Assembly (NCBI GenBank): GCA_009746045.1
Contig: RPFO01000299.1
Span: 124,001 to 188,000, forward strand
Reading direction: 5' to 3'
From: Mesostigma viride
Lineage: Eukaryota; Streptophyta; Mesostigmatophyceae; Mesostigmatales; Mesostigmataceae
DNA length: 64,000 nt
This document shows positions 1 to 64,000 of this stretch, one piece after another. Every line of letters begins with the position of its first letter. The stretch's first letter is position 1. The translations under genes were made by a program, and so were the position numbers. The notes under the pieces were generated by a model. It saw nothing but the letters and a program-made list of their open reading frames with translations. It searched no databases and was not told the DNA's origin.

Positions 1-1370
1 AGATACATCCTGGCTGATTGCCAACCCACTCAAACAAAGGAATGAAATGCACATGATAATGTTTTTCAAGTCTAACGGCCGTTGGCTCACAACCCCCCTG
101 TGGGAAGGGTGGAGACCTTACGAACCAGTCAAGCCCATCTTTATGCTCAGCTAGATTTTTTGGAGGCCTTTCTTGGAGAAAAATGGTAATAGCCACCACT
201 AAGCTGCATGAAAGACACATCCTGCCTTATTGCCACCCAATGAAACGAATGAAATGCACATGATAATGTTTTTCAAGTCTAACGGCCGTTGGCTCACAAC
301 CCCCCTATGGGAAGGGTGGAGACCTTACGAACCAGTCAAGCCGATCTTTATGCTCAGCTAGATTTTTTGGAGGCCTTTCTTGGAGAAAAATGGTAATAGC
401 CACCACTAAGCTGCATGAAAGACACATCCTGCCTTATTGCCACCCAATGAAACGAATGAAATGCACATGATAATGTTTTTCAAGTCTAACGGCCGTTGGC
501 TCACAACCCCCCTATGGGAAGGGTGGAGACCTTACGAACCAGTCAAGCCGATCTTTATGCTCAGCTAGATTTTTGGAGGCCTTTCTTGGAAGGCACATGG
601 TAATAGCCACCACAAAGCTGCATGAATGACACATCCTGCCTTATTGCCACCCAATGAAAAGAAAGAAATGCACATGATAATGTTTTTCCAATTCCAACGG
701 CCGTTGGCTCACAGCCCCCCTGTGGGAAGGGTGGATGCCTTACGAACCAGTCAACCACATCTTTATGCTCAGCTAGATTTTTGGAGGCCTTTCTTGGAAG
801 GCACATGGTAATAACCATCACTAAGCTGCATAAAAGACACATCCTGCCTTATTGCCACCCAATGAAACGAATGAAATGCACATGATAATGTTTTTCCAAT
901 TCAAACGGCCGTTGGCTCACAACCCCCCTGTGGGAAGGGTGGATGCCTTACGAACCAGTCAACCACATCTTTATGCTCAGCTAGATTTTTTGGAGGCCTT
1001 TCTTGGAGAAAAATGGTAATAGCCACCACAAAGCTGCATGAATGACACATCCTGCCTTATTGCCACCCAATGAAAAGAAAGAAATGCACATGATAATGTT
1101 TTTCCAATTCCAACGGCCGTTGGCTCACAACCCCCCTGTGGGAAGGGTGGATGCCTTACGAACCAGTCAACCACATCTTTATGCTCAGCTAGATTTTTGG
1201 AGGCCTTTCTTGGAAGGCACATGGTAATAACCATCACCAAGCTGCATGAAAGACACATCCTGCCTTACTGCCACCAAATGAAAAGAATGAAATGCACATG
1301 ATAATGTTTTTCCAATTCCAACGGCCGTTGGCTCACAACCCCCCACGGGTAGAGGCCTTACGGACCAGTC
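1..1370. repeat. 207/208-bp tandem repeat, seven copies
   Basis: Seven head-to-tail copies are anchored by AACGGCCGTTGG at about 74, 281, 488, 696, 904, 1112 and 1320, which gives spacings of 207, 207, 208, 208, 208 and 208. Each copy repeats GAAATGCACATGATAATG, the palindrome, a CCCCC run and a TATGCTCAGCTAGATTTTT segment. The first three copies carry CTAACGGCCGTTGG, three later ones the perfect CCAACGGCCGTTGG, and one CAAACGGCCGTTGG. The array runs off the left edge. Short open frames inside it recur with the repeat and are not genes. Confidence 0.93.
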
Positions 1371-2209
1371 AGAAAGTGTCCACCAAGCTGTTCCCCCCAC
1401 ACCCACAGTTGTCCTTGTCCACATACCTTTCCAGTACAGTTGTCCTCAGCTTCTCAGCAACGCGGGCGACTCCTCTCCTTCTTGATGCCTTGACAGATAT
1501 CACATAAACAAAATACGATCACGAGAGCATCAGGATTGTTAGAGGTTTCCTCCATCAAAAACCGTAAGATACACACCTCAAAAACCAACTTTCTTGTCCT
1601 CCCAAATAACATATGTTTTTAAATGTAAAATAAATCACATTCATATTCTTTCACTTGATTTAACCACACAATTTTTCAGGTCCAACGCCCGTTGGCATTA
1701 CGCCTGTTCCCGGTAAAAGAGTATTTATTGCTCAAACCCCACAAGAAACTCGTTCCGGACCTGTTCGAAGCGAAGAGCACTGCCAGGGATCGGAGTCGAG
1801 CCAGATTTGTGTGCGGAACATGATGGCTGGCCTACCTCACTCCCCAACATCAATGTGGACCTGGGTTCGAACCCTGTCAGTGCTATTCGCTTCGAACAGT
1901 TCCGGAACGAGTTTTTTGTGGGTGTGGAGCAATAATGTCGACATTTTCAGTGACTGTTCAGCCTAAAAAAATCACAAGCAGATGCGACGGCCCCTCCATT
2001 AAACAAATTATCCACCACTCTTGCGCTACACCAGCAATGTTTATCAAGGTCCAACGGCCGTTGGCATGAAATAAATCACAACCATTGGTCACTCCATTTA
2101 ACAAAATACCCACAACTTTTTAACCACACTAGAAATGTTTTTTGAGGTCCAACGGCCGTTGGAATCCAAAAAATGCCGAATTCATGTCAAATTTATATAA
2201 ATGTGACAG
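1371..2209. other. intergenic, with a foldback repeat and two palindromes
   Basis: I find no supported gene here. It contains the foldback repeat at 1725-1936, a variant palindrome CCAACGCCCGTTGG near 1681, and perfect CCAACGGCCGTTGG at 2052-2065 and 2149-2162. The rest is AT-rich. Confidence 0.7.
1725..1936. repeat. foldback repeat with tRNA-like core
   Basis: The left arm from TTATTGCTCAAACC to CGAAGAGCACTG and the right arm from CAGTGCTATTCGCTTCG to GGAGCAATAA are inverted, imperfect copies of about 58 bp. The loop holds GGGTTCGAACCC, which matches a tRNA T-arm and pol III B box. AGCACTG and CAGTGCT could pair as a 7-bp acceptor stem, but the enclosed length of about 108 nt and the missing anticodon arm argue against a functional tRNA. 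A tRNA-derived foldback or SINE relic is my inference. Confidence 0.6.
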
Positions 2210-2475
2210 TTGACAGAATTAGAGATAATTAAATTATCAAAGCCAGCTTTAGCCATCAGCCTTACCCATCAGCAAAAATTGGCGAATTTCATTCAATATT
2301 ATAATTCAAAATTTATTAATGAAATTTATCTTTCACCATTCAACCTCAACATCAAGTCCCCTTTCCATTTGTGTTTTATTCAATTATTTAGCCATCAGCT
2401 TTACCCATCAGCAAAAATTGGCGAATTTCATTCAATATTAGAATTCAAAATTTATTAATGAAATTTATTAATGAA
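2210..2475. repeat. AT-rich direct duplication downstream of the F-box gene
   Basis: The block from AGCCATCAGC(C/T)TTACCC through CAAAATTTATTAATGAAATT occurs at about 2250-2330 and again at about 2390-2470. ATTAATGAAATTTAT is also tandemly repeated at the end. This probably lies in the 3' flank of the minus-strand gene that ends at 2488. Confidence 0.75.
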
Positions 2476-2487
2476 ATTTATGTTTCA

Positions 2488-3509
2488 TCATTCAACCTCT
2501 TCAGAATCCTCATCCAAACACAACATCATGTCCCCTTTCCACTTGTACATACTACTCTCGGCCAAATACAGCAAGCGTGCCTTCTTCCCCCCAAAAAACT
2601 TGAGATAATCCGGTGTGAAGATTGTTCCGCTGAGGACCTGCATAGCTAACTCCACCAAAACGCTTGCCATATCCTCCTCCCTACACCTCCTCTCTAATAA
2701 GGCCTTCATGTCTGCGTTCTCATCAAATCCCATGATCAGAACTGCACATGCCATTCCTCCCCCCTGCAGAGGCAGCCCCTCCAAAAGCTTCACCCATTCT
2801 GCCTCCCTACGCGCTCTCCTCCCCGGAGGAAAAAAAATGTCCTCATCCGGGTCATAAGGAGTATGGCAGAACCAGAAAATGCTCCTTAACCCCCATAGTT
2901 CATAATTATCGTACAAGTCATCCATTTCCTTTCCCAATTGGCGTAAGCGAGCTGTCCACCCCCTCCAATACCTCTCCAACACACGTCTCCTCTCAGCACG
3001 CTCGGACCTGAACAACCCTCCCATCGTCCTTACTCGTGCATGTCCCTCTGGTGCTGGCTGGCGTCCTAACACCTCCTCAACTTCTTCACAATATACCTTA
3101 AAATACATTCCCCTTGTGACGAGTGTGTAGGGGGTGATATCAGCGCTTGCACACTTTACTTGCCCGCCATACAATTCTCGGAAAAGAGACTCAGTTATCA
3201 ATGTACGAGGACCATCCCGAATGCGTCCACGAACCCAGAAATTAACTTAAAGCTGAATTGGGGTTCATACCTCCCCGACACCGCTTCCCTAGCCCCTCTA
3301 CAAACTGCTTCAAAGCGGGCTACGTCGGGCGCCTCCATAAAAGCTGCGACTTCGGTCCAAATTTCCCACGGCAGTGAGATATCCCCTTCCATTATCGGCC
3401 CCGACGTCAAACTTGTCCCCTCTGCACATAACATACATCGACGTCCATCCTTAAAAAAAATGAGGTTTGGTCGGAAAGAAAATATGCAAACGTTAGGCGA
3501 GGTTTCCAA
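2488..3509 (-). CDS. F-box-like protein, read in two overlapping frames
   Basis: Two minus-strand frames abut. The upstream one (3509 to 3198, 103 aa) contains an F-box-like helix pair beginning ISLPWEIWTEVAAFM at about residue 45 and ending EAVCRGAREAV. The downstream one (to 2488, about 237 aa) starts without ATG, overlaps the first at ATTGA near 3200, and is rich in charged residues with an acidic C-terminus (DEDSEEVE). I infer one gene broken by a -1 frame change or an undetected small intron. F-box proteins usually act as substrate adaptors of SCF ubiquitin ligases, but here only the motif supports that role. A palindrome variant (3513-3526) lies just upstream of the start. The larger C-terminal part is unrecognised. 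Confidence 0.6.
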
Positions 3510-3791
3510 TCCCTAACGGCCGTTGGGTCACTAATTGTTGTTTAACCCACTACAGTCGCATGAGAGAAAACGAAAGTCAATTTTATTCCAATTTCAAAGT
3601 GAAAGGAGAATCCACTATTACACCATTTTACAACACAAATCAGGTCAATTTTATTCCAATTTCAAAGTAAAAAGAGAATTCACCATTACACCATTTTACA
3701 ACACAAATCAGGACTAAATACACAAATTTCAAACCCAAAATGCGTCCAGTTATCCTCAAAAGCAAATTATTACTCTACATTTCCAGTTTTT
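3510..3791. repeat. intergenic spacer with palindrome variant and 70-bp tandem duplication
   Basis: CTAACGGCCGTTGG lies at 3513-3526. A unit of about 70 bp beginning GTCAATTTTATTCCAATTTC is repeated head to tail at about 3575-3645 and 3646-3715, with small differences. No gene is apparent. The spacer separates two minus-strand genes and could hold the F-box gene promoter. Confidence 0.75.
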
Positions 3792-4576
3792 CTATGAGGA
3801 AGAACCGTAGTAGAAGGTGAAGGAGAAGTCGACCTCAGAGAAGTCGACCTGAGTTCCATCCAGTATGGTCGTCCTGTTTACCCCCCTTATCACCCCTGCC
3901 AGCCCCTGTCTTGCTTGCCTCAGACGTTCGCATCTATCCTTATGCCTACTCCAGTCAGCACGCTGGCACTCCTCACTGCAATATCTGGCATCCCTACATC
4001 CTCTACACCACTTCTGAGGGCCTGTGTCGCACCCACACCCCTCCTTGGAGCAATTTCGCATACCACGCATGGGTCCCCATCCCTCACGATCGGGTCAGAG
4101 AGCAAGAAAAAGTTCATGTTGAGGGGTACTTCTGCCCCTACACACGCATCAGCCCTCACGCGCAGGGAAGACGTAACATTCGGGTAAAATGCGCGCCCGT
4201 AGGTGCACCCAAGCTGAGCCCCTTCCTCTTCCCCCAACTCTATCTTTGGCCCCTTTGTAATGAACGACACCAAAAGGCGGAACTCCCTCGTTGGGTCTAT
4301 TGGCGCTCTTAGATCCATCTGTGGTACGAAAAAACCCTCTTGAATACAGAAGTTCATATCAGCTAGCTGGGCGTACATAACCCTCTCCATTTGGCTGAAC
4401 GAATCAAACGCCAATAAAACGGCCAAGTGGCGGCCTGTCTTCTCCTGCGCGACACGAACTTCCTCGAATATGACACGCGACAGAAAGCGAACTTGTTTGT
4501 AAACGTTTTGAAGGACGCTTCCGTAGACTTCATTCACGATCTCGGACTCCATCTTTTTCAGGGAAAAAACGAACAA
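3792..4576 (-). CDS. MYND-type zinc-finger protein, frame change before the finger
   Basis: The N-terminal frame (4576 to about 4080) encodes a roughly 165-aa region of unknown fold starting MFVFSLKKMESEIV. The C-terminal frame (4070 to 3792) encodes a clear MYND finger with WCRGC, RYCSEECQ, W and H-x3-C spacing, followed by a short tail ending in a serine run. MYND fingers are protein-interaction zinc modules common in chromatin and signalling proteins. The two frames overlap around 3920-4070. A one-base indel near GATGGGGACCCATGCG, or a mini-intron from GTGAGG to CCAAG, would join them; the intron option would delete the first zinc cysteine, so a frame error is more likely. Identification of the finger is firm, and the gene model is not. 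Confidence 0.7.
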
Positions 4577-4732
4577 AAAGATTTACATCGCGGCCAAAAA
4601 AACGCGTTTTCCCATTAGTGTGTTTGCCTAATTTATTGTAATCATTCATTTTTAAAACAGTCAGGTCCTTCACAACCTCAGAAAATGATTTCATTAAATT
4701 GGCATATACATTTAAAAACATCTTAGGTCGCA

Positions 4733-5026
4733 CTACTTTTTGCGTTTCAGTTTACGTTTGTTTCCCGGTTGAATAAAGTTGACACCATCCCCTTCATCGT
4801 CGGAAATTAAGGCCGGCATTTCGTCCACTTCAGCTTGTACATCATCTTTTTTCATCACAACCATGGCTGGAATTGAATCCCAAAATTTCTCAATCGCTCT
4901 AACAACTTCGGCTGGCAGTTTTTTGGCCCCCCGTTCAACTGCCTCTCTCTCCTGGTTCGACACCGAAACGTCCTTGTCTTTCTCCATTGAAAAAAACTGC
5001 ACGTGAAGCACAACTGGCACAACCAA
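4733..5026 (-). CDS. small hypothetical protein with basic C-terminus
   Basis: This 97-aa minus-strand frame starts with ATG and has no recognisable domain. The middle is a mixed-charge amphipathic stretch (EREAVERGAKKLPAEVVRAI). An acidic patch (SDDEGDG) precedes a lysine-rich end (NKRKLKRKK) that could be a nuclear localisation signal. It lies in the same orientation as the two genes downstream. It could also be one exon of a larger gene. I do not assign a function. Confidence 0.45.
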   Translation of the reverse strand: MVVPVVLHVQFFSMEKDKDVSVSNQEREAVERGAKKLPAEVVRAIEKFWDSIPAMVVMKKDDVQAEVDEMPALISDDEGDGVNFIQPGNKRKLKRKK

Positions 5027-5590
5027 TGTAAGTAAACCTAGTACCTTCAGGGGCGGATTAATTCATCAGCCGGAGTACAATTTTATTTTACAACGCCAAC
5101 GGCCGTTGGCATTACAGCAATGAAGTTAAGATAAAAACGTCGTAATGCAACGGCTGATAAAACTGGCGTATAATCAATAACGCAAAAAAAAAAGAACTTT
5201 TTTTTGGAGGTCCAACGGCCGTTGGCATCACGTAAATCACAACAGCAATGATGGAAACTGATTTTGCAAGTCCAACGGCCGTTGGCATCAAGAAAATCAG
5301 AAGAGGGAGCGACTGCCCAAAAAACGCATAATAATAAAACAAGTACCTTGCAGGTGGTTGACAGACGCGAATCTTGTGTGGCGACGTGGAATCTGCAAGG
5401 AATGCGCAAAAACGTTGCAATCAGAATTACAAGGATTACATATTTTCCACATTTAGTTTTTCAGGTCCAACGGCCGTTGGCATGAGATAAATAAGAATAC
5501 CACTACATGCGTGTGAGAAAATTGTGCCGGGTGACAGAATTAAATCCAAGTTGCCCAGCAGGTGGGAGGGAGGGAAAAGGAGTGATCAAT
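5027..5590. repeat. intergenic region with four CCAACGGCCGTTGG palindromes
   Basis: Perfect 14-bp palindromes lie at 5097-5110, 5212-5225, 5272-5285 and 5467-5480. Each is followed by GCAT and, in three cases, by an A-rich stretch containing TAAAT or AAAAT. The sequence between them is AT-rich with no convincing gene. Confidence 0.85.
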
Positions 5591-5868
5591 GAAATGGAGG
5601 GAGGGAGGAAGGGAGGAGGGAGGGAGGGAGGGAAGGAGGGAAGGAGGGAAGGAGGGAAGGAGGGAAGGAGGGAAGGAGGGAAGGAGGGAAGGAGGGAAGG
5701 AGGGAAGGAGGGAAGGAGGGAAGGAGGGAAGGAGGGAAGGAGGGAAGGAGGGAAGGAGGGAAGGAGGGAAGGAGGAAGGAGGAAGGAGGGAAGGAGGGAA
5801 GGAGGGAAGGAGGGAAGGAGGGAAGGAGGGAAGGAGGGAAGGAGGGAAGGAGGGAAGGAGGGAAGGAT
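5591..5868. repeat. GGAGGGAA minisatellite
   Basis: An 8-bp purine unit (GGAGGGAA with a few GGAGGAAGG variants) is repeated about 30 times. All purines lie on the plus strand, a typical triplex- or slippage-prone tract. It passes directly into the 29-bp satellite. The open frames through it (KEGRREGG peptides) follow from the stop-free repeat. Confidence 0.95.
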
Positions 5869-6837
5869 AAATACCTAGGGGGGGTGCTGGCATGCATAAA
5901 TACCTGGGGGGGTGCTGGCATGCATAAATACCGAGGGGGGGTGCTGGCATGCATAAATACCGAGGGGGGGTGCTGGCATGCATAAATACCTAGGGGGGGT
6001 GCTGGCATGCATAAATACCGAGGGGGGGGCTGGCATGCATAAATACCTAGGGGGGGCTGGCATGCATAAATACCTAGGGGGGTGCTGGCATGCATAAATA
6101 CCTAGGGGGGGTGCTGGCATGCATAAATACCTAGGGGGGGTGCTGGCATGCATAAATACCTAGGGGGGGTGCTGGCATGCATAAATACCTAGGGGGGGGT
6201 GCTGGCATGCATAAATACCTAGGGGGGGTGCTGGCATGCATAAATACCTAGGGGGGGTGCTGGCATGCATAAATACCTAGGGGGGGGCTGGCATGCATAA
6301 ATACCGAGGGGGGGTGCTGGCATGCATAAATACCAAGGGGGGGGGTGCTGGCATGCATAAATACCTAGGGGGGGTGCTGGCATGCATAAATACCTAGGGG
6401 GGGTGCTGGCATGCATGAATATGTCGGGTGGGTGCTGGCAAGCATAAATACCTAGGGGGGGTGCTGGCATGCATAAATAAGTCGGGTGGGTGCTGGCATG
6501 CATAAATACCTAGGGGGGGTGCTGGCATGCATAAATACCTAGGGGGGGTGCTGGCATGCATAAATACCTAGGGGGGGTGCTGGCATGCATAAATACCTAG
6601 GGGGGTGCTGGCATGCATAAATACCTAGGGGGGGTGCTGGCATGCATAAATACCTAGAGGGGGTGCTGGCATGCATAAATACCTAGGGGGGGGTGCTGGC
6701 AAGCATAAATACCTAGGGGGGGATGCTGGCATGCATAAATACCTAGGGGGGGGTGCTGGCATGCATAAATACCTAGGGGGGGGCTGGCATGCATAAATAC
6801 CTAGGGGGGGTGCTGGCATGCATAAATACCTAGGGGG

Positions 6838-7035
6838 GGGGCTGCCATTCGTACCTTTTTTTCTTTTTTTATTTTTAAGCCGGCCTGGGGCAGCGGCGGC
6901 GGGTGGACGAAAACTGATAGCGTTCCCGTTTGTGCATCCCGTGACCACCGGCCACCAAACGGAGGCACGACACCAAGGCAGATCAAGCACCAAAGGAAGC
7001 AGCAAGGACGTTGACGTTATTAACCAAGAATGGGG
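6838..7035. repeat. 197-bp module inside the 29-bp satellite, copy 1
   Basis: A non-satellite block starts GCTGCCATTCGTACC, passes through a T-rich run and GCCGGCCTGGGGCAGCGGC, and ends TTATTAACCAAGAATGG. Copies at 7501-7697 and 9282-9483 are nearly identical, and a diverged copy lies at about 10905-11090. The first two copies are 663 bp apart with their flanking monomers, which indicates duplication of a larger block. No coding function is evident. Confidence 0.9.
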
Positions 7036-7500
7036 GTGCTGGCATGCATAAATACCTAGGGGGGGTGCTGGCAAGCATAAATACCTAGGGGGGTCGCTGG
7101 CATGCATAAATACCTAGGGGGGGTGCTGGCATGCATAAATACCTAGGGGGTGGGGCTGGCATGCATAAATACCTAGGGGGGGTGCTGGCATGCATAAATA
7201 CCTAGGGGGGGTGCTGGCATGCATAAATACCTAGGGGGGGTGCTGGCATGCATAAATACCTAGGGGGGTGCTGGCATGCATAAATACCTAGGGGGGGTGC
7301 TGGCATGCATAAATACCTAGGGGGGGGTGCTGGCATGCATAAATACCTAGGGGGGGGTGCTGGCATGCATAAATACCTAGGGGGGTGCTGGCATGCATAA
7401 ATACCTAGGGGGGGGTGCTGGCATGCATAAATACCTAGGGGGGGGGCTGGCATGCATAAATACCTAGGGGGGGTGCTGGCATGCATAAATACCTAGGGGG

Positions 7501-7697
7501 GGGGCTGCCATTCGTACCTTTTTTTCTTTTTTTATTTTTAAGCCGGCCTGGGGCAGCGGCGGCGGGTGGACGAAAACTGATAGCGTTCCCGTTTGTGCAT
7601 CCCGTGACCACCGGCCACCAAACGGAGGCACGACACCAAGGCAGATCAAGCACCAAAGGAAGCAGCAAGGACGTTGACGTTATTAACCAAGAATGGG
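7501..7697. repeat. 197-bp module, copy 2
   Basis: By eye this is identical to the copy at 6838, including the T-rich tract and the CATCCCGTGACCACCGG segment. It is 663 bp downstream of the first copy. Confidence 0.9.
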
Positions 7698-9281
7698 GGT
7701 GCTGGCATGCATAAATACCGAGGGGGGGGTGCTGGCATGCATAAATACCGAGGGGGGGGTGCTGGCATGCATAAATACGTCGGGTGGGGTGCTGGCAAGC
7801 ATAAATACCTAGGGGGGGTGCTGGCATGCATAAATACCGAGGGGGGGTGCTGGCAAGCATAAATACGTCGGGTGGGGTGCTGGCATGCATAAATACCTAG
7901 GGGGGTCGCTGGCATGCATTAATACGTCGGGTGGGGTGCTGGCATGCATAAATACCGAGGGGGGGGTGCTGGCATGCATAAATACCTAGGGGGGTCGCTG
8001 GCATGCATTAATACGTCGGGTGGGGTGCTGGCATGCATAAATACCGAGGGGGGGGTGCTGGCATGCATAAATACATGTGGGGGGTGCTGGCATGCATAAA
8101 TACCGAGGGGGGGTGCTGGCATGCATAAATACCTAGGGGGGGTGCTGGCATGCATAAATACATGTGGGGGTGCTGGCATGCATAAATACCGAGGGGGGGT
8201 GCTGGCATGCATAAATACCGAGGGGGGGTGCTGGCATGCATAAATACATGTGGGGGGTGCTGGCATGCATAAATACCGAGGGGGGGTGCTGGCATGCATA
8301 AATACGTCGGGGGGGTGCTGGCAAGCATAAATACCGAGGGGGGGGCTGGCATGCATAAATACCTAGGGGGGTCGCTGGCATGCATAAATACCTAGGGGGG
8401 GTGCTGGCAAGCATAAATACGTCGGGGGGGGTGCTGGCATGCATAAATACCTAGGGGGGGTGCTGGCATGCATAAATACCTAGGGGGGGTGCTGGCAAGC
8501 ATAAATACCTAGGGGTGGGGTGCTGGCATGCATAAATACCTAGGGGGGGTGCTGGCATGCATAAATACATGTGGGGGTGCTGGCATGCATAAATACCTAG
8601 GGGGGGTCGCTGGCATGCATTAATACGTCGGGTGGGGTGCTGGCATGCATAAATACCGAGGGGGGTGCTGGCATGCATAAATACATGTGGGGGTGCTGGC
8701 ATGCATAAATACCTAGGGGGGGTCGCTGGCATGCATTAATACGTCGGGTGGGGTGCTGGCATGCATAAATACCGAGGGGGGTGCTGGCATGCATAAATAC
8801 ATGTGGGGGGTGCTGGCATGCATAAATACCGAGGGGGGGGTGCTGGCATGCATAAATACCTAGGGGGGGGTGCTGGCATGCATAAATACATGTGGGGGGT
8901 GCTGGCATGCATAAATACCGAGGGGGGGGTGCTGGCATGCATAAATACCGAGGGGGGGGTGCTGGCATGCATAAATACATGTGGGGGGTGCTGGCATGCA
9001 TAAATACCGAGGGGGGGGGCTGGCATGCATAAATACGTCGGGGGGGGTGCTGGCAAGCATAAATACCGAGGGGGGGCTGGCATGCATAAATACCTAGGGG
9101 GGTCGCTGGCATGCATTAATACGTCGGGTGGGGTGCTGGCAAGCATAAATACGTCGGGTGGGGTGCTGGCATGCATAAATACCTAGGGGGGGTGCTGGCA
9201 TGCATAAATACCTAGGGGGGGTGCTGGCATGCATAAATACCTAGGGGGGGGTGCTGGCATGCATAAACACCTAGGGGGGGG

Positions 9282-9483
9282 GGCTGCCATTCGTACCTTT
9301 TTTTCTTTTTCCTTGGTTTTTACAGGGGCCGGCCTGGGGCAGCGGCGGCGGGTGGACAAAAACTGATAGCGTTCCCGTTTGTGCATCCCGTGACCACCGG
9401 CCACCAAACGGAGGCACGACACCAAGGCAGATCAAGCACCAAAGGAAGCAGCAAGGACGTTGACGTTATTAACCAAGAATGGG
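9282..9483. repeat. 197-bp module, copy 3
   Basis: The module is the same, but the T-rich tract is replaced by TTTCCTTGGTTTTTACAGG and one base differs in GGTGGACAAAAAC. It again starts and ends exactly against satellite monomers. Confidence 0.9.
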
Positions 9484-10440
9484 GGTGCTGGCATGCATAA
9501 AAACCTAGGGGGGGTGCTGGCATGCATAAATACCAAGGGGGGGTGCTGGCATGCATAAATACGTCGGGTGGGGTGCTGGCAAGCATAAATACCTAGGGGG
9601 GGTGCTGGCATGCATAAATACCGAGGGGGGGGTGCTGGCAAGCATAAATACGTCGGGTGGGGTGCTGGCATGCATAAATACCTAGGGGGGGTCGCTGGCA
9701 TGCATTAATACGTCGGGTGGGGTGCTGGCATGCATAAATACCGAGGGGGGGTGCTGGCATGCATAAATACATGTGGGGGGTGCTGGCATGCATAAATACC
9801 TAGGGGGGGTCGCTGGCATGCATTAATACGTCGGGTGGGGTGCTGGCATGCATAAATACCGAGGGGGGGGTGCTGGCAATTGCATAAATACATGTGGGGG
9901 GTGCTGGCATGCATAAATACCGAGGGGGGGTGCTGGCATGCATAAATACCTAGGGGGGGTGCTGGCATGCATAAATACATGTGGGGGGTGCTGGCATGCA
10001 TAAATACCGAGGGGGGGTGCTGGCATGCATAAATACCGAGGGGGGGTGCTGGCATGCATAAATACATGTGGGGGGTGCTGGCATGCATAAATACCGAGGG
10101 GGGGGCTGGCATGCATAAATACGTCGGGGGGGTGCTGGCAAGCATAAATACCGAGGGGGGGGCTGGCATGCATAAATACCTAGGGGGGGTCGCTGGCATG
10201 CATAAATACCTAGGGGGGGGTGCTGGCAAGCATAAATACGTCGGGTGGGGTGCTGGCATGCATAAATACCTAGGGGGGGTGCTGGCATGCATAAATACCT
10301 AGGGGGGGTGCTGGCATGCATAAATACCTAGGGGGGGTGCTGGCATGCATAAATACCTAGGGTGGGGTGCTGGCATGCATAAATACCGAGGGGGGGTGCT
10401 GGCATGCATAAATACCTAGGGGGGGGTGCTGGCATGCATG

Positions 10441-11098
10441 AAAAAATTTGGTGGGGTGCTGGCATGCACAAATACATGTGGTGTGGTGCCGCCATGCATA
10501 AATACATGTGCCAGCAAACCTGAGCTGCAAGGGAGCGAGAAAACCAAGAAAAAAAGCACGCAACACACCACGCGTCGTACCTTTTTATAGATGTTTCTTT
10601 TTTTTTATGGGGCCGGCCGGGGCGGCGGTGCGGCAAAAATGAAGCTAGTGACACCGCGCAGATGACGCCGTGAACATGTCGCGTTGTACCGTAGAAGATA
10701 CGAACAAAAAACAAAACACGAAAAAAGAGAGGCGGACCGCATATGACAGGGACGAAAAAAAGTCAGACACACAGCCTGTGTTATCTGGCATGCATAAATA
10801 CATGTGGTGTGGTGCCGGCATGCATAAATACATGTGCCAGCAAACCTGAGCTGCAAGGGAGCGAGAAAACCAAGAAAAAAAGCACGCAACACACCACGCG
10901 TCGTACCTTTTTATAGATGTTTCTTTTTTTTTATCCTTGTCCTTCGGGGGCAGCGGCGGCGGGTGGAAGAAAACTGATAGCGTTGTTGTGCATCCCGTGA
11001 CCACCGGCCACCAAACGGAGGCACGACACCAAGGCAGATCAAGCACCAAAGGAAGCAGCAAAACATCAACGTTAGTAACCAAGAATGGGAGCCGGGGG
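10441..11098. repeat. decayed satellite edge with duplicated 135-bp block
   Basis: Monomers with CATGTGGTGTGG grade into unique sequence. A block from AAATACATGTGCCAGC through AGATGTTTCTTTTTTTT occurs at about 10499-10600 and again at about 10830-10935. A diverged 197-bp module follows (about 10905-11090). No gene is supported. Confidence 0.75.
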
Positions 11099-12650
11099 AA
11101 AGATCATACGGCGCTGCCATGGCAAGAAAACCCAGCAACCCAGCAACGCAGCTATGGCGCAACCCAGAAACGAAAACATTTGCGACAGCCTGCTTCAATA
11201 ATGCTTGGATTCACACAAATGAACAAGTGGGGCTTACCAATCCAATCGATGGTCTCGGCTTGCTCGCAAATCCCTGCAACCAAACGAGAACCGACAAAAA
11301 CACTCACACTCCCCCGTCAGCGACCGGCACCACGACACCAAAAAAGCGACGAAATTATCTGTCTCACACTCCCCCGTCATCGAGCTGCTTGTGGACAACT
11401 ATCTGTCAAAAGCATCCATGTACATACACCGCCATTGCTCACCTCTTTTCACACTCTTCGGCTGCACACAATGGCGTTGCTCAGTCGAATATGGCTGTCG
11501 GGTTGCTAATATCGTTGTCACTTTCGGCCGATGTCGCGAATACCCGCCGTTGATGCTCGGGTGCAAGGTGCATCCACGGTGTCGGTCTTCCAGGAGGGCT
11601 GGAAAGCGCCAACGCAGCACCTGCAATTCAAATTCCCTGGTGCTGGTATGCCGACGCGCAAATGGAATGGCGCGGCGCCTAAAAGGCGCCGCGCGCGGGA
11701 AAAAAATTACGCGCCAAACGATATGGCGCGGCGCCGGGACGGCGCCGCGCTGAAAAATACTTGCAGTCGCAACTGTGACGTGGCGCTGCAGACCACACGG
11801 TAGGGAATTCGCAGCGCCATATATGGCGCCACGCCGACTCCTGACGCCGTGTGGCGCCACATGGACGCGGCGCTGCACACAGCTCGAGCCCATTTTTTCA
11901 CATTCCTGCTACCTGATTGGACGCCTGGCGGAGGAAGCTTTTCACGGCGCGACGCCGAGGGGCTTCAAAAACGTATATAAGCAGGCAAAATTTCTCCGAA
12001 ATTTAATGAACGAGCGCGACGCGGAGACCATGCTAGTGTGCGGAACTGGTGAACCACACCGGTACGGGACAGATTCTTGGCTGATCCTCGTAGTACCTCG
12101 TGAACACGTCTAGTAGGCCCGGGTTCAACTCCCGTCGTAACATTTTTTTTTGGGTTGGTGTGGCAAGCCTATAAAGCAATCCGCAAACCACTACACGGCT
12201 GGTAAGATTTAATATAATTAGCAACCTAATAGCTATATCAAAAATGTTTATGGGCATGGAAATTTTTAATATGTTGATATTAGACTGCAATGAAACGAAT
12301 ATGCAACCTGCCCCCCTATGTTTAATACAATATTATTATTATTATTTGTGGCATGAATATAATAATTGTGTGAAATACAATGCTATGTGCAATATATTGC
12401 TGGTATGCCATGCAATTGTAACCAACAGGTGCAAGACCAAAAGGCGTCTTCAGGGCCCACCTGCTGCGAACAAGAGCTATGGCGGCGGGAGGTGCGTGCA
12501 GGGTTACGGATTTACGGGGTTGTTGACCACCAAATTTGTTGTTACGTGTGTTATGGAAACATTTCAGTCGAATTTCTGGGTTCCAACGGTCGTTAAGGTT
12601 ATAAAAAGTGCGTTGGGATTCGGAAATTCACATCCTGGCGTGTAAAAAAT
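11099..12650. other. unique region, no gene recognised; GGCGCC hairpins and tRNA-like end
   Basis: Several overlapping frames of up to 190 aa exist, but none has recognisable domains or consistent codon character, so I do not call a gene. 11660-11880 is dense in GGCGCC hairpins. 11975-12150 ends with a T-arm-like CCCGGGTTCAACTCCCG and a T9 run. 12150-12640 is AT-rich and contains a decayed palindrome, CCAACGGTCGTTAA, near 12582. Confidence 0.5.
11668..11862. repeat. cluster of GGCGCC-centred hairpins
   Basis: GCGCGGCGCC is inverted as GGCGCCGCGC across a short loop at about 11670-11694 and again at about 11725-11750. GCGCCATATATGGCGC (about 11814-11829) and GTGGCGCCAC (about 11851-11860) are perfect palindromes. 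An A-rich linker (GGGAAAAAAATTACG) separates the first two hairpins. The role is unknown; bidirectional regulatory DNA or a foldback remnant are both possible. Confidence 0.7.
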
Positions 12651-12652
12651 GC

Positions 12653-13200
12653 AGGTGTTGGCGAGTTTTCGGCCCGCTTTCAGGGGTCCAACGGCCGTTG
12701 GGTGTCTAAAATGCATGTGTTAGCGTGTTTCCGGCCCGCTTTCAGGGGCCCAACGGCCGTTGGACGTCGAAAATGCATGTGTTGGCGTGTTTTCGGCCCG
12801 CTTTCAGGGGTCCAACGGCCGTTGGGTGTCGAAAATGCATGTAAAGGGCGTGTTTCAGGCCCACTTTCAGGGGTCCAACGGCCGTTGGGTGTAGAAAATG
12901 CATGTGTTGGCGTGTTTTCGGCCCGCTTTCAGGGGTCCAACGGCCGTTGGGTGTCGAAAATGCATGTGTTGGCGTGTTTCAGGCCCACTTTCAGGGGTCC
13001 AACGGCCGTTGGGTGTCGAAAATGCATGTGTTGGCGTGTTTTCGGCCCGCTTTCTGGGGTCCAACGGCCGTTGGGTGTCGAAAATGCATGTGTTGGCGTG
13101 TTTCAGGCCCACTTTCGGGGTCCAACGGCCGTTGGGTGTCGAAAATGCATGTGTTGGCGTGTTTCAGGCGTACTTTCAGGGGTCCAACGGCCGTTGGGAC
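12653..13200. repeat. 62-bp tandem repeat, nine palindrome-bearing units
   Basis: Each unit reads GAAAATGCATGTGTTGGCG, TGTTT(T)C(A/G)GGCCC, CTTTCAGGGG and then TCCAACGGCCGTTGGG. Perfect palindromes start at 12688, 12750, 12812, 12875, 12937, 12999, 13061, 13122 and 13184, so the period is 61-63 bp. The block ends about 70 bp before the next gene's first ATG and could form its 5' flank. Two alternating subtypes (CGGCCCGC and AGGCCCAC) are visible. Confidence 0.95.
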
Positions 13201-13267
13201 CTACAAATTGGGTAATTGTTGGAAAGCAATAATTTGATAAAAAGTCAAAACTTCGTCTGGATTCTGT

Positions 13268-16200
13268 ATGCGCGCGGATGCAGGTGAAGCGCACAACAAA
13301 GACCTAAGTCTCAAGTACGTCGAGATCAAGGGCAACCAACTTGCCCTCGACATGGCCAGCGCAATGGAATACTTGCTGAAGGACAACAATCACAAGACTG
13401 AAAACACGAAAACTGCAGTAGGCTTGAGGGCGCTTGAGCGGCTGCCAGGTGCGGTTGTGAAGGTTATGGGGAAACAGTACCGCCCTGCGCTGAAAAGAAA
13501 GGCGTCGGAGTCCTTCGCTCAGGAGGTTGTCGCTAATATCGTGCAAGGTTTCCAGGAATTGGGCAAGTCGGATGAGCACAGGAACGCGAAGTGCGCTGTG
13601 CTGTCAATGTGCTTGGGAAAGGACGGCATGAACAATCAAGGGCATTGCACTCTCGCGCGGCTGCTTCACGTCACGCCCAAGGATATCCAGACCGCAAGGG
13701 GAATGAGGATGGGGGGCGACCTTCCCGCCCTGAAGGCGCCCCTCGTGCTTTACGGTCGGACAAGTTTCCGGAGGAGGTCAAAGACATCGTCGGGAGTTAC
13801 TGGTTGTCAGACCTAAACACGAGGGCGTCTCCCAACCATAAGGACGTGGTCAATGAGTTCGAAAGGAAGGGAAACGCCAGGATCCTCATTTCCTCCCAGG
13901 GCGGAAGGTACTATTTGGACTCGCTTGAAACGATTTACAAGCGGTTCTGTTCTGACGCGTCGCCGTACAAGGGAGGTATCGTGACGACTGCGGACGGGAC
14001 AAGGTACAAGGTGGGGTACACGAAGTTCGTGGAGTTCATGCCCAAGTGCGTAAAGGGCGTGTGGAAGGACCGGGACTTGTGCGCATGCGAAAAGCACGTC
14101 GTCTTCGAGTCCCTGCTCTCTGCCTTCACCAAAGGCGTCAAGGAGTTGAAGAGCACGCTGGAGATCGAGGAGAGGGAGGGTATCCCTTCCGTGCCTGACA
14201 ATGCCCATGATTTCGTTCGACGTTTCACCTGCCACAGGCTGAGAGGGGGGAGGGGGGGCAAGGAGGGGGGAGGACGGGCGGCCCGTTCGTTAACGTCCCA
14301 ATGAACTGCTTGGAAGGGACCTGCAACGAGTGTGGGATTTCCGAGTTCATCGTGACGGACCAGATGAAGGGGTGGACAAAGAAGTACACGTGGTTCGACT
14401 TCGTAAAGGAGGGCACAGCGCCCCGTGGGACGGTAAGCATGTATATTTGCATCGTTGAATATATATATGTAGACTTTCATACTTCCAACGGCCGTTGGCG
14501 TTGGGAAATTCCCAGCTGCTGACTTCCATTCTTCGGTCAATCCATGGTGCGCGGGTGTGTTGTGTTGCAGGAGGAGGATGTGGCGCCGCAAATGAACCTG
14601 CAGCAAAAACTCATCAAGTCAACCCTCTCGGAGCTCCATGAACTCATTACGGCGCGCTTCCCGGAATTCGCCATTCACGTCCATACATGGGCCTGGCAGC
14701 ACCACGCTTACAAGGAGTGCATTGACGTGATGCCGCTGGGAACGGTGGTGGTCCTGATGGACTACTCGGAGAACTATTCGGACCACCTGCAGAAACAGTT
14801 GCAGGCGCAGTACTGGTACCCAAGTAGTTACGTCCTGATGCCGGTGATCGTGATGTACCGTGATCCCGTATCGCTGGAAATCAAAAGGGTGAAGCACGAT
14901 TACATGGGGAAGGACGTACCGAGGAATGCCCAGACCCTGGAGTTCGTGATGAAGAATACCCTTAACGTGCTGAGGGAGGAGGGGGTGGAGGTGAGGAACT
15001 GGATCAGTTGGTCCGACAACTGTAAGGAGCAGTTCCAATCCCGGTATGTGTTGGCGATGGCTGCGGACCTGCTCGAGGCCGACCCCGACTTGGAATCATT
15101 GGAGTGGAACTACTCGTGTGCAGGACATGGGAAGGGGGAGTCGGACGGGGAGGGGGGGACGGTCAAAAGCATCCTCAAAAGAGCGCAGATGCAGGAGGAC
15201 AATCGGAACCTGAATACGGTGGAGGCACTGGTGGCCTACCTGAACCGGGATTGGAGAACCGGCAAAGACTCGAGTCGACCATCGGCACAATCGGACGTGG
15301 TTCGACGGGCATTTCTTCTCGATAACGTAAGTAAAGACAGTTGCTTTCTGGTGGTCAAGTGCAGTTCTATAATTTGTCTCTGGTTACACTTTACAGAGGA
15401 CAGCTTCCTTGATGCAGTTTGAAGTTTCATAAGGCCAACGGCCGTTGGAGCTGGAAAATCGTATAATTGTTGAGTGCCAACGGCCGTTGGAGTTGAGAAA
15501 TGTACTTATATAAAGTTTCCAAGGGCCAACGGCCGTTGGAGTTGGGAAATCTTATAATTGTTGAGTGCCAACGGCCGTTGGAGTTGGGAAATGTGCTGTG
15601 ATGTTGTTTCATGGATTTACAATTGCAGATTCCCACGTCCGGTAAGGAGCGAGGCCCGATCCGAGATATCTCCACGGCACACCAGTGGCGACTGGACAAA
15701 AAGGGCGAGCGGGTCGAGGTGGTTAAGCTCAGGCGTTTTTCATGCTTCAGTTGTGCGGAGTGCCGAGAGGGCAAGTGGACGACATGCCCAAAGATTGGAG
15801 CAGCTCGTCGTGGACTGTAAAACTCCAGGCGAGTAAGTCGCGGAACCCCACGCGATATCCGGGAACCCGCCTGAACCACCTTCAAACGGCAAGAAACGAG
15901 TTGGGGCGTGGTTTGCAGGAGGGGGAGGCCGTCGCAGTCGCATCTGAGAGGGGGCACAAGGACCATGTGCCCGACCACCCGTACTGGTTGGCGAAAGTTG
16001 TTCGAGTCGCCCACCAACTCGACAAGGATGAGTGTTTAAACAAACATACAGGGGGGGGGGCGAGGTTTTTAAGAAAGGCAACTGGGTAATGTACGTAAAA
16101 TACTTCGAGAGGTGCTCCTCCTCCGGATCGGACGCCCGACGCTTCTTCTGGAACCCAGACGACCGAGAACCCTTAACTGCAATCGTGTGCTACCTGAGCG

Positions 16201-16412
16201 TCGCAAAGGTCACGAAGGGCAAGTGGGAAGGACATCCGGACAACACGCGACAGGGCTGGTTCACAATTGCGAAGAAGGTGGACGCCGAAATTACGGTACG
16301 TCATTCCAAACATTACTGTGTAAAATTGGTGTTTGTATGTCGCATGTGTTTTTTTGTCGACGGTCGTTCACCTTACTAATGTTACATACAGGGCAATCAG
16401 CCTATACTTTAG
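13268..16412 (+). CDS. putative DDE-transposase-like protein, three introns, frame-broken
   Basis: I join exons 13268-14432, 14571-15326, 15629-16295 and 16392-16412. Key segments are NTRASPNHKDVV (about 13815), the cysteine pair DLCACEKHVVF (about 14075), NCLEGTCNECG, MDYSENYSDHLQKQ (about 14756), ISWSDNCKEQFQ (about 15004) and HGKGESDGEGGTVK (about 15126). From memory these match a widespread, mostly uncharacterised eukaryotic family with DF(S/A)ENY, SDG and HGKGxxDGxGGxxK motifs, which suggests a DDE/RNase H-fold transposase, whether mobile or domesticated. No terminal repeats are evident. The reading frame breaks at about 13.7 kb, at the G-rich 14.23-14.29 kb, at 15.79 kb and at a G10 run (16051-16060), from assembly error or decay. 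The true start may lie upstream. Confidence 0.6.
14433..14570 (+). other. intron 1 (138 nt) with palindrome
   Basis: Donor GTAAGC follows a complete ACG codon, and acceptor TGTGTTGCAG precedes GAGGAGGAT, so the frame is kept. The intron carries one perfect CCAACGGCCGTTGG at 14485-14498. Confidence 0.85.
15327..15628 (+). other. intron 2 (302 nt) with four palindromes
   Basis: Donor GTAAGTAAAG follows the AAC codon, and acceptor TTACAATTGCAG precedes ATTCCCACG in frame. Perfect palindromes sit at 15435-15448, 15477-15490, 15526-15539 and 15568-15581. Each is followed by AG(C/T)TG(G/A)GAAAT-like sequence, which gives two alternating units (TATAATTGTTGAGTG and TATAAAGTTTCC). Confidence 0.85.
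16296..16391 (+). other. intron 3 (96 nt)
   Basis: Donor GTACGT follows an ACG codon, and acceptor GTTACATACAG precedes a final exon of six codons and TAG (16392-16412). This intron has no palindrome. One lies 43 bp past the stop, at 16455-16468. Confidence 0.75.
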
Positions 16413-16660
16413 CTTGGCTGCATGGCGCATGTCGCATATCTTAATTTCTCAAAGCCAACGGCCGTTGGACTTACGAAACTGGACAAGTGCCAAGTGCGGA
16501 TTGGGTACTAAAATGGGCATTCTTGTTGAGGATGACCAGTTGTGTTTATATATTTTTGCATGGTGGCGGATGACTTGGCGTGTTGTTGCATTTTTACATA
16601 CGGGTGTATGGTAGGCCTTAAACCCTAAACCCCTACACTCCTAAACCATATTTACCCTTA
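16413..16660. other. 3' flank of the transposase-like gene
   Basis: It contains a perfect CCAACGGCCGTTGG at 16455-16468 and CCCTAAACCCCTACACTCC near 16622. The latter loosely resembles CCCTAAA telomere units but is present only about once. No gene is seen. Confidence 0.6.
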
Positions 16661-18958
16661 TATGTTGGGTGTGTTGTGTGAATGTTGGGTATGTGTGTTG
16701 GGGCGTGTGTGTTGTGTGTGTGTGTTGGGTGCATTCATGAAGGTGCGGGGGCGTGTAGGGTGTGTGCAAAGTGTCTTGTGTGTTGATGTTGGGTGTGGGG
16801 GGGGGGAGGTACATGTGTGTTGTGTGTGTGACTTAGTAGGTGTGTTGTGTGTGTGACTTAGGTGTGTGTGTTGTTTGTGTTGGATATGTGTTGTGTGTGT
16901 GTGTGTTGTGTGTGTGTAGGGTGTCTTGTGTGTTGGTTTCTTGTTTTTAGTAGGTGTTGGGTGTGTGTATGTCGGGTGCAAACATAGTGTGTGTGTGTGT
17001 GTGTGTGTTCGGTATGTGTGTTGGGTGTCTTGTGTGTGTGTTGTGTGTGTTGGGCGTGTGTGTGTGCTCTGTGTATGTATGTTGTGTGTGTGTGTGTGTT
17101 GGGGCGTGTGCGTGTGTGTGTTGTGTGCATGTTAATTGTCATGTATTGGTGTTGAGTGTGGGGGGGGGATGGACGTGTGTGTTGTGTGTGACTTAGGTGT
17201 GTTATGTGTGTGTTGTGTGTGACTTAAGTGTGTAGTGTGTGTGTTGTGTGTGTTGGATGTGTGGTGTGGGTGTGGGTGTGGGTGTGGGTGTGTGGGTGGG
17301 GGGGGGGGGCCAAGTGTCTTGTGTGTTGGTATTGGGTTTGTGTGGGGGGGTGTACGTGTGTGTTGTGTGTGACTTAGGTGTGTTTTGTGTGTGTTGTGTG
17401 TGATCGACCTAGGTGTGTGTTGCGTGTGTGTGTTGGGTGTACATGTGTTCATAAAGGGTGTGGGTGTGTGTAGGGTGTGTGCAAAGTGTCTTGTGTGTTG
17501 GTGTTGGGTGTGGGGGGGGGGAAAGTACGTGTGTGTTGTGTGTGTGACTTAGGTGTGTTGTGTGTGTGTTGTTTGCATGTTATTGTCATGTGTTGGTGTT
17601 GTGGGGGGGGGGGATGTACGTGTACGTGTGTTGTGTGTTGGTGTCTTATTTTTAGGTGTTGGTGTGTGTGTCGTGGGTGCAAACATTGTGTGTGTGTGTT
17701 GGGTGTGTGTTGGGTGTCTTGTGTGTTTGGTGTTTTTGGTAGGTGTTGTGTGTGCGTGTTTTCGGTATGTGTGTTGGGTGTCTTGTGTGTGTGTGGTATG
17801 TGTTTGGGTGTTGTTGTGTGTGCAGTGTTGGGGCATGTGTGTGTGTGTGTTGGGGCATGTGTGTGTGTTGTGGCATGTTAATTGTCATGTGTTGGTGTTG
17901 TGTGTGGGGGGGGGGGGATGTACGTGTGTGTTGTGTGTTACTTAGGTGTGTTATGTGTGTGTTGGGTGTGGGTGTCGTGGGTGCAAACATTGTGTGTGTG
18001 TGTGTTGGGTGTGTGTTGGGTGTCTTGTGTGTTGGTGTCTTGTTTTTAGTAGGTGTTGTGTGTGCATGTTTTCGGTATGTGTGTTGGGTGTCTTGTGTGT
18101 GTGTGGTGTGTGTTTGGGTGTTGTTGTGTGTGCAGTGTTGGGGCATGTGTGTGTGTGTGTTGGGGCATGTGTGTGTGTTGGGGCATGTGTGTCAGTGTGT
18201 GTGTTGTGGCATGTTAATTGTCATGTGTTGGTGTTGAGTGTGTGGGGGGGATGGACGTGTGTGTTGTGTGTGACTTAGGTGTGTTATGTGTGTGTTGTGT
18301 GTGACTTAAGTGTGTAGTGTGTGTGTTGTGTGTGTTGGATGTGTGGTGTGGGTGTGGGTGTGGGTGTGTGGGTGTGGGGGGGGGGGGGCCAAGTGTCTTG
18401 TGTGTTGGTATTGGGTGTGTGTGGGGGGGTGTACGTGTGTGTTGTGTGTGACTTAGGTGTGTTTTGTGCGCACATACGTACCTACACACGGGTATATTGT
18501 CGTGGGTGCAAACATTGTGTGTGTGTGTGTTGGGTGTGTGTTGGTTGTCTTGTGTGTTGGTGTCTTGTTTTTAGTAGGTGTTGTGTGTGCGTGTTTTCGG
18601 TATGTGTGTTGGGTGTCTTTTGTGTGTGTGGTGTGTGTTTGGGTGTTGTTGTGTGTGCAGTGTTGGGGCATGTGTGTGTGTGTTGGGGCATGTGTGTGTG
18701 TGTGTTGGGGCATGTGTGTCAGTGTGTGTGTTGTGGCCTGTTAATTGTCATGTGTTGGTGTTGTGTGTGGGGGGGGCGGGATGTACCTGTGTGTTGTGTG
18801 TTACTTAGGTGTGTTATGTGTGTGTTGCGTGTGTGTGTTGGGTGTGTGTTGCATGGCTGTCTTGTGTGTTGGTGTCTTGTTTTTAGGTGTTGGTGTGTGT
18901 CTTGGGTGCAAACATAGTGTGTGTGTGTGTGTGTTGGGTGTGTTGTTCGTGTGTGTAT
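16661..18958. repeat. GT-rich low-complexity domain with long internal duplications
   Basis: The plus strand is almost entirely G and T, with GTGTGTTG, GTGTCTTGTGTGTTGG, GTGACTTAGGTGTG and GGGTGCAAACAT motifs recurring. Blocks of about 280-310 bp recur: 17130-17420 with 18214-18475, and 17660-17945 with 17946-18250 and 18484-18810. It is therefore a diverged higher-order minisatellite and not simple (GT)n. Cysteine/valine-rich and threonine/histidine-rich frames are repeat artefacts. Confidence 0.9.
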
Positions 18959-19084
18959 GAAAATATAGAAAATTGTTATATTTGACGATAGTCATAGTGT
19001 ACTACTAAAAACTTGTACATACATATGCTGGAATGATTTTCTTTTTACTATTTCATTCACTATTGCTTATTTCTTCACACATGT
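18959..19084. other. AT-rich junction between GT domain and satellite
   Basis: This short AT-rich stretch (GAAAATATAGAAAATTG to TTCTTCACAC) separates the GT domain from the first 40-bp satellite monomer. No feature is recognised. Confidence 0.6.
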
Positions 19085-20537
19085 ACATGCACGCAAGGGG
19101 CGGCTGCACATACACGTACACACACCGCGCACGCAAGGGGCGGCTGCACACACACGTACATCCACCGCGCACGCAAGGGGCAACTGCACACACATGTACA
19201 CACACCATGCACGCAAGGGGCGGCTGCACACACACGTACATCCACCGCGCACGCAAGGGCCGGCTGCACACACACGTACACACACCATGCACGCAAGGGC
19301 CGGCTGCACTCACATGTACATACACCATGCACGCAAGGGGCGGCTGCACACACATGTACACAAACCATGCACGCAAGGGGCTGCTGCACACACACGTACA
19401 CACACAATGCACGCTTGGGGCGACGGCACACACATGTACATCCACCGCGCACGCAAGGGGCGGCTGCACACACACGTACATACACCGCGCACGCAAAGGC
19501 CGGCATGCACACACACGTACACATACAATGCACGCAAGGGGCGACTGCACACAAACGTACATCCACCGCGCACGCAAGGGGCGGCCGCACACACATGTAC
19601 ATCCACCATGCACGCAAGGGGCTGCTGCACACACACTTACACACACAATGCACGCAAGGGGCGACGGCACTCACATGTACATACTGTTGGGCGGCTGCAC
19701 ACACACGTACATACACCGCGCACGCAAGGGCCGGCTGCACACACACGTACATCCACCGCGCACGCAAGGGGCTGCTGCACACACACGTACATACACCGCG
19801 CACGCAAGGGGCGGCTGCACACACACGTACATACACCGCGCACGCAAGGGGCAACTGCACACACATGTACACACACCGCGCACGCTTGGGGCGGCTGCAC
19901 ACACACGTACATACACCGCGAACGCAAGGGGCAACTGCACACACATGTACATCCACCGCGCAACCACGGGGCGGCTGCACACACACGTACATACACCGCG
20001 CACGCAAGGGGCGGCTGCACACATACGTACCTACACCGCGCACGCAAGGGGCGACTGCACACACACTTACACACACAATGCACGCAAGGGCCGGCTGCAC
20101 ACACACGTACACACACCGCGCACGCAAGGGCCGGCTGCACACACACGTACATACACCGCGCACGCAAGGGGCGGCTGCACACACACGTACACACACCGCG
20201 CACGCAAGGGGCGGCTGCACACACACGTACATACACCATGCACGCAAGGGGCTGCACACACACTTACACACACCATGCACGCAAGGGCCGGCATGCACAC
20301 ACACTGGCATACACCGCGCAGGCAAGGGGCGGCTGCACACACGTACATACACCGCGCACGCAAGGGGCAACTGCACACACACGTACACACACCGCGCACG
20401 CAAGGGGCGGCTGCACACACACGTACACACACCATGCACGCAATTGCCGGCATGCACACACACGTACATCCACCGCGCACGCAAGGGGCAACTGCACACA
20501 CATGTACACACACCGCGCACGCTTGGGGCGGCTGCAC
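19085..20537. repeat. 40-bp satellite, block 1
   Basis: About 36 monomers. The core is CGCACGCAAGGGGCGGC followed by TGCACACACACGTACATAC. Variable sites are CGCGC/CATGC, GGGGC/GGGCC, GGCTG/AACTG, CACGT/CATGT and TACAT/TACAC. Because 40 is not divisible by 3 and the unit has few stops, long frames exist on both strands; their peptides repeat every 40 residues. Block 1 ends where a long/short composite element is inserted after CTGCAC. Confidence 0.97.
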
Positions 20538-22005
20538 TTTGTGAGCTCACGCTCGTTCTATCTATGACCTGCGGAAGTCTCAAAGGGGGAGGGGAGGCCG
20601 CAGTAGACAGGTCTGACTTGGTAGCCAGTACTAGGGGGGGGGGTACGGTGATGTGGGGGGGGGGTACCGGGAACGGTACTGCGGACCGGGTCCAATTTGT
20701 TTTGTGGACCGGGGGCAGTCCTGTGGACCGGGGGCGGCGCGGCGCCACTGGCCTGTTGGTCAGTGGGCTGGCGTCCGCCACCCCACCTACGACTAGGTAG
20801 ACGGTGGATACTTAGGGTTGTGGCGGGGCAACAACCACTCCTCTTTGCAGCTGTGTCGACGGCCCACTGACGGCGTGTGTGCACTGCTATGGCGGTGCCG
20901 AATGTAAATCACAGCTACCGGCCTCCGAATTATCATTCGGGGGCCTGGATAATTTAAGGTTATGACGGCTGCGCGACGGGGGTCGGCAGCACCCCAAGAA
21001 ACTGCCATTCGAAGTGCGGGCGGTAGCTGCCAGTGCCAGATTGTTTTATTTTTGCCCGCCCGTTGTACTCGCCACCCCGAGCTCGCGGGAGGGGTCTGGA
21101 TAGACGCGGGAGTGACTCTTGATCGGACAGCTAAGGCGGGGCAATAGTGGTGCTCGGGTGGTAACAGCTACAGGCGGAGGGGAATTACGTCCCAGGCAAG
21201 TTTCGTTGTGGATCACGTGCGCTGGGCCTGGCTAATGAATATCGTCAAGAATAGTGCATGAGCGCGCTATACGAGCATGGGAAGAAGGGGGAATCGAGCC
21301 CCCAGGCCAGCGCAGGAGCGGGAGGGCTGCAGCCCCAGCGCCAGGGGGGGCAGCATCCTAAACAGCCTAACATTTCTTCGTACTAAGTGAGGCGACAGCG
21401 GCCGGCGGCCAGGGCGGAATGGCGGGGTCGTTGCCGCGTAATTTAAGCGGGGACGAGTTGTTGGGACTGGCGGTGCACAGCGGGGAAGGGGAAGGATGTT
21501 AGGGCGGGGCGATAGCGGATCCCAGACGCAGCTGCGTCATTGGGGTGCCGGGGTGCTATGCCTGTGAAGAAAGGTGTACAAAGAATCGCCGAACCCGCAG
21601 GGGCGGCTGCCGAGGGCAGTGCCCACATGGGTGAGAACACCCCCCATAGTGGGGGGTCCCTACGGGGATACGATTGGCTTCCCTCTTGTATTGCCGCCTG
21701 GTTTAATGGAAGCACTGGTAGCGGCAGGGGACAAGGGGGGCGACGAGAAGTCTGGGCCATACGACAGCTTGCGGCCAAGTGGCCAGGTAGTGGGTGCGGG
21801 ATGTTACAAAGCCCAGGTCCTCTTGACTGGCCCAGGTCCTTATGACTGGTATGATGTTTCGGCCCCTGTTGTGTGGCCTAGTTAGCTTAGAGACTGCAGA
21901 TTCTTAGGTTAGCTAATGGCTTGGACGTGTGCCTAACACGCATTTGTAATAAACATGTTTCTCTGGCAGCCCCTCACTCCAATGGAACTAAAGCAGCAAT
22001 TGGAT
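20538..22005 (+). mobile_element. composite element family D, locus 1, long unit
   Basis: This is 1468 bp, oriented from the hairpin end. It begins TTTGT followed by GAGC-TCAC-GCTC (stem bases 6-9 and 14-17) and ends GCAGCAATTGGAT. It carries G-rich stretches near 20636-20720 and no credible ORF. The first ~315 bp and last ~205 bp are shared with the adjoining short unit, and the ~946 bp between are unique to the long unit. It joins the satellite at CTGCAC without duplicated bases. Confidence 0.85.
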
Positions 22006-22556
22006 TTTGTGAGCTCACGCTCGTTCTATCTATGACCTGCGGAAGTCTCAAAGGGGGAGGGGAGGCCGCAGTAGACAGGTCTGACTTGGTAGCCAGTACT
22101 AGGGGGGGGGGGTACGGTGATGTGTGTGGGGGGGTACCGGGAACGGTACTGCGGACCGGGTCCAATTTGTTTTGTGGACCGGGGGCAGTCCTGTGGACCG
22201 GGGGCGGCGCGGCGCCACTGGCCTGTTGGTCAGTGGGCTGGCGTCCGCCACCCCACCTACGACTAGGTAGACGGTGGATACTTAGGGTTGTGGCGGGGCA
22301 ACAACCACTCCTCTTTGCAGCTCCCACCCACCCACCCTTGCTGCCAGTCGGATGTTACAAAGCCCAGGTCCTCTTGACTGGCCCAGGTCCTTATGACTGG
22401 TATGATGTTTCGGCCCCTGTTGTGTGGCCTAGTTAGCTTAGAAACTGCAGATTCTTAGGTTAGCTAATGGCTTGGACGTGTGCCTAACACGCATTTGTAA
22501 TAAACATGTTTCTCTGGCAGCCCCTCACTCCAATGGAACTAAAGCAGCAATTGGAT
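22006..22556 (+). mobile_element. composite element family D, locus 1, short unit
   Basis: This is 551 bp with the same termini as the long unit and is head-to-tail with it (GGAT|TTTGTG). The middle is replaced by CCCACCCACCCACCC (22323-22337), flanked by GCAGC and GCTGC, a small inverted repeat. The satellite resumes with ACACACGTAC, so CTGCAC plus ACACAC restores a normal monomer and no target duplication is needed. Confidence 0.87.
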
Positions 22557-23318
22557 ACACACGTACACACACCGCGCACGCAAGGGCCGGCTGCACACAC
22601 ACGTACATACACCGCGCACGCAAGGGGCAACTGCACACACACGTACACACACCATGCACGCAAGGGCCGGCTGCACTCACATGTACACACACCATGCACG
22701 CAAGGGCCGGCTGCACACACACTTACACACACAATGCACGCTTGGGGCAACGGCACTCACATGTACATACACCATGCACGCAAGGGGCGGCTGCACACAC
22801 ACGTACATACACTCCGCACGCAAGGAGCGACTTCACGCACAGGTACACACACCATGCACGCAAGGTTCGGCTGCACACACATGTACATCCACCGCGCACG
22901 CAAGGGGCGAGTGCAAACACATGTACATACACCGCGCACGCAAGGGGCAACTGCCCACACATGTACATCCACCGCGCACGCAAGGGCCGGCTGCACTCAA
23001 TTGTACATACACCGCCCATGCAAGGGGCGGCTGCACACACACGTACACACACCATGCACGCAAGGGCCGGCATGCACACACAGTACACACACCGCGCACG
23101 CAAGGGGGCCGGCTGCACACACACGTACATACACTCCGCACGCAAGGGGCTGCTGCACACACACTTACACTCACCATGCACGCAAGGGGCGGCTGCACAC
23201 ACACGTACACACACCGCGCACGCAAGGGACGGCTGCACACACACGTACATACACCGCGCACGCAAGGGGCGGCTGCACTTACATGTACACACACCACGCA
23301 CGCAAGGGGCGGCTGCAC
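22557..23318. repeat. 40-bp satellite, block 2
   Basis: About 19 monomers lie between two composite elements. It includes variants such as CAAGGAGCGACTTCACGCAC and CAAGGTTCGGC that recur near 28.0, 31.3 and 63.85 kb. Confidence 0.97.
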
Positions 23319-24527
23319 TATCCGAGCTTTTGCTCACCCTATCTGCGTTATAGCGGGACTACGGAAGTCTGGGGTGCGGCCGAATAGAATTTGCCGCGTA
23401 AGACTAGGAGGAGGAGGTGCGCCGGCTGTGACCGGTAGTGGTTCGTTCCGCCTGTGTGCGGTCTACCGCCTGCGCGCGGTAGAAAGACTTAGAAAATCTG
23501 TACGAATTTGTGAAAACGAACCTTTAATAGCAGTGGCACAAGTGACGGGGGATGGTAGGGGCAGACCTGGCGCAGCGCCAGCGCCAGCGCCGGTACCGCT
23601 GCAATTTCGGTACCAACGCCAGTGCCAGCGCCGCGCCAGCCTGACGGCCCTTGTGGACTAGCATTTAGGCAGACGAGGCAATGGCAGCAAAGCCTCTTTT
23701 GGTCCGCAATTTGCTGGCATATGCTGCCAACGTGACTAATTCGCTATGGCGATTATTAGACGGGCTAACGGCCTTGCCGCTGCGGCGGGAGGGCTGGAAA
23801 TTTAATCAGTAATGTTAGCCGCGCGCAAGGAGAGCGGCGGCTCGAAATTTGGCCCTCTATCGGCCCAGATTGGAGAAGTGGGGTGCATCTAGGTCCGCGG
23901 GGCTGCGAGATGGAAAAATAACATAAAATAATGCACTACGATTTCGTAGACTGAGTGACGAATGAGATAGCGGCCTTCCTGAAGGGATGGAAGCGCAGGA
24001 AATTGAGGCGTCAATTGGCCTGCGGGGCAGCCTGCCCAGTCGCCATGGTTAGAAATCCTCAAGTCCGGACCGGAGTCGGGGGGGACGATACCCCCCCAAC
24101 TTCGCCTTTCCAATGCACGCTCTGCATACCACGTGGGAGGGAACGAGATGCTCGACCCCGCTGGGGACCTTGCCGCCTTGCCATGAGATGTGACGGGGGT
24201 AGCGGCAGCATAGGCGGGGGACGAGCTGGCATGAGAGGGGGGCGCCCTACTAACCGACGGCGACATTGCAGCGGTATCACCGGAATTGACAACAACCCGA
24301 CGTGGCGGATGTGAAACGACGTTCCGGATTTGCTGACGAAGTCGGCCAGGAAGGGAAGGTGGGGAATAGGCATAAGTCCACTTTTGTGGCAGCCACCCAA
24401 AGACCCCCTTTAGCACTTGTTAGGAGCCCTACAGTGCATGTTGGCTCTATTAAGCTGTACTTATTTGTAAAAAACTATTGTTGTCTGGTGCAACCCAAGC
24501 GTCAGTAGGTTAGCGTTAGAAGTGGAT
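23319..24527 (+). mobile_element. composite element family E, long unit
   Basis: This is 1209 bp. It begins TATCC followed by GAGC-TTTT-GCTC (stem from base 6) and ends GTTAGAAGTGGAT. After the hairpin it shares CTATCT and CGGAAGTCT with family D. A GCGCCAGCGCCAGCGCCGG stretch lies near 23575. No ORF with recognisable domains is present. It is inserted at the same satellite position (CTGCAC|ACACAC) as family D. Confidence 0.85.
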
Positions 24528-25129
24528 TATCCGAGCTTTTGCTCACCCTATCTGCGTTATAGCGGGACTACGGAAGTCTGGGGTGCGGCCGAATAGAATT
24601 TGCCGCGTAAGACTAGGAGGAGGAGGTGCGCCGGCTGTGACCGGTAGTGGTTCGTTCCGCCTGTGTGCGGTCTACCGCCTGCGCGCGGTAGAAAGACTTA
24701 GAAAATCTGTACGAATTTGTGAAAACGAACCTTTAATAGCAGTGGCACAAGTGACGGGGGATGGTAGGGGCAGACCTGGCGCAGCGCCAGCGCCAGCGCC
24801 GGTACCGCTGCAATTTCGGTACCAACGCCAGTGCCAGCGCCGCGCCAGCCTGACGGCCCTTGTGGACTAGCATTTAGGCAGACGAGGCAATGGCAGCAAA
24901 GCCTCTTTTGGTCCCCACCCACCCACCCTGAACTTGTTATACCAGTTGTCCAAAAGAGGCCAGGGGAATAGGCATAAGTCCACTTTTGTGGCAGCCACCC
25001 AAAGACCCCCTTTAGCACTTGTTAGGAGCCCTACAGTGCATGTTGGCTCTATTAAGCTGTACTTATTTGTAAAAAACTATTGTTGTCTGGTGCAACCCAA
25101 GCGTCAGTAGGTTAGCGTTAGAAGTGGAT
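24528..25129 (+). mobile_element. composite element family E, short unit
   Basis: This is 602 bp, joined head-to-tail to the long unit (GTGGAT|TATCCG). About 656 bp of the long unit is replaced by a linker with CCCCACCCACCCACCC (24913-24928). That tract lies in the loop of the inverted repeat CCTCTTTTGG ... CCAAAAGAGG. The satellite resumes directly at ACACACGTAC. Confidence 0.87.
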
Positions 25130-28100
25130 ACACACGTACATACACCGCGCACGCAAGGACCGGCTCCACTCACATGTACATCCACCGCGCAACCACGGGG
25201 CGGCTGCACACACACGTACATACACCGCGCACGCAAGGGGCTGCTGCACACACACTTACACACAAAAGGCACGCTTGGGGCGACGGCATTCACATGTACA
25301 TACACCGCGCACGAAAGGGGTGGCTGCACACACACGTACATCCACCGCGCACGCAAGGGGCGGCTGCACACACACATACATACACCATGCACGCAAGGGG
25401 CGAGTGCAAAAACATGTACATACACCGCGCACGCAAGGGGCAACTGCCCACACATGGACATACACTGCGCACGCAAGGGGAGGCTGCATTAACACGTACA
25501 TACACCGCGCACGCAAGGGGCGGCTGCACACACACGTACACACACCATGCACGCAAGGGGAGGCTGCATTAACACGTACATACACCGCGCACGCAAGGGG
25601 CGGCTGCACACACACGTACACACACCATGCACGCAAGGGCCGGCTGCACACACACGTACATACACCGCGCACGCAAGGGGCGGCTGCACACACACGTACA
25701 TACACCATGCACGCAAGGGGCGGCTGCACACACACGTACATCCACCGCGCACGCAAGGGGCAACTGCACACACACGTACATACACCGCGCACGCAAGGGG
25801 CGGCTGCACACACACGTACACACACCGCGCACGCAAGGGCCGGCATGCACACACAGTACACACACCGCGCACGCAAGGGGGCCGGCTGCACACACACGTA
25901 CATACACTGCGCACGCAAGGGGCTGCTGCACACACACTTACACTCACCATGCACGCAAGGGGCGGCTGCACACACACGTACACACACCGCGCACGCAAGG
26001 GACGGCTGCACACACACGTACATACACCGCGCACGCAAGGGGCGGCTGCACTTACATGTACACACACCACGCACGCAAGGGGCGGCTGCACACACACGTA
26101 CATACACCGCGCACGCAAGGACCGGCTCCACTCACATGTACATCCACCGCGCAACCACGGGGCGGCTGCACACACACGTACATACACCGCGCACGCAAGG
26201 GGCTGCTGCACACACACTTACACACAAAATGCACGCTTGGGGCGACGGCACTCACATGTACATACACCGCGCACGAAAGGGGTGGCTGCACACACACGTA
26301 CATCCACCGCGCACGCAAGGGGCGGCTGCACACACACATACATACACCATGCACGCAAGGGGCGAGTGCAAAAACATGTACATACACCGCGCACGCAAGG
26401 GGCAACTGCCCACACATGGACATACACTGCGCACGCAAGGGGAGGCTGCATTAACACGTACATACACCGCGCACGCAAGGGGCGGCTGCACACACACGTA
26501 CACACACCATGCACGCAAGGGCCGGCTGCACACACACGTACATACACCGCGCACGCAAGGGGCGGCTGCACACACACGTACATACACCATGCACGCAAGG
26601 GGCGGCTGCACACACACGTACATCCACCGCGCACGCAAGGGGCAACTGCACACACACGTACATACACCGCGCACGCAAGGGGCGGCTGCACACACACGTA
26701 CACACACCGCGCACGCAAGGGCCGGCATGCACACACAGTACACACACCGCGCACGCAAGGGGGCCGGCTGCACACACACGTACATACACTGCGCACGCAA
26801 GGGGCTGCTGCACACACACTTACACTCACCATGCACGCAAGGGGCGGCTGCACACACACGTACACACACCGCGCACGCAAGGGACGGCTGCACACACACG
26901 TACATACACCGCGCACGCAAGGGGCGGCTGCACTTACATGTACACACACCACGCACGCAAGGGGCGGCTGCACACACACGTACATACACCGCGCACGCAA
27001 GGACCGGCTCCACTCACATGTACATCCACCGCGCAACCACGGGGCGGCTGCACACACACGTACATACACCGCGCACGCAAGGGGCTGCTGCACACACACT
27101 TACACACAAAATGCACGCTTGGGGCGACGGCACTCACATGTACATACACCGCGCACGAAAGGGGTGGCTGCACACACACGTACATCCACCGCGCACGCAA
27201 GGGGCGGCTGCACACACACATACATACACCATGCACGCAAGGGGCGAGTGCAAAAACATGTACATACACCGCGCACGCAAGGGGCAACTGCCCACACATG
27301 GACATACACTGCGCACGCAAGGGGAGGCTGCATTAACACGTACATACACCGCGCACGCAAGGGGCGGCTGCACACACACGTACACACACCATGCACGCAA
27401 GGGCCGGCTGCACACACACGTACATACACCGCGCACGCAAGGGGCGGCTGCACACACACGTACATACACCATGCACGCAAGGGGCGGCTGCACACACATG
27501 TACATCCACCGCGCACGCAAGGGGCGAGTGCACACACACGTACACACACCGCGCACGCAAGGGCCGGCTGCACACACACGTACATCCACCGCGCACGCAA
27601 GGGGCAACTGCACACACACGTACATACACCGCGCACGCAAGGGGCGGCTGCACACACACGTACATCCACCGCGCACGCAAGGGGCAGCTGCACACACATG
27701 TACACACACCGCGCACGCTTGGGGCGGCTGCACACACACGTACACACACCGCGCACGCAAGGGCCGGCTGCACACACACGTACATACACCGCGCACGCAA
27801 GGCCGGCAACTGCACACACACGTACACACACCATGCACGCAAGGGCCGGCTGCACTCACATGTACACACACCATGCACGCAAGGGCCGGCTGCACACACA
27901 CTTACACACACAATGCACGCTTGGGGCAACGGCACTCACATGTACATACACCACGCACGCAAGGGGCGGCTGCACACACACGTACACACACCATGCACGC
28001 AAGGAGCGACTTCACGCACAGGTACACACACCATGCACGCAAGGTTCGGCTGCACACACATGTACATCCACCGCGCACGCAAGGGGCGAGTGCAAACACA

Positions 28101-29968
28101 TGTACATACACCGCGCACGCAAGGGGCAACTGCCCACACATGTACATCCACCGCGCACGCAAGGGCCGGCTGCACTCAATTGTACATACACCGCCCATGC
28201 AAGGGGCGGCTGCACACACACGTACACACACCATGCACGCAAGGGCCGGCATGCACACACAGTACACACACCGCGCACGCAAGGGGGCCGGCTGCACACA
28301 CACGTACATACACTGCGCACGCAAGGGGCTGCTGCACACACACTTACACTCACCATGCACGCAAGGGGCGGCTGCACACACACGTACACACACCGCGCAC
28401 GCAAGGGACGGCTGCACACACACGTACATACACCGCGCACGCAAGGGGCGGCTGCACTTACATGTACACCCACCACGCACGCAAGGGGCGGCTGCACACA
28501 CACGTACATACACCGCGCACGCAAGGACCGGCTCCACTCACATGTACATCCATCGCGCAACCACGGGGCGGCTGCACACACACGTACATACACCGCGCAC
28601 GCAAGGGGCTGCTGCACACACACTTACACACAAAATGCACGCTTGGGGCGACGGCACTCACATGTACATACACCGCGCACGAAAGGGGTGGCTGCACACA
28701 CACGTACATCCACCGCGCACGCAAGGGGCGGCTGCACACACACATACATACACCATGCACGCAAGGGGCGAGTGCAAAAACATGTACATACACCGCGCAC
28801 GCAAGGGGCCACTGCCCACACATGGACATACACTGCGCACGCAAGGGGAGGCTGCATTAACACGTACATACACCGCGCACGCAAGGGGCGGCTGCACACA
28901 CACGTACACACACCATGCACGCAAGGGCCGGCTGCACACACACGTACATACACCGCGCACGCAAGGGGCGGCTGCACACACACGTACATACACCATGCAC
29001 GCAAGGGGCGGCTGCACACACACGTACATACACCGCGCACGCAAGGGGCGAGTGCAAACACACGTACATACACCATGCACGCAAGGGGCGGCTGCACACA
29101 CACGTACATCCACCGCGCACGCAAGGGGCAACTGCACACACACGTACATACACCGCGCACGCAAGGGGCGGCTGCACACACACGTACACACACCGCGCAC
29201 GCAAGGGCCGGCATGCACACACAGTACACACACCGCGCACGCAAGGGGGCCGGCTGCACACACACGTACATACACTGCGCACGCAAGGGGCTGCTGCACA
29301 CACACTTACACTCACCATGCACGCAAGGGGCGGCTGCACACACACGTACACACACCGCGCACGCAAGGGACGGCTGCACACACACGTACATACACCGCGC
29401 ACGCAAGGGGCGGCTGCACTTACATGTACACACACCACGCACGCAAGGGGCGGCTGCACACACACGTACATACACCGCGCACGCAAGGACCGGCTCCACT
29501 CACATGTACATCCACCGCGCAACCACGGGGCGGCTGCACACACACGTACATACACCGCGCACGCAAGGGGCTGCTGCACACACACTTACACACAAAATGC
29601 ACGCTTGGGGCGACGGCACTCACATGTACATACACCGCGCACGAAAGGGGTGGCTGCACACACACGTACATCCACCGCGCACGCAAGGGGCGGCTGCACA
29701 CACACATACATACACCATGCACGCAAGGGGCGAGTGCAAAAACATGTACATACACCGCGCACGCAAGGGGCAACTGCCCACACATGGACATACACTGCGC
29801 ACGCAAGGGGAGGCTGCATTAACACGTACATACACCGCGCACGCAAGGGGCGGCTGCACACACACGTACACACACCATGCACGCAAGGGCCGGCTGCACA
29901 CACACGTACATACACCGCGCACGCAAGGGGCGGCTGCACACACACGTACATACACCATGCACGCAAGG
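25130..29968. repeat. 40-bp satellite, block 3, with higher-order repeats
   Basis: About 121 monomers in higher-order units. The marker ACGCAAGGACCGGCTCC occurs at 25151, 26113, 26995, 28519 and 29481, so spacings are 962, 882, 1524 and 962. The 962 form is the 882 form with two extra monomers. Within a unit, irregular monomers (GGGGGCCGGCTG, CATTAACACG, GAAAGGGGTGG, GCAACCACGG) keep a fixed order. The largest plus-strand frame (25275-29822) is an artefact. The block ends at the CAAGG used by the foldback element. Confidence 0.96.
29964..29968. other. target-site duplication CAAGG, left, foldback element
   Basis: CAAGG precedes AGTTACG, and the same five bases follow CGTAACT at 30794-30798. 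CAAGG belongs to the satellite core. Confidence 0.85.
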
Positions 29969-30174
29969 AGTTACGTTAAATAGTGCCGGAACCTTTTGCC
30001 GCCTGAGGCAAATCGGTCCGTAACACTATTTTGCCCGGAATAACCACTTCCGAGCACCCAAGTTAATTCGGCCGAATTAACTTGGGTGCTCGGAAGTGGT
30101 TATTCCGGGCAAAATAGTGTTACGGACCGATTTGCCTCAGGCGGCAAAAGGTTCCGGCACTATTTAACGTAACT

Positions 30175-30306
30175 AAAACCTGGCCTCGTGGAGGGGGGAC
30201 GAAGAGCCCGAGACATCCGCCTAGGCCGCTGAGCACGCACCACTAAATGCGCCGGAGCTGCCTCAGTGAGGATTCGAACCCCTGACCTCCAAGGTGCACA
30301 GGTTTT
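30175..30306 (-). repeat. X module with tRNA T-arm-like motif, copy 1
   Basis: The module is bounded by AAAACCTG and CAGGTTTT. On the minus strand it contains GGTTCGAATCC (complement of 30270-30280), a good pol III B box, followed by CTGAGGCA, which resembles an acceptor 3' end. No complete cloverleaf in normal order was found. The copy at 30456-30587 is inverted. Confidence 0.55.
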
Positions 30307-30455
30307 AGTTACGTTAAATAGTGCCGGAACCTTTTGCCGCCTGAGGCAAATCGGTCCGTAACACTATTTTGCCCGGAATAACCACTTCCGAGCACCCAAG
30401 TTAATTCGGCCGAAAGGTTCGGCGGCAAAAGGTTCCGGCACTATTTAACGTAACT

Positions 30456-30587
30456 AAAACCTGTGCACCTTGGAGGTCAGGGGTTCGAATCCTCACTGAG
30501 GCAGCTCCGGCGCATTTAGTGGTGCGTGCTCAGCGGCCTAGGCGGATGTCTCGGGCTCTTCGTCCCCCCTCCACGAGGCCAGGTTTT
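30456..30587 (+). repeat. X module with tRNA T-arm-like motif, copy 2
   Basis: This is the inverted copy of the module at 30175-30306. The plus strand reads GGAGGTCAGGGGTTCGAATCC then TCACTGAGGCA. A D-arm-like TGCTCAGCGGCCTAGGCG lies downstream and not upstream, so any tRNA would be circularly permuted. That reading is speculative. Confidence 0.5.
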
Positions 30588-30793
30588 AGTTACGTTAAAT
30601 AGTGCCGGAACCTTTTGCCGCCTGAGGCAAATCGGTCCGTAACACTATTTTGCCCGGAATAACCACTTCCGAGCACCCAAGTTAATTCGGCCGAATTAAC
30701 TTGGGTGCTCGGAAGTGGTTATTCCGGGCAAAATAGTGTTACGGACCGATTTGCCTCAGGCGGCAAAAGGTTCCGGCACTATTTAACGTAACT

Positions 30794-32200
30794 CAAGGGG
30801 CGGCTGCACACACATGTACATCCACCGCGCACGCAAGGGGCGAGTGCACACACACGTACACACACCGCGCACGCAAGGGCCGGCTGCACACACACGTACA
30901 TCCACCGCGCACGCAAGGGGCAACTGCACACACACGTACATACACCGCGCACGCAAGGGGCGGCTGCACACACACGTACATCCACCGCGCACGCAAGGGG
31001 CAGCTGCACACACATGTACACACACCGCGCACGCTTGGGGCGGCTGCACACACACGTACACACACCGCGCACGCAAGGGCCGGCTGCACACACACGTACA
31101 TACACCGCGCACGCAAGGGGCAACTGCACACACACGTACACACACCATGCACGCAAGGGCCGGCTGCACTCACATGTACACACACCATGCACGCAAGGGC
31201 CGGCTGCACACACACTTACACACACAATGCACGCTTGGGGCAACGGCACTCACATGTACATACACCATGCACGCAAGGGGCGGCTGCACACACACGTACA
31301 CACACCATGCACGCAAGGAGCGACTTCACGCACAGGTACACACACCATGCACGCAAGGTTCGGCTGCACACACATGTACATCCACCGCGCACGCAAGGGG
31401 CGAGTGCAAACACATGTACATACACCGCGCACGCAAGGGGCAACTGCCCACACATGTACATCCACCGCGCACGCAAGGGCCGGCTGCACTCAATTGTACA
31501 TACACCGCCCATGCAAGGGGCGGCTGCACACACACGTACACACACCATGCACGCAAGGGCCGGCATGCACACACAGTACACACACCGCGCACGCAAGGGG
31601 GCCGGCTGCACACACACGTACATACACTGCGCACGCAAGGGGCTGCTGCACACACACTTACACTCACCATGCACGCAAGGGGCGGCTGCACACACACGTA
31701 CACACACCGCGCACGCAAGGGACGGCTGCACACACACGTACATACACCGCGCACGCAAGGGGCGGCTGCACTTACATGTACACCCACCACGCACGCAAGG
31801 GGCGGCTGCACACACACGTACATACACCGCGCACGCAAGGACCGGCTCCACTCACATGTACATCCATCGCGCAACCACGGGGCGGCTGCACACACACGTA
31901 CATACACCGCGCACGCAAGGGGCTGCTGCACACACACTTACACACAAAATGCACGCTTGGGGCGACGGCACTCACATGTACATACACCGCGCACGAAAGG
32001 GGTGGCTGCACACACACGTACATCCACCGCGCACGCAAGGGGCGGCTGCACACACACATACATACACCATGCACGCAAGGGGCGAGTGCAAAAACATGTA
32101 CATACACCGCGCACGCAAGGGGCAACTGCCCACACATGGACATACACTGCGCACGCAAGGGGAGGCTGCATTAATACGTACATACACCGCGCACGCAAGG
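30794..32200. repeat. 40-bp satellite, block 4
   Basis: About 35 monomers. The block is a near copy of 27480-28885, offset about 3314 bp, and shares rare variants such as CATCCATCGCGCAACC. A few differences (for example GGCAACTGCC here against GGCCACTGCC there) show it is not an exact duplicate. It ends in CAAGG followed by 20 bp of the element 1 LTR. Confidence 0.95.
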
Positions 32201-32220
32201 AGTTGGTTGGAGACCCATCT
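32181..32220. repeat. 40-bp direct repeat flanking element 3, left copy
   Basis: The last 20 satellite bases and the first 20 bases of the element 1 LTR (AGTTGGTTGGAGACCCATCT) appear here and again at 37018-37057 on the other side of element 3. A single extra C (32221) separates this copy from element 3. Confidence 0.85.
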
Positions 32221-32221
32221 C

Positions 32222-32751
32222 TGTCAGGATACGCCCCAATATGCCTGACAGTCTTTTTATTGAGTGTGCTAGTTTCGGGTATACCGGAACTTATATGACT
32301 ACTTTCTTCTACATTTTACTAAATATATTAGTTAGCTAAATATATTAGTTAGCTGACATCCGTACCCTAGTGGTACTGTAACCAGTGGTACTGTAGCCAG
32401 TGGTACTGTAGCCGTCTGACAAAATTTGCCTGGCTCCGCGCTACGCGCCGACCCTATGTTCACTAAGTGCTGCCCTGGAGGCGCAATGTCCTTGTACTTG
32501 CATACTAGTGATCTGACGCATCATTTTAGTGTTGATGTAAGCCACCCACTTGTGTGTGGCGGCTGGATGCACTTTAACTTATACCGTAGATTATTTCCAG
32601 ATCGACGGATACTGCGACAGTGTGTTTTTCCACTTAATGTTGCCCCTGCAATTGTCATGGCTACCCGTTTGTACGCCGACTCAAAGTCAATATATAAAAT
32701 CAGTAAAGCATTATTCGATCTTTAAGCCTGCCACCTGTCTTACATTTGACA
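32222..32751 (+). repeat. element 3, left LTR (530 bp)
   Basis: It begins TGTCAGGATA and ends CATTTGACA, giving perfect TGTCA/TGACA terminal inversions. It contains TATATAAAAT near 32692 as a possible TATA signal and a GTGGTACTGTA triplet repeat near 32373-32412. The right LTR differs at TGTCAGGATAC/T, so the copies are nearly identical and the insertion is recent. Confidence 0.9.
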
Positions 32752-32764
32752 TGGTATCGAGCGG
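32752..32764 (+). promoter_or_regulatory. element 3 primer-binding site
   Basis: TGGTATCGAGCGG follows the LTR directly. TGGTATC matches the start of the initiator-Met tRNA primer site typical of Copia elements. Confidence 0.75.
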
Positions 32765-33065
32765 GGTGGCCAACTAAATTGCTGAAACTGGTCCCATTTA
32801 TCGGGCAAATTGACTCCCTGAATCCGACGTCGGCACTTTATGCCAGTCGTGCATATCCTAGACGGGCTTCCCTGTATCGAAATTCAAGAACTCCAGTATT
32901 TAGACGATCGTCTCTACCTCGTATTTGCTGTTCTCAACCATCGTCGCATATTAGTCTTAATCTTTACCATTACGGATTGAGCGTCTCCGGCTTTCTCGGC
33001 TGTCTCCAGATTTTCACCTTGCCGAGACTCGGTTGTGACCAGATTTTAACCTTGCCGAGACAATC
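32765..33065 (+). other. element 3 leader between PBS and gag
   Basis: About 300 bp of untranslated leader. It repeats CTTGCCGAGAC near 33019 and 33052 and contains no recognisable ORF. Confidence 0.6.
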
Positions 33066-34136
33066 ATGTCCGCAGCCGCGACAGCAGCAGCTACGAAAGC
33101 GACGAAAGATCTCAACATCTTACAGGCCTGCAAAAATATTACACAGTTCGACGGCCTCGACCCAGTAAAGTGGGATAACACGAAGATTCCTTTTCTGGCC
33201 GTAGTGACAGCATTCGGGATGCTGTCTGTCCTGCTTGGCACCGAGGTCAATGAGGAACGCGACCTGATTCTTTTTGCGGCCCTTTGTCAGTGCCTCGTTG
33301 GACCGGCACTCAAAGTGGCAAACAGTGTTACTCAGAAAACTGGCAGCGTGGCATATCATCGCATCTGTGAAGAATATGAGCATCTCAAACTGCAGATGAG
33401 CAACCGGCGAGCACTACGCCGCAAGCTAAATCGAATGAAGCTGGAACCCGGCGTCACAATGCGGCAATATATAACCGACGGGGAATTAACTTATAACGAC
33501 CTGATTGCCACCGGCGCCAAAATGGCACCCGAGGATCTGGCCGAGAATCTGCTCGCCGGCGTGACCGAGGAGTTGCTACCGTCCCTTGCACAATTGAACC
33601 TTGGGGACGGTATCACCCTACAGGAAACTAAGGCGGCCCTTCTTAAGGCCTGGGACCTTGTGCACGGTAACAAAGATTCCGCGGAGGCCACCGGGGTGTA
33701 TCATACCTCCCACTCTGGACGCGGTGGCCGTGGCACCGGCCGTGGCAGGGGGCGTGGCGGTCACAATGGCGGGACCCAGCGGCCCAGCTGCACCCACTGC
33801 GGTCGCACCTCTCATCAGGAGCCCACCTGCTGGTGGAAGTACCCTCACCTACGGAACACTCGCGGCAACACCGGCGGGCCCGCCGCCCACCACACCACCG
33901 ACACCCCACCGGCGCCCTCCCACGAGGCCCACGACCTCCCCCCGGTTTCTGCTTCTAAACGTCTTATCCAGCTCCCCCGGGACAGGGAACAAGGGGTAGC
34001 AGCCAGCTGGGCCCAGCTAGCACCAGACGTGGGCCCTGGAGCTTTTCAACCTGCACTGCAGCAGGCGACAGCAGCCAGCCCCCCCAACCCGTCCTCTGGC
34101 CCTCCTGCATTGCTAGCGGCTAGTCGCCCACCCTGA
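33066..34136 (+). CDS. Copia-type Gag of element 3
   Basis: 356 aa starting MSAAATAAATKATKD. The body (residues ~20-200) has the Ty1/Copia Gag (UBN2-like) pattern: LQACKNITQFDG at the start, then LRRKLNRMKLEPG and LLAGVTEELLPSL. A glycine/arginine-rich stretch (GRGGRGTGRGRGRGG, about residues 218-232) precedes a zinc knuckle, CTHCGRTSHQEPTC (C-x2-C-x4-H-x4-C). The C-terminus is proline-rich. Gag packages element RNA in cytoplasmic particles. No protease, integrase or RT follows before the right LTR, so the element needs pol in trans. It is the counterpart of the gag at 58756. Confidence 0.85.
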   Translation: MSAAATAAATKATKDLNILQACKNITQFDGLDPVKWDNTKIPFLAVVTAFGMLSVLLGTEVNEERDLILFAALCQCLVGPALKVANSVTQKTGSVAYHRICEEYEHLKLQMSNRRALRRKLNRMKLEPGVTMRQYITDGELTYNDLIATGAKMAPEDLAENLLAGVTEELLPSLAQLNLGDGITLQETKAALLKAWDLVHGNKDSAEATGVYHTSHSGRGGRGTGRGRGRGGHNGGTQRPSCTHCGRTSHQEPTCWWKYPHLRNTRGNTGGPAAHHTTDTPPAPSHEAHDLPPVSASKRLIQLPRDREQGVAASWAQLAPDVGPGAFQPALQQATAASPPNPSSGPPALLAASRPP

Positions 34137-34525
34137 CAGACGTGACAGGTGCAGGTCTTCATGCCAGCAGCCAGCAGTGACCAGTACTGCAGTACCAGCA
34201 TCAACCAGTCAACCTGTGTTCTTTTCTCCTGTGGCGCACTCCCAGGGACACCTGGGGGCCACCGGATGTCTTTCCAGGGTCCCAGCATTTTACCAGCAAC
34301 AGCAGCAACAACCAAGTTTTTTCGAGGGTCCCCGGCATTCTCCCAGCAACAGCCACTGTGGCGCACTCCCAGGGACACCTGGGGGCTACAGTCATCAGTC
34401 TCCTCTCAGCTCCAACCAGATAGCCGTGTAAGGGGGGTGCCAGGGGAGTGTACCCGGCTATACCCTCACTAGCTATAGGTCTCTCTGAGCAAGGGGGGGA
34501 ACAGGCACATTGTATGCAAGGGGGG
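34137..34525 (+). other. element 3 3' untranslated region and polypurine tract
   Basis: The region contains two copies of GTGGCGCACTCCCAGGGACA (near 34232 and 34361) and CAGCAACAGCAG runs. It ends in AAGGGGGG (34518-34525), a polypurine tract directly before TGTCA. Confidence 0.75.
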
Positions 34526-35016
34526 TGTCAGGATATGCCCCAATATGCCTGACAGTCTTTTTATTGAGTGTGCTAGTTTCGGGTATACCGGAACTTATAT
34601 GACTACTTTCTTCTACATTTTACTAAATATATTAGTTAGCTAAATATATTAGTTAGCTGACATCCGTACCCTAGTGGTACTGTAACCAGTGGTACTGTAG
34701 CCAGTGGTACTGTAGCCGTCTGACAAAATTTGCCTGGCTCCGCGCTACGCGCCGACCCTATGTTCACTAAGTGCTGCCCTGGAGGCGCAATGTCCTTGTA
34801 CTTGCATACTAGTGATCTGACGCATCATTTTAGTGTTGATGTAAGCCACCCACTTGTGTGTGGCGGCTGGATGCACTTTAACTTATACCGTAGATTATTT
34901 CCAGATCGACGGATACTGCGACAGTGTGTTTTTCCACTTAATGTTGCCCCTGCAATTGTCATGGCTACCCGTTTGTACGCCGACTCAAAGTCAATATATA
35001 AAATCAGTAAAGCATT
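34526..35016 (+). repeat. element 3, right LTR, first part
   Basis: 491 bp matching the left LTR up to AAAGCATT. The LTR is interrupted by the composite element at 35017-36978 and resumes at 36979. Confidence 0.9.
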
Positions 35017-35596
35017 TTCATGTCCCACGTAGCTCCCACAAAAACCAGCATCTTCATTAAAACAATAAGTGGAAGCATACATGTGACACTAATTGACATG
35101 CCCGGAGGCACGCCGTTCAAGGCCCTTCATGAAGTACGTTGCCCTAGAGGCAACCAAGACAAGGGTGGGTGGGTGGGGAGCAAAGAAAGAGGCCGACAAA
35201 ACCAGCCAGAGCGGCTTTTAGTCGCAAAACCTCCCTTATCCCTAGCTAACTGACGTCATTAAACCCTTATGTTTAGTGGATGCTAGTAAGACGCTAACCG
35301 TACAGACCGGGGGTAGAATATCCCGAATCTGCACGGCTAGTATTAAATAATGCGTAGGTTGTTCTTTTCAGGGGCACTGCACCTCACGCCCCGTTCCGCC
35401 CGGGTATAATCAACCCAAGCGCGGAACGCACATTTTATTTAATTCATTTTTCAACCATGCACTATATTGCATCTACTAATCACAAAAGCTCTAGCCAAAC
35501 AGCTACGAGTAAACACTGCGACCTATAAGCCGCTCATCCAGCGGCCTCTTGTTCCCGCATTCACGTATAGAAGAAACTCCGTTCAAAGAACCCCGA
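35017..35596 (-). mobile_element. composite element family F, locus 1, short unit
   Basis: 580 bp. On the plus strand it starts TTCATGTCCCACG and ends GTTCAAAGAACCCCGA. Read from the other strand, the hairpin GTTC-TTT-GAAC starts at base 6. The internal linker has GTTGCC-CTAGA-GGCAAC followed by GGGTGGGTGGGTGGGG (35163-35178). Otherwise it equals the ends of the adjacent long unit. No ORF is credible. Confidence 0.88.
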
Positions 35597-36978
35597 TTCA
35601 TGTCCCACGTAGCTCCCACAAAAACCAGCATCTTCATTAAAACAATAAGTGGAAGCATACATGTGACACTAATTGACATGCCCGGAGGCACGCCGTTCAA
35701 GGCCCTTCATGAAGTACGTTGCCCAATCACCCCCGCCCTGGCTTTCCCTTGAAGCCGCACTCCACCTTGCTCGTTGTCACAAGTGACCGCCCTGCCGCAA
35801 AACGGGAGCCCCCCCACATCGGGAGGCGTGTGCCCGGCGGCTGTGGATGCATGGCCAGGCCCAAAAAGGCCCAGCGCATTTGCACTGCGATTGCGCACGG
35901 CCAGCCTATCATGACCCCTCTCGGGGCCCCGAGTCGGTACCGCTATGGCCGTCTCCCCATAGACCCGGGGTGCTTCGAGAAAAAACGTGGACCTAGCCCA
36001 GGCCCCGCCAGCCCGGATGCCCGAGGCCACAGCCCCAGGCACCTGGCTGAACGAGAGTCCGTTCAGCCAAGACCGCATTCCCCCCGAGGTTTCTATGCGT
36101 GGGGAAAAAATTTCTAGCTTAGACGCTTTTCCCATCGCCGTCCCCAGCCCCAACCACCCCCCCTCGGCGGAAGGCAATTGCAAAGTTTGCTGGCCAGCAG
36201 CAATTTCCGAAGAAAAAGCCGCAGGCCGCGGACCGAGACACGGGTCGCCAGTGCCAGCCATCCGGCTCCAACCCGGGGTGCAAGCATCCCCAGGTACGGA
36301 GCACCAGCTCGCGCACTGGGCCGACCAAGCGACAGTTGAGCACCTGTCACGGCATCCGGCCCACCAAAGACCCCAAGCTGGGGAAAAGGTGCGGACCGGA
36401 GGTAATCTTTTTCTTTTCTTTTAGTTAACCGGGCGAGGAACTACGCCTGGCCGGTTAACAACTGGAAGTCTCACCACTGGCCAAGTGGCCAGTGCAACCA
36501 GTGCTTTTGGGATTTTGCTCCGCAGCACCCATAGCTGCGGCTGCCGCCGCAACGACAACGAGCAAAGAAAGAGGCCGACAAAACCAGCCAGAGCGGCTTT
36601 TAGTCGCAAAACCTCCCTTATCCCTAGCTAACTGACGTCATTAAACCCTTATGTTTAGTGGATGCTAGTAAGACGCTAACCGTACAGACCGGGGGTAGAA
36701 TATCCCGAATCTGCACGGCTAGTATTAAATAATGCGTAGGTTGTTCTTTTCAGGGGCACTGCACCTCACGCCCCGTTCCGCCCGGGTATAATCAACCCAA
36801 GCGCGGAACGCACATTTTATTTAATTCATTTTTCAACCATGCACTATATTGCATCTACTAATCACAAAAGCTCTAGCCAAACAGCTACGAGTAAACACTG
36901 CGACCTATAAGCCGCTCATCCAGCGGCCTCTTGTTCCCGCATTCACGTATAGAAGAAACTCCGTTCAAAGAACCCCGA
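35597..36978 (-). mobile_element. composite element family F, locus 1, long unit
   Basis: 1382 bp, joined head-to-tail to the short unit (CCCCGA|TTCATG). The central ~835 bp (35725-36559) is absent from the short unit. No protein with recognisable domains is encoded. After its last base the interrupted LTR resumes, and the two LTR fragments add to exactly 530 bp. The insertion therefore neither duplicated nor deleted host bases. Confidence 0.88.
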
Positions 36979-37017
36979 ATTCGATCTTTAAGCCTGCCAC
37001 CTGTCTTACATTTGACA
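36979..37017 (+). repeat. element 3, right LTR, last part
   Basis: 39 bp from ATTCGATCTTTAAGCC to TTGACA completes the LTR left open at 35016. Confidence 0.9.
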
Positions 37018-37057
37018 CATACACCGCGCACGCAAGGAGTTGGTTGGAGACCCATCT
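37018..37057. repeat. 40-bp direct repeat flanking element 3, right copy
   Basis: Identical to 32181-32220. The first 20 bases are satellite and contain the CAAGG (37033-37037) used as element 1's target duplication. The last 20 are the start of its LTR. Confidence 0.85.
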
Positions 37058-37519
37058 AGGGTCCACATGGGTCCTCAGAGATAGAGGATCTTGTACAGAT
37101 TACTACAATATACTTTATTGTAGTATTGGGCCAATGGCTGTACTTCACTAGTACTCGCCAATGGGATAACGCCACGTAGAATATGTGGGCGTCTCCCAGG
37201 CCTCCACGTCACCGGCTGGTCAAGGGCCGGTGTAGTACTGTCAATAGGACTGAGCCGACTATCGGCCTATTATGTATGCGCATCTGCCTTGGTACCTCCT
37301 AGAGGATTCTAGAAGTATCTAACACGCGGCATGCACTGAACTACACGGAATGCATGTCCACGTAGGATATTCAGCAAGACTGATGAAGGTGCCAAGCGCA
37401 ATAGAATATATGCGCAACGAAGACGAATTATGCAGCAACGACAATAACGTATGAGAACAATAAACACAACGTTCATTTCATGCTTTCTGATTTACATCGC
37501 ATTCCATTTATTTGCAACT
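37038..37519 (+). repeat. element 1, left LTR (482 bp)
   Basis: It begins AGTTGGTTGGAG and ends TTATTTGCAACT; AGTTG and CAACT are inverted. It is flanked by CAAGG at 37033-37037, and the same bases follow the right LTR at 51977-51981. By eye it is identical to the right LTR (51495-51976), also 482 bp. The termini differ from the usual TG...CA. Confidence 0.92.
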
Positions 37520-37532
37520 TGTATTCATTGCA

Positions 37533-38774
37533 ATGTCTTCGGACGACAATCTTTCAGAGCAGAGGTCTGGCCCTGGTGAGCACGGACCGGCTCAATTTTC
37601 TGTCGACCCTGGCCCAGGCGAGCACAGGGATGACAATAAGAATATGTCCGACCAGCCCCGGGAGGAGGGCTGCGGGCAGGGAAGTACTAGTAGTGACAAC
37701 CAGCGTGCGCGTGATAAAGTGCTTCGGCGGGAGACCTTGCTTCAAGAGGCGAAGCTGCTGTCGGCAATCAAGAAATGGGTTCCAGCCCCGCTGGTGCCTG
37801 GTGCTATTCAAGCAGACCGGGATCGCTTTGTAAGCTCTCTTGGGCCGTTTTTCCGCAGGCTCGCGGGCAACCGAGACATCATTCCGGACTGGCTGGAGTT
37901 TCTTCGTGGAACCCCGCTGGGAGACCGCGAGAAAAACCACCCAGAGTGGATTTCGCTGCTGGATAGAGCACAGCGTCTGCGGTGGTCGCCGTTCGAGTTT
38001 CTGCGCCGAGCGAGGGAGACTTTTCTTCGTTCTATCACTGCCAAAACCTGCGACGAGATCGAGGAATTTGTAGATGCAAAGCCGAAGCCCGGGCAGACCA
38101 TCATCGAGCACCTCAACTCTTACTACGACATGCTGGAGAAGCAGGGGCTCCGGTGGCCTGACGAGGCGGTGAATCTCCGATGGATCCAAAACTGTGCTCT
38201 GTCCGAATCCGAGAAGCGGAATTTGGTCGCCAACTGCCGCGGTTACCTGTGCGACACTCACCGATGCAGAGCTCACCTCAAGGAGCTCCTGACGAATCAA
38301 ACCCGTGTTTCCAGAGAAGGAGGTGCCGCGGAGGTGCCTCGTGTCGCCATGGTGATGGAGCAGCAACGGGAAATCTTCTGCTACAACTGCGGGCAGCCCG
38401 GGCACACACGCCGCGCATGTAAGGGTAAGGTTGTCGCTAATTCTGAGTCCTTCCCTCCCTGCACTTTCTGTAATAGGACTAACCATCTGGCTAAGGATTG
38501 CTACTTTCGCAAGTGCAAGTCTTGTGGCAATTCTGGACATGATGCGTCTGCCTGCAGGAGCAAGGCGGGCGCTGGACCCAAGGATACCCAGATGGAGGTC
38601 CTCAAGCTGCTGCAGCAGATCTCCCAAGCCGTCAAGAGCGGTGCCCTTCGTGGTGGCGACGCTTCTCAGCCGCGTGGTGGTGACGCTTCCCAGCCGCGTG
38701 GTGGTGATGCTTCTCAGCCGCGGGGTGGCAATACCTCTCGTGGCCGCAAGAGGAAGCAGCAGCAGAAAAACTAG
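37533..38774 (+). CDS. Gag of Copia element 1
   Basis: About 413 aa from ATG (MSSDDNLSEQ), only 13 nt after the LTR. An acidic, serine-rich N-terminus precedes an α-helical capsid-like region. Three zinc knuckles follow at about residues 280-340: CYNCGQPGHTRRAC, CTFCNRTNHLAKDC and CKSCGNSGHDASAC, all C-x2-C-x4-H-x4-C. The C-terminus has four RGGDASQP-type repeats and a basic RGRKRKQQQKN end. The gene ends G AAA AAC TAG. The -1 frame is open through this site into pol, so Gag-Pol may be made by frameshifting. Gag forms particles and binds element RNA. Confidence 0.88.
   Translation: MSSDDNLSEQRSGPGEHGPAQFSVDPGPGEHRDDNKNMSDQPREEGCGQGSTSSDNQRARDKVLRRETLLQEAKLLSAIKKWVPAPLVPGAIQADRDRFVSSLGPFFRRLAGNRDIIPDWLEFLRGTPLGDREKNHPEWISLLDRAQRLRWSPFEFLRRARETFLRSITAKTCDEIEEFVDAKPKPGQTIIEHLNSYYDMLEKQGLRWPDEAVNLRWIQNCALSESEKRNLVANCRGYLCDTHRCRAHLKELLTNQTRVSREGGAAEVPRVAMVMEQQREIFCYNCGQPGHTRRACKGKVVANSESFPPCTFCNRTNHLAKDCYFRKCKSCGNSGHDASACRSKAGAGPKDTQMEVLKLLQQISQAVKSGALRGGDASQPRGGDASQPRGGDASQPRGGNTSRGRKRKQQQKN
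38765..38774 (+). promoter_or_regulatory. candidate -1 frameshift site between gag and pol
   Basis: GAAAAAC abuts the gag stop TAG. The -1 frame is open upstream and continues without stop into the pol frame that has its first ATG at 38813. The heptamer resembles A AAA AAC slip sites but lacks one A. Confidence 0.5.
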
Positions 38775-38812
38775 ATGATCCTCTCTGTTTATATAACCCC
38801 TACAGCGTCCTT

Positions 38813-41800
38813 ATGGATGCTGATGAGAGTGGACTCATGGCAGATGAGGCCTGCCAGGTGGTAGGGGCTCCAGCAGTAACCCCTACTGACCGTAAAGCTG
38901 CCCCAGTGAGCAGCAGTAAAAGTGCCCCTGTTTGTGGCATTCCTATCCATGCCTGGAATAAAAAGAGTACCCCAGAGGGAACTCTTCCTGTAAATAATAC
39001 ATGTGGATCTGCTCCTGGTTGTAGACAGATGCCACATGGTGTTGCCCAGGTGAGCAACGTATCTGTGAACAATACATGTGGTGCAGCTCCTGTTTGTAGC
39101 CAAGCACCCATTGATATTGTTAACAGTCAAGCTCCTCAGAGCAATAATCCTTGTTATATTGATAATAAAAACTTGGACTCTTGCTCTGCCAGGAACGTGG
39201 ATGCCCGTCCATGTCCTGAAGAGCCTGAGCCTAATGATTGTATTAATCTTAGGACTCTGGCTAAGAGTTTGCATGATGCCTGTGGCCATGGAAACAATGC
39301 CATTAGGCTTGTTCAAGCCATTAATAACAAGGCTCTCTGGCAGGCTTATCAAGATGTCAGAGAACATTGTGTGTGCCAATTGTGTGCTAACAAGCCTTCC
39401 AAACGTCATGCAAAGCATCCTGCAGATGGTAGGGGTAATCTACAAGCTGATATCCTCTACTTCACCAATTACAGGCAATTGCCTTACTTGGTGGCTGTGG
39501 ATGAATGGTCAGGCTACATTGGAATTGAACCTATGGCAGCAGGGGATGAGAATACTCTCCATGCCGCAGTTCTTGTTATTCTGCAGAAGTTTGCAGTTAT
39601 TCATAAGCTGCAGATGGACTTGCAGTTTAACTGCCTGACCAAATACTCTGATCTGCCTTTCCTAAGGATTGTGGGTCGTGAAGATCACCAAGCCCAAGGC
39701 AAGGTTGACAGATATATACAGGAGCTTAAGAAGTTGGTAATATCCGGGGACTATCCTGAGATGTTTAAACCAACTTTTGCTGTCAGGTGTTTGGGTGCTG
39801 CAAAAGTGGAAAACACCATGAACAACCGTTTTCATACTATCAAGGTGCGTGGTGTTCCACGGCTGGTCTCACCTCGTGGACTAGCAGGTGGCCTCTACCC
39901 TGATGACATCATGCAGGCATGGAGTAAGCAGAGGTGGGCACAGTATGCTCATCTCTGTGAAAAGGATAAACAGAGAGGAGAATCATTAAAATTTGAGGTG
40001 GGAGACCAGGTGATCTTCCACAAAGAAAATGCTCCTGGTAAACGTGGTTATTGGCAGGGTCCAGGGACCATAACCTCAGTTGACCTGGAGATGAAAACTG
40101 CTGATGTGGTCTGGAATGGGACCACTTATCATCTGGCTTGGAATAGATTGAAGAGAGATCCAATGAACGTTCAAGAAAATCCCCTGGAAATTATGGCCCC
40201 TGAAGAGGCACTTGGATCTCCCAATCTTTCCTGTCCACCTTTGGCCAGTGAACAGGCTGGACTCCAACTACCAGAAAGGGCGGCCTCCCATCAACTGGAG
40301 CCTACTACTCAGCAAGCTCAGCCTAAGACATTGACTGGGATATCACAGGATGATATGGATGAAGCTGACTTGTTGGATAATAGGGTGTCTGATCAGCACC
40401 GGAAGCTCCGGCCGTTGGAACATGGGCTTGAGACCCCTGGGCAGGTGGATAACATATTTCAGTCTGAACAGCCAAAGCTTGGATCCAATTACCCTGGTAA
40501 TAAGCCATTGCCCTTGGAGACTGATGGGATTCCAGCCCAAGGAAGACAAGCTGAGGAGGGGTTGTCCAGGTTGAACACTCAGCTCGGCAAGAGAGGCAAT
40601 CCTCAAGAGCTTCGGGATATTGTAAAGAAGCTCAAGCCCTCACTAAAGATTGCCAAAATAACTTCTCTTCTAGAGAAGGGCATGGACCTTGATGGCTTTG
40701 ATGTGGATACCAAAGCAGAGGTCTCTGTCACCTCGCCCTTTAATGCTTTGCTGGATAAGTATTCCCTTGAACCCAGTCCATGGACTATTGTCCAAGACTT
40801 TGCGGGTAACACTGATCATCAAGTTCTTGGGAATATCACTATCCCATTCTTGGGTGAGTCTTTGACACTTTGTGTTGTTGATGGCTATAAGGGACCCACT
40901 CTCATTGGCCAGCCATTCTTGGTGACTCCCGGTGTTACCATTGTTGATGGCCCCAATAACACAAAGAGTCTCCTAAAAACCCATTGTGACCCAATTCCTC
41001 TGGAATCATTCAGATGTCTCTTGCCTCTTGAAATGTTCCAGAAGGCAAATTGGAAGACCGCCTGTGTCGGTTCAATAAAAGGAGCAGAATGGGGAAGGGA
41101 TATACCCCCAGCTTCTGAGCTGGTAGAACCCGCCCAGCTCAGTGTGACTTCTCTTAGTCTCACAAAAAGGTCATTTGCTGCTCATAGCCCCATGTCCTTT
41201 GATGATGTAGACCTGGATTGTCACACTTTCGCTGGCCTTGAGGCCTGGCGAGTAGCATTGGCGCGTGCGCTCCAGGAGTGGCAAACGCTGGATGTTTTTG
41301 AAGGCATTTCAGAACCTCCACCCAATGCTCAAATGCTTCAGTTGCGTTTTGTATGCAAGATGAAGAGCAAGCTTGGTGAGCCTCCCATACCAAACGCACG
41401 TCCAGTCGTGACCCAGTTCCATGGTACTACAGACTTTGATAAGGAGGAGCTGTACACTCCTGGCCTGTCACATCCTGTTCTCAGGCTTATTCTTAGTCTG
41501 TACCTTGGTGCTTTGGACTATGGCTTGGATTATGGAGCAGAAATTGATGACTTCACCAGGGCCTTTTTGCATGGTGATCCTCAGGTGGCCAGAGCCACTT
41601 GGCAAGCTCAAAGACCCTGTTGTGTTAAGACCCCAGCATGCTGGATAGCTGAAGTAGGTCATCCCTACATGCAGCCTAAAGTGGGCTGGGAAGGACTGGT
41701 CAGCAGTCCAGTCATCTGGTATGAAACCATTGCTCCTGCCATCCAGGAGAGATGTCAGATGCAACAATCTCATCTTGCTTATTGTCTCTTTGTGGGGCAA

Positions 41801-42592
41801 TCCAAAGGACAACCCACCTGGGCTACCTTACATGGAGATGATATGCAACGCATTGGTCCCAAGGGATGGTTGAATGAGACCTATAAAAGGCTCAATGACA
41901 AGTCCCCTATTGGTACCAGAGCATGGTTTAGTAAAAACAGCCAGGTACCTTACTGTGGCATTGGCTGTACCCTTTTCCAGGATGACAAAGGATGGCATCT
42001 TAAGCTGCAATCGGCGAAGGGGTATAAAGAAAAAGTAATAACTCAGTTGCCCAAGAGAGTAACTGAGGAGAATGCCCCTACGGTTAAAGGTCAACTGGGT
42101 TGGCTGGCTGCCACAACTAACCCTGACCTGGCAGTACAGAGTAGGATGCCAGACTCTGTTGTTGTAGGAGAAGGAAGGAGGCGCCTGGAGAGCTGCCTCA
42201 ATGAATCTCCTGACTTGGTGTTGTCCGGTGTAGACTGGCATGGGCGCATCATCATAGACGCCTACACAGATGCTAGCCAAGAGTCTAGATCTGCCAACAA
42301 GATTGGTGCCAGAGCCGGATGCCTGATCACCATCAGGAATGAAGGCAAACAGCCCTCGTTGGTATACTGGTCCAGTAACCTTCAGAGGAGGCGGTTTGCT
42401 GGCATTGACACCGCTGAGTGCAGGGCATACGCCATGTGCATTCGCGATGCCATATACATAAGAGAGCTACTCTTATGGTGTCTGAGTCAGATAAGACCTC
42501 AACCCGTGATTGATGTCAGGGTTTATTGTGATAATAAGCCCGTGGTCTCTTTTATCAAGAATGAGAGGGCCACTACTACTGACTTGGACTAC
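38813..42592 (+). CDS. Pol of Copia element 1, RNase H split by element 2
   Basis: About 1260 aa before the interruption. The order is: a Cys-rich leader with repeated NNTCG(S/A)AP(G/V)C (residues ~35-100); integrase with an H/C finger (HDACGH ... CVCQLC, ~153-192) and a core in which QGKVDR replaces the usual glutamate with aspartate (~300); a retropepsin-like segment DVDTKAEVSV ... LIGQPFL (~630-700); RT with DFTRAFLHGDP (~912) and LHGDDM (~1006); and RNase H with DAYTDAS and TAECRAYA. The frame is intact to DLDY, where element 2 entered with an ACTAC duplication. The remaining codons lie at 51077-51226. Confidence 0.9.
42588..42592. other. target-site duplication ACTAC, left, element 2
   Basis: ACTAC precedes the left LTR of element 2 and recurs at 51072-51076. 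The duplication lies in the RNase H codons of element 1. Confidence 0.9.
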
Positions 42593-43053
42593 AGTTAGAT
42601 GAGATGCTTAGGCTGACACACGGATTTCCGGCCTGCGCGCCGCGTATTGCCTACCGCGGCTGAGCGGGACACCTCAGTACAGTACGGCAGGGTGTACGGT
42701 ACTGAGGTGTCATGTGGACCGATGTGCGGTAACTTAGTGCCAGACTGTTCCTAGGTGCTAGCTCGACCCGCCAGGTCCGGTGTAGCCGGGCCTGACGGGC
42801 CGAGTCTTAGCTGGATGCTAGTGACGTGGTCGCATGGCATTGCAGTGTACACTTGTCCACTGGTCGTGTGCTGCAGGTAGCACCGCCATAGGCATATAGG
42901 CGTAGCACTGGGGAGTGCCACAGCACCCGAGTCTGCCCAGTTCCATTCTGAGCCCTCAGCTTTCATTGCTCTCTCTCATTGTATTATTGTAATACAATCA
43001 TCATTCGCTCTCAGCTTTCGCAGTTGTTCGTCGTCCCTAGTCTCCATCCAACT
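42593..43053 (+). repeat. element 2, left LTR (461 bp)
   Basis: It begins AGTTAGATGAGATGC and ends TCTCCATCCAACT. It matches the right LTR (50615-51071, 457 bp) except for a 4-bp difference (GCGGTAACTTAGTG against GCGGTTAGTG). ATGCATATAGG-like and TATTGTAATAC motifs lie near the 3' end. Confidence 0.92.
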
Positions 43054-44639
43054 TGGACTGAAAAGTTCGATATTTTTTTTACAAGCAAAAAAAAGATATG
43101 GCTTCCAACAACGGCAACAACGGCAACAACAACAAGGGGAAGGCGCCTGCCAGGCGCACCTCACCCCGCCTTTCGCCGGAGGGCACGCCCTCCCACCGAT
43201 GCGAGGGTGACGCCCAACGTCACCTTCCGCACGGTGGTCGCTGACCAACCCAGGCGTCGGGGCCCGCAGGTGGGGCCCGGCGCCCGGGGATGGCGAGCGG
43301 TCGGCCGTTTGCCACTGGCGGTTCGTCCGCCATGGCACCTGGGGGGCAGGTCCCCCGGGCACGCAATTCCCCCGTCGCAGGTGACGGGGGTCGTGAGCGG
43401 AGTGATTCCTCCGAGGAGGATGGCGAGGTGCAGCCTGCGAGGCCTCGGCCTTCGCTTGAGCTTTCGTCGCAGACACCTGCGACGTCTGGCAACCTTTCCG
43501 TGGGCCGACAGATGGCCACCATGGACATTGACCGGTATGGGGAACATGTTCCGCCCCCGGTCGCGTTCGGGCGCCCACCCCATTTTCTCCCCCTTGGGGA
43601 GGACGACATCCCGGCGTTCATTTCGGTGAACGGCCGGATCTTACGTCAACGTTTTCAGTGCTTCCAGATGAGGAGATCACGCGATAGAGGTTCATCGGGT
43701 GCACGCTGATCGAGGGGCGTCTTAGGATGCAGTCTCCTGGTTCAGGTGGCAGTTTGGCTGTACTGTTTCGCCAATCGGCCGAGGCACAACCCGGCACTGT
43801 TGATCAGTGGGCGTCCAGGCAGCGCCAGAGAGAGGCGCTGCGCGTGGTCGCCCGACAGGAGATCGCGCTGACTCCGTTGGGCCGTGGCCCCAAGTCACGC
43901 CAGTTGGCTGGGGCCCGGATAGGCGTGAGGCGGCTGCGATGCCGCCTGCGACGGAGCGCGGGGCGGCAGACGCCCCCAACACGCCCATGGGTGGTGAAGC
44001 CACCCAGGACCCTCTGGCAGGTCAGAGGGTCCAACCTCAGCCGCAGGCTCCCCCGCCCAGCGTGGGGGGCCAGGTGGCTGAGGAGGCCACCGGGGTCGCA
44101 GGGACCCCGGCGGCGACACAAGCGCCCGGGGTCGCAGGGACCCCGGCAGCGACGCCGGCGCCTCCGGCGCTGGCGGGGGATGCAGCCCCCATGGAGGGTG
44201 TCACGGGCACCTCCAGCGGCTCTGGGGGGCAGGCCCCCTCTAGCCGCACAAGGACAAGTCCCTGGCAGGGCCGGAGGGGCCCAGGGTCCCACCGCAGCTG
44301 GGCAGCAACCAGCACTGCTGGAGGGCGACCTGCAAGGTCGGACTTCATCACCCTGGGTGATGAGGCCGTGTGGCGTGCCATACAGACAGCCACAGCCTCC
44401 TTCCGTGGGCTGGCCGACAGGAGCCAGCAGATGCACGTCGCGGAGGCGGGCAGCCTGGTGTGTGCAATCATCACGCACATCCTGGGCCTGCCCAACCTCC
44501 AAGCAGGGCACACGCAGGGTGTGCGACGACCTGCTGCCTGCCCTGCAGGCTCTCCTCTCAGGGAGGAGGGTGCAGGGCAGCAGGGTGCGTCTGGTGCGTC
44601 TGGAGCTCCTGCACAACGCCATCCTGAAGGGGCGGGTAG
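43054..44639 (+). pseudogene. element 2 5' gag region, fragmented over several frames
   Basis: Coding potential shifts among frames: an ATG frame at 43098 rich in Asn/Gly stops at 43244; 43290-43709 encodes SSEEDGEVQPARPRP- and DIDRYGEHVPPP-containing sequence; 43807-44751 has Pro/Ala-rich repeats (AGTPAAT) then DEAVWRAIQTATASF; and 43727-44665 carries DDLLPALQALLSGRR. The pieces read sensibly when joined (HILGLPNLQ then DDLLPALQ), so frameshifts have broken a longer N-terminal Gag or leader ORF. Base composition is GC-rich compared with the downstream ORF. I recognise no enzyme here. Confidence 0.55.
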
Positions 44640-45752
44640 GTGGCTGCCTACCTGGTGCATCATGATCTTACTAACCCTACTGACGATGAAGTGTCCCTCT
44701 CTCCCACCTTCCATGATTGGGAGGAGGCCCGCAGCAGGAGGCGGGAAGTGACACACACTCACACCCCCACCCAGCCCACCCCTATGTTGTCTAACCCTCC
44801 TACACAGCCCATGTTTGCCCATCCTGCTCAGCTCACTCAAGTAGCACTTCCCTCTCAGCAGGTCTCTCCTGTGAATGCTGCAGCAGCAACACCATCTTCT
44901 CCCTCTCCCCCTGCATCCCCCTCTAGGTTGCCCACTTACAATGAAAACCGTCCTGTGGATAGGATTAATGTCAGGGGGCTGCCTGAGGGGTATACTAGGG
45001 AGCAGGGGAATCATGCACTTCTCTCTCTGCAGCTGGCTAGGGAGGAACTGAATGTCAAGAATTGGTTTGGATCTCTCATGCAGGGGGATTTCTACCATCA
45101 GTCCTCTTCTCAGATTCAGAATCTCATTCTTGTCTTCCAGCGTAGGTATCCCAAGTGGCAGGACACGCAGGCTAGGGCAGTTTGGGAGGCTTTCATGAAG
45201 GAGCTAACTGACCTCCTCTCCACCCCCTCATCTGTGGACATCTATGGGGCATTCAGGTGGGTAGAGGAATACAGGGTCACATCAGTGGACTATGTGGCTG
45301 AGACAAAGAAATATGAGCTAGCCATCAAAGCACGTCCTGATGTCCAGCAGCTAGATCACAAGTTCTTGCTGCGTTCCTTCCTTGAGAAACTCAAACTTGA
45401 CAAAAACACCTACGCTATGCTTGCAACAGGAATGGCAAAGTACTGGGAGGACATGAAGGAGGCATTGGATTATATCAAGCTGGCCTTGGCTCCCCTTAGC
45501 CAGGGGGCCATGGGCACCTCTGTAAAGAGGGTCAGGGGGGAAGAGAGGGAGGAGGAGGATAGGGAGAGGGAAGACAGGAGCAAGAGACCTGTCACTATGG
45601 CAGAAGTCAAGTCCCTGCTGGGACAAATGTTTAAGGGCAAGGGCAAGGGCAAGGGCAAGGGCAAGGGCAAGGGCAGGGGCTGGGGCAAGGGCAAGGGTAA
45701 GGGGCAGTCTCCCTCCAAGGGGGGCAGCTCCAGCAACAACAACAACAACAGT

Positions 45753-45794
<42 letters not shown>

Positions 45795-48134
45795 AACAAC
45801 AACAACAACAAGAAGCAGGACAAGGAGGACAAGTCTTCTCAGCGGTGCACCCGCTGTGGCATGAAGTACCACCTGCGGCCCACCTGCCGCAAGAACGTGG
45901 ACGAGCTGGGGCATTTGGACGTCCTGTGCCACAAGTGCCACGGGCCGCCCCACGGTGACCCCAAGGACTGCAAGCGGCCTCCTTACGGCAAGAAGTGTGA
46001 GTCTCCCTCTCATGCTGGCTTGAGTGTGCCTGCTTCACCTCTTTCATCTGCATGCCCCACTGTCAGAGCAGTGAGCAGTTCTGGAAAGGTGCTACAGCTG
46101 GTTTCAGAAGATTATGTCTCTAAACCAACCTTCACATCTATGGTTCCCAAGGTGTGCAGAGTGTCCCCAGCAGATGCTCAGATCAGTTTTCAGGAGCTTG
46201 CTTTGCAGTTGCATTTCCTTTATGGGCATGAAGTGAGTGCAGAGGTGGTGGCAGCAGCAATAGGGGGGGCAGCACTCAGACGTGCATGCCAGGTGGTCAG
46301 ATCCCACTGCCAGCATTGTCAGTTCAATGCACCCAAACCCCCTAAGTGGCATGTAGCTACCCCACCTAAGAGCAAGGGCAGGGTGGTAGGAGATGTCTTT
46401 CATATCAAAGGACAATCTTACTTGGCACTTAAAGATGCATGGTCAAGGTACACAACCATTGAACCATTACCTGGAATGGACAAGACACAGTTGCTCAGGG
46501 CTCTCTTGATTGCTCAGGCCAGGTACTACCCTGTGGAGGCATTGTTACTGGATCAGCAGTTCACGTGTCTTGCCAATGAACCAGGGTGTGAGGCTATTGA
46601 TCTGGCTGGGCTAGAAGATCATGAGAGGCAAGGCATTATTGAAAGGGCCATCAGGTCCATTAAAACCCTTGTAGCCAAAGAAGATGGCAATCTGCTGGCT
46701 GACAGTGGGTCATATGCTGACAGAGCTCTGTGGTCCACCAGGTTGTGCCAAGTCCTCAACAGGAGGCCACTCATGAAAACCCCACAAGGGGTGGTCATTA
46801 CACCAGATGGATTGCATGCAGGCATTTATCCACCTGAGGTACTAGCCCTCTACAACGCACAGCGAGCACAGACAGCTAGCAGGTTAGCTGTCAAGGATGC
46901 AAAGCATCCACGTCCCACCTTCAGAGAAGGGGATCAGGTCCTATTCTACAAGGAGTCGGGACTAGGCAAGGTGGGTACCTGGCATGGGCCAGCCACCATC
47001 CTAAAGTTTAACACCACTGGCAGGACAGTGTTAGTTAAACACAATGACACGGGAAAAATTCACAGGTGTTCACCTCACAGGATGAAATTGTATTTTCCAA
47101 CTGTGTCAGACGTGGCAGAGGAGGAAGAGCTGTTGGCCGACAGCCCTGTACAGTTGCCTGGCATCCCAGCGTTGCCCAGTGAGTGGTTGTTTGGAACACC
47201 CACTGGTGAGTGTGAGAGCCACACCCACTGTGACACCCAGGTCACCCTTGATGATTGCAGGCAGTCACTGCAGGATTGGCCCCCTGCAGCAGAGGGTCAC
47301 ATTGGCAAAACAGGTGATCAGCAACCTATCACCTCTACAAGTGTGAACATAGCTCAGCCACTAGCTGCACCTTCCAAACGCAGCCTAGCAGACGCTGTTC
47401 GCATTTTACAAGCAGCTCATAGAGCCAAAGCTCAAACTGCTGCAGGATCAGCTAAGGTGGGGAAGGTTGGGCAGAATGACAATAGCCCATTTATGGTTGC
47501 AGTGGACACACAAGCCCAGGTCAGCATTATCAGTGCCCTGGCTGTGCCCCATTTGCCTTTGGAACCTTCACCCTGGCACCATGTGGCTGATTTCTCAGGG
47601 CAGTCATCCCTCAAGGTATTAGGTCAGGTCATGTTGACTATACTCGGTATCCCCACTCCTTTTCAGGTATTGGAAGGTTATAAAGGGAATGCTTTGTTGG
47701 GGGATCCTTTTCTCTGTTACCCTGGTGTCCTCATATCCAGTGATAGACTATCCATCCAGGACATGGGTGGTGTTGATCTGAATCATTTCAAAATTTCTCT
47801 TGAAAAACTTCTTAACACCAACATTGCTTCTGTAAAATTTGCTACACCCAAGTATGCCCCAGGGCAAGAACCCTGTGTGGCAGACCTGGTTCACAACCAA
47901 AAACTTCATCCCAACTCATTTGGATTGGGCAAGCATGATGTGGCTAAAATGTCTCCTCTTTCTTATGAACAGATAGAGCAAGACTGTCGCACACACATAG
48001 GATTCCTAAAATGGGTGGAGGCCTTTAACAAGGCCAGGGAAGAATGGGTAGTGCCAGATCCTCTTAGTCCTTCTCATACTCCCCTGTCACACCTATTGAC
48101 AAAAAGCCTGCAGGGTGCAAGCACTTGCGCCTGA
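44640..48134 (+). CDS. Gag-integrase-protease polyprotein of Copia element 2
   Basis: About 1164 aa, open upstream only to 44640 and without a clear ATG start. Domains in order are: a Pro/Thr-rich leader; a capsid-like region (~110-290); a charged EEREEEDRERED stretch; a (KG)n block (~332-350); an Asn run (~365-390); two knuckles, CTRCGMKYHLRPTC and CHKCHGPPHGDPKDC (~403-450); integrase finger and core (HFLYGH ... CQHC; ~522-560), with GDVFHIKG, LDQQF and a conserved QGIIER glutamate; a chromo-like tail; and a retropepsin-like VDTQAQVSII ... LLGDPFL (~953-1020). RT continues in the -1 frame. Gag and integrase are fused without a protease between them. Confidence 0.85.
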
Positions 48135-49552
48135 AGTTTGTGTGTAAACATAAGCCAGCAGCAGATGGGTCAGTCATCTTTCATGCTAGACCTTGTGTGA
48201 CAGAGTTCAAGGGCACCACTGATCTGACAGAGGCAGAGTTGTACACGCCAGGCATTCAGCAAACATCCCTAAAAATCTTGCTGTCTGTCTTTGTGGGTCA
48301 TCTCAATGATGGGGATGACTATATCTGTAAGGCTACAGACATTAAAAGGGCTTTCCTGAAAGGCTCACCTGAGATAGCACAACAAGTGTGGCATGGTCAG
48401 GTGTACGTAGTCTCCACTCCCAGAGTTTGGGCAAAACACATCCCTCAGCAGTACCTGAAAGCTAACATAGGTGTTGAAGGGCTGCAATCAGCTCCTCGCA
48501 TTTTCAGGATGTCAGCTCAGGCTGTGTTTGAAAAGTTAGGGGCTAGATATGATGACATAGACCCTTGCTTCTTTGTGGTCCCACACCCTCATGGCATTCT
48601 CACCTTTGTGTGGCATGGGGATGATCAGCTGATTGCTGGGCCAAGGCGTGCTGTGGATGATTTTATTCAACAAGTGTCACAGCATTTTGAGATTGGCAAG
48701 CAAGTAGAGCTGGGCACCACTGCCATAAAATTTTGTGGCACAATGTTACAACTCCAGCAGCATCAAAACCAGTGGGTGTGTGCACTCTACTCTCCCAATG
48801 ATTACATGCACAGCTGCTTGGAGGTTTTGCAAACAAAAATCAAACCTGGAGCCTGTCCTACCATTAGAGGCAAGCTGGGGTGGTTGTGCTCAACGTGTGC
48901 ACCTCACCTGGCTGTGGTTAGCAGAGTTGATGATGATGTCTTGATGCAAGTAGGTCACAAAGCCATCACCAAAACTCTCCAGGAGGGCCCTCCCCTTATC
49001 TTGCACTCCTTGGATCTCCACAAAACCATTCACATCCAAGCTATGATGGATAGTTCCATGGAGTCCAGGCAGATTACCAAGATGCAGGCAAGGGAGTCAG
49101 GCTTGTATTTTGTGCAGAATGATGATGCACCCTTGTCTCTCATTTCATGGTACAGCCGGTTGCATAGACGCAAGGCTGTCAGCAGCAATGCTGCTGAGTG
49201 CAGGGCAGTGGTGTCAGCAGTGCTTCATGCCAGGTACTTGAATCATGTGCTGGTTTGGTTGCAGATGCAAGCAGGCAGCAATGCTGGGGTGGTGGCACAC
49301 TTGCTCACTGACAGTCAGTCAGTCCTCAGTTTCCTTGCTAACCCCTATGCTGTCCACACTGATCTTGACTGGGTGGTCCTGAAACAGGAGTCCACCTACT
49401 GGGAGTCCACCCGTCACGTGGAGGACAAACACAACGCTGCTGATGCACTCACTAAAGTGCCTCAGCAGGCAGCTGAACAATATCAGCTGTTGTACCACTT
49501 GATGAACCCCTATGGCAAGCAGGCAACCCTGCCCCATAGGGGGGACGCCTAG
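48068..49552 (+). CDS. RT-RNase H of Copia element 2 (-1 frame)
   Basis: The -1 frame opens at 48068 and overlaps the upstream frame to 48134. A change in that window, perhaps at the A5 run 48101-48105, is needed to fuse them. The first ATG (48125) is probably not the start. RT motifs are RLKFVCK, the Copia-type TDIKRAFLKG (~48334) and WHGDDQL (~48610), with HGDD in place of YVDD. RNase H follows with MMDSS, NAAECRAV, TDSQS and HNAADALTK. The protein ends at TAG 49550-49552. It copies element RNA to DNA and removes the RNA strand. Whether the frame change is programmed or a mutation cannot be told. Confidence 0.85.
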   Translation, partial: SFSYSPVTPIDKKPAGCKHLRLKFVCKHKPAADGSVIFHARPCVTEFKGTTDLTEAELYTPGIQQTSLKILLSVFVGHLNDGDDYICKATDIKRAFLKGSPEIAQQVWHGQVYVVSTPRVWAKHIPQQYLKANIGVEGLQSAPRIFRMSAQAVFEKLGARYDDIDPCFFVVPHPHGILTFVWHGDDQLIAGPRRAVDDFIQQVSQHFEIGKQVELGTTAIKFCGTMLQLQQHQNQWVCALYSPNDYMHSCLEVLQTKIKPGACPTIRGKLGWLCSTCAPHLAVVSRVDDDVLMQVGHKAITKTLQEGPPLILHSLDLHKTIHIQAMMDSSMESRQITKMQARESGLYFVQNDDAPLSLISWYSRLHRRKAVSSNAAECRAVVSAVLHARYLNHVLVWLQMQAGSNAGVVAHLLTDSQSVLSFLANPYAVHTDLDWVVLKQESTYWESTRHVEDKHNAADALTKVPQQAAEQYQLLYHLMNPYGKQATLPHRGDA

Positions 49553-50614
49553 CAGGGTCCTGTTCACCAGGGCCGCCTAGGTCACCCAGTACCCCTTGGG
49601 CAGGTCCAAGGGGTAGGTTGTGGCTTCCAGCAGGGGGGTTGGTTGGAGTCTGTTTTTCATACATCTGCGTGCCCTATGCCCAATAAAATCTGTTTTGATT
49701 TTCTCAACACCATGGAATTTCGTTATGCACACCTTCATAGGTGGGCATGGGATGTATCTCACACCTTTATTCCTAGGGCGTATGCCTTGGTGGAATGGCC
49801 TTGAGCTCAGTGGCTCAGGTGCCCCCATTCAAGTGGAGGGTCAAAGCTCCCTTGACAGGTGGTTACCCAGGACCCCAGTTCACTGTGGATATCCTGGGCC
49901 ACCTGGCCTTACTGTTCAGTGGCAGTAAGGCATGGGTGCTGTCATGTTGTCTAGTACAACGTGCTCAGCACAGGTGCAGGATGAAATATTCCTGTCACCT
50001 GTCACCAGGACTTCAGTCACCCATGTGCAGGGCAGGGGTGGCTGGTCTCCCACGTTGTGCAGGTGCAATGTGGCCAGGTCCAGGATGTCATAGTCCTGTC
50101 ACCTGTCACTCGGACTTCAGCCCCCTCTGTGCAGGGCAGGGGTGGCTGGTCCTCACATGTTGTGCAGGTACAACATGGACAGTGCAGGGTGCAATAAACC
50201 TGTCCACTGTCACTCCTCAGGTTGCAGGTAACCTGAGCTCAGTTGACCCAGCCTGGCTGGGTATTTTTCTCTGAGTGGGCGATGATGATGGAACAACATG
50301 GAACCTCTTAAACGGTTACCTTGGCATTTTTTTACAAGGCTCTCTTGGCTGGTGGTGCACTCCCTGGATAGGCAGACAGGCATAGCTATCTCCCTTGTGA
50401 GCTCGCGAGGAGGAGGAACTCCCCGGGCATGTTGAGCTAAACGTGATGCCATCACAAGTATTGCACGAGTTCTGGGGCCCATCTTTTTCAGTCCAGATGT
50501 TGCAGTATGGGTGTCAGTTGCTCAGCACCTCAGTCAGCTTGGAGTCAGTCTCCTAGCTGGGCAGGGTCAGGCTTGAAGTCGCTAGCCTTCAACCTGAAAG
50601 GAAAACATAATGGG
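49553..50614 (+). other. element 2 3' untranslated region with diverged tandem repeats
   Basis: No gene is supported. Around 49930-50240, blocks of about 115 bp recur with GTGCAGGGCAGGGGTGGCTGGT and CCTGTCACCTGTCAC motifs. The region ends AAACATAATGGG before the right LTR; no long polypurine tract is obvious apart from GAAAGGAAAA at 50596-50605. Confidence 0.65.
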
Positions 50615-51071
50615 AGTTAGATGAGATGCTTAGGCTGACACACGGATTTCCGGCCTGCGCGCCGCGTATTGCCTACCGCGGCTGAGCGGGACACCTCAGT
50701 ACAGTACGGCAGGGTGTACGGTACTGAGGTGTCATGTGGACCGATGTGCGGTTAGTGCCAGACTGTTCCTAGGTGCTAGCTCGACCCGCCAGGTCCGGTG
50801 TAGCCGGGCCTGACGGGCCGAGTCTTAGCTGGATGCTAGTGACGTGGTCGCATGGCATTGCAGTGTACACTTGTCCACTGGTCGTGTGCTGCAGGTAGCA
50901 CCGCCATAGGCATATAGGCGTAGCACTGGGGAGTGCCACAGCACCCGAGTCTGCCCAGTTCCATTCTGAGCCCTCAGCTTTCATTGCTCTCTCTCATTGT
51001 ATTATTGTAATACAATCATCATTCGCTCTCAGCTTTCGCAGTTGTTCGTCGTCCCTAGTCTCCATCCAACT
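50615..51071 (+). repeat. element 2, right LTR (457 bp)
   Basis: AGTTAGATGAG to CATCCAACT. It is followed by the ACTAC duplication (51072-51076) and then by the interrupted RNase H reading frame of element 1. Confidence 0.92.
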
Positions 51072-51076
51072 ACTAC

Positions 51077-51226
51077 CTTGTGGCAAAGGAGTTGTCCAGC
51101 CACTGTATAACCATACATCTGCCAGGACACTCAAATCCTGCTGATGCTATGACCAAGCTTCCACGACTGGCCCTTAATGGGTACCAGTTGCTGCGGTCCA
51201 TGATGGCTGGGAAACCCTTGTCATGA
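51077..51226 (+). CDS. C-terminal end of element 1 RNase H
   Basis: After removing element 2 and one ACTAC, the frame passes from DLDY directly into YLVAKELS. It continues through HLPGHSNPADAMTKLPR, the usual Copia RNase H end (xxADxxTK), to TGA at 51224-51226. This shows element 1 was coding-competent when element 2 entered. Confidence 0.9.
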   Translation, partial: LVAKELSSHCITIHLPGHSNPADAMTKLPRLALNGYQLLRSMMAGKPLS

Positions 51227-51494
51227 GGAGTAATCTGGGAGCCTGAGCCTAATGCTCCTCCTGTAGGTTTTTATCCCCCTGGAGGTTTTGTCCTCTCTGG
51301 AGAAGAGGTTTTCCTTCAGATTTGGGTTTTCCCTACAGCAGGTTACACCAACCATGCAATGATGAGATGCAAACTCCATAAGACCCAAGTGAGTCCCCAT
51401 TGCCCACATATGTGAAAGTGAACTGGCCAGGTGCGGCCGAACATCAATGAATACATCTAAGCCTTATCACTTTCACAAGGGAAAGAATGGCTGG
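51227..51494 (+). other. element 1 3' untranslated region
   Basis: Unremarkable sequence ending CACAAGGGAAAGAATGGCTGG before AGTTGG. AAGGGAAAGAA (51477-51487) is a possible polypurine tract. Confidence 0.6.
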
Positions 51495-51976
51495 AGTTGG
51501 TTGGAGACCCATCTAGGGTCCACATGGGTCCTCAGAGATAGAGGATCTTGTACAGATTACTACAATATACTTTATTGTAGTATTGGGCCAATGGCTGTAC
51601 TTCACTAGTACTCGCCAATGGGATAACGCCACGTAGAATATGTGGGCGTCTCCCAGGCCTCCACGTCACCGGCTGGTCAAGGGCCGGTGTAGTACTGTCA
51701 ATAGGACTGAGCCGACTATCGGCCTATTATGTATGCGCATCTGCCTTGGTACCTCCTAGAGGATTCTAGAAGTATCTAACACGCGGCATGCACTGAACTA
51801 CACGGAATGCATGTCCACGTAGGATATTCAGCAAGACTGATGAAGGTGCCAAGCGCAATAGAATATATGCGCAACGAAGACGAATTATGCAGCAACGACA
51901 ATAACGTATGAGAACAATAAACACAACGTTCATTTCATGCTTTCTGATTTACATCGCATTCCATTTATTTGCAACT
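51495..51976 (+). repeat. element 1, right LTR (482 bp)
   Basis: Same length as, and by eye identical to, 37038-37519. It ends GCAACT and is followed by CAAGG (51977-51981) and normal satellite (GGCGGCTGC). Confidence 0.92.
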
Positions 51977-53475
51977 CAAGGGGCGGCTGCACACACACGT
52001 ACACACACCATGCACGCAAGGGCCGGCTGCACACACACGTACATACACCGCGCACGCAAGGGGCGGCTGCACACACACGTACATACACCATGCACGCAAG
52101 GGGCGGCTGCACACACATGTACATCCACCGCGCACGCAAGGGGCGAGTGCACACACACGTACACACACCGCGCACGCAAGGGCCGGCTGCACACACACGT
52201 ACATCCACCGCGCACGCAAGGGGCAACTGCACACACACGTACATACACCGTGCACGCAAGGGGCGGCTGCACACACACGTACACACACCGCGCACGCAAG
52301 GGCCGGCATGCACACACAGTACACACACCGCGCACGCAAGGGGGCCGGCTGCACACACACGTACATACACTGCGCACGCAAGGGGCTGCTGCACACACAC
52401 TTACACTCACCATGCACGCAAGGGGCGGCTGCACACACACGTACACACACCGCGCACGCAAGGGACGGCTGCACACACACGTACATACACCGCGCACGCA
52501 AGGGGCGGCTGCACTTACATGTACACACACCACGCACGCAAGGGGCGGCTGCACACACACGTACATACACCGCGCACGCAAGGACCGGCTCCACTCACAT
52601 GTACATCCACCGCGCAACCACGGGGCGGCTGCACACACACGTACATACACCGCGCACGCAAGGGGCTGCTGCACACACACTTACACACAAAATGCACGCT
52701 TGGGGCGACGGCACTCACATGTACATACACCGCGCACGAAAGGGGTGGCTGCACACACACGTACATCCACCGCGCACGCAAGGGGCGGCTGCACACACAC
52801 ATACATACACCATGCACGCAAGGGGCGAGTGCAAAAACATGTACATACACCGCGCACGCAAGGGGCAACTGCCCACACATGGACATACACTGCGCACGCA
52901 AGGGGAGGCTGCATTAACACGTACATACACCGCGCACGCAAGGGGCGGCTGCACACACGTACACACACCATGCACGCAAGGGCCGGCTGCACACACACGT
53001 ACATACACCGCGCACGCAAGGGGCGGCTGCACACACACGTACATACACCATGCACGCAAGGGGCGGCTGCACACACATGTACATCCACCGCGCACGCAAG
53101 GGGCGAGTGCACACACACGTACACACACCGCGCACGCAAGGGCCGGCTGCACACACACGTACATCCACCGCGCACGCAAGGGGCAACTGCACACACACGT
53201 ACATACACCGCGCACGTAAGGGGCGGCTGCACACACACGTACACACACCGCGCACGCAAGGGGCAACTGCACACACATGTACACACACCGCGCACGCTTG
53301 GGGCGGCTGCACACACACGTACCTACACCGCGCACGCAAGGGGCGGCTGCACACACACGTACATACACCGCGCACGCAAGGGGCAACTGCACACACATGT
53401 ACATACACCATGCACGCAAGGGGCAATTGCCCGCACATGTACATCCACCGCGCACGCAAGGGGCGGCTGCACCCA
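51977..53475. repeat. 40-bp satellite, block 5
   Basis: About 37 monomers, carrying the same ordered irregular monomers as block 3 (GGGGGCCGG, GCAACCACGG, GAAAGGGGTGG, CATTAACACG). It ends in CTGCACCCA, of which ACCCA is the target duplication of element 5. Confidence 0.96.
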
Positions 53476-54175
53476 TGTTAGAATTATATTCTGTCCGATG
53501 GCTTTCTTACGCTGAACAGTTACGGCCGATTTACAATATATGGCCGAGACGTTTACGCGTGAATGAATCTGTACTAGTGTGACGGAATCTTTTTCAGACG
53601 TACCTATATTTTCAGTCCACTTGGTCAAAGTCCGATGTAGTATAAATCGGCACTCAATATATTTTTCCAGCACTGTTTGCTGTCATCCGTAACGTACCGA
53701 GCACTGTCCTGCCGGTACTGTAGCCGTCGTACAAATTTGCCTGGATCCGCGCTTCGCGCCGACCCCTTTTTCACTCAGTGCTGCCCTGGAGGCGCAATGT
53801 CCTTGTACTTGCATACTAGTGACCCAACGCATCATGTGTGTTGATGCAAGCCACCCACGTTTTGTGTGGCGGCTGGCCTGCACCCTAACTGTGCCGTAGA
53901 TTTTTACTAAATCGACGGCTATAGGGACGGTGTGCTTTTCCACATAATGTTGCTCTGGCAATTTGTCCTGTAAGCCTTGACATGCTAAGCTATGGCAGCT
54001 GGCCGCCCCATGGCCGCAGCCTAGACTATGTTGGATGAATGATTAAACGAATATTACCAATGAATTCGCCTCATTTTTCTCCATAAGTCAAAGGTCTTCA
54101 AGTACCGGAACTTTCCTCCGATAGCCAGCATTTATTGTGCAAGCTAGGAGAAGTTTTTGGCCATTTTTCCTGACA
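53476..54175 (+). repeat. element 5, left LTR (700 bp)
   Basis: It begins TGTTAGAATT and ends TTTCCTGACA. Flanking ACCCA (53471-53475) recurs at 60541-60545. Internal parts (GTACTGTAGCCGTC, TTGCCTGG, GCGCAATGTCCTTGTAC, GTGTGGCGGCTGG) align with the element 3 LTR, so the two form one family. It is identical in length to, and by eye the same as, the right LTR. Confidence 0.92.
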
Positions 54176-54190
54176 TGGTATCGGGTGCAT
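54176..54190 (+). promoter_or_regulatory. element 5 primer-binding site
   Basis: TGGTATCGGGTGCAT directly follows the LTR and shares TGGTATCG with element 3. It is consistent with an initiator-Met tRNA primer. Confidence 0.75.
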
Positions 54191-54342
54191 AAGCTACGAT
54201 TCGCTTTTGACCACTCAACAAATCGTAAGCCGGCCTTCTGCGGATTTTGCTGGCCCATATTTCTCTTCCTGCAGCTTTCTTTTGGAATTTTGGATGACTA
54301 GGCATGTCTGGGCTTGATCACCCCAGCATAGACTTGGTGCAA

Positions 54343-55725
54343 TCGGGGTTCTTTGAACGGAGTTTCTTCTATACGTGAATGCGGGAACAAGAGGCCGCTG
54401 GATGAGCGGCTTATAGGTCGTAGTGTTTACTCGTAGCTGTTTGGCTAGAGCTTTTGTGATTAGTAGATGCAATATAGTGCATGGTTGAAAAATGAATTAA
54501 ATAAAATGTGCGTTCCGCGCTTGGGTTGATTATACCCGGGCGGAACGGGGCGTGAGGTGCAGTGCCCCTGAAAAGAACAACCTACGCATTATTTAATACT
54601 AGCCGTGCAGATTCGGGATATTCTACCCCCGGTCTGTACGGTTAGCGTCTTACTAGCATCCACTAAACATAAGGGTTTAATGACGTCAGTTAGCTAGGGA
54701 TAAGGGAGGTTTTGCGACTAAAAGCCGCTCTGGCTGGTTTTGTCGGCCTCTTTCTTTGCTCGTTGTCGTTGCGGCGGCAGCCGCAGCTATGGGTGCTGCG
54801 GAGCAAAATCCCAAAAGCACTGGTTGCACTGGCCACTTGGCCAGTGGTGAGACTTCCAGTTGTTAACCGGCCAGGCGTAGTTCCTCGCTCGGTTAACTAA
54901 AAGAAAAGAAAATGATTACCTCCGGTCCGCACCTTTTCCCCAGCTTGGGGTCTTTGGTGGGCCGGATGCCGTGACAGGTGCTCAACTGTCGCTTGGTCGG
55001 CCCAGTGCGCGAGCTGGTGCTCCGTACCTGGGGATGCTTGCACCCCGGGTTGGAGCCGGATGGCTGGCACTGGCGACCCGTGTCTCGGTCCGCGGCCTGC
55101 GGCTTTTTCTTCGGAAATTGCTGCTGGCCAGCAAACTTTGCAATTGCCTTCCGCCGAGGGGGGGGTGGTTGGGGCTGGGGACGGCGATGGGAAAAGCGCC
55201 TAAGCTAGAAATTTTTTCCCCACGCATAGAAACCTCGGGGGGGAATGCGGTCTTGGCTGAACGGACTCTCGTTCAGCCAGGTGCCTGGGGCTGTGGCCTC
55301 GGGCATCCGGGCTGGCGGGGCCTGGGCTAGGTCCACGTTTTTTCTCGAAGCACCCCGGGTCTATGGGGAGACGGCCATAGCGGTACCGACTCGGGGCCCC
55401 GAGAGGGGTCATGATAGGCTGGCCGTGCGCAATCGCAGTGCAAATGCGCTGGGCCTTTTTGGGCCTGGCCATGCATCCACAGCCGCCGGGCACACGCCTC
55501 CCGATGTGGGGGGCTCCCGTTTTGCGGCAGGGCGGTCACTTGTGACAACGAGCAAGGTGGAGTGCGGCTTCAAGGGAAAGCCAGGGCGGGGGTGATTGGG
55601 CAACGTACTTCATGAAGGGCCTTGAACGGCGTGCCTCCGGGCATGTCAATTAGTGTCACATGTATGCTTCCACTTATTGTTTTAATGAAGATGCTGGTTT
55701 TTGTGGGAGCTACGTGGGACATGAA
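54343..55725 (+). mobile_element. composite element family F, locus 2, long unit
   Basis: 1383 bp, in the opposite orientation to the copy at 35597-36978. It begins TCGGGGTTCTTTGAACGG, with the hairpin stem at bases 6-9 and 13-16, and ends GGGACATGAA. It is nearly identical to the first locus, with scattered differences such as CTCGCTCGGTT and a one-base length change. Confidence 0.88.
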
Positions 55726-56305
55726 TCGGGGTTCTTTGAACGGAGTTTCTTCTATACGTGAATGCGGGAACAAGAGGCCGCTGGATGAGCGGCTTATAGG
55801 TCGTAGTGTTTACTCGTAGCTGTTTGGCTAGAGCTTTTGTGATTAGTAGATGCAATATAGTGCATGGTTGAAAAATGAATTAAATAAAATGTGCGTTCCG
55901 CGCTTGGGTTGATTATACCCGGGCGGAACGGGGCGTGAGGTGCAGTGCCCCTGAAAAGAACAACCTACGCATTATTTAATACTAGCCGTGCAGATTCGGG
56001 ATATTCTACCCCCGGTCTGTACGGTTAGCGTCTTACTAGCATCCACTAAACATAAGGGTTTAATGACGTCAGTTAGCTAGGGATAAGGGAGGTTTTGCGA
56101 CTAAAAGCCGCTCTGGCTGGTTTTGTCGGCCTCTTTCTTTGCTCCCCACCCACCCACCCGTGTCTTGGTTGCCTCTAGGGCAACGTACTTCATGAAGGGC
56201 CTTGAACGGCGTGCCTCCGGGCATGTCAATTAGTGTCACATGTATGCTTCCACTTATTGTTTTAATGAAGATGCTGGTTTTTGTGGGAGCTACGTGGGAC
56301 ATGAA
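55726..56305 (+). mobile_element. composite element family F, locus 2, short unit
   Basis: 580 bp, joined to the long unit at CATGAA|TCGGGG. It carries CCCCACCCACCCACCC (56144-56159), then GTTGCC-TCTAG-GGCAAC. It ends exactly where the element 5 small ORF resumes. Confidence 0.88.
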
Positions 56306-56500
56306 GTAACTTTTGAATTCCAAGGCAAGAGAGCCATTGTGGCCATCAATCCGGTACAGGCAAGACGCTGGGTTATTGAGATTATTAGGGATACATACGA
56401 TTCACCACAGGGGGAGTGTCCCCTGGACTTTGTAATCCTGAATACCCTGATTGGTTCTTACCTCCAATATCTTCAAAGTGAGGGAGCAGATATCGACTGA

Positions 56501-56705
56501 GCAACGAGACTTTTTGTTGGTTTCTTGTGAGCACTCCTACTGTGCTCCTGTTTGACGCGTTGCGACTGTGCGGCACTCGGCTATTTCCATATCCAGTGTG
56601 ACCTGGTGCCCGGCCTGCCCTGTCACTGGTCTTAATCCGAGTTGTAGTCGCGTTTGCTGCGTCCCACCTTTTTTCTGGAGCTATCCTTTCTGCTGCAATT
56701 ACACT
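56501..56705 (+). other. element 5 leader between small ORF and gag
   Basis: Unrecognised sequence ending CTGCAATTACACT, followed by the family D composite element. It continues at 58719 with GTACTGGTGTGG. Confidence 0.6.
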
Positions 56706-57254
56706 ATCCAATTGCTGCTTTAGTTCCATTGGAGTGAGGGGCTGCCAGAGAAACATGTTTATTACAAATACGTGTTAGGCACACGTCCAAGCCATTAGCT
56801 AACCTAAGAATCTGCAGTTTCTAAGCTAACTAGGCCACACAACAAGGGCCGAAACATCATACCAGTCATAAGGACCTGGGCCAGTCAAGAGGACCTGGGC
56901 TTTGTAACATCCGTCTGGCAGCAAGGGTGGGTGGGTGGGAGCTGCAAAGAGGAGTGGTTGTTGCCCCGCCACAACCCTAAGTATCCACCGTCTACCTAGT
57001 CGTAGGTGGGGTGACGGACGCCAGCCCACTGACCAACAGGCCAGTGGCGCCGCGCCGTCCCCGGTCCACAGGACTGCCCCCGGTCCACAACACAAATTGG
57101 ACCCGGTCCACAGTACCGTCCCCGGTACCCCCCCCCCACAACACCGTACCCCCCCCCCTAGTACTGGCTACCTAGTCAGACCTGTCTACTGCGGCCTCCC
57201 CTCCCCCTTTGAGACTTCCGCAGGTCATAGATAGAACGAGCGTGAGCTCACAAA
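56706..57254 (-). mobile_element. composite element family D, locus 2, short unit
   Basis: 549 bp, inverted relative to locus 1. The plus strand begins ATCCAATTGCTGC and ends GTGAGCTCACAAA. GGGTGGGTGGGTGGG lies at 56925-56939 between GGCAGCAA and AGCTGC. It is slightly diverged from locus 1 (for example ACACAACAAGGGCC for ACACAACAGGGGCC). Confidence 0.88.
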
Positions 57255-58718
57255 ATCCAATTGCTGCTTTAGTTCCATTGGAGTGAGGGGCTGCCAGAGA
57301 AACATGTTTATTACAAATACGTGTTAGGCACACGTCCAAGCCATTAGCTAACCTAAGAATCTGCAGTTTCTAAGCTAACTAGGCCACACAACAAGGGCCG
57401 AAACATCATACCAGTCATAAGGACCTGGGCCAGTCAAGAGGACCTGGGCTTTGTAACATCCCGCACCCACTACCTGGCCACTTGGCCGCAAGCTGTCGTA
57501 TGGCCCAGACTTCTCGTCGCCCCCCTTGTCCCCTGCCGCTACCAGTGCTTCATTAACCAGGCGGCAATACAAGGGGGAAGCCAAAAGTATCCCCGTAGGG
57601 ACCCCCCACTGCGGGGGGGTTCTCACCCATGTGGGCACTGCCCTCGGCAGCCACCCCTGCAGGCTCGGCAATTCTTTGTACACCTTTCTTCACAGGCATA
57701 GCACCCCCGGAACCCCAATGACGCAGCTGCGTCTGGGATCCGCTATCGCCCCGCCCTAACATCCTTCCCCTTCCCCGCTGTGCACCGTCAGTCCCAACAA
57801 CTCGTCCCCGCTTAAATTACGCGGCAACGACCCCGCCATTCCGCGCTGGCCGCCGGCCGCTGTCGCCTCACTTGGCACGAGGAAATGTTAGGCTGTTTAG
57901 GGTGCTGCCCCCCCTGGCGCTGGGGCTGCAGCCACCCCGCTCCTATGCTGGCCTGGGGGCTCGATTCCCCCTTCTTCCCATGCTCGTATAGCGCGCTCAT
58001 GCACTATTCTTGACGATATTCATTAGCCAGGCCCAGCACATACGATACACAACGAACTTGCCTGCGGCGTATTCCCCCTCCGCCTGTAGCTGTTGCCACC
58101 CTAGCACCACGACTGCCCCGCTTTAGTTGTCCGATCAAGAGTCACTCCCGCGTCTATCCAGACCCCTCCCGCGAGCCCGGGGTGGCGAGTACAACGCAGC
58201 AAAAAATAAAACAATCTGGCACTGGCAGCTACCGCCTGCACTTCGAACGGCAAGTTATTGGGGTGCTGCCGACCCCCGTCGCGCAGCCGTCATAACCTTA
58301 AATAAACCAGGCCCCCGAATAATAATTCGGAGGCCGGTAGCTGTGATTTACATTCGGCACCGCCATAGCAGTGCACACACGCCGTCAGTGGGCCGTCGAC
58401 ACAGCTGCAAAGAGGAGTGGTTGTTGCCCCGCCACAACCCTAAGTATCCACCGTCTACCTAGTCGTAGGTGGGGTGACGGACGCCAGCCCACTGACCAAC
58501 AGGCCAGTGGCGCCGCGCCGTCCCCGGTCCACAGGACTGCCCCCGGTCCACAACACAAATTGGACCCGGTCCACAGTACCGTCCCCGGTACCCCCCCCCC
58601 ACAACACCGTACCCCCCCCCCCTAGTACTGGCTACCTAGTCAGACCTGTCTACTGCGGCCTCCCCTCCCCCTTTGAGACTTCCGCAGGTCATAGATAGAA
58701 CGAGCGTGAGCTCACAAA
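57255..58718 (-). mobile_element. composite element family D, locus 2, long unit
   Basis: 1464 bp, adjoining the short unit head-to-tail. The hairpin end (GAGCGTGAGCTC then ACAAA) is at 58718. It is homologous to 20538-22005 with more substitutions than are seen between the two family F loci. No ORF is credible. Confidence 0.87.
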
Positions 58719-58755
58719 GTACTGGTGTGGTGACTACTTTGTGGAGAGCTGAACC

Positions 58756-59661
58756 ATGTCGCGGGCAGCTGCGTCTCGTGACCCTGGCGAGCATCCTATG
58801 GTGGTGGGTGCCAGAGCCGTACAGCCATCACTCCGGAACGTGACACGTTTTGATCCATGCAACGACTTCGCGGGTTGGGTCGAGCTTGAGGCAATACTGG
58901 AGGCGTCCTGTGATGCCCAAGGGGTGCTGGGGGTGTTAGATGGTAGTGCTGATATGTCCCTGGAGCACGTCAAGGCGGCTGACAAGCTTCTGCGATCCAC
59001 CTTGCTGGCTATTCTTAAGGGACAGGCCATCCGCGAGGCCCGCACTGTTGACCCCCCCACTGTAAGCGCCGTCTATAAGCATCTAAAGTCTACCATTCGC
59101 CAGCCGTATTTGACCGAGTCGTATAAACTGGAAAAGAAGCGTCAACTGTACCGGATTGCCATCATGCAGAATGAGACTGCGCCGAAGTACTGGTCCCGTG
59201 GTATGATGATGAAACAGGACCTAGAGGACGCAGGCGTTATGGTTACCTGGGACGAGTGGAAGGACTGCCTGCTGGCTGGGCTGTCGACCGCGCACCGCGC
59301 GGCCATGGCCGCCCGCCGCACACCTGGCATGACCCTCCAACAGATCCGTGACCTAGTATTTGAGATTGACGACCTGCTGGCGCCCCGGGATCCTGCCAAA
59401 CCTACCAACAAGCCCGTGGACCCTGCTACCCACACCGAGGGCGCCGCGTACTCTACCTCCTCCGGGGGTAGTAAGAAGCGGTGCACCTTCTGCCGTCGGC
59501 CTGGACATCTCCAGGAGACCTGTTACCGCAAGTATCCCAACCTCCGGCCGCGTGACAACCAGGACAAGGCCCACCTCACTCAGGAGGCTGGAGAAGTTCC
59601 ACCTGGTTTCTGTTTCAACACCATGGCCGCGGTCACTGATGACTTAGCTACCCAGCTGTAA
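58756..59661 (+). CDS. Copia-type Gag of element 5
   Basis: 301 aa from ATG (MSRAAASRDPGEHP), 38 bp after the composite element. The Ty1/Copia Gag-like pattern is: LRNVTRFDPCNDFAGW, then LLRSTLLAILKGQAI, YLTESYKLEKKRQLYRI, LLAGLSTAHRAAM and LQQIRDLVFEIDDLL. A zinc knuckle, CTFCRRPGHLQETC, sits at about residue 238 and is followed by a short acidic tail. No pol follows; only about 180 bp separate the stop from the right LTR. Together with the gag at 33066 it indicates a gag-only family that must borrow protease, integrase and RT. Confidence 0.85.
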   Translation: MSRAAASRDPGEHPMVVGARAVQPSLRNVTRFDPCNDFAGWVELEAILEASCDAQGVLGVLDGSADMSLEHVKAADKLLRSTLLAILKGQAIREARTVDPPTVSAVYKHLKSTIRQPYLTESYKLEKKRQLYRIAIMQNETAPKYWSRGMMMKQDLEDAGVMVTWDEWKDCLLAGLSTAHRAAMAARRTPGMTLQQIRDLVFEIDDLLAPRDPAKPTNKPVDPATHTEGAAYSTSSGGSKKRCTFCRRPGHLQETCYRKYPNLRPRDNQDKAHLTQEAGEVPPGFCFNTMAAVTDDLATQL

Positions 59662-59840
59662 AGTTTTTTATCTCCTCTGTCCTGCTTGAGTTAATCTGGC
59701 AAGTCTGACCTGTGATGGTCTCATGGGCCCCGGGGTGTCCTGTACCCCCTAGTTATAGACTGGCCGTGTCTTCTCTGTGGGCAAGGGGGTGTGTTTTGTT
59801 TTATTTTGCCCGTCAGCTTCAGCCATCGACCAAGGGGGTG
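59662..59840 (+). other. element 5 3' untranslated region and polypurine tract
   Basis: Two CAAGGGGGTGTG motifs occur (about 59784 and 59831). The second (AAGGGGG, 59832-59838) directly precedes the right LTR and serves as the likely polypurine tract. The first looks like a duplicated tract. Confidence 0.7.
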
Positions 59841-60540
59841 TGTTAGAATTATATTCTGTCCGATGGCTTTCTTACGCTGAACAGTTACGGCCGATTTACA
59901 ATATATGGCCGAGACGTTTACGCGTGAATGAATCTGTACTAGTGTGACGGAATCTTTTTCAGACGTACCTATATTTTCAGTCCACTTGGTCAAAGTCCGA
60001 TGTAGTATAAATCGGCACTCAATATATTTTTCCAGCACTGTTTGCTGTCATCCGTAACGTACCGAGCACTGTCCTGCCGGTACTGTAGCCGTCGTACAAA
60101 TTTGCCTGGATCCGCGCTTCGCGCCGACCCCTTTTTCACTCAGTGCTGCCCTGGAGGCGCAATGTCCTTGTACTTGCATACTAGTGACCCAACGCATCAT
60201 GTGTGTTGATGCAAGCCACCCACGTTTTGTGTGGCGGCTGGCCTGCACCCTAACTGTGCCGTAGATTTTTACTAAATCGACGGCTATAGGGACGGTGTGC
60301 TTTTCCACATAATGTTGCTCTGGCAATTTGTCCTGTAAGCCTTGACATGCTAAGCTATGGCAGCTGGCCGCCCCATGGCCGCAGCCTAGACTATGTTGGA
60401 TGAATGATTAAACGAATATTACCAATGAATTCGCCTCATTTTTCTCCATAAGTCAAAGGTCTTCAAGTACCGGAACTTTCCTCCGATAGCCAGCATTTAT
60501 TGTGCAAGCTAGGAGAAGTTTTTGGCCATTTTTCCTGACA
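59841..60540 (+). repeat. element 5, right LTR (700 bp)
   Basis: TGTTAGAATT to TTTCCTGACA, equal in length and by eye identical to 53476-54175. It is followed by the ACCCA duplication (60541-60545) and satellite. Confidence 0.92.
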
Positions 60541-60545
60541 ACCCA

Positions 60546-63500
60546 CATGTACATACACCATGCACGCGAGGACAAGGATGCACACACATGTACACATACA
60601 AAGCAGGCAAGGGGCGGCTGCACACACACGTACACACACCATGCACGCAATTGCCGGCATGCACACACACGTACATCCACCGCGCACGCAAGGGGCAACT
60701 GCACTCACATGTACATCCACCGCGCAACCACGGGGCGGCTGCACACACACGTACATACACCGCGCACGCAAGGGGCAACTGCCCGCACATGTACATCCAC
60801 CGCGCACGCAAGGGGCGGCTGCACCCACATGTACATACACCATGCACGCAAGGACAAGGATGAACACACATCTACACACACCATGCACGCAAGGGCCGGC
60901 TGCACACACACGTACATACACCATGCACGCAAGGGCCGGCATGCACACACACGTACATACACTGCGCACGCAAGGGGCAACTGCACACACACGTACACAC
61001 ACCATGCACGGAAGGGACGGCTGCACTCACATGTACATCCACCGCGCAACCACGGGGCGGCTGCACACACACGTACATACACCGCGCACGCAAGGGGCGG
61101 CTGCACTCACATGTACATACACCGCGCACGCAAGGGGCAACTGCCCGCACATGTACATCCACCGCGCACGCAAGGGGCGGCTGCACCCACATGTACATAC
61201 ACCATGCACGCAAGGACAAGGATGAACACACATGTACACACACCATGCACGCAACGGCCGGCTGCACACACACGTACATACACCATGCACGCAAGGGCCG
61301 GCATGCACACACACGTACATACACTGCGCACGCAAGGGGCAACTGCACACACACGTACACACACCATGCACGCAAGGGGCGGCTGCACTCACATGTACAT
61401 CCACCGCGCAACCACGGGGCGGCTGCACACACACGTACATACACCGCGCACGCAAGGGGCGGCTGCACACACACGTACATACACCGCGCACGCAAGGGGC
61501 TGCTGCACACACACGTACACACACCATGCACGCAAGGGCCGGCTGCACTCACATGTACACACACTGCGCACGCAAGGGGAAACTGCCCACACATGGACAT
61601 ACACTGCGCACGCAAGGGGCGGCTGCACACACACGTACATACACCACGCACGCAAGGGGCGGCTGCACACACACGTACATACACCGCGCACGCAAGGACC
61701 GGCTCCACTCACATGTACATCCACCGCGCAACCACGGGGCGGCTGCACACACACGTACATACACCGCGCACGCAAGGGGCTGCTGCACACACACTTACAC
61801 ACAAAATGCACGCTTGGGGCGACGGCACTCACATGTACATACACCGCGCACGAAAGGGGTGGCTGCACACACACGTACATCCACCGCGCACGCAAGGGGC
61901 GGCTGCACACACACATACATACACCATGCACGCAAGGGGCGAGTGCAAAAACATGTACATACACCGCGCACGCAAGGGGCAACTGCCCACACATGGACAT
62001 ACACTGCGCACGCAAGGGGAGGCTGCATTAACACGTACATACACCGCGCACGCAAGGGGCGGCTGCACACACACGTACACACACCATGCACGCAAGGGCC
62101 GGCTGCACACACACGTACATACACCGCGCACGCAAGGGGCGGCTGCACACACACGTACATACACCATGCACGCAAGGGGCGGCTGCACACACATGTACAT
62201 CCACCGCGCACGCAAGGGGCGAGTGCACACACACGTACACACACCGCGCACGCAAGGGGCGGCTGCACACACACGTACATACACCGCGCACGCAAGGGGC
62301 TGCTGCACACACACGTACACACACCATGCACGCAAGGGCCGGCTGCACTCACATGTACACACACCGCGCACGCAAGGGGAAACTGCCCACACATGGACAT
62401 ACACTGCGCACGCAAGGGGCGGCTGCATTAACACGTACATACACCACGCACGCAAGGGGCGGCTGCACACACACGTACGTACACCGCGCACGCAAGGACC
62501 GGCTCCACTCACATGTACATCCACCGCGCAACCACGGGGCGGCTGCACACACACGTACATACACCGCGCACGCAAGGGGCTGCTGCACACACACTTACAC
62601 ACAAAATGCACGCTTGGGGCGACGGCACTCACATGTACATACACCGCGCACGAAAGGGGTGGCTGCACACACACGTACATCCACCGCGCACGCAAGGGGC
62701 GGCTGCACACACACATACATACACCATGCACGCAAGGGGCGAGTGCAAAAACATGTACATACACCGCGCACGCAAGGGGCAACTGCCCACACATGGACAT
62801 ACACTGCGCACGCAAGGGGAGGCTGCATTAACACGTACATACACCGCGCACGCAAGGGGCGGCTGCACACACACGTACACACACCATGCACGCAAGGGCC
62901 GGCTGCACACACACGTACATACACCGCGCACGCAAGGGGCGGCTGCACACACACGTACATACACCATGCACGCAAGGGGCGGCTGCACACACATGTACAT
63001 CCACCGCGCACGCAAGGGGCGAGTGCACACACACGTACACACACCGCGCACGCAAGGGCCGGCTGCACACACACGTACATCCACCGCGCACGCAAGGGGC
63101 AACTGCACACACACGTACATACACCGCGCACGCAATGGGCGGCTGCACACACACGTACACACATCGCGCACGCAAGGGGCAACTGCACACACATGTACAC
63201 ACACCGCGCACGCTTGGGGCGGCTGCACACACACGTACCTACACCGCGCACGCAAGGGGCGGCTGCACACACACGTACATACACCGCGCACGCAAGGGGC
63301 AACTGCACACACATGTACATACACCGCGCACGCAAGGGGCAATTGCCCGCACATGTACATCCACCGCGCACGCAAGGGGCGGCTGCACCCACATGTACAT
63401 ACACCATGCACGCAAGGACAAGGATGCACACACATGTACACACACAAAGCAGGCAAGGGGCGGCTGCACACACACGTACACACACCATGCACGCAATTGC

Positions 63501-64000
63501 CGGCATGCACACACACGTACATCCACCGCGCACGCAAGGGGCAACTGCACACACATGTACACACACCGCGCACGCTTGGGGCGGCTGCACTCACATGTAC
63601 ACACACCGCGCACGCAAGGGCCGGCTGCACACACACGTACATACACCGCGCACGCAAGGGGCAACTGCACACACACGTACACACACCATGCACGCAAGGG
63701 CCGGCTGCACTCACATGTACACACACCATGCACGCAAGGGCCGCCTGCACACACACTTACACACACAATGCACGCTTGGGGCAACGGCACTCACATGTAC
63801 ATACACCATGCACGCAAGGGGCGGCTGCACACACACGTACACACACCATGCACGCAAGGAGCGACTTCACGCACAGGTACACTCACCATGCACGCAAGGG
63901 GCGGCTGCACACACACGTACACACACCGCGCACGCAAGGGACGGCTGCACACACACGTACATACACCGCGCACGCAAGGGGCGGCTGCACTTACATGTAC
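60546..64000. repeat. 40-bp satellite, block 6
   Basis: About 86 monomers, running off the right edge. The first part has variants rare elsewhere (CAAGGACAAGGATG, AAAGCAGGCAAGG, CAATTGCCGGC). The rest repeats the higher-order pattern of block 3, including the ordered GACCGGCTCC, GCAACCACGG and GAAAGGGG monomers near 61.70 and 62.50 kb. Confidence 0.96.

Follow-up and report, generated by a model that had tools for sequence, protein, structure and literature searches.

Paired long and short units in Mesostigma viride as probable non-autonomous SDR retrotransposons of the YR (DIRS) order

Introduction

The closest described systems to the sequences discussed here are retrotransposons built on the split-direct-repeat (SDR) plan. 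In this plan the repeats run A1-B1-A2-B2, with A2 equal to A1 and B2 equal to B1, and it is already known from green algae, where TOC and Kangaroo carry it (PMC4157794). The range of TOC, Kangaroo and PAT together also takes in nematodes. Ngaro elements of Cafeteria burkhardae are written A1-[ORFs]-B1A2B2, and the solo AB repeats that accompany them are reported as recombination products (PMC8547959); the SDRs of Xenopus Ngaros measure 236 and 152 bp (PMC9210276). VIPER places A1 at its 5' end and B1, A2 and B2 at its 3' end, with some copies 100% identical (PMC6681497). For DIRS1, a 3-bp junction and a model of replication have been described (PMC3266345).

What is new here is, of course, not the plan but a non-autonomous tyrosine-recombinase (YR) variant of it with a conserved motif at an internal seam. 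A window of 64,000 nucleotides from Mesostigma viride (contig RPFO01000299.1, positions 124,001 to 188,000; the whole stretch analysed) contains five composites, each consisting of a long unit and a short unit with shared termini. Each composite is very probably one non-autonomous SDR retrotransposon of the YR (DIRS) order with the layout A1-int-B1-A2-x-B2, for which larger, similar-ended elements supply in trans the RT-RNaseH-YR protein that moves it.

Like TOC, Kangaroo and PAT, the composites read A1-...-B1A2-...-B2, with A1 equal to A2 and B1 equal to B2, and their coding relatives, like those elements, carry YR and probably also reverse transcriptase (RT) (PMC4157794). Classical SDR elements, however, are written with A2 and B2 abutting, whereas here a spacer of 27-49 nt, x, with a (CCCN)4 tract lies between them. 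The composites are also only 1.8-2.0 kb long and without recognised coding. In their coding relatives, unlike TOC, Kangaroo and PAT, no methyltransferase domain was recognised in three ORFs scanned, and the RT-like, RNase H-like and YR parts stand in one ORF (L159, L160). Ngaro shares the A1-[ORFs]-B1A2B2 layout, the lack of a methyltransferase and the solo AB repeats (PMC8547959), and its SDR lengths in Xenopus are similar to those here (PMC9210276). Ngaro differs in having RT/RH and YR in separate ORFs, and the parts of these two accounts that were consulted (PMC8547959, PMC9210276) contain no mention of a C3N tract. VIPER of kinetoplastids is described with the same repeat plan in other hosts (PMC6681497). 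In contrast to DIRS1 with its 3-bp junction (PMC3266345), no obvious core is common to the ends of the composites and their targets.

Structure of the composites

A preliminary description of the window had reported long units joined to short units at five loci, in three families. Re-reading and aligning the loci confirmed this structure at all five, and the three families do have a common plan. Family F1 comprises 20538-22556 (F1a) and 56706-58718 (F1b), F2 comprises 23319-25129 (F2a), and F3 comprises 35017-36978 (F3a) and 54343-56305 (F3b). Every locus parses as A1-int-B1|A2-x-B2, with the following parts.

20538..20852, + strand: F1a A1, from alignment of repeat copies; hairpin GAGC-n4-GCTC at start
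20853..21798, + strand: F1a int; no recognised coding
21799..22005, + strand: F1a B1; TGTAA about 61 nt before its end
22006..22322, + strand: F1a A2
22323..22349, + strand: F1a x; starts CCCACCCACCCACCC
22350..22556, + strand: F1a B2
23319..23704, + strand: F2a A1
23705..24360, + strand: F2a int
24361..24527, + strand: F2a B1
24528..24913, + strand: F2a A2
24914..24962, + strand: F2a x; starts CCCACCCACCCACCC
24963..25129, + strand: F2a B2
36560..36978, - strand: F3a A1
35727..36559, - strand: F3a int
35597..35726, - strand: F3a B1
35178..35596, - strand: F3a A2
35147..35177, - strand: F3a x; starts CCCACCCACCCACCC
35017..35146, - strand: F3a B2
54343..54761, + strand: F3b A1
54762..55595, + strand: F3b int
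55596..55725, + strand: F3b B1
55726..56144, + strand: F3b A2
56145..56175, + strand: F3b x; starts CCCACCCACCCACCC
56176..56305, + strand: F3b B2
58403..58718, - strand: F1b A1
57462..58402, - strand: F1b int
57255..57461, - strand: F1b B1
56940..57254, - strand: F1b A2
56913..56939, - strand: F1b x; starts CCCACCCACCCACCC
56706..56912, - strand: F1b B2

The long unit is A-int-B and the short unit is A-x-B; long and short are, in other words, the two stretches between repeated ends. Their lengths (long plus short) are 1468+551 and 1464+549 in F1, 1209+602 in F2, and 1382+580 and 1383+580 in F3. Counted from the hairpin end, the long unit precedes the short at all five loci, just as had been described. 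A measures 315-317 bp in F1, 386 in F2 and 419 in F3, and B measures 207, 167 and 128-130 bp. Within one element the two A copies, and the two B copies, are 99.05-100% identical. The int is 941-946 bp in F1, 656 in F2 and 833-834 in F3, and the x is 27, 49 and 31 bp. The int segments of F1a and F1b, aligned over 947 columns, show 49 mismatches and 7 gap columns.

The families have little sequence in common. BLAST comparison of F1, F2 and F3 with one another gave no matches inside the elements except short pieces; the satellite flanks also match. The composites have a terminal hairpin followed by 5 nt. In F1 and F2, TGTAA stands shortly before B ends; it is missing from the corresponding place in F3. 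Rfam, applied to the window with gathering thresholds, gave no match, a tRNA scan found none, and two spliced-leader motifs were absent from the window.

The surroundings are themselves repetitive. A satellite with a 40-bp unit occupies 19089-20537, 22557-23318, 25130-32200, 51977-53472 and 60544-63990. Nested elements at 32222-35016, 37036-51976 and 53476-60540 have direct repeats at their borders (491, 484 and 700 bp, with 99.8-100% identity), and Copia-type ORFs around them run at 33066-34136 and 48125-49552. Both F3b and F1b sit inside 53476-60540, while F3a adjoins the end of a repeat exactly (35016/35017). Tandem arrays at 36-1344, 12640-13198 and 15422-15594 have units with the palindrome CCAACGGCCGTTGG or most of it.

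Pairs, solitary units and arrays in the genome

The census was directed at the whole 439.9-Mb assembly, and its counts are lower bounds. Whole-element queries bias it towards pairs, because solos score below them; the counts for F1 longs and for F3 therefore speak to pairs, and not to the absence of solos. Read in this way, full pairs account for 31 of 46 F1 matches (40 of 419 candidates scored) and for 32 of 46 F3 matches (40 of 864 scored). The F3 copies are 99-100% identical, implying that this family was recently active. For F2, the span 1-1811 was recovered in 23 of 45 matches and 1-1803 in one (40 of 53 candidates scored).

A query with the F1 short unit (40 of 541 candidates scored) found B directly upstream of the short in 41 of 41 cases, and hence none that was solitary. 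In 35 of these int was seen before that B; in the other six the examination reached as far as B. Full pairs of the whole-element census include 24 of the 41. Eight of the 17 others were read, giving five plain pairs, one long-long-short array, and the loci L166 and L167; three more have int in front by coordinates. One of the six, at C1502:382209-383484, belongs by its coordinates to an F1 array in whose first unit A and B are no more than some 210 bases apart, perhaps through a deletion in int.

Solitary units do exist in F2. One solo long (1-1209, contig C2145) and three solo shorts (two on C1801, one on C557; spanning 1209-1811 twice and 1208-1811 once) were found, and the solo long and two of the three shorts, when read, have exact ends. 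The remaining 17 of the 45 F2 matches are truncated, interrupted by insertions or part of arrays; one of them, 229-1209 on C1690, may be a solo long cut at its 5' end. Long-long-short arrays occur at L165 and L177 and, judged by coordinate overlap, on C1468 (F2). Two F2 shorts on the same strand lie 1.7 kb apart at C1801:4969775-4972683, and the one that was read is a solo. An F2 copy on C1879 (L183) stops at the A2 edge and gives way to unrelated sequence, and four other F2 matches, one of them in the C1468 array, stop at most 40 nt from that edge.

The partial F1 matches are of several kinds. L171 is a nested insertion, L170 an assembly gap, and L166 and L167 a segmental duplicate pair starting inside int, while L168, L169 and L172 are copies shortened at the 3' end. 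Deletion of the end of the short unit, or internal shortening of B2, recurs (L168, L169, L172; C2113, C1998, C1868, C113).

The preliminary description had found no single unit and no two longs at any locus. This holds in the window; genome-wide it gives way to the F2 solos and the arrays L165, L177 and C1468. Nor is the pair obligate, as had been proposed: pairs dominate the scored matches, yet F2 has its one solo long and three solo shorts. Many solitary units would have spoken against the pair as the mobile entity; among the scored matches there are few.

Concerted evolution and exact insertion

The two A copies of an element, and the two B copies, evolve in concert. Seven informative sites in A, across 13 F1 loci with two A copies, show no discordance within any locus, a result matched by 0 of 2000 shuffles; two informative sites in B, across ten F1 loci, likewise show none, matched by 20 of 2000 shuffles. 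Because F1 loci share subfamilies, these sites are not independent, and the two A copies that L165 contributes to the test are those of its long-long-short array. Other differences within a locus are few: L121 has two in A and one in B, and L169 has one in A. The informative positions extend from 82 to 244 in A and from 68 to 143 in B, which means that homogenisation is not limited to the extreme ends.

The satellite, in turn, permits insertion to be examined at base resolution. When the flanks of F1a, F2a, L122, L125 and L127 are joined, they match the 40-bp unit at 40, 40, 39, 39 and 40 of 40 positions, and the match worsens when bases are removed or added. Insertion at these five sites was exact, with neither duplication nor loss of target. 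This check is possible at five of eight loci, those in satellite, since L123, L126 and L128 lie outside it. F3a has AAT on either side, perhaps a coincidence, perhaps a 3-base duplication. The satellite is a repeated landing place, with F1a, F2a and L127 at the identical base of its unit; its pattern was not found in viral contigs.

The suggestion that the pair itself is the transposing entity is thus borne out by the same SDR plan at all five loci, the concert of A1 with A2 and of B1 with B2, and exact insertion.

A C-rich tract at the edge of A2

At the edge between A2 and x, x begins with CCCnCCCnCCCnCCC; its four C-runs are kept in all three coding clades, and its spacers vary in two. The exact form CCCACCCACCCACCC occurs five times in the 64 kb, always at the start of an x, where shuffles lead one to expect 0.01 occurrences. 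This form follows A2 in F1, F2, F3, L160, L161 and L162. The L159 type has CCCGCCCACCCTCCC in 15 occurrences (some loci overlap), and further variants are CCCACCCGCCCTCCC in L171, CCCACCCGCCCACCC in L146 and CCCCCCCCCCCTCCC in L155. At the loci examined, where related copies are counted many times, single-base spacers vary and the four C-runs are constant, a pattern suggestive of selection on the form of the tract. A degenerate version also matches C-rich stretches away from any seam, of which the window and L126 have two each.

Before the tract, A mostly ends T-rich: CTCTTT in F1, F2, F3 and the L159 type, TTTCTTTT in L160, CAGTTTTC in L161 and L162, and CTTTTT in L141. On the opposite strand the tract is a (GGGN)4 quadruplex motif, and such motifs are among the most stable known.

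The tract might mark the edge where copying of A stops. A bolder version, possible but on balance doubtful, makes the (CCCN)4 tract a working part of YR-retrotransposon replication. Here, (GGGN)4 in the first-strand cDNA would stop or redirect the polymerase exactly at the end of A2, and the whole of A would be copied end to end in each cycle. Were this true, a quadruplex stop would account for the end of repeat identity at the tract and for the concerted evolution of A1 and A2 across most of their length. It might also explain why insertion seems to go through the new B|A joint and not through the internal joint. Searches of open-licence literature on non-autonomous SDR elements and on quadruplexes in YR retrotransposons listed no title on such a tract.

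Viral contigs have the C-tract at no fewer than 120 loci. Inspection by eye found no architecture like that of the composites among the matches listed from a k-mer repeat screen of these loci. At two of the loci, L028 and L080, short repeats flank the tract on both sides.

Coding relatives

Three families of large ORFs have seams of this kind: L159 (1099 aa), L160 (1017 aa) and L161 (756 aa, starting within the RT part). The three align with one another, with the homologue P0003 and with P0004, and in this alignment the IDD, the RNase H-like D/E and the YR motif (RHGG...Y) are invariant. P0005, a Mesvir1 gene model, is identical at 483 of 483 residues to part of the L160 ORF; a dinoflagellate origin, to which a Prorocentrum entry among protein matches had pointed, was set aside on this ground. 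The YR region matches the XerD profile with an E value of 6.6e-6. With PF00589, the tyrosine-recombinase profile, 150 of 150 scored places lie above the cut-off (824 candidates); four far stronger PF00589 matches (E 7e-23 to 1e-44) fall on C2011 and C1532, possibly contaminant contigs of bacterial origin.

Profiles speak less clearly for the other half of the protein. RVT_1 on P0003 stays below the cut-off (E 0.026), a Ty3 RT match has an E of 0.27, and the Mesostigma ORFs scanned reached no Pfam RT profiles other than Copia-type; the L159, L160 and L161 ORFs had no RT match at all. From their aligned motifs, however, RT and RNase H are likely present in the coding relatives, whose proteins are here read as RT-RNaseH-YR fusions. 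In these three ORFs Pfam recognised neither gag nor methyltransferase, and no rve integrase was found in them. Among viral contigs, 103 stretches fit a pattern for RT-YR protein relatives, none of which was confirmed.

Around these ORFs the repeats recur. In L164/L161 the order is A1, ORF, B1, A2, x, B2, with 2 mismatches in 509 between A1 and A2 and 1 in 146 between B1 and B2; ahead of the 756-aa ORF, the RT part is out of frame. L164 has extra A copies, so that A1 is there an assignment (the nearest upstream same-strand copy without a tract after it). L160 has the B1-A2-x-B2 seam, no A1 that could be found, and a Copia-type ORF upstream. The hairpin GAGC-n3-GCTC stands at the start of its A2, and TGTAAT lies upstream of the ...TGGATT in which its B ends; F1 and F2 are alike in outline. 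The L174 protein, in two pieces, is 96.8 and 98.0% identical to that of L160, and the likeness of L174 to F1 amounts to 94% over 35 bp at the A2/x seam and to 83% over 46 bp in B. The B|A joint of F3 is similar to that of L159 (75.5% over 94 bp), and F2 resembles the coding elements in hairpin, end motif and C-tract alone. These resemblances are partial: among the coding elements examined, none matches F1, F2 or F3 closely along the whole of both ends. The composites are nevertheless best read as non-autonomous derivatives of large coding elements with similar ends. In L159, at about 4939-5400, the seam is followed by a short B-like piece and then an inverted copy of A2, forming a long palindrome.

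The ORFs also bear on classification. Since no methyltransferase family was recognised in the 1017, 1099 and 756 aa ORFs, these elements are not filed as PAT or DIRS1 proper and are, in that respect, Ngaro-like. The repeats of the composites are direct, unlike the inverted terminal repeats, with an internal complementary region, of DIRS1-like elements.

Alternative readings

Tandem copies are a known by-product of rolling-circle transposition, as the preliminary description noted, and a Helitron- or Replitron-like element with long plus short as its tandem product would share several features with the composites: a terminal hairpin followed by 5 nt, head-to-tail copies including a few long-long-short arrays, and no target duplication at the sites tested. 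Helitrons, however, have the form 5' TC ... hairpin-CTRR 3' and insert between A and T. The composites, read in the Helitron direction, end in ...ACAAA, ...GGATA and ...CCCGA, not in CTRR, and their insertions are not between A and T. When the five window loci and the F1 loci L122, L123 and L125-L128 were compared with Helitrons in both directions, ends, hairpin spacing and target all misfit. Circles running from origin to origin should, furthermore, leave single units, yet B precedes all 41 scored F1 shorts; and elements with the same seam encode a tyrosine recombinase together with RT-like and RNase H-like motifs. Helitrons, HINEs and Replitrons thus differ from the composites in ends, target and partner enzymes, and it is most improbable that the pairs are rolling-circle by-products.

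The B-A block, at 522-553 bp and homogenised as LTRs are, could instead be seen as a permuted LTR, the composites then being remnants of LTR retrotransposons. Such a reading has very little probability. The element is cut inside B|A rather than at an LTR end, the five tested sites show no target duplication, and the partner encodes a tyrosine recombinase, with no rve integrase in the three ORFs scanned. Penelope-like elements were set aside together with LTR elements, the absence of target duplication and the partner enzymes fitting neither. That long and short are independent elements inserted side by side, or brought together by assembly, would accord with the solo longs and solo shorts of F2. 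But the B|A joint is exact to the base in the units read, diagnostic variants are common to both halves of each element, and full pairs stand at many separate places in an assembly (442 Mb as published) made from PacBio reads and optical maps (PMC6947507). Chance neighbours or misjoins are, accordingly, scarcely credible. The SDR reading, one YR retrotransposon per composite, is retained in what follows.

A possible route of replication

Transcription would run from A1 to B2. This direction is suggested because the L160 and L161 ORFs run that way and because TGTAA, a polyadenylation signal of green algae, is found close to where B ends in F1 and F2, if not in F3. A start near the T-rich edge motif is a guess. 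An argument from the L165 array, whose start lies 16 nt ahead of the A edge, was dropped, since a Copia-type ORF lies beside that A remnant and a Copia insertion is the likelier cause of where the array starts.

The later steps are modelled on DIRS1 (PMC3266345). An RNA without the outermost ends would be reverse transcribed, as in the published model for the DIRS order, with the internal B1-A2 joint then serving as the template from which the missing ends are restored. The product would close into a circle with a B|A joint, and the recombinase would insert it at that joint. Although the two B|A joints of such a circle would be equal, an F1 short comes first in its element in none of the 41 cases scored; the joint used for insertion is therefore probably marked by replication itself. 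Solo longs and solo shorts could arise by recombination, B1 with B2 and A1 with A2, by likeness to the solo AB repeats of Cafeteria (PMC8547959).

Significance

How YR retrotransposons copy and close their ends has so far been modelled mainly from sequence. In the Mesostigma genome at least three families supply numerous 2-kb derivatives, much alike and with no recognised genes. These reduce the problem to its cis parts, namely A and B with their B|A joint, and perhaps the C3N tract. Natural tests come with them, in the concert of the repeats, the exact empty sites in satellite, the solo longs, the solo shorts and the long-long-short arrays. The seam motif, for its part, is a concrete and mutable candidate for the step that defines the edge of the repeat.
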